This document shows positions 1-38,494 of a stretch of 38,494 nt of DNA, one piece after another (within the stretch, counting starts at the first letter, position 1; the number at the start of each line of letters is the position of its first letter). The notes beneath the pieces were generated by a model. That model was not told the DNA's origin. It worked only from the letters and a program-made list of their open reading frames with translations, and did no database searches. Source of the DNA: Gemmatimonadota bacterium (GTDB lineage Bacteria > Gemmatimonadota > Gemmatimonadetes > Longimicrobiales > Gaopeijiaceae). The position numbers were made by a program, and so were the translations under genes. The stretch lies in NCBI GenBank assembly GCA_022826005.1, contig JAJDVT010000120.1, positions 1-38,494 of the forward strand, given 5' to 3'.

Positions 1-1
1 G

Positions 2-220
2 GGCGAACTGGAGAGCATCCGGCTTCACGGCCCCGGCGACGCTTACGCCGTTCTGGACCGCACGACCGACAACCCCATGACCATCCTGCGCGATCCGGTC
101 TCCGGACAGGTGCGGGCGTTCCTGCGCCGGCCGATGGCCGAAGCCATGGCGGCGGGCGACAGGGCGGACGGCGGACGTAGCGGCTTGGTGGCCCTGTTCA
201 GCCGGGGGCTTCCCCGGTGA
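2..220 (+). CDS. C-terminal end of an unknown protein (5' end outside window)
   Basis: An open frame enters from the left edge and stops at TGA 218-220, giving the last 72 residues. The end contains the block NPMTILRDPVSGQVRAFLRR, followed by an alanine/glycine-rich tail and a last stretch LFSRGLPR. I do not recognise the family. The frame is supported because the same block, in the form DPMTLLRDPVSGQVRA, occurs on the minus strand near 33.12-33.24 kb in a decayed copy with the same kind of ending (SRGVPRN). So this is the tail of a repeated family in this genome. Domain content upstream cannot be seen. Confidence 0.65.
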   Translation, partial: GELESIRLHGPGDAYAVLDRTTDNPMTILRDPVSGQVRAFLRRPMAEAMAAGDRADGGRSGLVALFSRGLPR

Positions 221-1371
221 GGCGGGCGCGAGTGCATGGGATGGCCAACCGCATTGCTTGGCTCTTGCTGAACGCCAGCCACCGGAGAGCCACGGGCGAG
301 GAACTCGGTTTGGATTTCTGGCCGATGGATTTTCTGGAGGCTTTCGGGCCGGCCACCTTGGACGCCCTCAAGGCTGTTGGTCACCGTAAGGCGATGGCCT
401 GGATACTGATTGATCTCTACGGGAGTCGAGGCGAACCGGAGACGCTGGCCGAACTGCTTGAAGCCTCGGCTGCGGAGGGATCCGATGCGATGCGTGCCGC
501 CTTCTTGTGGACCGTGCGTGAATCGGGTTCGATGGCGATCGAACCGTTTCGGCAGGCCCTGCCGGGTGAGCACCACGCGGCCTGCTACTTGTTCGAGGGT
601 ATCCGAGCCGAAATCAATGCGATGAGCGATTGCCCGGAACGGCTGAGCATGGTTGGAGGGGCCATCAGCGGGGTGCTCGACGCTACCGATGATCCGGACG
701 TTGTCGACGCTCTGGACAACGCCCTTTACACTGCGCGCCAGCAGGACGGGGCGGCGATGGTCGCCGCGTTGCTCGACGGGTGCGCAGAGGCGCTACTTGC
801 CGCAGACGATCCGTGGTTCTTGCTTGGAGCATTGGTCGATGGGCTGCGGGTATCGCCAGGATGGGTGATGAACGGGGAAGCGATCGGTGAGCGCTTTTGG
901 CGACACTTCGAGAAGGAGGTTGCGAGCGAGGGTCCCGAACGGCTTTGGGATGGCTACCGCTGGGGTTTGTCGCGCCAATGTGCAGTAGACAGAGAGGACG
1001 CACTCGCCCTGGCGAGCGCATACCGAAGGGCAGTGCAAGATGTCACTGATCCTCACTGGATCGCCGACCGGTTACTTGAAGTCTGTTCCGGGTCGGCTCA
1101 CGACTGCGGCAGGTCATGGTATTGGCTCCCGGACAGGGACGAAGCGGTTCTCGCATGCGTGAAAACGATTCGGGCCGTCAGAGGGCCTCGGGCCGCGGAT
1201 CCGATTCTCTTGGGCGGTGTGCTGGAGGATCCGTACGAAGCGGTTGATTCCCTATTGGACGCGACCCGGGAGGCTGTCAGAACCGCGGACGATTCGGTTG
1301 AGGCGGTCGAGGTGTTGGTGGATGGCCTGTCCGTCGCAGAGCCTGAATGGCCGCCAAGCTGGTGGGAGTGA
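217..1371 (+). CDS. Hypothetical protein, helix-rich, unknown function
   Basis: The 384-residue frame opens at GTG 217, overlapping the previous stop; ATG 241 (MANRIAWLLLN) is the better start and gives 376 residues. Neither has a clear Shine-Dalgarno site. The protein is acidic, rich in Ala, Leu and Trp, has no signal peptide or membrane segment, and looks like a string of short amphipathic helices, with repeated Asp-rich turns such as DATDDPDVVDALDNAL. I see no catalytic motif. It ends PPSWWE. The gene lies 109 bp before the likely start of the methylase on the same strand, so it could be transcribed with the restriction-like module, but nothing in its sequence ties it to DNA defence. Treat function as unknown. 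Confidence 0.7.
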   Translation: MRRARVHGMANRIAWLLLNASHRRATGEELGLDFWPMDFLEAFGPATLDALKAVGHRKAMAWILIDLYGSRGEPETLAELLEASAAEGSDAMRAAFLWTVRESGSMAIEPFRQALPGEHHAACYLFEGIRAEINAMSDCPERLSMVGGAISGVLDATDDPDVVDALDNALYTARQQDGAAMVAALLDGCAEALLAADDPWFLLGALVDGLRVSPGWVMNGEAIGERFWRHFEKEVASEGPERLWDGYRWGLSRQCAVDREDALALASAYRRAVQDVTDPHWIADRLLEVCSGSAHDCGRSWYWLPDRDEAVLACVKTIRAVRGPRAADPILLGGVLEDPYEAVDSLLDATREAVRTADDSVEAVEVLVDGLSVAEPEWPPSWWE

Positions 1372-1480
1372 ACTGCGGACCGACCGTGAACCTCTGACCG
1401 AGTCGCGCGTCTCGCCCAGCACGTGTACTTTGGCCGATTCCGTCTGTTCTCACTTCTCCCAAGACCCCCGTCACCGTTTG

Positions 1481-4400
1481 ATGCTCAATCACCTTGACCC
1501 CCGCCAGATCACCATCGGAGACCGCCGGGCCAATCTCTACCTTGGGAACGGCCCGCTCGCGCTGGAAGTCGTGGAGATTCCGGCCGCCGGCCGCTTGGGG
1601 CGTGCTGCCCTCACGGCATTGCTGAGGGAGCGGGCGGCTGGCCGGGCCGCTCCCGTTCTGATCGTCGCGCCGTGGGGCGCCGGGCGGGCGGCAGTGTGCG
1701 GCCCGACCGAAAGCATTCCGATGGTCCTGCGGGACATTTCGCTGAGCCAGATAGAGGCCGTGTGCCGCAGTGCACTTGAAGCGGACGGACGGCACGCGGC
1801 GATCCGGCGTCTCCATCAGCTTCTTCCGCAGCTGGACGGACGGGTTCCGGGGCTGCGCAACGGAGGTCTCTTTGCGATGCAGGAACTCGAACACGGAGTC
1901 CCGGCGCGCGGAGACTGGATGCTGGCGACCTCAGAGGCTCGTGCGCTGCGGACGCTCCGGGGGCGCGCGCTGATCGAAGGTCTCCGCTTCACGACCCAGG
2001 AGCTGCCCGGACCTGCGATTCTGCTTGTGGCCGGAGACCGCAAGACCGCGGTGGCCGTCCTTCTGGACCGGCCCGACGAAATCGACTCCGCGAGCCCGAG
2101 GTTCGATGGCACCTCTCCCGTCTCGTACGCACTGGCTCAGGCCGACCGCGAGAATCTGGACTGGGTGGTCGCCGCAGCAGGGGCTACCCTTCGGCTTTAT
2201 CCGGCCAAGCTGGGGGTTGGCACGGGCCGCCGTGGCCGGTCCGAAACGTTCGTCGAGATCAACCTCGATCTGCTGTCAGGCGACAACGCCGGATACCTCT
2301 GGCTTCTGTTGTCTGCTTCGGCACTGTCGGATGACGGAACGGTCCACGAGATCCTGGCAAGGAGCGAGGACTATGCGGCTGACCTGGGCCGGCGTCTTCG
2401 CGAGCGGGTCTACCGCGAGGTCATGCCATCGCTTTCCGGCGCCGTCTTCGCCGCAATGTCGCCGCGGCCCGGCTTGGACCCGCTGAAAGAAGCGTATCAG
2501 GCGGCGCTCTACATCCTCTACCGGCTGCTGTTCGTAGCGTATGCGGAGGACCGGGACCTGCTTCCGCTGCACGCCTCGCCGAGCTACCGGGAACACTCGC
2601 TCAAGCGGATGGCCCAGCGTCTCGCGGAGGCGCGGTGGAAGGGCGTCGCGTTCGGTGACCAGGACTTCTACTGGTCCGAGGCCACACAGGTCTGGAAGGC
2701 GGTGAACCGAGGCAATCCCGAATGGGGTGTCCCTGCGTACAACGGCGCGCTGTTCGCCTCCGAGGCCTCCGTGTCAATACTCGGGGCATGGATCGCGGCC
2801 ATCTCGCTGCCGGACCGCAAGTTCGCCGGAGCGCTCGCGGGACTTCTGCTCGACCAGACGCCGGAAGGAGGGGAAGGGCCGGTCGATTTCCGGTCGCTCG
2901 GCATCCGCGAGTTCGGGACGATCTACGAGGGCCTGCTCGAGAGCGAATTGTCTCTGGCCGAAGCGGACCTGACGGTGGACGCAAAGACCGGCGCCTACCT
3001 GCCCGCTCGTCCCGGTGACGCGGTCGAGGTGAGCGCAGGCGAGGTCTATCTTCACAACCGCTCCGGCGCCCGGAAGTCCAGCGGGTCCTACTACACCAAG
3101 TCGTTCGCCGTCGAGCATCTGCTTGACCGGGCGCTCGAGCCCGCGCTCAGAGAGCATCTTGAACGTCTGGACGGCATGACGGACCGGGAGGCGGGACGCC
3201 GGTTCTTCGAGTTTCGCGTCGCCGACATCGCGATGGGCTCCGGTCATTTCCTGGTCGGTGCGGTGGACCGCATCGAGCGGCGGCTTGCCAACTATCTGGC
3301 CGACCGGCCGCTGCCGGACGTGAGGGAGGAACTGGCGCGACTGCGCCGGACCGCCGAGGACCGGCTGGGTGGCGAGTGGTCCGGTGAGGCGATCGAGGAC
3401 ACGCAGCTTCTGCGCCGGCAGGTGGCGCGGCGCTGCATCTTCGGCGTGGACATGAACCCGATGGCGGTCGAACTGGCTCGGCTGTCACTCTGGATCCACA
3501 CGTTCGTGCCGGGTCTGCCTCTCTCTCTGCTCGATCACAACCTGGTGCGCGGGAACTCGCTGGTCGGAGTGGCGACGTTCGACGAAGCGTCCGAACTGTT
3601 CGAGACGAGCGGCACTCTCTTTTCGGTCGTGGCCTCCGAGCGGCTCGCTGACATCCGGAAACCGCTCGGCAAGCTCGCCCGGCTCACCGACGCCAACGAC
3701 GCCGAGATCCGCGAGGCGCGGGAGATCTGGAAGGGGATCCGGCGGAGGATGGAGCAGGAGCGGGAGCTTTTCACGCTGCTCGCGGCCTCACGGACGAACA
3801 GCGACATACGCGCCCAGATTGCGCAAGGGACGATCGCCACGCGCTGGGAGCAACAGGGCGACATCTTTCGGGCCGAGTGGATGGACAAGGCGCAGCAGGA
3901 ACTCGAAGGGCTCGACGTGCTCCACTTCCCGCTCGCGTTCCCGCACGTCTTCCTCGGCGACCGTAGCGGGTTCGACGTGATCCTCGGCAATCCGCCGTGG
4001 GAGAAGCCGATGATTGAAGAGCACGGCTTCTGGGCCCGGCATTTTCCGGGGCTGCGCTCGCGTCCGCAGCGGGAGGCGGAGATCCTCACGGAGCAGTATC
4101 GGACGGAACGCCCCGAGCTTGTTACGACGCTCGAAGAAGAACGGCGGAAGGCGGATCGCCTCCGCGCCCTTCTGGTGGCGGGTGCCTACCCCGGCATCAG
4201 TGCGGGCCACCCGGATCTCTACAAGGCGTTCGTGTGGCGGTTCTGGGACCTTGTGTCGCCGGACGGCGGGCGGATCGGCGCCGTGCTGCCCCGCTCCGCG
4301 CTGGCCGCCAAAGGTGGCGACGTGTTCCGCAAGCGGATCCTCCAGCAAGCCGAGGCCGTGGACCTGACGATGCTGGTGAACAACCGTGAGTGGGTGTTCC

Positions 4401-5485
4401 CGAACGTCCATGCGCAGTACACCATCGGCCTCACAGCCATCACTCGCGGGAAGGGCGGTAGTGAGTGCGAACTTCGGCTGAGCGGACCGTTTGCGAACCT
4501 GAACCGATTTCGGGCCGGTGCCGGGAAGGAGCCGGTCAGCTTCCGCGCCCGCGAAGTCGAGGCATGGAACGACACCGCCTCGATCCCGTTGCTCCCGTCG
4601 GACGAGTCGGTGGAGGTGTTCGCGCAACTGCGCAGAAGTCCGCGGCTGGACTTGAACGACGGCTCCGGGTGGAGAGCCAGACCGGTGCAGGGAGACCTCA
4701 ACTCCACGACCGGCAAGCCGTACATGGATCTAGTCTCGAAGGACTGCCCCCAAGGCTTCTGGCCGGTCTACAAGGGGGCGTCGTTCGACCTGTGGACCCC
4801 GGACACGGGGACCTACTACGCGTGGGCGGACCCGAAAACGGTGCTGGACCACCTGCAGGCGAAGCGGAAGCGTGCGAACAGGCGGTCCGCGTTTGCGGAG
4901 TTCGACGAGGCTTGGCGGGAGGATGCTGCGACCTTGCCCTGCCTGAAGTCGAGGATCGCTTTCCGCCGTATTGCGCGAGCGACCGATAGTCGAACCGTTC
5001 GCGCCTCCCTTGTTCCACCAAACACATGCCTCACGGATGTCGCACCTTACTTCCTGTGGCCGCGAGGGAAGGAAAAGGACGAGGCGTACCTGCTTGGGAT
5101 CCTCAGTTCCATCCCCCTCGACTGGTATGCCCGACGCTTCGTGGAAACGCACGTCGATTATCATGTACTGAACCCGTTGCCGGTTCCCCGGCCGTGCCAC
5201 CAGAATCCGCTTCGGAACCGCATCATCGCGCTTGCCGGTCGGCTTGCGGCGACGGACGATCGCTTCGCGGACTGGGCCGAACGGGTCGGCGTGGATTGTG
5301 GCTCACTCGAATCGGACGAGAAGGAAGACCTGATCTGTGAACTCGACGCCGTGGTGGCCCGCCTCTACGGCCTCACCGAGTCGCAACTGGTCCACATCTT
5401 CCAGACCTTCCACGAGGGCTGGGACCACGAGGAGCGGCTGCGGGCCACGCTGGCTCACTTTCGGGCGTGGATGGGTGACCGATGA
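1481..5485 (+). CDS. Eco57I/PglX-type N6-adenine DNA methyltransferase, large
   Basis: This is a predicted SAM-dependent adenine methylase of a restriction-like system. From ATG 1481 (MLNHLDPRQITIG) it has 1334 residues. The frame stays open back to 1217, but that part overlaps the previous gene, so 1481 is preferred even though no Shine-Dalgarno site precedes it. The SAM-binding motif I is DIAMGSGHFL (about residues 582-591), followed by FGVDMNPMAVELARLSLW. The catalytic motif IV is NPPW (837-840), the adenine-N6 form. The roughly 550-residue N-terminal part and the C-terminal part after residue 1050 flank the catalytic core; in this family the C-terminus usually carries target recognition. 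Size and layout match Eco57I-class, PglX and DISARM DrmMI-like enzymes. The stop overlaps the next ATG (ATGA, 5482-5485), so it is translationally coupled to the helicase. Confidence 0.92.
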   Translation: MLNHLDPRQITIGDRRANLYLGNGPLALEVVEIPAAGRLGRAALTALLRERAAGRAAPVLIVAPWGAGRAAVCGPTESIPMVLRDISLSQIEAVCRSALEADGRHAAIRRLHQLLPQLDGRVPGLRNGGLFAMQELEHGVPARGDWMLATSEARALRTLRGRALIEGLRFTTQELPGPAILLVAGDRKTAVAVLLDRPDEIDSASPRFDGTSPVSYALAQADRENLDWVVAAAGATLRLYPAKLGVGTGRRGRSETFVEINLDLLSGDNAGYLWLLLSASALSDDGTVHEILARSEDYAADLGRRLRERVYREVMPSLSGAVFAAMSPRPGLDPLKEAYQAALYILYRLLFVAYAEDRDLLPLHASPSYREHSLKRMAQRLAEARWKGVAFGDQDFYWSEATQVWKAVNRGNPEWGVPAYNGALFASEASVSILGAWIAAISLPDRKFAGALAGLLLDQTPEGGEGPVDFRSLGIREFGTIYEGLLESELSLAEADLTVDAKTGAYLPARPGDAVEVSAGEVYLHNRSGARKSSGSYYTKSFAVEHLLDRALEPALREHLERLDGMTDREAGRRFFEFRVADIAMGSGHFLVGAVDRIERRLANYLADRPLPDVREELARLRRTAEDRLGGEWSGEAIEDTQLLRRQVARRCIFGVDMNPMAVELARLSLWIHTFVPGLPLSLLDHNLVRGNSLVGVATFDEASELFETSGTLFSVVASERLADIRKPLGKLARLTDANDAEIREAREIWKGIRRRMEQERELFTLLAASRTNSDIRAQIAQGTIATRWEQQGDIFRAEWMDKAQQELEGLDVLHFPLAFPHVFLGDRSGFDVILGNPPWEKPMIEEHGFWARHFPGLRSRPQREAEILTEQYRTERPELVTTLEEERRKADRLRALLVAGAYPGISAGHPDLYKAFVWRFWDLVSPDGGRIGAVLPRSALAAKGGDVFRKRILQQAEAVDLTMLVNNREWVFPNVHAQYTIGLTAITRGKGGSECELRLSGPFANLNRFRAGAGKEPVSFRAREVEAWNDTASIPLLPSDESVEVFAQLRRSPRLDLNDGSGWRARPVQGDLNSTTGKPYMDLVSKDCPQGFWPVYKGASFDLWTPDTGTYYAWADPKTVLDHLQAKRKRANRRSAFAEFDEAWREDAATLPCLKSRIAFRRIARATDSRTVRASLVPPNTCLTDVAPYFLWPRGKEKDEAYLLGILSSIPLDWYARRFVETHVDYHVLNPLPVPRPCHQNPLRNRIIALAGRLAATDDRFADWAERVGVDCGSLESDEKEDLICELDAVVARLYGLTESQLVHIFQTFHEGWDHEERLRATLAHFRAWMGDR

Positions 5486-8400
5486 GCCACCCGGAATTCG
5501 TTGACAACTTCGACGGCAACACGCTCGACCGAGCGCTCCGGGAACGTCTCGACCACCTGCTCGGCACTCTCCGCGAACCGCCATCGGTGTTCATCGCGAC
5601 AGGCTACTTCAACCCGGGAGCATTCGGCCGGCTGGCCGATCTGCTCCGGCGCACATCGGGCGTGCGCCTTCTGCTGGGCGCCGAACCGCTGCCCGCCGCC
5701 AGGCTGCCCGAGCGCCGTCTGGGCGATCCGCGGGGCGAGCGATACGAGAAGAGGCTGGCGGACGACGAACTCGACGGCGCGGAGCGAAAACTCAGGCGGG
5801 ACCGCGACCGCCTTCCGTTCTCCGAGCCGAGTCATGCCGCAGTGCGCGAACTGCTGGACTTCCTGGACTCGGGCAAGATCGAGGTGCGCCGCTACGAGCA
5901 CCGGTTTCTGCATGGCAAGGCGTTCCTCTTTTCCGGCAAGCAAGGGGTGCTCGCCGGATCGTCGAACTTCACGCTTGCCGGGCTCACATCGAACCTCGAA
6001 CTCAACCTCGGCCAGTACCAGCCCGGCGTCGTTGCAAGGGTCGAGGAGTGGTTCGACCGGCTTTGGAACGACGCCCGTCCCTACGACCTTGCCGCCATCT
6101 ACCGGGAGCAGTTTGCCGAGCACCCGCCCTACCTGATCTATCTGCGGGCGCTCTGGGAGCGGTACGGGAAGGAACTCGAAGAGGAGGCCGGCGACTCTGG
6201 CCGGATCCGGCTCACGCGCTTCCAGACCGACGGCGTGTTCCGGGCGAAGCGGATTCTGGATCAGTACAACGGCGTTCTGGTGGCCGATAGCGTTGGGCTC
6301 GGGAAGAGCTTCATTGCGGCCGAAATCTTCACCGAGGTCATCGAGCGGAACCGCCAGCGGGCGCTCCTGATCGCGCCCGCCCAGCTCCGGGACGGGATGT
6401 GGAACGGGTTCAAGAACCGCTACCAGATCGGCATCGAGGTCGTGTCGTTCGAGCAACTGGCCGGCGACGCGCAGTTGGGCCAAGGGGACGGGACGGCCCT
6501 GGGCGCCAGCATCGACGAGTATTCGCTCGTCGTGATCGACGAGGCGCATGCCTTCCGGAACGCCGACACCAAGCGTGCGCGCGCGCTCCGGCACCTGCTG
6601 CGCGGCGATCCTCCCAAGAAGGTGGTCCTGCTCACTGCGACGCCCGTCAACAATTCCCTTTGGGACCTGTACGATCTTCTCGCCTACTTCGTCGGCCACG
6701 ACGCGGTGTTTGCCGACCGGGGCATCCCCTCGCTCAGGGAGCGGTTCCGCGAGGCCGACAGAAAGGACCCGTTCACGCTCAGCCCGGACACGCTGTTCGA
6801 CATTCTGGACGCAACCACAGTCCGGCGGACGCGACACTTCGTTCAGCGGTTCTACCCGAACGACAGCTTTCGGCTTGACGATGGCACCGAGGTCACCATC
6901 CGCTTCCCGGACCCGGTCGTGTGCTCGCGGAGCTACGATCTGGACGATGTGCTTCCCGGGTTCTTCGACGAGTTCGCCGAGATTCTGGACTCCAGGGTCG
7001 GCCGGCCGAAGCTGACCATGGCGCGGTACTGGCCGACCCGGTATCGCCGCGAGGGCGGTCCAGCCGCCCGTGAGACCGCGCTGGTGGGCCTGATTCGCTC
7101 TGGGCTGCTCAAGCGGTTCGAGTCATCAGCCCGTGCGTTTGTGCGGACCGTGACCAGGATGGTGGTGGCGCATGACGACTTCGTACGTGCGGTCGAAGCC
7201 GGGGTGATTCCGTCCACCGATACGCTGAGCGCTCTGCGCGAGGCCGACTCCGACGAAGCGTGGGAGGAGCTTCTCCGCGAGGGCGTGCCGATCGAGGACG
7301 ACCTCGACACCGACCGGCTCATCGAGGACGTGCGGTCCGACCGCGCGCTTCTCGAATACCTCCGCGATCGTGCGTCCGCCGTACGGGCGGAGAACGATCC
7401 CAAGCTCGGGCTTCTCGTAGACGAACTCGCGGACATCGCCGCGGAGGCCCGGCGTGAGGGCATCTCGGAGCAGGACACGCGCAACCGGCGCAAGGTGCTC
7501 GTGTTCTCCTACTTCGGCGATACCGTAGAATGGATCATGGAACGCCTGCGCTCGGTGGTCGACGCCGATGAGCGGCTTGCCTGCTACCGGGGCCGGATCG
7601 CCGGCGTGCGCGGCCGAGAACCGCTTGATGGGGTCACGCGCGCCGATGCGGTGTTCGGCTTCGCGCCGGAATCCACGGAAGCCCCGCCCAGCCGGGCCGG
7701 CGACATCTACGACATTCTGGTCACGACCGACGTGCTGGCCGAGGGAATGAATCTCCAGCAGTGCGGCCGGATCATCAACTACGACCTGCCGTGGAATCCC
7801 ATGAGGCTGGTCCAGCGCCACGGGCGCATCGACCGCATCGGCAGCCCTCACGAGAGGGTGTATCTGACCTGCGTGTTTCCAGACCGCCAGCTCGAAGCCC
7901 TTCTCGCCCTCGAGGACCGCATCCAGCGAAAGCTGGCGCAGGCGGCGGGTTCGATCGGACTCGATCAGATCGTCATTCCGGGCGCGGCATACACGGACCA
8001 CGTCTTTGCGGATGAGCGCAACCGGATCCGGGCGCTCCGGGAAGGCGATGCCTCGATCTTCGAGCGCGGCGGCGAAGGGGTGCATGCGCACAGCGGCGAG
8101 GAATACCGGCAGGAGCTGCGCAAGGGAATCGAACGATGGGGCGAGCGGATCCGGAACCTTGCATGGGGCGTGGGCTCCGGGTTCGTAGGCGGAACCCGCA
8201 CCGGCCACGTCTTCTGCGCTCGCGTCTTCGACCGGGTGTTCATGCGGTTCGTGCCCGAGGACCCGGACGCCGAGATCGAGCGTGAAACGCTCACCTGCCT
8301 CGGGGTACTCTCGTGCACCGAGGACACGGAACGCACGCTGCCGGAGGCCTTTGTGGAAGGCGCGTTCGGTGCTTGGGAACGTGCCAGGCGCGACATATAC

Positions 8401-8754
8401 GACGAATGGATGCGTGCCACCGATCCGGCCACACTCCAGCCTCGAATCCGCCCGCTGTTCCGGGTCGCCGCCAACCATGTTCGCCTGCACCCGGCCGACG
8501 GGTTGTCCGTCGAGGATAGGGACCGGGTTGCCGATGCCCTCGAAGCACCTTGGGGCATCCGCCAGGAGCGCCGGCTCCGGGACGTGTTCGAGCCTGACCG
8601 GGTCGACCCGGGCGAGTTGACGCGCAGGATCGCCGAGGTCGTCGCCGAACTCGGACTCCAGCCGTGGAAGCCGCCGGAACCGCTCGATCCCATCGAAGAA
8701 GACGAAATCTGTCTGGTCGTCTGGATGGGGGTGGGTCGCGTGGCGGCCTCGTGA
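5482..8754 (+). CDS. PLD-nuclease/SNF2-helicase fusion, restriction subunit candidate
   Basis: This 1090-residue protein has two parts. The N-terminus (about 1-200) is a phospholipase D-like domain with one HxK motif, HGKAFLF (H144, K146), and the following GSSNFTLAGL (159-168) typical of PLD nucleases. From about residue 240 it is a superfamily 2, SNF2-like helicase: motif I DSVGLGKS (269-276), motif II DEAH (353-356), motif III TATPVNN (near 385), and motif VI QRHGRIDRIG (778-787). All key residues are present. PLD nucleases act as dimers using one HKD motif per chain, so cleavage by a dimer is likely. ATGA overlap with the methylase gene indicates a stoichiometric pair: modification enzyme plus DNA-translocating nuclease. 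The layout recalls the DrmMI/DrmD pair of DISARM class 1, but DrmA, DrmB and a separate DrmC are absent here. Confidence 0.92.
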   Translation: MSHPEFVDNFDGNTLDRALRERLDHLLGTLREPPSVFIATGYFNPGAFGRLADLLRRTSGVRLLLGAEPLPAARLPERRLGDPRGERYEKRLADDELDGAERKLRRDRDRLPFSEPSHAAVRELLDFLDSGKIEVRRYEHRFLHGKAFLFSGKQGVLAGSSNFTLAGLTSNLELNLGQYQPGVVARVEEWFDRLWNDARPYDLAAIYREQFAEHPPYLIYLRALWERYGKELEEEAGDSGRIRLTRFQTDGVFRAKRILDQYNGVLVADSVGLGKSFIAAEIFTEVIERNRQRALLIAPAQLRDGMWNGFKNRYQIGIEVVSFEQLAGDAQLGQGDGTALGASIDEYSLVVIDEAHAFRNADTKRARALRHLLRGDPPKKVVLLTATPVNNSLWDLYDLLAYFVGHDAVFADRGIPSLRERFREADRKDPFTLSPDTLFDILDATTVRRTRHFVQRFYPNDSFRLDDGTEVTIRFPDPVVCSRSYDLDDVLPGFFDEFAEILDSRVGRPKLTMARYWPTRYRREGGPAARETALVGLIRSGLLKRFESSARAFVRTVTRMVVAHDDFVRAVEAGVIPSTDTLSALREADSDEAWEELLREGVPIEDDLDTDRLIEDVRSDRALLEYLRDRASAVRAENDPKLGLLVDELADIAAEARREGISEQDTRNRRKVLVFSYFGDTVEWIMERLRSVVDADERLACYRGRIAGVRGREPLDGVTRADAVFGFAPESTEAPPSRAGDIYDILVTTDVLAEGMNLQQCGRIINYDLPWNPMRLVQRHGRIDRIGSPHERVYLTCVFPDRQLEALLALEDRIQRKLAQAAGSIGLDQIVIPGAAYTDHVFADERNRIRALREGDASIFERGGEGVHAHSGEEYRQELRKGIERWGERIRNLAWGVGSGFVGGTRTGHVFCARVFDRVFMRFVPEDPDAEIERETLTCLGVLSCTEDTERTLPEAFVEGAFGAWERARRDIYDEWMRATDPATLQPRIRPLFRVAANHVRLHPADGLSVEDRDRVADALEAPWGIRQERRLRDVFEPDRVDPGELTRRIAEVVAELGLQPWKPPEPLDPIEEDEICLVVWMGVGRVAAS

Positions 8755-8849
8755 GGTCCCCTTTTGCGCTTCGCGCGGAGGATATACGACAGCGAGCCGT
8801 TGAGACCCCGGATGGTGATCGACGGGTCCTTGACTGAAAGGGTGCGCAT
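8755..8849 (-). pseudogene. Possible remnant of a FitA-like ribbon-helix-helix antitoxin
   Basis: On the minus strand, an ATG at 8849 opens a frame beginning MRTLSVKDPSITIRGLNGSL. The piece SITIRGLNGSLSYILR resembles the DNA-binding beta-strand and first helix of FitA/VapB-type antitoxins. After about 30 residues the frame runs antisense into the helicase gene and loses sense. It may be the stub of an antitoxin gene cut when the restriction module arrived. The match is short and could be chance. Confidence 0.3.
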
Positions 8850-8882
8850 CCTTCAGTATTCAGGGCATGGATGCCATGACCG

Positions 8883-9173
8883 CTACACGCCTTGCGGATC
8901 AAAGCCAGGATCCGGCATTTGACGCTTTAGACGCTCGATCTCCGCATTCAACGCACGATTCTGGAGAGTCAGCTTCTCGCAGTTCTTCTGGCACAGCCAG
9001 TACTTCTTCTCCTCGCCCTTTAGAACTTCTCCGAGGGATTCAAGATCGGTTCGAAGCTCTCGAATCTGGGCTTCGAGAACTGCGATACGATCTTCAAGAC
9101 GGTTAGCGTCGGTGCTCGACATCTTTTTCTCCAAGGTGCAGGTGTCGGGTTCAGGCGGGCGTTCCGGAGACAT
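8883..9173 (-). CDS. Small coiled-coil protein, unknown function
   Basis: The start ATG at 9173 is set by a good Shine-Dalgarno site (CAGGAGGG, about 9180-9187) and gives 96 residues starting MSPERPPEP. The rest is almost one continuous coiled coil: RLEDRIAVLEAQIRELR, then LESLGEVLKGEEKKYW, then LQNRALNAEIERLKRQM. Two cysteines sit in WLCQKNCEKL. There is no signal peptide or membrane segment. A plus-strand frame covers most of the same bases but lacks a Shine-Dalgarno site and has serine/arginine-rich low-complexity sequence, so the minus-strand reading is preferred. It lies 51 bp downstream of the XRE regulator on the same strand and may belong to the same transcript. Function unknown. Confidence 0.7.
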   Translation of the reverse strand: MSPERPPEPDTCTLEKKMSSTDANRLEDRIAVLEAQIRELRTDLESLGEVLKGEEKKYWLCQKNCEKLTLQNRALNAEIERLKRQMPDPGFDPQGV

Positions 9174-9224
9174 CGTGCCGCCCTCCTGTTTCAATGCCGG
9201 TTCCGTCCGAAGAGCCCTGTCCCG

Positions 9225-9521
9225 CTACGGGCGGCGCGTCGAGTCCAGCCACATGTACTCCTCGTCGAGATCCGGATCGGCGATCCCTGCGAGCGGTTCA
9301 AGAAGGTCCAGCGCCGCCAAGGCACCTACATACATGCTCATCGAACTGCCGGGCATCCCCCGTTCGAGTCTGATTACCGAGGAAAGAGACACGCCCATTC
9401 GGTCGGCCAGATCTCGCTGAGTGAGTCCACGCCGGAGTCTGGCCGTGCGAATGTCCCTGCCCAACCGGGCCACGGCCCGGGCCACCTCGATCCGTGTCGT
9501 CGGAGTGGCCTCGCCGCTCAT
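9225..9521 (-). CDS. XRE-family transcriptional regulator (small, single HTH)
   Basis: The 98-residue protein starts at ATG 9521 (MSGEATPTTRIEVARAVARL). Residues about 18-58 form a classic Cro/C1-type helix-turn-helix: LGRDIRTARLRRGLTQRDLA, then RMGVSLSSVIRLERG. The C-terminal part MYVGALAALDLLEPLAGIAD resembles the tail of HipB-type regulators, but there is no HipA-like kinase nearby. It lies 92 bp downstream of the BCCT transporter on the same strand and may regulate that operon or belong to it. The frame is open far upstream, antisense to nothing but in another frame of the transporter; that extension is not coding. A paralogue lies at 14.5 kb. Confidence 0.88.
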   Translation of the reverse strand: MSGEATPTTRIEVARAVARLGRDIRTARLRRGLTQRDLADRMGVSLSSVIRLERGMPGSSMSMYVGALAALDLLEPLAGIADPDLDEEYMWLDSTRRP

Positions 9522-9613
9522 CTGGAGCGGAAGCCGCGTGGAATGGCGGAAACGACTGCGCGGGCGGTGTCGGAGTCTCCGGTCGTCGCGCGCCTTGTCC
9601 GGGGTTGCATCGT

Positions 9614-11206
9614 TCACCGCTCCCGCGCCAGGGACCTGATCAGCCCGGCGATCATGAACAACAGCACAACGCTGACGGGCAGGGCCGCGGCAATGGCTGC
9701 GGTCTGCAGGGCCTGGAGACCGTCGGTGAGCAGGAGCACGGCGGCCACCACGCCGATGCCGAGCCCCCAGACGATGCGGAAACGCCGAGGCGGATGAGGG
9801 TCGCCCATGCTCAGCAGGGTGGTGATGACCAGCGTGCCGGAGTCCGAGGACGTAACGAACCACGTCACCAGCAGGAGTGTGGCCGTGGCGGACATCGCCC
9901 AAGCGAGCCAGTCGATGTCGCTCATTCGGTCGATGGTCGCGTAGAGCGCGGCTTCGTAATGCGTGTCCCTCACCAGTTCCATGATGCCGGCTGTCCCGAT
10001 GCCGCCCGGGGCGTTGAGTTCCAGATGGATGGCGTTGCCACCGAATATCCCGAACCACAGCAGGGCCAGTCCGGCAGGGACGAACATCACGCCCAGGATG
10101 AACTCGCGCAACGTGCGTCCGCGCGAGATGCGGGCGATGAACGTACCGACGAAGGGCGCCCAGGAGATCCACCATCCCCAGTAGAAGATGGTCCAAACGT
10201 TCTGCCATGCCGCGTACCTCGGCTCTTCCGCGATCCACAGTGACATGGGCACTAGGTGCCACAGGTATTCGGCGAGCGAGGATGCGATGAATCCGGCGAG
10301 CCAGGTGAACGGGCCCAGCATCAGGAAGCACCCCAGAAGGACTATGCTCACGCGGATGTTCCACTCCGACAGGACGCGGATGCCGCGGCTGACGCCGGAC
10401 ACCGCCGACAGGGTGGCCGCCAGCGAGATGGCGGCGATGAGCCAGACCTGCGTGGCGACACCCGGTTCCACACCGAACAGCACGTCCAGACCGGTGGCCA
10501 TCTGGCTTGCTCCGAGGCCCAGGGAGGTAGCGATGCCGAAGACCCCGCCGAACACGGCCAGAAGGTCCACCAGGTGGCCGATGGGACCGTAGATGCGCTC
10601 GCCGACGAGCGGGTACAGGGCGGAACGGAGCGTCAGCGGCAGTTTCTTGCGGAACCCGAAGTAGGCCAGGCACAGCCCGACCACGACGTACACGGACCAA
10701 CCGTGGATGCCCCAATGGAAGTAGGCGACGCGCATGGCGTGCACGGCGCGCGGCTCGTCCAGCGCCACGGCGCCGGCCAGATCGGCGACCGGGTTGTTTG
10801 GGTATCCCGCGCTCTGGCTGATGTCGAAGTAGAAGAGCGGTTCGGCGATGGAGAAGAACAGCAGTCCGATCCCGATGCCGGCCGAGAACAGCATGGCGAG
10901 CCAGGAGGAGGTCCTGAACTCGGGCCGGGAAGCGTCATCGCCGAGCCGGATCCGGCCGAACGGGCTGCACACGAGGAACAGGCAGGCGAGTACGTTGACG
11001 CCGACGACCAGGAAGTAGAACCACCCGAGCGTGCCTTCGATCAAGTCGCGGATGCGATCGAACACGGCGCCGGCGGCGTCCACGTCCCGGATCGTGGCGA
11101 GAACGAAAGCCAGGACGACAGCCTTGGCGGCCAGCGCCATCGAGGGATTCAGCCCCTTCCACGGCCCCGCATCCGCCGTGCTTTGCCGGTGTCGCCCGTT
11201 CCTCAT
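9614..11206 (-). CDS. BCCT-family transporter (betaine/carnitine/choline type)
   Basis: A 530-residue inner-membrane transporter with about 12 membrane segments. Start ATG 11206 is chosen because it includes the family's N-terminal NPSMALAAKAVVLAF segment; ATG 11140 would cut into it. Conserved landmarks include GRIRLGDD, MLFSAGIGIGLLFFSIAEPL and the family signature WGWWISWAPFVGTFIARISR. BCCT carriers import quaternary ammonium or related compounds with Na+ or H+; which substrate cannot be read here. Its start is 29 bp from the stop of the TonB-dependent receptor upstream, on the same strand, so both are probably one transcript and a coupled outer- and inner-membrane route. It ends at TGA 9614-9616. 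Confidence 0.95.
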   Translation of the reverse strand: MRNGRHRQSTADAGPWKGLNPSMALAAKAVVLAFVLATIRDVDAAGAVFDRIRDLIEGTLGWFYFLVVGVNVLACLFLVCSPFGRIRLGDDASRPEFRTSSWLAMLFSAGIGIGLLFFSIAEPLFYFDISQSAGYPNNPVADLAGAVALDEPRAVHAMRVAYFHWGIHGWSVYVVVGLCLAYFGFRKKLPLTLRSALYPLVGERIYGPIGHLVDLLAVFGGVFGIATSLGLGASQMATGLDVLFGVEPGVATQVWLIAAISLAATLSAVSGVSRGIRVLSEWNIRVSIVLLGCFLMLGPFTWLAGFIASSLAEYLWHLVPMSLWIAEEPRYAAWQNVWTIFYWGWWISWAPFVGTFIARISRGRTLREFILGVMFVPAGLALLWFGIFGGNAIHLELNAPGGIGTAGIMELVRDTHYEAALYATIDRMSDIDWLAWAMSATATLLLVTWFVTSSDSGTLVITTLLSMGDPHPPRRFRIVWGLGIGVVAAVLLLTDGLQALQTAAIAAALPVSVVLLFMIAGLIRSLARER

Positions 11207-11235
11207 GGCTCGATGGCCGGGCCGACCCCCGTATG

Positions 11236-13875
11236 TCAGAACGAGACGGTCGCGGTCATGGATATGGTACGGGGTGCGCCGAGCCATGCGGCGTTTTCGG
11301 TGATTGCGGACAGATAGGCGGTGTTGAGCAGGTTGTTCGCCACGATCGAGAACTCGGTGGACCGGAACAGGTCGCTGAGCGCCTCGCCCTGGAAGGTCAC
11401 GTAGGCGTCCACGGTCCAGTAGGCGTCGGTCTGCCAGTCGGCCGTCAGGCTGACGCGGCGCGAAGCCGTGTACTTGGCCGACAGGCCGCCGCCCAGCGGT
11501 CCTTCGCGGTCGAGCGAAACGACCCACAGCCGGGGCGGCACGCCCGTAACGTCGGTGCCGGGCACGATGCCCTGGCTTTCGTCCACGAGCGGATCGTCGG
11601 TCCCGACGTACTTCGAGTCGTTGAGCGTGAGCGCGCTGTAGAGCGACGTGCGGGCCGGCATCGCCAACGTGGCGGCCAACTCGAGGCCGCGCATCTCGAT
11701 CCCGCCCGCGTTGAAGTACGCACCGCCGCCTGGGATGAGGTAGTTGGGGCCTGCGGGGGTCTGCGGGCCGAGGAAGAAGATCCGGTTCTCGAAATCGATC
11801 GTGTACAGCGTGGCGCTGAGCGCGAGCCGCTCGCCGGAATACTGGATGCCGACATCGACGTTCGACGCGGTCTCGGGCTCGAGGGCGTCCAGGCTGCGCC
11901 CCGGCACTTCGAGCAGGATGCTGCCGATCGCGCGGAAGTTCTGGGCGTAGCCCGCGAACAGGTCGAGGCCGTCGAGGGGCGTCTCGTAGGTGACGCCGCC
12001 CGAGAAGAGCAGCTTCGAGTCGGAGTTGACATCAAGCGGCCGGTCGATGCCGAACTGGTCCTCGCGCGACACGGAGACGAGGTACTGCTTGACGCCGCCG
12101 GCCAGTTCGAACGGGCCGACGTACAGCGTTTCCTCGATGTACCACTTGAACACGTTTTGCGGGAAGTCCCATTCGTATTGGTGCCAATAGGGCTGCTCGT
12201 CCCACTTGAAGTTGATCGCGGGGTCCAGAATGCGGTGCCAGTCGCGGCCGAGGTCCCGGCGCGAGCCCTCGTACCAGATGCCCGCGCGCAGCGCGCTGCC
12301 CCGTCCATCCCCGAAGAGCACGGACCACTCGCCGTCCACGTTCATGCCGAGCCGGTCCTTGCCGTAGTGGCTGTGGCGGTACGACTGGACCGCGGATGCC
12401 CCCGGGTGGCACGCCGGGTCGACCTCCGGCCCGCCCGAGCCGTAGTAGTTGAAGATGTAGGACGACGCGCATCCGGGCGTCGGTCCGACGGCCGCGCCGT
12501 TGCCGTCCACGAACCGGATCACCCCGCGCTGGGCACCGCCGCGCACCGGTGCGCGGCCCCCCGCCAGTTCCGACTCCGGTCCCTCCCCGTCGTCCACCAC
12601 GTCGACGATGTAGGGAGGCAGCCAGTCGCCGCGTCCCGAGTTGTGGTGATGGTAGGCGCCCGCGCTCACCGAGATCAACTCGCTGACCGACCAGTCGGCC
12701 TTGGCGTAGGCGAGCGTGTTCTTGCGCCGGGTCTGCCAGCCGGGCCGGTAGAACTGGTTCAGGTAGGGCACGCCCGGCCAGTGGCCGATCAGGCGGTCCC
12801 AGCGCGGGTTGGCCCGGAAGTCGGCCTCGCTGTAGAGCCGCTGGTAGACATCCTCGTGGATCTCGTCGTACGAGAGGTAGCCGGTGAAATCCACCGCTCC
12901 ATGCGAGGACACGATCTTGGCGGCGACGTGCTCGCGCTCGTTTCTGGCCGAGCCCTCCATCCAGTCGGTCGCCTCCTGACGGATTGCGGCGATCCAAGCG
13001 CGCGTCGTGCCGCCGAAGATCGAGCCGGTCTCGACCCGCGCGGCGAACCGCTGGCCCTCGTTCTCGCCGATCGTAACAGATGCCGTGTGGCTCCGCTGCG
13101 CCGCCGGGTCGGCCGTCAGAAAGTTGAGCGTGCCGCCCAGCGCCTCGACCGAGCGCGACGCGATGTCTGCGGTCCCCTGCGACACCTCGACCCCGCCGAG
13201 GTTCATCGGGTCGACGAACCGGCTCGCCTTCGCGCCGCTCCAGTAGTCCGACGTGCCGTTCGGGAACCCGTCGATCGTGGTGCCGATCTGCGCGTCGTTG
13301 ATCGTTGACTGGAACCCGCGCATGACCACATTGCTGGACCAGTCGTCGAAGGAGTACGCGTCCCCCTCCTGGACCGAGACGCCGGGAAGGTTGTCGATCA
13401 CCGAAGTCACGGCCGTAATGCTCGACTGCTGCCGCATCATCGGCTGCGCGACGAAGTTGCGCGCGAACACCGTGGGCTCTTCCGCCACGACGCTGATCGG
13501 ATCCAGCCGGATGGAAGGCTGCAACACGATCCGGACCGTTTCGGCGGCGCCGGCGCGTACGGTGACCTCAATCTCGCGGGCCAGATACCCGAACAGGGTG
13601 GCGGTTACGACGTGGTCGCCGGGCGCCAACCCGGTGAGTTCGAAGCTGCCTTCGGCATCCGTGACGGCCTCCGCATCCGCGCCGGCCGCCGTCACCCGCA
13701 CGCCGGGCATCGCGGCGCCGGACCCGTCCACCACGGTGCCCCGGATCGTTCCCGTCTGCTGCGCGGTCGCCGGCGTCGCGGCCAGCAGCAAAAGCAGGGC
13801 GGCGCGGCCGCAGAATCCGGCGAACAGCTTGCCGGCGCTCCTGCCAAGATCTCGCTGTAAGGTTGGAATCGCCAT
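11236..13875 (-). CDS. TonB-dependent receptor with carboxypeptidase-regulatory-like domain
   Basis: This outer-membrane active-transport receptor has 879 residues. Start ATG 13875 has a good Shine-Dalgarno site (AAGGGAG). A signal peptide ends near ATPATAQQ. Next come a carboxypeptidase-regulatory-like beta-sandwich (GTIRGTVVDGSGAAMPGVRV), a plug domain (VIDNLPGVSVQEGDAYSFDD; VEVSQGTADIASRSVEALGG) and a 22-strand-type barrel, ending in the aromatic residue F (MTATVSF), as barrel proteins of this class do. The length is normal and no break is seen. The next gene, 29 bp downstream, is a BCCT transporter, which suggests a zwitterionic or quaternary-amine substrate for the pair; that is inference. 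A divergent 630-bp gap separates it from the XRE regulator at 14.5 kb. Confidence 0.95.
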   Translation of the reverse strand: MAIPTLQRDLGRSAGKLFAGFCGRAALLLLLAATPATAQQTGTIRGTVVDGSGAAMPGVRVTAAGADAEAVTDAEGSFELTGLAPGDHVVTATLFGYLAREIEVTVRAGAAETVRIVLQPSIRLDPISVVAEEPTVFARNFVAQPMMRQQSSITAVTSVIDNLPGVSVQEGDAYSFDDWSSNVVMRGFQSTINDAQIGTTIDGFPNGTSDYWSGAKASRFVDPMNLGGVEVSQGTADIASRSVEALGGTLNFLTADPAAQRSHTASVTIGENEGQRFAARVETGSIFGGTTRAWIAAIRQEATDWMEGSARNEREHVAAKIVSSHGAVDFTGYLSYDEIHEDVYQRLYSEADFRANPRWDRLIGHWPGVPYLNQFYRPGWQTRRKNTLAYAKADWSVSELISVSAGAYHHHNSGRGDWLPPYIVDVVDDGEGPESELAGGRAPVRGGAQRGVIRFVDGNGAAVGPTPGCASSYIFNYYGSGGPEVDPACHPGASAVQSYRHSHYGKDRLGMNVDGEWSVLFGDGRGSALRAGIWYEGSRRDLGRDWHRILDPAINFKWDEQPYWHQYEWDFPQNVFKWYIEETLYVGPFELAGGVKQYLVSVSREDQFGIDRPLDVNSDSKLLFSGGVTYETPLDGLDLFAGYAQNFRAIGSILLEVPGRSLDALEPETASNVDVGIQYSGERLALSATLYTIDFENRIFFLGPQTPAGPNYLIPGGGAYFNAGGIEMRGLELAATLAMPARTSLYSALTLNDSKYVGTDDPLVDESQGIVPGTDVTGVPPRLWVVSLDREGPLGGGLSAKYTASRRVSLTADWQTDAYWTVDAYVTFQGEALSDLFRSTEFSIVANNLLNTAYLSAITENAAWLGAPRTISMTATVSF

Positions 13876-14506
13876 CGAACTCCCTTTCTGTAACTTGCGT
13901 TGGTGCGGATCCCCCATGGTACGTTGGGACACGCGGGTCGCAAGACCTAATGTAACGCGCATGAAGTGCAGCGCCAGCATCCGGACCGCGCCGGTCGGCT
14001 GTCCGTAATGGTCTCGTCGTAACCTTTCGGCAGACCTGTCTCGCGAGCCGTCGGGGGGGCTTCAGCTTAGGGTGCCGGCGTTGGCCAGAGCAAACTGGCG
14101 GCCTGCGGGACTTACGGTTCCGGGGCGCCGGGGTTACGGGGAAGTCGTGGCGACCCGGCAAGGCAGTCTTGACGGGGGCCGCCGGGCTGGCAGAGATTGG
14201 AGCCGTATGCGAACGAAACGACAGTCTCGCCACCACGGAGGAAGTAGGTTACGATGCTGACGAGGGCGCGGAATGCAACCGCGCGGGAGAGGATGCTCTT
14301 GAAGACCACCGAGTCCGTGGGGGTGCATACGGCCTTCTACCGCACCCCGGGAGATTCTTCCCTTTTGCCCGGACTTTGTGTCGCTGAGCGTAGTCCACGT
14401 CTGGACGGCGCGGCGAATCACCGGTCTCGCCGTTCCGCTCGGCGTCAACAGGCGTGCCGACAAGATCCACATGACGGCGAACTGAACGAAAGGGATTGAA
14501 CCCGGC
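13876..14506. other. Intergenic region between divergent genes
   Basis: This 630-bp gap separates the receptor gene on the minus strand from the XRE gene on the plus strand, so it should hold at least two promoters. Frames across it have no Shine-Dalgarno site, no recognisable domain and skewed composition. I could not place a promoter reliably. Confidence 0.5.
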
Positions 14507-14809
14507 ATGAGTCGCCACTCCCCAATCGTCCATTCTCCGCCGGCGGAAGTCGTAGAGGCCGTTGCTCGCCTTGGCGGGAGGATTCGCGCCGCGCGCGAGG
14601 ACTTGGGTCTTTCCCAGAGCAGACTGGCCGAACGCATCGCCGTCAACCGGTCCACGGTCATCAGTCTCGAGCGTGGCGCGATGGGGACGTCGGCGGGCCT
14701 CTACTTCAGGGCGCTGCAAGCCGTGGGACTGCTGGACTCTATGAACCGGAGGATCGCGGCCATCGAGCAAACCGGGAGCGTGCTCCAGGCGCGAGAGCGA
14801 CTCGAGTGA
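14507..14809 (+). CDS. XRE-family transcriptional regulator (paralogue of 9.2-9.5 kb gene)
   Basis: The 100-residue protein (MSRHSPIVHSPPAEVVEAVA) carries a Cro/C1 helix-turn-helix at about residues 22-62: IRAAREDLGLSQSRLAERIA and VNRSTVISLERGAMG. The tail LYFRALQAVGLLDSM matches the tail of the regulator at 9.2-9.5 kb in layout (MYVGALAALDLLEPL), so the two are paralogues. AAAGGGA lies about 13 bases before the ATG, a little far for an ideal site. No toxin-like partner is next to it. It may control the divergent receptor-transporter operon, but no operator could be identified. Confidence 0.88.
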   Translation: MSRHSPIVHSPPAEVVEAVARLGGRIRAAREDLGLSQSRLAERIAVNRSTVISLERGAMGTSAGLYFRALQAVGLLDSMNRRIAAIEQTGSVLQARERLE

Positions 14810-15122
14810 GCCCCCCCCGACGCGGGGCCGAAACGAAAGAATTGCGTTCAGGGGAGGCGAGGGGATACCTTGCGCTTTCCTTCGTTCATCAAGGAAATCC
14901 CTGAATTGAAGAGGCTGGCAGGGCCCGAGCACGACGCTGGCGTTCCTCTGCGCCGAACGACCGGGGCGCCGGCATCATGCGGAACTCGGCCACGCCGCTG
15001 CGCCGCCGAAAAGGTGGCCGTAGATCCTCGACTACGAGGCGGGGCGGAGGGGTGGGCGCCTCGACACGAAATCCCGCCCCGCTCGCGCCAACCTGCGTCT
15101 GCAGGGAAGGCCCTGGGTCGCC
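14810..15122. other. Intergenic; terminator-like and small inverted repeats
   Basis: Directly after the XRE stop, a C-run and G-run around GACGC (about 14811-14828) can form a GC-rich hairpin. A second perfect 7-bp inverted repeat, TTTCCTT and AAGGAAA with an 8-base loop, lies at 14876-14897. The open frame that continues from 14977 into the propeller gene has low-complexity Arg/Gly-rich sequence and is not thought to be coding. Confidence 0.4.
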
Positions 15123-16224
15123 ATGGTATTTGCACTGTGCCTTCACGGCCTCTTGGCCCTGTGATACCCAGCCGGCGCCGGCCGGCACGCTTCGAACCGA
15201 TTCGGCCGGCGTTGCCGTCGCGCAGGCCGTCACGCCGTTGTGGGGCCCGGGCGAGGGATGGACCGTGGCGGCCGAACCGGAGGTGGCGATCGGCAGTGTC
15301 GACGGTCCTGCCGAGTACCAGTTTGCCGATGTGGTTGCCGCAGTTCGCCAGACGAACGGCGACATCGTCGTGGCGGATGGCGGTGCTTTCGAACTGCGCA
15401 GCTACGATGCCGGGGGCACCTTCCAATGGCGCGCGGGTAGGGAGGGAGAGGGCCCCGGCGATTTCCGGAGCCTGGACTTTCTGGGCCGCATGGCCGGTGA
15501 TTCGCTGGTTGCATACGACAGTTGGCTGCTGCGCGTGCAGGTCTTCACTCCCGGGGGACAGGCGGTCAGGACGCTTCCGGTCCTGGTGCCGGAGCTGGCG
15601 ACGACGACGGGCTCGGCGCCCGACAAGGCGGTCGGGGCCGTCGATGGGCGGCTCATCCTGCGCTTTCTCGATCTCGGCGCCGGGGGGGGAGCGCCCTCGG
15701 GCATCGTGCGCTGGCCGGAGGAACGGGTGGTGGCCCTGGATCTCGCGGACGGACGGGGCACGTCGCTTCTGAGCGTGCCGGGCGGCGAGGCAATGGTCGA
15801 GTGGCCCGCCGAAGACCACTACCGTCACAGCAATTATGTGTTCGGCAACGGACCCGAGTACGGCGCTGCCGCCGGGCGGCTCGCGGTGATCGACACCGAA
15901 GCCTACGCCGTGCGGATCGTCTCTCCGGCCGACGGTTCGCTGCTCGGCCTGGTGCGGCGCGACGTGGTGCCACGCGAGGCGACCGAGGCGGTATTTCAGA
16001 GCCTGCTCGACGGCATTGTCGAGGAAGCCTTCGGGAATCCCGGGGACGCACCCCCGGAGCGAGTGGCGCTTCTCAGGCAGGGGTGGACGGACATGCCCAG
16101 GGCCCCCTACCTGCCTGTGCTGCGCTCCGTGCACTTGGCCACGCCCAACTCGTCCAGTTCGATGAATGCCGCCAGTCCGCCGGGACCGAAGGCGTCCGGC
16201 ATCGCCGTCGCGCCGGTCGGGTAG
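15123..16224 (+). pseudogene. Six-bladed beta-propeller lipoprotein, frameshifted and 3'-truncated
   Basis: The propeller core reads well from about 15160: APAGTLRTDSAGVAVAQAV, NGDIVVADGGAFELRSYDAG, GREGEGPGDFRSL. Such 6-bladed propellers are exported and usually of unknown function. Just upstream, in another frame from ATG 15123, is MVFALCLHGLLA, a lipoprotein-type signal. Removing one C from the CCC at 15157-15159 joins them as LLACDTQPAPAG, a perfect lipobox. At the 3' end, homology stops after LPVLRSVH (16134); the last residues to the stop at 16222-16224 are antisense to the neighbouring propeller gene. So the gene has one frameshift and has lost its last blade. If the shift is a consensus error, the gene is still truncated. 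Confidence 0.65.
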
Positions 16225-17451
16225 GTGCCCACGTAATCGCCATCGGCGGTCATGATGTCGATGGGTCCGTCCTCATCCGGCTGATCGCCCCGGCGTTGCA
16301 CCCAAATGCGCCCGCCCCATGTGGTGGCAAGCCCGCGAAGCACCGGCAGTTCGTGGTGGAATCTTTCCTCGATCTGGAAGGACCTCATCGCACCGGGAAC
16401 CGGATTGGAGCCTCCGCCACCCTCGGTCATGACCATCATTCGGCCACCGCCCGAAACCTGTCCCATGCCCGCGTCCCGCCGGGCGGCCGCCCGCCTCTCC
16501 TTGTACTCTCGCTCGACTTCGGGCGTTACGGGCTCGGTCAGGAACGGCCGCCGGATTATTCGGGCAACCGCCGTAGCGCCGGGCGGGGTGATCTTGAGCG
16601 TCCAGGTCGAGGAATCGGAGTGTACGAGCCCCCCGTCCGGGAGCACATCGACCAGCATCTCGGGCTCGAACAGCGTGGGCATGGACATGCGGCTCTCATT
16701 TCCCGAACCTGGGCGGGCATGTTGTTCGGTGCGAGATCGCTCATTTCGTGGCGCGTGGGCAGCCAGCCGTGAACCACGGTGTCCGTCTGCATGGTCTCGC
16801 CCTCGAGTCCGACGCGAATGACCGGACGGGAAGTCGGCGGCTCCACGGGACCGGTACCTGCGCCCGATATGATGACCCCCGGCCCACCCACGGCGCCGGC
16901 GAACACGGCCGCGCCGCGCGGATCGGGCAGAATCTCGCCGAGGACCGACATTCCCGCGAGGCCGTCGCCGACGTGGACCATGCGGATCAGACCGCCGGAG
17001 GCATAGAGAAGCTGGAAGGCGCGGTGGCCGACATCGCTCACGACCACTGTTCCGTCCCGCAACACCGCGAATCCGTTCGGCCGGTTGAACTCGCCGGGAC
17101 CTCCGCCGGAGGATCCGAACTCTCTTACGAATCGTCCCGCCGCGTCGAACACGAAAACCCTCACATCGCCGGAACGCATCAGAAGCATCCCCTCCCGCAT
17201 CGCACCGGGCGTTCCGTCGAAGACGTACAGGTTCCCGTCTGCGTCGAAGGCCATCTTGGAGATCTCTCCGAACATCTCCCAGGACTCACCTTCGGGCACG
17301 CCGACCCGCCAGACCTCCTCGAATTCGGGTTCGAGACGCTGGTCCCGGCGGTGACCTCGACGATCTCCTGAGCAGCGAGGGCCGGGGACACGGCGAGGGC
17401 GGCCGTGAGAAGGGCTGACGAGATAGTAATGAACGACGTGCTGGTCCTCAT
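16107..17451 (-). pseudogene. Six-bladed beta-propeller exported protein, two frameshifts
   Basis: The gene starts at ATG 17451 with a GGAAAGGA Shine-Dalgarno site and a clear signal peptide (MRTSTSFITISSALLTAALA, ending ALAAQ). Near 17344 the reading moves to a second frame: one more base in the CCC at 17344-17346 restores AGDQRLEPEFEEVWRVG. The second frame carries the propeller core ([32 protein letters not shown]). Near 16697 a second shift is needed to continue as [20 protein letters not shown], through a stretch including [14 protein letters not shown], to [19 protein letters not shown]. The final CTERSTGR comes from the opposing gene. Two breaks plus a replaced end make a pseudogene likely; the family is exported and of unknown ligand. 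Confidence 0.75.
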
Positions 17452-17620
17452 TCGTGATTCCTTTCCAGGTGAACGGGAGCGGAGGCTGCGTGGACAACGT
17501 AGTCGGATGTCCGGCCCCGGCAAAGAGGGGCCGTAGGCGTCGCTTGCCGAGTGCGCGCCGTGCCTGCTACGATTAGCTTTTCCTCGCCCACCTGATCCTG
17601 CCAGGAGAATCCATTTCACG

Positions 17621-17794
17621 ATGAAGAAGACCTACTTTCCAGAGGGCTACAGTCTGCGACTGCCCGACGGGTACCGGCAACGAATCGATTACGCCGCGCG
17701 GGAAAGCGGCATGACTCCGGCGGAGTGGATCCGTAACGCGGTGACTCGGGCTCTGAATGATCACGAGAAGGGCCGCGGTGGGAGCAGTGCCTGA
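17621..17794 (+). CDS. Small ribbon-helix-helix (CopG/Arc-like) protein
   Basis: A 57-residue protein with an AGGAG Shine-Dalgarno site at 17602-17606. The sequence has the RHH pattern: a strand SLRLPDGYRQRI, a helix IDYAARESGM, a turn TPAEW and a second helix IRNAVTRALNDH. Such proteins bind DNA as dimers and often act as antitoxins or autoregulators. No toxin gene follows; instead an ABC-2 permease starts 3-27 bp downstream, so the RHH protein may regulate this operon. Its short length and the strong start site make it easy to miss but well supported. Confidence 0.82.
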   Translation: MKKTYFPEGYSLRLPDGYRQRIDYAARESGMTPAEWIRNAVTRALNDHEKGRGGSSA

Positions 17795-17797
17795 AGC

Positions 17798-18640
17798 GTG
17801 AGGCCACGGGCCGGTGCCGCGATGTGGGTGCTTCTGCGGATCGAATGGCTCAAGGCGGTCAAGCGGCGCGCCTTCTGGGTGGCCATGGCCGCATACGCCG
17901 CGTTCACGGCGATTCCCGCAGTCGAAAGGGTCCGAAACGCCCACCGTGATTCGAACGCGGTCCACGCGCTGCCCGAGAGCTGGCCTGACATCCTGGGCGC
18001 GGCGACCGGGCTTGGCCCGATCTTTGCCGGTGTGCTGATGATTCTGCTCTTCGCGCCCGAGTTCTCATGGCGCACGGCGCGCCAGAGCGTGATGGACGGA
18101 CTCAGCAAGGGAGCGGTTCTCGGCGGGAAGGTCATGTTGCTGGCCGGACTGGTATCGCTGCTGATGGCAACGACCGCGCTGATCGGCGCCGGCGCCACGA
18201 TGCTCAGTCCCGGCGAGGGTGGCCCCGGTTTTGTGCGGTCGAGCGATTTCAGCTACATGTGCGGTCTCGCCTTGGGCATGCTGGTCTTCGGGTGTGCGGG
18301 GCTGATGCTTTCGGTGCATCTGCGATCGTCGGGGCCCGCGTTGGCTGTCCTGCTGCTGTATCTCTTCGCCGAAGAGGCCGTCGCCCGGCTGATGGTGGGA
18401 TCGGGAATCGAGGTCCTGCGCGACGTGACGGAGTTCCTGCCATTCAGTCTGGTCGAGGACCTCGGGGAGGATCTTGTCCACTATCCCGGGGTGCTGGCCG
18501 AGGTGAACGCGGATCGTGCGGAACTGGGACTAGCGCCCTTCGCGTTTCTCGAAGTCAGGGTGCTCGCCGTCGCGGCGCTGACCTACAGCGCGTTCTTTCT
18601 CGGCCGCGCGTTCCTCAGCATGCGCAGGGCCGACCTGTAG
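17798..18640 (+). CDS. ABC-2-type transporter permease without adjacent ATPase
   Basis: The frame opens at GTG 17798, preceded by GGTGGGAG; ATG 17822 (MWVLLRIEWLKAVKRR) is an alternative and gives 272 residues. The protein has an amphipathic N-terminus followed by about six membrane helices (for example AGVLMILLFAPEFSWRTARQ, a cytoplasmic-loop pattern typical of ABC-2 permeases, and LAVLLLYLFAEEAVARLM). ABC-2 permeases work as dimers with a separate ATPase for export or membrane maintenance; no ATPase gene is in the window. It lies directly behind the RHH gene and is probably cotranscribed. Substrate unknown. Confidence 0.82.
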   Translation: MRPRAGAAMWVLLRIEWLKAVKRRAFWVAMAAYAAFTAIPAVERVRNAHRDSNAVHALPESWPDILGAATGLGPIFAGVLMILLFAPEFSWRTARQSVMDGLSKGAVLGGKVMLLAGLVSLLMATTALIGAGATMLSPGEGGPGFVRSSDFSYMCGLALGMLVFGCAGLMLSVHLRSSGPALAVLLLYLFAEEAVARLMVGSGIEVLRDVTEFLPFSLVEDLGEDLVHYPGVLAEVNADRAELGLAPFAFLEVRVLAVAALTYSAFFLGRAFLSMRRADL

Positions 18641-19243
18641 AAATCCGCGCGGATTGGAGGGACAGACCTGGTAGTCCTTCCTTCCGTGCATCGTGTTGGC
18701 AGCCTTGGATGACAGGCGTTATGAGTCGCCGATGGCAGTCAATCCGACGCCCATTCACTCCGGAGTCATCGCTTTCGTCACCACTCTTCGCCGCGGGCAG
18801 GGCAGAGTCCTGACCCCGGTGACGCCTCACGCGGGCCACGCTCCCTGGCGTGATGGCCGTACTGCGAAAACTGGCGGAGGCGGGGAACAGGGGTTGGAGC
18901 GGGATTGGCGGCCGCGCGTTGCGGGCTGTCGGTGGAGCTGGTGCGGGGAATGACCACGGCGGCGCGGCAAGTGTTCCGGGTGCGGGCCTCCCGAGCGTGA
19001 AGGGTTGTTGAGGCGGACCGGATCCGATTTGCGCGGAAGCGGGGGTGGCCCAGTACATTGCTCGCCGTCCCAGATGAACGGCTGCGGAGGGCCTCCGGCG
19101 AATCGCCGGGCTCGCCGGTCGAATGGACAACAGAAGACAGTGGGGGCGACCTGCCGGAACTGGCGCAGAAGGCCGTGAGCGGTGTATTGTTCCGGGAAGG
19201 CAGTCCCCACCACGTTCCCTCTACATGGCAAAGGCGGAATCCC
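18641..19243. other. Intergenic region, no convincing gene
   Basis: About 600 bp lie between the permease and the three-gene exported operon. The open frames here lack Shine-Dalgarno sites and domain-like sequence. A 15-base palindrome CCGGCGAATCGCCGG lies near 19095-19110, too tight for a stem-loop but possibly a protein-binding site. The promoter of the following operon should lie near its end, but I cannot place it. Confidence 0.4.
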
Positions 19244-19702
19244 ATGAAGAACTGGACCAACTCAATCGCCTTGGCCCTGATGGCCGCAACGTTCACCCTG
19301 GCCGGTTGCACCGAAGACAGCCCGGCCAACATGACCGAGGCCGAACCGGAGACCCCGGAAGCCTTCGACACCGAGACCGTCTACGAACTGGTGCCGAGAC
19401 CGCGCATCGTGGTGCGAGGCGTCGAACAAGCCGTCTTCGTGCAGTTTGTCAGCGAGGAGGCGAAGCGCGCGTTAGACGAGATGTACCCTGCTGGTAGTGG
19501 TCAGCATTTCGTGCCGCTGTCCGCCGAGCGCGCCGCCCAGGTATGGGATAACAAGCGCCTTGTCTATGTGATGGCCGTCCCCGGCGAGGGTCGGATGATG
19601 GGCTTTTTTGCCCACGTCTACAACCCGGAGTCGGGGTCTAGCTGTCTACGGGAGGGTGGTTGTTCCGAGCGAGGGGGAGAAGTCGGGAAGGTGCGCCGAT
19701 GA
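19244..19702 (+). CDS. Small lipoprotein, first gene of an exported triad
   Basis: The start ATG 19244 follows AAGGCGGAA and gives 152 residues. A lipoprotein signal ends in the lipobox LAGC (MAATFTLAGCTEDSP). The mature part is acidic near the N-terminus and contains VPRPRIVVRGVEQAVFVQFV and RLVYVMAVPGEGRMMGFFAH; I do not recognise a family. The stop overlaps the next ATG (ATGA at 19699-19702), which supports this frame. However, the last 25 residues have poorer codon quality, and removing one G near 19634 gives a smoother ending LAVYGRVVVPSEGEKSG in the next frame, so the C-terminus is uncertain. Confidence 0.72.
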   Translation: MKNWTNSIALALMAATFTLAGCTEDSPANMTEAEPETPEAFDTETVYELVPRPRIVVRGVEQAVFVQFVSEEAKRALDEMYPAGSGQHFVPLSAERAAQVWDNKRLVYVMAVPGEGRMMGFFAHVYNPESGSSCLREGGCSERGGEVGKVRR

Positions 19703-20523
19703 GACAGCTTTTCAAGCGTACCCGCGTTCTGCTCCCCCTGTTGGCGCTGCTCGCCGTACCGGGCGAGGGCTTCGGGCAGAGGTCGTGGAGCGACAGCCTG
19801 ACCATCATCCCCGGCAGTCGGACGAAGGATGGCAACCCCGCTTGGTGGAATCCTCCCTTTCAGGCCGCAAACCTCACAGACTGGAAGCGTTTGGCGGCGG
19901 TCACCTCCCAGTGGCACACCAACAAGGAGTGTCAAGATGCGATGCACTACACCCGCGACGCGCTCGACAACGCCGACATTCGTCAGTCGATCCCCCACGG
20001 CGATATTGCCGGGGAGTACTTCATCGACCCCGAAGTGATCGTCGTTAGCGCCTGGCTGGTGATGGGGGGAGGTGACCTTGGTACCCTGATCGAGGAGGCG
20101 TGGCACCGAGGCACGGGCGACAGTGACAGCACCCTCACCGCGCTCAACGATTCGCTGAAAACCTCCAGCGTTGGCCGCACCATCCAAGAGTGCCACGACC
20201 AATCCAGAGAAGAGGAGGAAGACGACGAAACGTGCGGGGTGGCGGGCGACGGGGCGGCGGCGGACGGGCTGGCGGCGGACTGCAACGAGCCGAAGACGCC
20301 GAGGGAGACGTGCACGGAGACGCAGGAGTACGTCCGGTGGACGGATTGGGAGTGGGTGTCGAAGTGGGAGTGGGTTGCGAAGGCCGTGTCCGTCCAGACG
20401 GACGACGGATGGGCCTACAAGGTGGTGGCCGTTCAGGTGGACAACGGTTCCTACCAACAGGTCCAGAAGGGCGAGTGGCAAACGGTCAGGACGTGCACGA
20501 CAACGACGGGAGACGCGACATGA
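19699..20523 (+). CDS. Secreted protein of unknown function, Trp-rich C-terminus
   Basis: The 274-residue protein begins with a signal peptide (MRQLFKRTRVLLPLLALLAV, cleavage near GFGQ). The central part has WNPPFQAANLTDWKRLAAVT and an acidic linker REEEEDDETCGVAGDG. The C-terminal 80 residues hold several cysteines and a tryptophan-rich block, VRWTDWEWVSKWEWVAKAVS, followed by short alternating strands, as in a small disulfide-stabilised domain. I do not recognise it. It overlaps its neighbours by ATGA on both sides, so all three genes of this triad are translationally coupled and probably work together in the cell envelope. Confidence 0.8.
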   Translation: MRQLFKRTRVLLPLLALLAVPGEGFGQRSWSDSLTIIPGSRTKDGNPAWWNPPFQAANLTDWKRLAAVTSQWHTNKECQDAMHYTRDALDNADIRQSIPHGDIAGEYFIDPEVIVVSAWLVMGGGDLGTLIEEAWHRGTGDSDSTLTALNDSLKTSSVGRTIQECHDQSREEEEDDETCGVAGDGAAADGLAADCNEPKTPRETCTETQEYVRWTDWEWVSKWEWVAKAVSVQTDDGWAYKVVAVQVDNGSYQQVQKGEWQTVRTCTTTTGDAT

Positions 20524-21029
20524 GGACATGGACGCTGGCCGCCCTTCTGGCGGCAATGACGGCCGCTCCCGCGGCGGCCCAGGAAACGCCCCCCGACACG
20601 ACGGCCTACAAGGGTGCGGCGGTTCCGGTGTGGGTGGTGGTCGAGGACGTGGAGGGCGAGGCCGGGGCGCACCGGGTGTACGCCTCCATCGAGTGGGACG
20701 ACTACCGCTCGACGCTCCGGTTCGCGACCGAGATACTGGCCGGGGATCTGGTGGTGCTGCTTCCGAGGGGTGAGGGCGAGGACGCGGACCTTTCGGATTC
20801 GTGCGCGTTCGCAAGCGCGCTGATGGCCCACGGGTCGAAAGACTCCGAACCGATGGACCGGGCCGATGCGGAGTGCCTTGCGCCCCCGGCGGAATACCTG
20901 CCGTTCATCGGGGCGGAGCATCTGGGCGCGCCGCTGGCCTGCAAGGAAGCGAAGCCGGAGGACGGGACCGAAGACCCGCGCATCCGCTACTACGGCTGCT
21001 ATTGGGCGCAGAAGCCCGGCGGCGGCTAG
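20520..21029 (+). CDS. Secreted protein of unknown function, third gene of the triad
   Basis: The 169-residue protein starts at ATG 20520, overlapping the previous stop. It has a signal peptide (MRTWTLAALLAAMTAAPAAA, cleavage before QE). The mature part starts with beta-rich sequence (AVPVWVVVEDVEGEAG, HRVYASIEWDDYRSTLRFA) and contains four cysteines (SCAFA, ECLAP, ACKEA, GCYWA), which suggests two disulfides. No family recognised. A long GC-rich inverted repeat 27 bp after the stop may end transcription of the triad. Confidence 0.8.
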   Translation: MRTWTLAALLAAMTAAPAAAQETPPDTTAYKGAAVPVWVVVEDVEGEAGAHRVYASIEWDDYRSTLRFATEILAGDLVVLLPRGEGEDADLSDSCAFASALMAHGSKDSEPMDRADAECLAPPAEYLPFIGAEHLGAPLACKEAKPEDGTEDPRIRYYGCYWAQKPGGG

Positions 21030-21055
21030 TCTAAACCCGCCCCGAGGAAGGAACC

Positions 21056-21131
21056 GCCCCCGGCGCGCCGCTCGTCCCCTGCAGGGTTCTTCATGGGATG
21101 AAAACCGAAAGGGACGGCGAGCGCCGGGGGC
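21056..21131 (+). terminator. Long imperfect inverted repeat after the exported triad
   Basis: The left arm (about 21056-21079, GCCCCCGGCG...CTCGTCCC) pairs imperfectly with the right arm (21111-21131, GGGACGGCGAGCGCCGGGGG). About 30 bases lie between. It sits 27 bp after the last triad gene. There is no clear T-run, so it may be a Rho-independent-like stop, an RNA-stabilising hairpin or a processing site. Confidence 0.45.
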
Positions 21132-21493
21132 CTCTTGCGTCCGGCCGGTAACGTTCAACCCCAGCGGTCTTCGGCGCGGGAGCGTGGGCGAACGGGGGAT
21201 CGGACCAGGGGGGGCCGAACGCGGACCGACCGTGGCTCCGAGGATTGTCTACTGCTTCACGAGGGCGATGCTTGCTCAGCCAAGGATCCCTCAGCACGCT
21301 TGGCGAACCCTGCCGGCGGCTGTCCGCATCCCCGACGCGAGGCTACCAGCCCGCCCGCTTCGCGGGTGATCGATCGCTTTGGGTCAAGTTGCGTCTTTCG
21401 CTGTCAGAGCGTACGCTAACCGCCCTTGGCCATGGGGATGGGTGAGGTGGCGACCAACCGGAACCCGTCGATCAGAGAAAGGGAACATCTCAA
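21132..21493. other. Intergenic region before the binding-protein gene
   Basis: About 360 bp without a convincing coding frame. It must contain the promoter of the binding-protein/receptor operon, but no clear promoter boxes were found. Confidence 0.4.
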
Positions 21494-22891
21494 GTGGCTG
21501 GACGGCGAGACCGTAGGGTCTTTGAGGCGCGACCGGGCGAGAGTGCGGATCCCGCCGCCTCTGCCAGCGAACCGCCGCAGGGTCGGTCCCTGCTGACGCG
21601 CCGGTCGCTCCTGCGCTCAGGCTTTGCCGCGCTGGCCACTGTTCCCTGGGCGAAGCCGCTGGCGGGTTCCTCTGCATCGGCTCGCCGGAGTCGGCGCGGA
21701 CCTGTCTCCCAGGACGATGAAATCGTGCTGGGCGTATCGGCCGCCTTCTCGGGTCCCTCTCGCGGCTTGGGCACGGAGTTGTATCGTGGTGCGATGGCGT
21801 ATTTCAGCCACGTCAATGACAATGGAGGAGTGAGCGGCCGCCGGATCGTTCTCAAGCTCTACGACGATGGCTACCAGCCCGATGCGTGCGTCGCGAACAC
21901 CATCCGGCTCATGCAGGAGGACAACGTCTTCCTGCTCTTCGGATACGTGGGCACCCCGACAGTCACCCGGGTGTTGCCCCTGCTGAAGAGATTCCGCGAA
22001 CAGCGCGTCTATCTCTTCTTCCCCTTCACGGGAGCGGAGCCACAACGCGAGCCTCCCTACGGCGAGTTCGCCTTCAACCTGCGGGCCTCCTACCGGCAGG
22101 AGACCGCCGGGCTGGTCGACAATTTCGTCCGGATCGGCCGGCGGCGGGTGGCGGTCTTCTATCAGATCGACGCCTATGGACGCAGCGGCTGGGCCGGAGT
22201 GCGAGAAGCGCTGGCGCGGCACGGAGAGACGATCGTGGGCGAAGCCACCTACAGGCGCGGCACGCCGTTCGGCGCGAGCATGAGGCGTCAGGTCGAGATC
22301 CTGAAGTCGCACTCGCCCGACGCCGTGATCTGTATCGGGGCGTACGCCGCGTGCGCGGCATTCGCTCGCGACGCCGTCGATCTGGGGCTGCATGTTCCGG
22401 TGGCCAATCTATCGTTCGTGGGGAGCGAGAACCTGCAACGGACCGTGCGGGAGAGACGCCGGGACCCGGATTCGTACACTCGGTTTCTGGTCAATTCACA
22501 GGTCGTGCCAGCCTACGACAATGCTACGTTGCCAGGCGTGAACGAGTACCATCGGTTGATGTTTCGGTACGATCCGCAACTGCCGGAGGACCTGGAGAGG
22601 CTCACAACAGGTGAATACTATGAACCCCTCGCCCGCGACTTCGTCAGCCTGGAAGGGTTTCTGAACGCGAAGGTAATGACGGAGATCCTCCGGCGCCTGG
22701 AGGGCCGTCTGGACAGATCCCGGCTGGAGGGGGCGGTCTTCGGCGTACGCAACTTGCCGCTCGGCATCGGCGAACGTGTGTCCTTCCGACCCGACCGTCG
22801 GCAGGGAATGCAGAGGGTGTACTACACCGTTGCGGACGGCAGCCACTTCGCGCTCCTTCGGGACTGGGAAGCCAGGTTCGGCGCGTCATGA
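21494..22891 (+). CDS. Periplasmic substrate-binding protein, type I (Leu/amide-binding class), Tat signal
   Basis: The frame starts at GTG 21494 behind GAAAGGGA and has 465 residues. A twin-arginine signal motif TRRSLLRSGF (residues 35-44) is followed by a hydrophobic stretch, so the protein is probably exported folded. The mature part reads as a periplasmic-binding-protein fold type I: IVLGVSAAFSGPSRGLG, FSHVNDNGGVSGRRIVLKLY DDGYQP, NVFLLFGYVGTPT, VAVFYQIDAYGRSG and SPDAVICIGAYAACAAF. These match branched-chain-amino-acid/urea/amide binding proteins. No permease or ATPase genes are nearby. It lies 55 bp upstream of a TonB-dependent receptor, so it may deliver or sense the receptor's substrate. 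Confidence 0.9.
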   Translation: MAGRRDRRVFEARPGESADPAASASEPPQGRSLLTRRSLLRSGFAALATVPWAKPLAGSSASARRSRRGPVSQDDEIVLGVSAAFSGPSRGLGTELYRGAMAYFSHVNDNGGVSGRRIVLKLYDDGYQPDACVANTIRLMQEDNVFLLFGYVGTPTVTRVLPLLKRFREQRVYLFFPFTGAEPQREPPYGEFAFNLRASYRQETAGLVDNFVRIGRRRVAVFYQIDAYGRSGWAGVREALARHGETIVGEATYRRGTPFGASMRRQVEILKSHSPDAVICIGAYAACAAFARDAVDLGLHVPVANLSFVGSENLQRTVRERRRDPDSYTRFLVNSQVVPAYDNATLPGVNEYHRLMFRYDPQLPEDLERLTTGEYYEPLARDFVSLEGFLNAKVMTEILRRLEGRLDRSRLEGAVFGVRNLPLGIGERVSFRPDRRQGMQRVYYTVADGSHFALLRDWEARFGAS

Positions 22892-22946
22892 ACCGAGAAG
22901 TCTGGTTGCGGAAACGCTCCATATGGGAGCAGGAGAGGGGAGTCAG

Positions 22947-25829
22947 ATGGTGAGAAAAGCGGCGGCCATTGCCGGATTCTTCGTACTCACCCAAACGGCT
23001 TCGGCGGCGGCGCAGGGAAGCCTGCGGGGAAGAGTCACCGCGGCAGGCGCGGGTGGTGCCATCTCGGGGGCGCAGGTCAGTCTGTCGGATCTCGAGTTGG
23101 GGGCCTTTACCGGTCCCAGCGGCGCCTACGAAATCGGAGACATCCCGGCGGGCATTCACGACGTTGTGGTCGTACGGATCGGCTACCGGACCGAGCGGCG
23201 CCGGGTGACCGTGGTGGACGGCCAGCCCACCACACTGAACATCGCTCTCGTCGAGGCGACGCTCGCGGTGGAGGGCCTGGTCGTGGTAGGCAGCCGGGCG
23301 CAACCCAGAACGGTCACGCAGTCGCCGGTCCCGGTCGACGTGATTCGTAGGCGCGAGATCATGGCCCAGGGCGACACGGACTTCGCCAATCTGGTGCGTA
23401 ACGTGGTCCCGTCGTTCAATGTGAACGTCCAACCGATCAGCGACGCGGCCACCTTCGTGCGGCCAGCCAACCTGCGCGGCCTCGCCCCGGACCACACTCT
23501 GGTGCTCGTCAACGGGAAGCGGCGCCACCGCGCGGCGGTGATCACCTGGTACGGCAACGGCCTCGCCGACGGCTCGCAGGGTCCGGACATCGCGCTCATC
23601 CCCGGCATCGCGTTGGAACAGGCCGAAGTGCTTCGAGACGGCGCGTCCGCCCAGTACGGATCGGACGCGATCGCCGGCGTAATGAACTTCGTGCTGAGAA
23701 ACGACCGGTCGGGCGGCCTGATCGAGATGAAGACCGGCGGGCACCTGCTCGGCAGGACGAGCGAGCCGTTCGGGGAAGGTTGGATCCCGGGGGACGGAGA
23801 GATGTACGCCCTGTCGGGGAACGTGGGGTTGCCGCTCGGAGAGACCGGCTTTCTGAACCTGACCGGCGAGTACGGCAACACCGGTCCCACAGACCGCAGC
23901 ACACAGCGCGACGATGCCCTTGCGCTGCTGGGTGCCGGCAACACGAGCGTCCGGTCGCCCGCACAGATCTGGGGCTCTCCCGAAGTATCCAACGAGTTCA
24001 AGCTGTGGGCGAACATGGGATACGTTTTCGACAACGACATGCAGGTCTATTCCCACGGCAACTACGTGAGCAAGCAGGTCGAGGGCGGGTTCTACTACCG
24101 TAACCCGGGCACGCGCAGCGGCGTCTTCGGAACCCGTAACGCCGAAGGCCAGCGGATCCTGCTGATCGGCGACATGCTCGACGCGCATGACGGTGTGCTG
24201 GACGGATCGGCGGGCTGTCCCGAAGTGCCGGTCACCGATGACGGGGTGGTGATGGACCGCGGAGCGTTGAACCGGGTCCTCGCCGATCCCGACTGCTTCA
24301 CCTTCCGGGAGCTGTTCCCCGGAGGGTTCACCCCGCAGTTCGGCTCCCACATCCTCGACGCGTCGGCGGTGGCGGGGCTGAAGGGCGGCAGCGGCGGCCT
24401 GACCTGGGACGCGAGCGCAGCGTGGGGCAAGTCGAACCTGGAGTTCTACATGTACAACACGGTCAACGCCTCGCTGGGGCCGGACCAGCCGTGCGCCGAC
24501 GAAAGCAGGGCGCTGTCCTTCGTCGTGCCAGACCAGCCCTGCACCCCCTGGTTCAACCCGGGCACTTACGACCAGCAGGAGGTCAACCTCAACCTGGATC
24601 TGTCGTACGCGCTGAACGAACGGGTCAACCTCGCCGGTGGCGCGGAGTGGCGCAATGAGCGCTTCGAGATCATGCAGGGCAGCACGGAGTCTTGGACCGA
24701 GGGTCCGCTGGCGACGCAGGGCTTCACACCAGGATCAAACGGGTTCACCGGATTCGGACCCCTGACCGTGGGCGACTGGAACCGCAACAACCTCGCCGTC
24801 TACGGCGACATGGAGATCCGGGAACCGGAGGGTGCCTGGACGCTCGGTGTGGCTGGACGGGTCGAGCGGTTTTCGGACTTCGGCACGACCGTGAACGGGA
24901 AGGTCGCGGGGCGGGTGAGCGCGTCGGAGACCCTCGGGCTGCGAGGCAGCTTCAGCACCGGCTTTCGCGCTCCCACGCCGGGACAGCAGAATGCCTTCAA
25001 CATCACGACCATCTATGATCCCGCGATCATGGACCTGACGAACAACGGCACGATTCCGTCCACGTCGCCGCTGGCGTTGAACTTCGGCGGCGAGCCGCTC
25101 AGGCCCGAGACATCCGTCAATCTGGCATTGGGGGCCGTGTACGACGATGGTCCCCTCAGTCTTTCGATGGACTTCTTTCAGGTCCGGGTTTCCGACCGTC
25201 TGACGACCAGCGCGGACAGGACGCTCACCCCTGCGGAGATCGAGCAACTCATTGCCGGGGGCATCATCCGGCCGGGTGGCGTGCTCGCCCGGTTCCGGTT
25301 CTTCATCAACGACTTCGCGACACGGACAAGCGGTATCGACCTGGTGGGTTCGTACGAGATCGAAGGAGCGAGCGGTTCCACCACAACCATCAGCAGCGCG
25401 TGGAACCTGACCCGGACTTCGGTGACGGACTTCAACGAAAAGACCCTCAACTCCGAACGCATCCGGATCCTTCAGGAGGGACTCCCCGACCTGCGCGGCA
25501 ACCTCGCGGTGAACCGCGCCTTCGCCAGCGGGTTGCGCTTCCTTGTGCGCGGCAGCTACTGGGGCGGCTACTACGACGGCGAGCAGCCGTACTACGAGTC
25601 GAATCCGGAGAACACCATCGACTACCCGGCCCGCGTTCTCTTCGATGTGGAGGCGGCCCGCACGTTCGCCCGGCGCTGGACGCTCACGGTCGGCGCCCAG
25701 AACGTGCTCAACACCCACCCGGAGGAGTATCCGGGTGCGGCGGCCGGCGTCGGCAACCGCTTCGGCCAATTCACGCCGTTCGGCTTCAACGGCGGCTTCT
25801 ACTACACGCGAGTGGGATATGGCTGGTAG
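22947..25829 (+). CDS. TonB-dependent receptor with carboxypeptidase-regulatory-like domain
   Basis: Start ATG 22947 follows a strong AGGAGAGGGGA site and gives 960 residues. A signal peptide (MVRKAAAIAGFFVLTQTASA) is followed by a regulatory-like beta-sandwich (GSLRGRVTAAGAGG; YEIGDIPAGIHDVVVVRIGY), a plug (LVRNVVPSFNVNVQPISDAA; LRGLAPDHTLVLVNGKRRHR; EQAEVLRDGASAQYGSDAIA) and a barrel with the late conserved piece RWTLTVGAQNVLNTHPEEYP, ending in Trp (TRVGYGW). All landmarks are intact. It is the second gene of an operon with the Tat-exported binding protein, 55 bp apart. The frame stays open upstream of 22947 but that part overlaps the binding protein and lacks a start site. Confidence 0.95.
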   Translation: MVRKAAAIAGFFVLTQTASAAAQGSLRGRVTAAGAGGAISGAQVSLSDLELGAFTGPSGAYEIGDIPAGIHDVVVVRIGYRTERRRVTVVDGQPTTLNIALVEATLAVEGLVVVGSRAQPRTVTQSPVPVDVIRRREIMAQGDTDFANLVRNVVPSFNVNVQPISDAATFVRPANLRGLAPDHTLVLVNGKRRHRAAVITWYGNGLADGSQGPDIALIPGIALEQAEVLRDGASAQYGSDAIAGVMNFVLRNDRSGGLIEMKTGGHLLGRTSEPFGEGWIPGDGEMYALSGNVGLPLGETGFLNLTGEYGNTGPTDRSTQRDDALALLGAGNTSVRSPAQIWGSPEVSNEFKLWANMGYVFDNDMQVYSHGNYVSKQVEGGFYYRNPGTRSGVFGTRNAEGQRILLIGDMLDAHDGVLDGSAGCPEVPVTDDGVVMDRGALNRVLADPDCFTFRELFPGGFTPQFGSHILDASAVAGLKGGSGGLTWDASAAWGKSNLEFYMYNTVNASLGPDQPCADESRALSFVVPDQPCTPWFNPGTYDQQEVNLNLDLSYALNERVNLAGGAEWRNERFEIMQGSTESWTEGPLATQGFTPGSNGFTGFGPLTVGDWNRNNLAVYGDMEIREPEGAWTLGVAGRVERFSDFGTTVNGKVAGRVSASETLGLRGSFSTGFRAPTPGQQNAFNITTIYDPAIMDLTNNGTIPSTSPLALNFGGEPLRPETSVNLALGAVYDDGPLSLSMDFFQVRVSDRLTTSADRTLTPAEIEQLIAGGIIRPGGVLARFRFFINDFATRTSGIDLVGSYEIEGASGSTTTISSAWNLTRTSVTDFNEKTLNSERIRILQEGLPDLRGNLAVNRAFASGLRFLVRGSYWGGYYDGEQPYYESNPENTIDYPARVLFDVEAARTFARRWTLTVGAQNVLNTHPEEYPGAAAGVGNRFGQFTPFGFNGGFYYTRVGYGW

Positions 25830-26052
25830 ACTTTGGCGAAGGGGAAAGGCACGACCTGTCGCTCCGTGGGGACGGCGGCGCTCCTCTCCACGCGCTCGCG
25901 TTTCGCGCTGACCACAGCTTCGGAAACAGTCCTGCATGTTATATTTGGCTGTAACGTGCGGCGGGACGGAAGAGCGTAACGCAACCGACAGTGCATCCGG
26001 CCGTGCCCCACGCCAACCGGCTGCCCGAGATGGACATTACGGAGGACTACCA

Positions 26053-27192
26053 ATGAGCACTGCCAAGACTGACGACGGGACGGCGGGGTCAAGACGGACC
26101 CCCGCAAACGCTGTGGCGCTGTGGCGAAACGCGCAACCATGCGAGTCACACCCCTTTCTGGACGAGAACAGGATCAGCCCGTTCACCGGTGTCCGAGTCC
26201 ACGAGTCTTCGCTGGTCATTCCGCTGTACTCGCTCAAGGGCGGTATCGCCAATCTCATGCTCGTTGACGCCAAGTGTCGCATCTCGTATCTGGTCGGGGG
26301 GCTCGAAGCCGAGACCACGTTTTTTATTGTTGGCACGACAGCCGACCTGAATCGTACCAACACGCTCTACTTCTGCGAGGGGTGGGCCAACGCCTGGACG
26401 ATACACGATGCCAGCGGATCGCCTGTTGTGGGCCCGTTGCCCTGGAGATCCGATCTCCTTACGGTCGCGAAATGGTTCGCGGGCAGATACCCGAAGGCGC
26501 GTTTGGTCATCTGCGCCGACAACGAGCGTTGGAGTTATTTCGACCGGCGTGGGCGCCTGGTGCGCAATCTTGGGTTGGACTGGGCGAAGAGTGCGGCGAA
26601 GTGCGTTGGGGGAAGCCTCGTGATTCCGGATTTCGTCGATCTCGAAGGCAAGCCAACCGGCTTCAATGACCTGCGGTTGCGAGAGGGTTCCGAGGCGGTG
26701 GTTCGGCGGCTGGATCCAAGGAGCGCTCGGTACGCGCAAACGCGGGCCGAGGGTCACGACGTGATCGATCGCGTTTGTTCGGCAAGGCTGCCGGGGCCAG
26801 ACGGAACCAGCCAGACGGTCGATGCGGTTCTTGCCCAGGTCGCCAGAGGCAGGTCGGCCAAGTCCCGCCGTGAGGCGAAGGCCGTCAAGGCGGCCGTCCA
26901 GCTTCTCGGAACTGCGGGCCTGAAGGTCGAGGACGGGCGTGTCCTGTTGTCGAACAAGGAATGCTGGCTTCACGAGCGCCTGGGCAAGCGGTGGCCCGAT
27001 CGCCGGTGGCTGTCGCTTCTTCGCGAACTGCGGGATGTTGAACCGACGGACCCCAAGTATTTCGCTCGGAATCTGACCAGCCGGGCGACGGCTGTTCCGC
27101 TGTGTCTGTTTTCTCTCCCCCAAGAGGCATCGACGAATCCGGTTGCGGCCTCGCAGGGTCAAGCCGGCCCGGCCACGGAGTCGCGGCCCTGA
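26053..27192 (+). CDS. Toprim-domain primase-like protein of plasmid/phage type
   Basis: Start ATG 26053 has an ideal GGAGG site (26041-26045) and gives 379 residues. The layout matches the Toprim part of mobile-element primases: HPFLDENRISPFTGVRVHES, then a strand pair around LVIPLYSLKGGIANLMLVDA, the catalytic-Glu motif YFCEGWANAWTIHDA (E109), the acidic motif ICADNE (D156; usually DND or DxD), and the late block PTGFNDLRLREG. The C-terminal third is Lys/Arg-rich and may bind DNA. No zinc-finger N-domain or helicase domain is present. Such genes belong to plasmids, phages or integrative elements, so it marks this region as acquired. No other replication gene is seen. Activity is uncertain because the second acidic motif is altered. 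Confidence 0.8.
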   Translation: MSTAKTDDGTAGSRRTPANAVALWRNAQPCESHPFLDENRISPFTGVRVHESSLVIPLYSLKGGIANLMLVDAKCRISYLVGGLEAETTFFIVGTTADLNRTNTLYFCEGWANAWTIHDASGSPVVGPLPWRSDLLTVAKWFAGRYPKARLVICADNERWSYFDRRGRLVRNLGLDWAKSAAKCVGGSLVIPDFVDLEGKPTGFNDLRLREGSEAVVRRLDPRSARYAQTRAEGHDVIDRVCSARLPGPDGTSQTVDAVLAQVARGRSAKSRREAKAVKAAVQLLGTAGLKVEDGRVLLSNKECWLHERLGKRWPDRRWLSLLRELRDVEPTDPKYFARNLTSRATAVPLCLFSLPQEASTNPVAASQGQAGPATESRP

Positions 27193-27280
27193 ACCGCATT
27201 TGGGCCGGACAACGCGCGTCGCATCGTTGGACGAAAGCCGCAGTTTGAGTGAAGAGGAAACCCGAGTGCGCGCTGCCAGG

Positions 27281-27315
27281 CCCTAACCCTAACCCCCCCC
27301 GGAACTTTGGGGGTT
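27281..27315 (-). terminator. Hairpin at the convergent gene ends, with CCCTAA repeats
   Basis: A perfect 7-bp inverted repeat, AACCCCC (27291-27297) and GGGGGTT (27309-27315), abuts the stop codon of the minus-strand gene. On the minus strand it is followed by TTAGGGTTAGGG (two CCCTAA units at 27281-27292 on the plus strand). It lies between converging genes and may terminate both. Confidence 0.5.
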
Positions 27316-27636
27316 TCAGTCGCCGCCATCGTCTCTGCCCGAGAGGGCCGGTTGCCTCACGGGATCCGCCTTTGCCCCGGCCAGTGTGCGGACGAGCCGG
27401 TCGCGCTCGGATTCCAGTGCGTCCCGTTCCTTCTTCTCGACATTGTAGAGGTGCTCGAGGCGGATGCGCCGGGCGATCTCGGACGAGTTGGCGCGCTGAA
27501 GCGAGTCGTTGATCGCTTTCGTCTCCTGCGCCTCGCGTTCCGCGGCCTGGGCGCGTCTGCGGGCACGTCCGAATGCGAGGGCGAGTGCGGCCGAAGGGAG
27601 CAGGGCGAGTGCGCAGAGGACGGGATCCGGGATCAT
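27316..27636 (-). CDS. Membrane-anchored coiled-coil protein
   Basis: Start ATG 27636 gives 106 residues. One N-terminal membrane helix (PDPVLCALALLPSAALALAF) is followed by a positively charged stop RARRRAQ and a coiled coil (EREAQETKAINDSLQRA; RIRLEHLYNVEKKERDALES; RDRLVRTLAGAK). The layout, one helix and then a coiled coil, resembles small phage Rz/spanin-like or cell-division accessory proteins, but I see no diagnostic motif. It lies 148 bp after the unknown protein gene on the same strand and is likely the last gene of the GIY-YIG operon. The frame continues upstream in low-complexity sequence that overlaps the previous gene and is not coding. Confidence 0.72.
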   Translation of the reverse strand: MIPDPVLCALALLPSAALALAFGRARRRAQAAEREAQETKAINDSLQRANSSEIARRIRLEHLYNVEKKERDALESERDRLVRTLAGAKADPVRQPALSGRDDGGD

Positions 27637-27784
27637 CCGGTGCCATCCTCCAGAGTCCTTGTGAGACGATGACGAGCCAGCCGCCCGTGTCGATCGGGTT
27701 GCGCGTGGGTGGCCGCCGCATCCTCCGCAACCTTGGCGATAGCGCCTGGTGCCGGGGTGGCCGACAGCTGGAGCGGTCCCGTTT

Positions 27785-28336
27785 TCATCGTTCGATCCAC
27801 GTCCAGGCGAGGCACTCGCAGAACAGCGGAAGCCATGCCACGGCTTCGGGATGGATCGCCGCGCCGTCTTGGAGAGCCACGAGCAGCCATGGGCCGGCCG
27901 GAGGACTGGAAGCCGGGTCCACGCCGCCCGCAAGCCTGGCCGCATTGGCCGTGGTTTGCCATGCGGAACGGTCGCCGCCGGGGGAAGCCGCGCACCGAAA
28001 CACCTTCGAGCCGTCCGGCGCATAGACGAGCCAGCACAGGGCCCCGGCGTTCCTCCAGGCGGTCCATGTCCAGCCATCGAAGCCGGGAACGTATCCCGTG
28101 CCCGCCGCGACCATGGGCGCCAGCGCTGCAAGCGCGGCCGCGTTCGCCTCGGAGCGCAGGGCCGGAGAAACGTTGCCGGTGTCGGCCGTCCAGTGCTCCA
28201 GAAACGCGTCGGCAGGGCCGGCAGCGCCGGTCTCCCCCGCTGCCTCGCGGCCTTCGCTCCACCTGCGGGACCGTCCCGGCGCCCCCGGAGTGCCTCCATG
28301 CAGGACCGCCCGTGAGAAATCGTTCCCCGTGCTCAT
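27785..28336 (-). CDS. Unknown protein, member A of a two-copy family
   Basis: Start ATG 28336 overlaps the stop of the GIY-YIG gene (ATGA), giving 183 residues beginning MSTGNDFSRAVLHGG. It shares a conserved framework with the gene at 31.07-31.74 kb: [L]xHWTADTG, LRSE, GxxxGFDGW near GYVPGFDGWTW, a strand LCWLVYAPDGSK, and the C-terminal block GPWLLVALQDGAAIHPEAVA followed by WLPLFCECLAWTW. No signal peptide, no known domain. Tight coupling with a GIY-YIG protein suggests a shared role in a mobile element or DNA-related process; this is inference. Confidence 0.78.
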   Translation of the reverse strand: MSTGNDFSRAVLHGGTPGAPGRSRRWSEGREAAGETGAAGPADAFLEHWTADTGNVSPALRSEANAAALAALAPMVAAGTGYVPGFDGWTWTAWRNAGALCWLVYAPDGSKVFRCAASPGGDRSAWQTTANAARLAGGVDPASSPPAGPWLLVALQDGAAIHPEAVAWLPLFCECLAWTWIER

Positions 28337-29175
28337 TCGGCGTCTCGCCCGGTCGGATGGTCTTCGTGCCGGGCGGTGCCATCGGCCGGGCGGTCCGCCG
28401 CGCCGGCCTCCTGGCGCCATGCGGCCAGCCGTTCGAGGGTTCTCCCACGGTCGGTGGTGGGCATCCCGAGCGCGGACCGAAGGACTTCGCGGACGACCGC
28501 TCCGGCGTCGAGCCGGTCCCACCAATTGTCGCTGGAGTCCTGAACTCCTTCGGTCGCCTCGAGGATCCGGTCGCGGAGTTCGGGGGTCACTGATACGTCA
28601 AGCCGGCAGTTCCGCCGTCGCGGCCGCAAATCGGGGCAGGGCTTCTGATCGGGAATGGGCAGGAGCGTAATCGGGGGCGAGTTGTTCCGGGGACGTGCGG
28701 TTTCTCGAGGAGCTTTGACGGACTCGCCTCTGGCGCCCGGCGTGCTCGTATTCGGGTGCTCCGCCGTGTCCGGCGGCGGGTTCGCGTACGGCCGAAGCAC
28801 CTGGGCAGCGTGCTGTACGACCGCTTGGCGCAGCTTGGGGTCAAAGATCTCGAGCCAGCGCACATCCATGTCACGGGCCCGGGCCATCTCGCCGATGACC
28901 CGCTCCATGAACTCCGGGTATTCGCGGCGCGCGAGCTGGACGGCGAAGGCGACCGGAATGCTCTGGCGCGAAGGACGAGTAATCGCGCTGTGCTGGCGCA
29001 CCTGCCGCCGGATGTTGGTTCGCGACTGTCCCACGAAGACGTGCCGTCCGTCCGCTTCGGAGTACAGATACAGACCCGGCCAGCGCGAGATGACCGAAGG
29101 CTCGTCCCACGGTCGGGCTGGCGGACTGGCGATCAGTTCGTCAACCATCCGGTCCAGCGTCTCGCGCTCGCTCAC
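28333..29175 (-). CDS. GIY-YIG nuclease-fold protein
   Basis: The 280-residue protein starts MSERETLDRMVDELIASPPA. The N-terminal domain (about 33-125) fits a GIY-YIG fold: PGLYLYSEADGR (GIY-like strand), HVFVGQSRTNIRRQVRQH (YIG-like VFVG plus the conserved Arg pattern), and a later EYPEFMERVIGEM. The motif is divergent: VFVG in place of YIG, so nuclease activity is not certain. The middle is a proline/threonine-rich linker. The C-terminus holds CRLDVSVTPELRDRILEATE, possibly a small DNA- or protein-binding segment. It is the first gene of a three-gene operon, with ATGA overlap to the next. Confidence 0.72.
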   Translation of the reverse strand: MSERETLDRMVDELIASPPARPWDEPSVISRWPGLYLYSEADGRHVFVGQSRTNIRRQVRQHSAITRPSRQSIPVAFAVQLARREYPEFMERVIGEMARARDMDVRWLEIFDPKLRQAVVQHAAQVLRPYANPPPDTAEHPNTSTPGARGESVKAPRETARPRNNSPPITLLPIPDQKPCPDLRPRRRNCRLDVSVTPELRDRILEATEGVQDSSDNWWDRLDAGAVVREVLRSALGMPTTDRGRTLERLAAWRQEAGAADRPADGTARHEDHPTGRDAE

Positions 29176-29575
29176 GGGCCGCCTGCGCCAAGGTGTAACA
29201 GCGCTGCGCCGCTCATTGGGCCGGTCCGTCCAGGGAAGGCATGCGCCGGGACGATCCCCCCCGGGTCCGAGTATCCGTTCACAGGGCCTCCTGTCCCTTC
29301 AGTGCGATCCCGCTCCGGTTCCCATCTGCGGAACAACCTCCGGACCACCATAGTTGTGCATGCGCGGTATCCGCGCAATACACCCGCCGCCAACCGGGAG
29401 TGGATGTTACGCTTGCCGCGCACGGGTTTGGCCTGTGACGCACTTGCGGGGCGACTGCGGCACACGGATGACATCCGTCGGTCTACGGTCGCGGGTGCGG
29501 TGGCGTTAGATTCCAGCCGCACCTTACGGTCCATGGGGTGACCGTTACTGATTCCATCAACGAGAGGGTGAACAT
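29176..29575. other. Intergenic region between divergent genes
   Basis: This 400-bp gap separates the GIY-YIG operon (minus) from the barrel protein (plus). It should contain both promoters. No coding frame with a plausible start was found. Confidence 0.45.
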
Positions 29576-30205
29576 ATGTCCACCATGCGTAATCTCGCTG
29601 TATCCATCGCTCTCCTGCTGCCTGCAGTTCCTGCGACCGCTCAGACGACCCTGGGTCTGAAGGGCGGAGTCGGTTTCGCTACCGTGTCCATCGAGGAAGC
29701 CGGGGTCGAGGAGGAGTCCGTCGTCCGACTGGTCGCGGGGCTCGAACTCGGTGTCCCCGTATATGGAATGTTCAGTTTGAGGGTCGGGGGCGCATACGCC
29801 CAGAAGGGCGGCCGCGGCGTGATCGGGAGCGACGAGGTCACCTTGAACCTCGATTACATTCAGCTTGATGCCATGGCGAGGGTGGCCATGTCGACCGATC
29901 AGGGCATCTCCTTCGGTGTGATGGCCGGACCGTGGGTCGGCTTCCGGCTCTCGTGCGATGTGGGGGCTGCCGGCCAGGGGTTCGATCTCAGCGCCTCGTG
30001 CGACGACGCGGATTTCGCCGATTTCGACATCAATACCCTCGACGCCGGGTTGGCCTTCGGCGGAGGGGTCGGAATGCCGCTTGCCGGCAGCTTGCGGCTG
30101 GGATTCGATGCGATCTACTCGCTCGGACTCGCCGCCGTGGACGAGGACGATTCCAAGACCCGGTTCCTCACACTTCAGGCAGGTGTGACCGTTCCCATCG
30201 GTTGA
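29576..30205 (+). CDS. Small outer-membrane beta-barrel protein
   Basis: Start ATG 29576 follows GAGAGGGTG and gives 209 residues. The signal peptide is MSTMRNLAVSIALLLPAVPA, cut near ATAQ. The mature part is a run of amphipathic strands with small turns: TTLGLKGGVGFATVSI, FSLRVGGAYAQKGGRGV, LDYIQLDAMARVAM, SFGVMAGPWVGFRL, AFGGGVGMPLAGSLRLGFDA and FLTLQAGVTVPIG. This is the PorT/OMP_b-brl_2 style of 8-stranded barrel. Two cysteines (SCDVGA, ASCDD) may bridge an extracellular loop. No neighbour explains its job. Confidence 0.88.
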   Translation: MSTMRNLAVSIALLLPAVPATAQTTLGLKGGVGFATVSIEEAGVEEESVVRLVAGLELGVPVYGMFSLRVGGAYAQKGGRGVIGSDEVTLNLDYIQLDAMARVAMSTDQGISFGVMAGPWVGFRLSCDVGAAGQGFDLSASCDDADFADFDINTLDAGLAFGGGVGMPLAGSLRLGFDAIYSLGLAAVDEDDSKTRFLTLQAGVTVPIG

Positions 30206-30304
30206 CCGACACGCTTCCGGACGCTGTTTACTTTGGAGTGTGATTGGCGAACCGATCCCCCGGTCAAATCATAGGAGAACCGACAGGAGAACCAAGGAAA
30301 CCAC

Positions 30305-30485
30305 GTGCAACGCCGATACGGCGACCCCCTTCGTTCGTGAAGCCGGTCGTTGCGGCCGGGGCTTCAGGGCGACGATGGTCGCGCTGGCCGTGATGGCCGC
30401 GGGACTCTTTCCGGTTGCCCCCGTTGCCGCACAGGCGACGGGCACGATTACGGGCACGGTGGCGGACGCGGAGACCGGCGCGCCT
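30305..30485 (+). pseudogene. Head of a broken TonB-dependent receptor gene
   Basis: From GTG 30305 (site AAGGAAA upstream) the frame reads VQRRYGDP; removing one C from the run 30325-30329 continues it as FVREAGRCGRGFRATMVALA, then a signal peptide to APVAAQ and the typical start of a carboxypeptidase-regulatory-like domain, TGTITGTVADAETGAP. After about 30485 the similarity stops and the sequence runs into the 3' side of the opposing membrane-protein gene. So only the first about 60 codons of a receptor or similar gene remain. Confidence 0.55.
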
Positions 30486-30557
30486 GGTCCACGAGGGTTC
30501 GTTGTCGAAGCGACACTCGTTCGATCTTACGCGGCGCCCCCCTTTCGGGACTCTTCC

Positions 30558-30902
30558 TTACCCGCTCCCACCGAGCCGCTCCGGTGCGACCAGGGCAAGA
30601 CTCGCCGCCGTCACTGCGCTGACGATCCACAACGCCACGGCGATTTTGGCGAGCACGGACCAGGCCGGCCGGCCCTCGTAGCGATTCGCCGCCTTCCAGA
30701 TCGCGACCCAGACGAGAACGTGAAAGACCACGGAGATCCCGACCGTGGTGAACACCGGCCAGCCCTCGGAGTCCCGAACGACGGGACCGACGAGCAAGGT
30801 CTGGACGATGCCCACGCCCAGGCCGAACGCCCAAAACGTGACGGCGAGGCCGCAGTGGCCGCCCAGAAGCCGGAGAATGAATCCTTCGGGTTGTTCGGTC
30901 AT
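30558..30902 (-). CDS. Three-helix membrane protein, copy 1 of a paralogous pair
   Basis: Start ATG 30902 with an AAGGAAAGG site gives 114 residues (MTEQPEGFILRLLGGHCGLA). It has three membrane segments: VTFWAFGLGVGIVQTLLVGP, FTTVGISVVFHVLVWVAIWK, and KIAVALWIVSAVTAASLALV. A cytosolic loop AANRYEGRPAWSVLAK lies between helices 2 and 3. A closely related gene lies at 35.98-36.38 kb with the same PEGF-RLLGGH start and LVWVAIWKAA block. The family is unknown to me; such proteins occur singly in many Gram-negative genomes. Confidence 0.8.
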   Translation of the reverse strand: MTEQPEGFILRLLGGHCGLAVTFWAFGLGVGIVQTLLVGPVVRDSEGWPVFTTVGISVVFHVLVWVAIWKAANRYEGRPAWSVLAKIAVALWIVSAVTAASLALVAPERLGGSG

Positions 30903-31069
30903 CACAGGGGCCTTTCCTTGTCGGAGGGTTGAGAGCGGCCAGCCGCGCGGACAGGTCTGTCCAGCTTGCCGCCAGCGGCTCCCTTGGAGAGTTTTGAAAA
31001 TGTAGGCTTTCGTCCGATTCCAGCCAAGCGGCTGCGAGGTCACAGTTGGCACGTTCTCCGAAGACCGCT

Positions 31070-31738
31070 ATGGACAGCCGCGACCGGCGGGCACGGCGCT
31101 CAATGGCCGATCGGTGGCAACCGGTCACCGGGCGCAATGATGAACTGCGCCCTTCCGGCCCCGAGAATGTTACGACCCTGTTGCATGTGACGGCGCACGA
31201 CGGCCACGTGCACGAGTCGTTGCGGTCCGAGGTCGGCGACCATGTGGCCTCGGAGCTTCGCTTCCTGCTGGCGCTTGCGTGCACGCTCGATGCAGCGCCC
31301 GTGGGCATCGGCGTGTCCGGCTGGGTGATGGCCGCGAGGGAGCGGCCCGGCAGCCTGTCGGTGCGCGTATACGGTCCGAACGGCCAGGCGGTAGCCGCTT
31401 TTTCGGCGGGTGCCGAACACCACGCGCCGCAGGGCCGCGACGACGCCTGGCGACGCGTGGTCGGCGAAGCCCGATGGCTCCTCAGAGGCGCCTCTCCCGA
31501 CGCGCCGCCGCTTGTCGAGCCGCCCGATCCGCCCTGGCTGATCGGCGCGCTGCTTCCGGCCATCCTCGCGTACCCGGAGAGCGTGCGGTGGCTGGCCGAT
31601 TTCGCGCGTTGCGCGACATGGGTCTGGCTGGACATTGCAACGCACGCCGATCGGGGGCCGGCTGGCAGGGAAACGATTCGGGACATCGCGCTGGCGGACG
31701 CCTGGATCCTCGGCGGCCGCCGAGGCGTGCCCGCATGA
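31070..31738 (+). CDS. Unknown protein, member B of a two-copy family
   Basis: The frame stays open from 31046; ATG 31070 gives 222 residues, ATG 31103 (MADRWQPVTGRND) is also possible. The conserved framework matches the gene at 27.8-28.3 kb: LHVTAHDGHV, LRSEVGDHVASELRF, GIGVSGWVMAA, LSVRVYGPNGQAV, DDAWRRVVGEAR and PPWLIGALLPAILAYPESVR with WLADFARCATWVWLD. No signal peptide or known domain. It has an extra C-terminal helix of about 25 residues. It is not part of an obvious operon. Function unknown; the conserved Trp/Arg pattern suggests a folded domain of its own. Confidence 0.75.
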   Translation: MDSRDRRARRSMADRWQPVTGRNDELRPSGPENVTTLLHVTAHDGHVHESLRSEVGDHVASELRFLLALACTLDAAPVGIGVSGWVMAARERPGSLSVRVYGPNGQAVAAFSAGAEHHAPQGRDDAWRRVVGEARWLLRGASPDAPPLVEPPDPPWLIGALLPAILAYPESVRWLADFARCATWVWLDIATHADRGPAGRETIRDIALADAWILGGRRGVPA

Positions 31739-31879
31739 AGCGGTGCCGGTGGGGGGGGCGTGTATTGCGACCTGTAGGGTGGCAGACTAGTATGCCCGGG
31801 CAAGTTTTTTGGGGCAACCGCGTCTGAGGCGTCCGGATCAAGACCTGCGGTCGCCCGCTGGACTGACTCACACCCTTTG

Positions 31880-32128
31880 ATGGGAAGGGCGTGCTCCGTG
31901 AGCCACAGCGGAATCATCGGGCAAGCCTATGGGCGGAAGATACACGTCCGTGAAGTGGTCGCCATCGACGAAGCCGGAAACGGGATGTGTTGGGTCCGCC
32001 TGACCCGGTTCGGCGACGATTGGCTCCTGATTCGCTCCGATGCCCGCGACGTGTCGCGCGCGGTGCGGAAGCTCCGCCAGATACCGGCGGGCGAGCAATC
32101 GGATCGGTTCCCGGAGTTCGGGCCGTGA
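31880..32128 (+). CDS. Small hypothetical protein
   Basis: ATG 31880 gives 82 residues; GTG 31898 (VSHSGIIGQAYGRKIHV), preceded by GGGAAGGG, is an equally good start and gives 76. The sequence looks like a small alpha/beta fold: KIHVREVVAIDEAGNG, WVRLTRFGDDWLLIRSDA, RDVSRAVRKLRQI. No signal peptide, no known motif. It stands alone between the unknown-family gene and the lipoprotein. Confidence 0.6.
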   Translation: MGRACSVSHSGIIGQAYGRKIHVREVVAIDEAGNGMCWVRLTRFGDDWLLIRSDARDVSRAVRKLRQIPAGEQSDRFPEFGP

Positions 32129-32249
32129 GCCTGCTTCTCTGATTCGCTCTCGGGGGCGCCGGCCATCGCCCGTCATCCTCGGACTGTCCCACCGATGTGC
32201 GAGGCCACCGCCCACCGCCTGTTTCCGGTTTGCGCTCCTCACTCGTGGA

Positions 32250-32440
32250 GGGAATCTCCCCGCCCGCCGAACCGGGGAATGCCCGTCAGAATCTCAGGGT
32301 TTTTCCTCTGGCAGTGTCGAGATGCGATGCCGGATATTGTGGATTCAGTACAGTTGCCCCCCGGGGAAGCCGCCCTGGGGCGCGTGACGAATCATCCTCA
32401 GAAGGGGAGAGAGAACCATGAAGACGGCACTCGCGCGACT
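32250..32440 (+). repeat. Leader repeat, copy A (upstream and start of lipoprotein gene)
   Basis: This stretch and copy B (33355-33560) share an upstream block with GGGAATCTCCCC/GGGAGTCTCCCT, TGCCCGTCAG (32280-32289 and 33396-33405), a TTTTCCTCTGG-type tail, GATATTG, and then the start MKTAL-RL. The distance from TGCCCGTCAG to ATG is 138 and 142 bases. Copy A leads into the intact lipoprotein. Confidence 0.65.
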
Positions 32441-32978
32441 CGCTACCGCCACCATGAAGGGGCTCGTCATTCCCGTCGTGGTCATTGCCGGCCTGTTCGC
32501 CTGCAGTGACTCGGTCGTGGAACCCGCGCCGACCGAGGAACCGACCGAGTACGAGCTGGTGACGGACATTCTGTCACAGCCGCGCGGTCCGACAACGAGC
32601 AGGCGGCTGAACATCGCTCAGGGGCAGGATCCGGATGTGGCCCGGCGACATCTGCGGTTGTGGGCCACCACGCCGGATGGGAACACGCTGTTCCAACCTG
32701 GGGAGATCAAGGCGGTGCGGCGCATGCCGCCCGGCGAATGGGCGGCCGATGGTGACACGCCGGAACCGCGTTGCGAATTCGTCACAGGCGGTTCGGCCGA
32801 GGAGTACAATGCGTTCAAGGAGTGCAAGAAGGAGGCGGAGGAGGACGAGAATTGCGACGCTGAGGACGAGGACGTAAGCATCCTCGTGCGCGACGAAGAC
32901 GGCGGATTTCGGGTCGTCATCATCGCCCTTCATGTGCATTGTGTTGACGAGGAGGGGGGGACTGGCGACCCCAACTGA
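32418..32978 (+). CDS. Small lipoprotein, acidic, unknown function
   Basis: Start ATG 32418 with an AGAAGGGGAGAG site gives 186 residues. The signal (VIPVVVIAGLFAC) ends in the lipobox LFAC, cysteine 29. The mature protein contains EELPTE-like acidic sequence, DPDVARRHLRLWATTPDGN and a cluster ECKKEAEEDENCDAEDEDVS that could bind cations or form a disulfide, then FRVVIIALHVHCVDEEGG. No family recognised. A second copy of its leader and first eight codons lies 1.1 kb downstream. Hairpin-forming C/G runs directly follow the stop. Confidence 0.85.
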   Translation: MKTALARLATATMKGLVIPVVVIAGLFACSDSVVEPAPTEEPTEYELVTDILSQPRGPTTSRRLNIAQGQDPDVARRHLRLWATTPDGNTLFQPGEIKAVRRMPPGEWAADGDTPEPRCEFVTGGSAEEYNAFKECKKEAEEDENCDAEDEDVSILVRDEDGGFRVVIIALHVHCVDEEGGTGDPN

Positions 32979-32982
32979 GACT

Positions 32983-33024
32983 CCCCGACGGGTAACGGGG
33001 GGCGGGTTCCCCCTTGGAGGGGGG
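32983..33024 (+). terminator. GC-rich hairpins after the lipoprotein gene
   Basis: CCCCG and CGGGG around ACGGGTAA, then GGGGG/CCCCC and CCCCC/GGGGG pairs follow within 45 bases of the stop at 32978. They could form stem-loops that end transcription, although no T-run follows. The same kind of C/G-run structure recurs in the repeats at 32.26, 33.37 and 35.87 kb. Confidence 0.45.
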
Positions 33025-33353
33025 TCAGTTGCGGGGCACTCCGCGGCTCACCAGCACGTCGAGTTCCGAAGCGGTGCCGATGTTTGCGGCGAGTGTTCTC
33101 GCCGTCAAGGCCGCGCAGAAACGGCCCGCACCTGGCCCGAGACGGGATCTCGCAAGAGGGTCATGGGATCGCCGGTTGCCTCGTGAAGCATGGCCTCCGC
33201 TCCGGCCGGCCCGGCCAGCCCGATGGTCTCGAGGCTGGCCGGGCCGGCCCATGTGTGACCGGGATCGTGAAGCCAATCCGCGCGAGCAGACCGCCAGCGC
33301 AGCGATGCGAACGATCCGCGAACGCGAACACCGGCGACGTTTGCACGGACCAT
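33025..33353 (-). pseudogene. Decayed copy of the gene at the window's left edge
   Basis: On the minus strand, LETIGLAGPAGAEAMLHEAT continues as GDPMTLLRDPVSGQVRA, matching LESIRLHGPGDAYAVLDRTT and NPMTILRDPVSGQVRA from the first gene of the window. Just after VRA (near 33119) the frame shifts; a neighbouring frame continues FCAALTARTL to SRGVPRN and stop, matching the ending SRGLPR. Upstream of about 33245 the sequence reads poorly. So this is a 3' fragment with a frameshift, not a working gene. Confidence 0.6.
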
Positions 33354-33354
33354 G

Positions 33355-33560
33355 ACCCTGTGGGGGGAGTCTCCCTGCTTCGCGGCACCGGGTTTTGCCC
33401 GTCAGGATCCCGGAGTTTTCCCTCTGGGGGCGCTGAACTGTTTGGCCGATATTGGGACGACCTGCCAGCTTCGTCGCCCCTTCGGCGAGCCGCTCGAGGG
33501 GCATGACGAGGTCCAACCGAAGAGGGAGAATGAGATGATGAAGACCGCACTCACACGACT
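33355..33560 (+). repeat. Leader repeat, copy B
   Basis: Partner of the repeat at 32250-32440, with the same order of blocks and nearly the same spacing (TGCCCGTCAG at 33396-33405; ATG 33538). Identity looks moderate in the leader and high in the first eight codons, then ends, which suggests a duplication that was later broken. Confidence 0.6.
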
Positions 33561-33660
33561 CTTCCATGGCTGGAGACCGCGAACCGATGGGGGCGCCGGT
33601 GCCTACCGGGATCATCTGGGCTACTTCGGCTTTGACCAGCAGCATGCGAGCATCAACTAG
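33535..33660 (+). pseudogene. Truncated lipoprotein start after leader repeat B
   Basis: ATG 33535 or 33538 follows AAGAGGGAGAATGAG, a good site. The first residues MMKTALTRL equal the start MKTALARL of the lipoprotein at 32.4 kb. From residue 10 the sequence is unrelated (FHGWRPRTDGGAGAYRDHLG) and stops after 41 codons, with no signal peptide or lipobox. It is best seen as a duplicated gene start fused to foreign sequence. It may still be translated as a short peptide. Confidence 0.5.
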
Positions 33661-33985
33661 CACTCGCGATGCAAGGTCGGTGAACCGCGCGGTCGATCCC
33701 TTTCCTCCCCGCTTCTTCTCCAGCCCTCACGAATGACAAGGTGGTTTACAGAAATGCAGACGGCATCACACCTTCGGGGCTCGGCGCTCCTTCTCTTCCG
33801 CTCTGCGGCCAGCGTGGCGTCGAGGCCCGCCGGATTCATGCTCGCGCGGCTGCGCCGCCGAAGCGGCTTCCCCGCGCCTGAGTGCGCGAGTGCCTGGTGG
33901 CCCGGACGGCGGAGTGTTCTTCCTTGGCCGGCCCGCGACGACGACCCGCTCGACCGGCTGAGGCGGGCCGGCCTGATCTGAACTC
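33661..33985. other. Region without a supported gene upstream of the sensor kinase
   Basis: About 325 bp. A plus-strand frame from 33733 (MTRWFTEMQTASHLRG) of 82 residues is Arg-rich, has no Shine-Dalgarno site, and is not convincing. The promoter of the two-component operon should lie here. Confidence 0.4.
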
Positions 33986-35152
33986 ATGGGCCGGGTTCAC
34001 CTTGACAACGGTGGGCCGCGCCCGTCCACTGATGGAGAGGCGCGCCGTACGGGCGGGATCCGGGGGCCGGAGCAGCAGGGGTTTCGCAGCCCGCAACAAC
34101 TCGAGGAGCCTGGTTTGCTCAACCAGCGGGACTACACGGCCGTGTTCGAGTCGTCGCCGGACGCCATGCTGGTGGTGGACGCGAACGGAGTGATCCGGGA
34201 CCTGAACCGGCAGGCGCTCGCGATGTTCGGCTACGGCCGGGAAGAGATCGAGGGCTCGCCGGTGGAACGGCTGGTTCCCGAGGCCAGCCGTGCCCGGCAC
34301 GTTCTTCACCGCCGGCGCTACGGCGAGTCGCCCCATCCCCGTCCGATGGGCCAGGAACTCGAACTGCAGGCCCTTCGGAAGGACGGCATGACGATCCCGG
34401 TCGAGATCAGCCTGAGCCCCTCTACGCTGGGTTCGGGCGAGCCGCATGTGATCTGCGCGGTTCGTGACATGACGGGCTGGAAGCGGTTGCGGCGTCTGTC
34501 GGGGATGATGATCACCGGGGCCGAGCAGGAGCGGAGGCATCTGTCGCGCGAACTGCACGACGAGTTCCTCCAGTCGCTCGTCGCGCTGAAGATCAGGGCG
34601 AAGCTGCTGGCGGACGAGAAGGACGACGCGGAGAGGGAGCGCGCGCGGGAGCGGATGGCCGGTGAGATCGCGGACACGATCCGCGGGGTGAAGCGGATGA
34701 TACGGGGACTGCTGCCTCCGGCACTGGACCACCAGGGGCTTTCCTCCGCGATCGGCTCCGCGCTCCGTGACATCGAGGAGGTCTACGGGTTCACGGTCCA
34801 CGCCAGGCTCGGGCGGGTGGGCCGTTCCATGGACGAGAACGCCGCGCTCGCGCTCTACCGGATCGTGCAGGAGGCCGTGATGAACGCGGTGCGGCACTCG
34901 GGCGTCGGAGAGGCCGCGGTCACACTCGAGTCGACCGCAGAGGCCGTCACCGCGACCGTCCGCGACGAAGGATGCGGGTTCGCGCTGCCGGATCTCGAAG
35001 CGCTTTCGGGCGACGACTGCATCGGCTTGGTCGGCATGCGCGAGCGTGCCGCGCTCACCGGGGGCTGGCTCGACATACGGACCTCGCCGGGCAAGGGAAC
35101 CACGGTTCGTGTCTCCGTGCCGGTCGCGGAACCGGAAGACGAGCAAGAATGA
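33986..35152 (+). CDS. PAS-domain sensor histidine kinase, NarL-partner type (HisKA_3)
   Basis: The 388-residue protein has no membrane segment, so it senses inside the cell. A PAS domain spans about 50-160 (YTAVFESSPDAMLVVDANGV; RKDGMTIPVEISLSPSTLGS). The phosphoacceptor is His191 in RELHDEFLQSLVALK, the HisKA_3 type used with NarL/FixJ regulators. The ATPase domain shows the N-box LYRIVQEAVMNAVRHSG, G1 DEGCGF and G2 GLVGMRERAALTGG. The first 45 residues are low-complexity and ATG 33986 lacks a strong site, so the true start may be nearer 34114 (LLNQRDYTAVF). The stop overlaps an ATG of the regulator frame. The pair is a complete two-component system; its signal and targets are not visible. 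Confidence 0.92.
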   Translation: MGRVHLDNGGPRPSTDGEARRTGGIRGPEQQGFRSPQQLEEPGLLNQRDYTAVFESSPDAMLVVDANGVIRDLNRQALAMFGYGREEIEGSPVERLVPEASRARHVLHRRRYGESPHPRPMGQELELQALRKDGMTIPVEISLSPSTLGSGEPHVICAVRDMTGWKRLRRLSGMMITGAEQERRHLSRELHDEFLQSLVALKIRAKLLADEKDDAERERARERMAGEIADTIRGVKRMIRGLLPPALDHQGLSSAIGSALRDIEEVYGFTVHARLGRVGRSMDENAALALYRIVQEAVMNAVRHSGVGEAAVTLESTAEAVTATVRDEGCGFALPDLEALSGDDCIGLVGMRERAALTGGWLDIRTSPGKGTTVRVSVPVAEPEDEQE

Positions 35153-35166
35153 GGGAGAACCGGGCG

Positions 35167-35835
35167 ATGATCAGGGTGCTACTGGTCGATGACCACGAGG
35201 TCGTGCGTGCGGGTCTTCGCGCCCTGCTCGAGGTGACCGGCCATGTGGATGTGGTGGGCGAGGCGTCGTCGGGCGAAGAGGCCGTGACAAAGACGCGGAC
35301 GCTGGAGCCCGACATCGTCATCATGGATCTCGCCATGCCGGGAATGGACGGGATCCAGGCGACCCGGAGCATCGCCGCGCTCGAACTCGGTACCAGGGTG
35401 CTGGTGCTGACCATCCACGACGAGGACGAGTTCCTTGTGCCCGCCATGGAGGCCGGGGCCGCGGGCTTTCTGAACAAGTCGGCCGCCGACACCGATCTAA
35501 TCGGAGCCGTCGAGGCGGTTGCGCGCGGCCACTCCTACCTGCCGCGCCGCGCGATCGCCCTGATCTCCCGCCACAGGACGGCGAAAGTTTTGAAGGCCGG
35601 CCCGAGGTCCATCGCGACGCTCTCGGAGCGGGAGCGCACTGCGATCGAACTGTACGCGCGGGGCTATTCGGCGAGGGAGGCCGCCGAGGAGCTGTTCGTC
35701 AGTCCCAAGACGGTCGAAGGCTACATCGCCCGCGCGAAGTCGAAGCTGGACCTCAAGGGGCGCCGCGACATCGTGCGCTTCGCGATCGGGGCGGGGCTTC
35801 TTACGCACGAGGGAGAACCCGGCCCCGACGCCTGA
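35167..35835 (+). CDS. NarL/FixJ-family response regulator
   Basis: Start ATG 35167 (MIRVLLVDDHEVVRAGLRAL) has GGGAG at 35153-35157 and gives 222 residues; ATG 35149, which overlaps the kinase stop, would add six residues. The receiver domain has the acidic pair D8-D9, the phosphorylation site D54 (IVIMDLAMPGMDG), a Thr in VLTIHD and the Lys in FLNKSA. The C-terminal LuxR-type helix-turn-helix is LSERERTAIELYARGYSARE, then ELFVSPKTVEGYIARAKSKL. All key residues are present. It is the cognate partner of the kinase just upstream. Confidence 0.95.
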   Translation: MIRVLLVDDHEVVRAGLRALLEVTGHVDVVGEASSGEEAVTKTRTLEPDIVIMDLAMPGMDGIQATRSIAALELGTRVLVLTIHDEDEFLVPAMEAGAAGFLNKSAADTDLIGAVEAVARGHSYLPRRAIALISRHRTAKVLKAGPRSIATLSERERTAIELYARGYSAREAAEELFVSPKTVEGYIARAKSKLDLKGRRDIVRFAIGAGLLTHEGEPGPDA

Positions 35836-35839
35836 GTCG

Positions 35840-35905
35840 GGGGGAGTTCCCGTCACGCAAGTTGAGGGACTCTCCCCGCTTATTGGATGGCGGGAGTTTC
35901 ACCCG
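35840..35905 (+). terminator. Overlapping hairpins after the response regulator
   Basis: CTCCCCGC (35872-35879) can pair with GCGGGAG (35890-35896), or its upstream part GGGACTCTCCCC can pair with GGGGGGAGTTCCC (about 35840-35852). The two structures exclude each other. The stretch lies between converging genes and may be a bidirectional terminator. It resembles the hairpin blocks in the leader repeats. Confidence 0.45.
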
Positions 35906-35975
35906 CTCGCGCGGTTGGCCTGCGGGCCCGAACCCGGATTCCCCTCCGCCGGTTCCGCGGAATGATCCGCCCCCT

Positions 35976-36383
35976 TTACCAGCCCCAGAACATCACGTTG
36001 AGCCCCAGCACCCAACCGGCGAACATGACGACGGAAACAGCCCAGAGCGCGACCACGACGCGAGCGAGCGCGCCCCACGCCCGCCGGCCCTCGTAGCGAC
36101 CGGCCGCCTTCCAGATCGCGACCCACACAAGCGCGTGGAAGACAAGCGAGATCAAGACAGTCATGACCACGGGCCATCCGCCAGCAGGATCCGGAACGAC
36201 GGGTGAGACCACAAGCGCCTGGAAGACACCGACCCCAAGGCCGACCACCCAGAAGGTGACCCGGAGACTGAAATGGCCGCCAAGCAGTCGGGCCAGAAAC
36301 CCCTCGGGCTTCTCGCTCCCGGGGCTCACGCTACCCGAGTCGGAATCGCGGCGGCGACCATCGAAAGAGTTTCGTCCGTTCAT
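35976..36383 (-). CDS. Three-helix membrane protein, copy 2 of the paralogous pair
   Basis: The 135-residue protein (MNGRNSFDGRRRDSDSGSVS) has a longer polar N-terminus than copy 1. Then follow KPEGFLARLLGGHFSLRVTF, a first membrane helix, VMTVLISLVFHALVWVAIWK, the loop AAGRYEGRRAWGALAR, and VVVALWAVSVVMFAGWVLGL, ending in Trp-rich FWGW. It is clearly related to the gene at 30.56-30.90 kb. It faces the response regulator tail to tail. Function unknown. Confidence 0.82.
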   Translation of the reverse strand: MNGRNSFDGRRRDSDSGSVSPGSEKPEGFLARLLGGHFSLRVTFWVVGLGVGVFQALVVSPVVPDPAGGWPVVMTVLISLVFHALVWVAIWKAAGRYEGRRAWGALARVVVALWAVSVVMFAGWVLGLNVMFWGW

Positions 36384-36495
36384 GAGGTCTTGCTCGATTG
36401 ACGTGGTTTCCGTGTCTCGGGGTGCGAGATCATTGCGCCGGCCGCATATGGTGGAGCTTCCACCGGACCGCTCCGTGTAGAGTCCTCCGGTGGAA

Positions 36496-37051
36496 TCAGT
36501 CGGGGCAGAGAACCGTAGCGTGAAGGTCCAGCACGCCGGTGTCCTCGTTCCGAATCTCCGTCATGAACAGCCCGCAGCCGCTCCCTTCCTCGATGCCCTC
36601 CAACTTCGCCTGGGCGCACTCAACGAAGGCGCGTATCTCCTTGTTTCGGGAATGGAAGATGTTGATGGAGCAGCCGCCCCAGCCCCACCAAGTCCGTCGG
36701 CAGATCCCGCGAGTCCTCCAGGATGCAGACGTCATCTTCCCCGATCCCGTAGTAGTCGGCAGACGCCATGATCGGAATGAAGGTGTACGGCATGTTCTCG
36801 TTGGTGAGGATCGAGCGATAGAGCACCGCCCCGCTGGCCGTGGTGAATATCGCCACCTCCACCGGCCGCGACGGGTCCAGGCTTCGCAGAGGCGCGGCGG
36901 CCACCTGGACGATGTTCTGATCCGTCGCTTCGCTGGCGAGGAACGCCAGCAACTCCGCTTCGTACGGAATGGCTTCGGGTGCTATCGTCGGCTGGCCGCA
37001 CCCCATCGCGACGACGACGGTGAGAATGGCGAGCAGTTTCAACGGCTTCAT
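36496..37051 (-). pseudogene. Lipoprotein gene with one frameshift at a G run
   Basis: Start ATG 37051 has a near-perfect AAAGGAGG site. The signal MKPLKLLAILTVVVAMGC ends in a lipobox-like AMGC. The first frame runs through PYEAELLAFLASEATDQNIV and YYGIGEDDVCILEDSRDLPT to DLVGLGRLL. The second frame carries SINIFHSRNKEIRAFVECAQ, GIEEGSGCGLFMTEIRNED and the end HATVLCPD. Removing one C from the plus-strand run 36677-36680 joins them as DLVGLGGCSINIFH. So the gene is either disabled by a one-base insertion or intact with a consensus error. Family unknown; several cysteines in the second half may pair. Confidence 0.7.
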
Positions 37052-37296
37052 GTCTCCTCCTTTGGGTGAGAGCTTTGCGGTCCCGTTCACCTTGGTGTGA
37101 TACTTCCGGATTCCGTGAAGGGTTGCACGTCAAGCCGCGCCAACCACTCGGAACCCTCCCACGGCGTCCAAGATCCGCTCGCCGGCCCTGCGGCTTCGGC
37201 GTCAGGTCAGGCGACCGGCCCCGTACTTCGCATGAGTAAGCTCAAGAGTACAGCGCCACATGGATGTTGCGTAAGAGTGAAAACCCGGTAATTCGC

Positions 37297-37333
37297 ACGG
37301 GAAATGCCCGGCGGCCTGACGGGCATTTCCCGT
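37297..37333. repeat. Perfect 14-bp inverted repeat with 9-base loop
   Basis: ACGGGAAATGCCCG (37297-37310) and CGGGCATTTCCCGT (37320-37333) are exact reverse complements around GCGGCCTGA. No T-run follows on either side. It lies about 245 bp upstream of one lipoprotein start and 850 bp upstream of the other, so it is not at a gene end. Confidence 0.9.
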
Positions 37334-37485
37334 CAGCCTGGACGCCCGGCCAGCCTCACAGGGGATAGGGGATGGTGACCGTCGAAATCTCCGGATACGG
37401 CCGCGTGGCACCGACGGGCGGTTGGTCTAGACGTGACTCGGGGGGCTGGAGAGCGGTCGCGGTTGCGGCGGACGAGAATCTGGCC

Positions 37486-37525
37486 GAAAATCTGTACCCG
37501 TGTATGAAAATCTGTACCAGTATGA
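37486..37525. repeat. Two-copy 20-bp tandem repeat
   Basis: GAAAATCTGTACC occurs at 37486-37498 and again at 37506-37518, a 20-bp period. The next bases are CGTGTAT and AGTATGA. It is AT-rich compared with its surroundings. Confidence 0.75.
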
Positions 37526-38182
37526 AGGGGAAGGGGCGAACGCTACTATTGGCATGGTACGAAACGACAGGGGCGAGGACCGCCCACCGGGGGCTGCGGT
37601 TTCGAACTGCGGGTGTGGCCTGAACCCGTTGGGCGGCGCGAAGGATGGCAAGATCGCTCCGACGGGCGTCCATGGTGTGGAGGCAATGACTGTGGCATCG
37701 AGCCGTACGCCGAAAGGGGTTGCCGCCGGCTCGTTGCGGACTGGCACGGAACTCGCGCACAGTGGGTGCCGTCGAAGCTCCACACCTTTTCGGCTTGCCC
37801 GCGCTAACCGAGACGGCACTGAACGTGGCCGCGAAGCCGACCGGTCAGTGGCGTCGGATATGGCGCGTCAAGTATGCCGCAGGGAACTCGCCGGTCGGCA
37901 AGCCGCTCGACGACCCCGCTCTAGGCGGGCCAGACTCGGGCGGCGGCCGTATGGAAAACCGACCATCGCCTGAAAATCAGACTGTTTCGGGAGCGAATAA
38001 CGCACGCGCGTGTGGTGCTTGGAAAGTGTGGTAAGTGGTTGAGGCAAAGGCCGTTCGGTGGATTGTGCCCCGGTCTGGCACGAAGATTGCTCCATTCTCC
38101 GTCTCACAACCCGTGTTTCCGGTGCGGCGAGTCTCCCGCCGGGAGCCATTCCAGAGAACCGTCCCCAAATGAGGAGGACACG

Positions 38183-38494
38183 ATGAACAGACTCAGATTG
38201 ATGCTGGCGGCCGCCCTGCTTGGCTTGCCTCTGGTCGCATGCGAAGAGGGCACTGCTCCTCCTCCGGTCGGCCAGATCGACGGCCAGGTGGTCGTCGAGG
38301 GCGAGGGGATCGACGGGGTTTCCGTCACCCTGAGCAGCGGCGCCGCAACCACCACGAGCGGCGGTGGGTACTTCACCTTCGCGGATGTCGAAGGCGGTAC
38401 CTACACGATCACGATCAGCGGCTATCCGGACGATGTCAGCTTCGACCAGACCACGGCCGAAGTGACCATCGCCCAGGCTGATCAGACCATCAAC
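38183..38494 (+). CDS. Lipoprotein with carboxypeptidase-regulatory-like domain (3' end outside window)
   Basis: Start ATG 38183 has a strong GAGGAGG site. The signal MNRLRLMLAAALLGLPLVAC ends in the lipobox LVAC. The mature part begins EEGTAPPPVGQIDGQVVVEG and continues as a carboxypeptidase-regulatory or SdrB-like beta-sandwich: GIDGVSVTLSSG, GGGYFTFADVEGGTYTITIS GYPDD. The frame runs to the window edge after 104 codons. In this family such proteins are outer-membrane or surface lipoproteins with repeated beta domains; the rest cannot be seen. Confidence 0.88.
   Translation, partial: MNRLRLMLAAALLGLPLVACEEGTAPPPVGQIDGQVVVEGEGIDGVSVTLSSGAATTTSGGGYFTFADVEGGTYTITISGYPDDVSFDQTTAEVTIAQADQTIN

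What the first reader, a model, noticed from the sequence alone, without database searches (positions are those of the whole stretch)
1481..8754. Compact two-gene restriction-like module: large adenine methylase plus PLD-SNF2 fusion
Sequence shows an adenine methylase (NPPW) coupled by ATGA to one protein carrying both a PLD nuclease motif (HGK, GSSN) and a complete SNF2 helicase. Known relatives split these tasks: DISARM uses DrmC for PLD, DrmD or DrmA for helicase and needs DrmB; BREX uses PglX with several partners. Here modification, translocation and cleavage fit in two proteins. It may be a minimal, little-described defence type. Novelty is inference.
Basis: partly seen in the sequence, partly recalled or inferred. 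Interest (0 to 1): 0.65.

Follow-up and report, generated by a model that had tools for sequence, protein, structure and literature searches.

The report
Two-gene methylase plus helicase-nuclease restriction system
Two neighbouring genes, one for a DNA-marking enzyme and one for a DNA-moving motor fused to a DNA cutter, travel together through many bacteria and some archaea and look like a complete, unnamed virus-defence (restriction-modification) system reduced to two proteins.

Summary
MT (1481-5485) is a 1334-aa Eco57I/BrxX-type adenine methylase; SN (5482-8754) is a 1090-aa PLD nuclease fused to a complete RapA-like SWI2/SNF2 motor; they overlap by ATGA.

The pair is a conserved unit. In 298 genomes of the phylum, SN occurs in 23 and MT in 22, all shared. 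In 50 loci MT always precedes SN. The unit occurs in many phyla and on haloarchaeal and actinobacterial plasmids. DrmB/YprA, DUF499 and PglZ are never linked to it, and DrmB/YprA is absent from the host genome, so it is not DISARM, ARMADA, BREX or a BREX-related system. SN forms its own clade.

Mechanism clue: in two relative pairs a 300-400-aa segment of MT is replaced (200-aa windows fall to 28% identity) while SN stays 81-84% identical. So MT probably reads the sequence and guides SN, as in Type I/III systems.

The parts are known: PLD-SF2 fusions exist (SauUSI, PbeA, BR type 2), and PADLOC has models for both proteins, labelling MT "Type IIG". But MT shows no conserved PD-(D/E)XK motif and always has SN. 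Novel: the stand-alone two-gene system itself, and its use as an insertion site for other defence genes. Function is untested.

The parts
1481..5485 (+). MT: 1334-aa adenine-N6 methylase of the Eco57I / BrxX (PglX) type; the conserved first gene of the unit
   Evidence: Pfam Eco57I 3.8e-16; PADLOC PDLC03620 956 bits over aa 49-1328, DrmMI 221 bits; AlphaFold2 model pLDDT 81.7 matches BrxX 9ewz Z 25.6, rmsd 5.3, 552 aligned; LlaBIII 4xqk Z 23.1, rmsd 4.8, 405 aligned; CamA 7lni Z 26.4, rmsd 5.9, 405 aligned
1481..2380 (+). MT N-terminal domain (aa 1-300): mixed alpha/beta, position of the nuclease in Type IIG enzymes, but no conserved PD-(D/E)XK motif
   Evidence: conservation, predicted secondary structure; nothing significant among solved structures by sequence. 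Inactive-nuclease reading is inference
3224..3247 (+). MT SAM-binding motif I region (aa 582-589, DIAMGSGH)
   Evidence: D582, G586, S587, H589 invariant in 23 of 23 rows
3989..4000 (+). MT catalytic motif IV NPPW (aa 837-840)
   Evidence: N837 and W840 invariant in 24 of 24
4028..5230 (+). MT target-recognition region (about aa 850-1250)
   Evidence: identity falls to 28% per 200-aa window in L023/L045 and L033/L042 while the rest of MT and all of SN stay high
5482..5485 (+). ATGA start-stop overlap joining the two genes
   Evidence: sequence; the same overlap recurs in many relatives
5482..8754 (+). SN: 1090-aa PLD nuclease fused to RapA-like SWI2/SNF2 motor and a C-terminal alpha+beta region
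   Evidence: Pfam; RapA best solved relative by profile 1.9e-27; model pLDDT 84.2; ZorD 8qy7 Z 17.3, rmsd 5.0, 395 aligned, and ISW1 9jnp Z 18.1, rmsd 3.9, 396 aligned
5584..6066 (+). PLD nuclease domain of SN (aa 35-195), with HGK (5911-5919) and GSSN (5956-5967)
   Evidence: PLDc_2 4.2e-11; H144 35/36, K146 34/35, S160 35/36 rows
6286..7842 (+). SNF2 motor motifs of SN: Walker A DSVGLGKS (6286-6309), DEAH (6538-6549), motif VI QRHGRIDRIG (7813-7842)
   Evidence: invariant in 36-37 of 36-37 relatives

Best explanation
A self-contained two-gene ATP-dependent restriction-modification-like defence system. MT recognises a DNA sequence through its C-terminal target-recognition region and methylates an adenine, marking the host. 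On DNA whose sites are unmodified, MT serves as the DNA-reading platform for SN. SN's SNF2 motor then pumps DNA using ATP, and two PLD domains, brought together by dimerisation or by colliding complexes, cut the DNA. Shown here: domain make-up, conserved catalytic residues, obligate pairing, and exchange of the MT recognition region without change in SN. Inferred: methylation, complex formation, guidance of SN by MT, translocation, cleavage and anti-phage activity.
For: Pairing: 22 of 22 MT genomes and 22 of 23 SN genomes in a 298-genome phylum sample share both (Fisher 2e-32, not corrected for relatedness); the 23rd has the MT C-terminus just upstream of SN. In 50 loci MT precedes SN on the same strand, 32 with gaps of at most 150 bp. 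The 6 best plasmid hits, including haloarchaea, all carry the adjacent pair. MT and SN divergence are correlated (Mantel r 0.82, 0 of 2000 permutations; 0.52 in the divergent subset, 0 of 2000). Catalytic residues of all three activities are conserved. The MT recognition region is swapped while SN is unchanged, which argues that SN takes its specificity from MT. Known defence genes are inserted between the two genes in relatives. The PLD-SF2 mechanism has a biochemical precedent in SauUSI (PMC7913695) and CglI (PMC5737866).
Against: No experiment on any member is known to me. The PLD motif is HxK only, without the Asp. MT-SN contact was not modelled. DISARM shows that similar parts can act without sequence-specific restriction (PMC9142583). 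Among the closest relatives of the window MT shows no sharp recognition-region swap; the clear swaps are in more distant members. Both genes of the pair could be horizontally moved as neighbours for other reasons.
Confidence: 0.68

Rival explanations
1. MT is a complete Type IIG restriction enzyme on its own, as PADLOC labels it, and SN is an independent neighbour.
For: PADLOC PDLC03620 'Type IIG restriction enzyme-methyltransferase' matches MT over its full length, 956 bits, and relatives likewise.
Against: No conserved PD-(D/E)XK residues in aa 1-300. MT was never found without SN in the phylum sample, and gene order was fixed in 50 loci.
Confidence: 0.08
2. A reduced or scattered DISARM class 1, ARMADA or BREX-related system whose other partners act from elsewhere in the genome.
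For: DrmMI and DrmD models match MT and SN partially (221 and 156 bits). DISARM class 1 and ARMADA share a BrxHII-like helicase + PglX-like methylase pair (PMC12458937).
Against: SN scores far below the DrmD cut-off of 610 bits. The DrmB/YprA domain is absent from the host genome and never linked in 27 genomes; DUF499 and PglZ are never linked. SN is in a separate clade from DrmD, HmaA and BR2-like helicases. The unit stands alone between insertion sequences on pHLAC01.
Confidence: 0.1
3. A DISARM-like or BREX-like blocker: MT marks self, SN senses phage DNA structure or replication and acts without sequence-guided cleavage.
For: DISARM restricts phage lacking its methylation sites and its PLD nuclease is dispensable (PMC9142583). 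BREX methylase BrxX is the structural match of the longest aligned extent.
Against: SN carries its own conserved nuclease residues and there are no DrmAB-like ssDNA sensors. It explains MT recognition-region exchange less directly, although in BREX too the methylase sets specificity.
Confidence: 0.12

Closest known systems
DISARM class 1 (DrmMI + DrmD with DrmA, DrmB, DrmC)
   Same: Adenine methylase of the same broad type and RapA/BrxHII-like SNF2 helicase; a PLD nuclease is part of the system
   Different: DrmA/DrmB absent; PLD is fused to the helicase; scores far below DrmD cut-off; separate helicase clade
BREX-related (BR) Type-2 system (DUF499 ATPase, N6-methylase, HKD-Snf2 helicase, DUF3780; PMC12839542)
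   Same: N-terminal HKD/PLD fused to SNF2 helicase with a partner N6-methylase; predicted restriction effector
   Different: No linked DUF499; SN scores 133 bits against a 1100-bit cut-off for the phospholipase D-like anti-phage helicase model NF042964, and two of that model's best hits in the phylum, themselves below the cut-off, sit in another clade
ARMADA (PMC12458937)
   Same: BrxHII-like helicase next to PglX-like methylase
   Different: Requires a YprA-like helicase, and none is linked here; in the passages I read no PLD fusion on its RapA-like helicase is described
SauUSI (Type IV, PMC7913695) and PbeA (PMC10853773)
   Same: PLD nuclease fused to an SF2 motor in one chain; SauUSI dimerises through PLD, translocates and shreds DNA
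   Different: SauUSI reads modified cytosine through its own SRA domain and has no methylase; here recognition probably lies in MT
Type I, III and ISP restriction enzymes; CglI/NgoAVII
   Same: Methylase/recognition plus ATP-driven motor plus nuclease; MT fold matches LlaBIII/LlaGI and HsdM
   Different: No HsdS; PD-(D/E)XK nuclease replaced by PLD; ISP is one chain and CglI splits PLD from the motor
PADLOC models PDLC03620 (Type IIG) and C3a139 (HKD+Snf2)
   Same: PDLC03620 covers MT fully; C3a139 matches SN best (176 bits)
   Different: PADLOC lists them as separate entries; I did not find the pair defined as one system

Membership tests
DISARM class 1 | DrmB (DUF1998/MZB) linked to the locus | tested here: not met
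   PF09369: no match in the host genome; 15 of 27 genomes have matches but none near the pair
DISARM class 1 | Helicase over the DrmD model cut-off (610 bits) | tested here: not met
   155.9 bits; true DrmD from the phylum forms another clade
ARMADA | YprA-like helicase (DUF1998) in the operon | tested here: not met
   PF09369 absent nearby
BR Type-2 / Hma | DUF499 ATPase linked | tested here: not met
   PF04465: one host match on another contig (C12); never linked in 27 genomes
BR Type-2 | DUF3780 gene | tested here: inconclusive
   PF12635 found in none of 27 genomes, but also in none of the controls
BREX | PglZ linked to PglX | tested here: not met
   PF08665 matches always on other contigs or over 1.5 Mb away
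Type IIG restriction enzyme | Full-length match to a Type IIG model | tested here: met
   PDLC03620 956 bits
Type IIG restriction enzyme | Own nuclease (PD-(D/E)XK or other) in the methylase chain | tested here: inconclusive
   No conserved D...(D/E)xK in aa 1-300; domain not folded and searched alone
ATP-dependent restriction-modification (Type I/III-like) | Methylase, motor and nuclease with conserved catalytic residues in one conserved unit | tested here: met
ATP-dependent restriction-modification (Type I/III-like) | Methylation, ATP-driven translocation, site-dependent cleavage | not testable with these tools
   needs biochemistry and long-read methylome data

The most novel reading that the evidence does not exclude
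A distinct, widespread and unnamed type of restriction-modification system in which a single methylase carries all sequence recognition and guides a PLD-SNF2 translocating nuclease: the minimal form of the helicase-methylase core that BREX type 3, BR, DISARM class 1 and ARMADA elaborate. It may switch target by exchange, and in some lineages by recombinase-driven rearrangement, of the methylase recognition region.
Probability: 0.5. Interest if true: 0.68.

Novelty: new variant of a known kind. Interest (0 to 1): 0.56.

Why it matters
DISARM, ARMADA, BR and BREX type 3 all contain a RapA-like helicase and a PglX-like methylase, but what that shared pair does by itself is unclear. A stand-alone version with its own nuclease makes the question testable with two genes. 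It also shows that genomes now scored as carrying a lone 'Type IIG' methylase may hold a two-protein ATP-dependent system, and the gap between its genes is a place to look for new defence genes.

Tried and rejected
Membership in DISARM, ARMADA, BR and BREX was tested through their marker domains and rejected. A third conserved gene was sought: 113 flanking proteins scanned with PADLOC and Pfam gave no family in more than 4 members; the upstream window gene 217-1371 has no family match and no counterpart in the relatives' loci. A recognition-region dip was sought first in the closest relatives and was not sharp; it appeared only in the L023/L045 and L033/L042 comparisons. The structure re-alignment lists for SN and MT cover the motor and the methylase core only, so they say little about the PLD and N-terminal domains. 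Literature searches found no description of the pair, but only open-licence papers are held and REBASE could not be searched.

Full report
What is there. The window is the first 38.5 kb of a contig of a genome whose nearest named relatives are Gemmatimonadota. Two long frames lie head to tail: MT at 1481-5485 (1334 aa) and SN at 5482-8754 (1090 aa), sharing ATGA. MT is an Eco57I-type adenine methylase. Its predicted structure matches BrxX of BREX, the Type ISP enzyme LlaBIII, HsdM subunits and CamA. SN starts with a PLD domain and continues with a full SWI2/SNF2 motor; by profile its best solved relative is RapA. The motor motifs, the methylase motifs and the HxK and GSSN of the PLD domain are conserved in almost every relative.

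The two genes form a unit. A scan of genome contigs gave 41 loci in Gemmatimonadota, Rhodothermales, Planctomycetota, Myxococcota, Zixibacteria, Eisenbacteria, Acetobacteraceae and others. In 298 genomes of the host's phylum SN is found in 23 and MT in 22, all 22 in common; the one SN without a full MT has an MT C-terminus directly upstream. In 50 loci with readable ends MT is always upstream on the same strand, with 32 gaps of 150 bp or less. The pair is also on plasmids of two haloarchaea and four actinobacteria, adjacent each time and annotated only as 'hypothetical protein' and 'helicase-related protein' or 'SNF2 family helicase'. On pHLAC01 of Halorubrum lacusprofundi it stands between insertion sequences. 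MT and SN distances correlate, as expected for partners inherited together.

It is not one of the named systems built from similar parts. The DrmB/YprA marker domain is absent from the host genome, and in 27 carrier genomes it never lies near the pair. DUF499 and PglZ occur in some carriers but always elsewhere. SN falls far below the cut-offs for DrmD and for the PLD anti-phage helicase model. In a helicase tree with DrmD, HmaA, BrxHII-like and BR2-like proteins from the same phylum, the pair's SN proteins form one clade (SH-aLRT 100), with a more divergent pair family (L055, L056, L088, L098) as sister (97). Nearest to these lie other PLD-SNF2 proteins linked to Type III or other 'Type IIG' methylases. 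The last point rests on a quick search without bootstrap and with some long branches.

How it probably works. The strongest mechanistic clue is an exchange in MT. L023 and L045 have SN proteins 84% identical, with no 200-aa window below 72%, and MT proteins 78-92% identical up to about residue 850. Then MT drops to 28% over 200 aa before recovering at the C-terminus. L033 and L042 show the same pattern with SN 81% identical. The changed stretch is where the structural relatives carry target recognition (established knowledge of BrxX, MmeI and LlaBIII). A restriction partner that read the same sequence by itself should have changed too, so SN most likely depends on MT for site choice, as HsdR and Res depend on their methylases. 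This is inference from two comparisons. The cutting step has a solved precedent: SauUSI is a PLD-SF2 chain that dimerises through its PLD domains, is activated by target recognition, translocates and shreds DNA (PMC7913695). CglI/NgoAVII combine PLD and an ATPase in two subunits (PMC5737866).

The 'Type IIG' label. PADLOC has a model that covers MT fully and calls it a Type IIG enzyme. The N-terminal 300 residues, where such enzymes keep their nuclease, are predicted to fold but show no conserved PD-(D/E)XK residues. I read it as a methylase whose nuclease is in SN; that domain was not folded alone, so this stays open.

A landing site for other defence genes. In 15 of 50 loci more than 400 bp separate MT from SN. 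The inserts include SIR2-HerA (L045), PDC-M23AB, a Hachiman-like pair (L023), PDC-M28BC (L037), a subtilase matching IetS on the opposite strand (L031), PDC-M68B (L088) and PDC-S01 (L092). Defence genes nested in restriction loci are a known pattern, for example DarTG2 between hsdS and hsdR (PMC12255303). It supports the reading of the pair as a defence locus by company kept.

Hints of switching. In L015 and L097 a tyrosine recombinase gene sits inside MT at codon 1133-1145, within the recognition region. In L097 the MT part 1-1145 is inverted relative to the C-terminal part that stays joined to SN. Related recombinases lie upstream of intact MT genes in L012 and L017. The two interrupted loci are draft metagenome contigs, but the same junction appears in both with recombinases 91% identical. 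Whether this is switching or decay is unknown.

Bottom line. The fusion is not new and each protein has a database model; the stand-alone pair as a system, its breadth, its recognition-region exchange and its role as an insertion site appear undescribed in what I could search. All function is predicted.

Noticed in passing
L023 2733-9968, L027 6482-8428, L031 6081-9906, L037 7074-9991, L040 6824-9971, L045 4988-9974, L088, L092: Genes, several matching known or candidate defence systems (SIR2-HerA, PDC-M23, PDC-M28, IetS, PDC-M68B, PDC-S01), are inserted between MT and SN. A gene cluster with an AlbA/Schlafen member recurs just upstream of SN (L023, L025, L040, L045).
   Followed up: partly
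L015 3-1750; L097 1-7691; L012 3920-5077; L017 3-506: A tyrosine recombinase sits at the same codon (about 1133-1145) of MT in two loci, with the MT body inverted in L097, and upstream of intact MT in two others: possible recombinase-driven target switching or insertion.
   Followed up: partly
L054 1951-8908 (host genome contig C71): The host carries a second PLD-SNF2 gene followed by a different 'Type IIG' methylase (PDLC03601) in the opposite gene order; L057 in a relative is similar.
   Followed up: partly
L061 1734-8109, L062 2348-8883, L066 576-6845: Three-gene operons of methylase, a 180-230-aa protein (no PADLOC match in L061), and an SNF2 helicase lacking the PLD domain; their helicases form one clade.
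   Followed up: partly
L058 1722-10590 and L063 7750-16626: Four-gene loci with an HKD+Snf2-type helicase, a 250-aa protein, a Type III methylase (matched in L058) and a Res-sized protein of 994-998 aa. The aligned PLD position of L058 has lost the HxK motif.
   Followed up: no
L099 855-2296: Two tandem copies of the MT C-terminal (recognition-bearing) segment lie upstream of SN in a divergent member.
   Followed up: no
L013 2796-10004: MT is cut into four pieces, with DDE and rve transposase genes among them, while SN stays intact.
   Followed up: no
L074 15608-16456 (Euzebya plasmid): A gene annotated as phosphorothioated-DNA-binding restriction endonuclease overlaps the end of SN.
   Followed up: no
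window 9617-11527, 11239-13980, 21494-25829, 33986-35835: The rest of the window looks like ordinary chromosome: BCCT transporter, two TonB receptors, a periplasmic binding protein, and a PAS histidine kinase with LuxR-type regulator.
   Followed up: no
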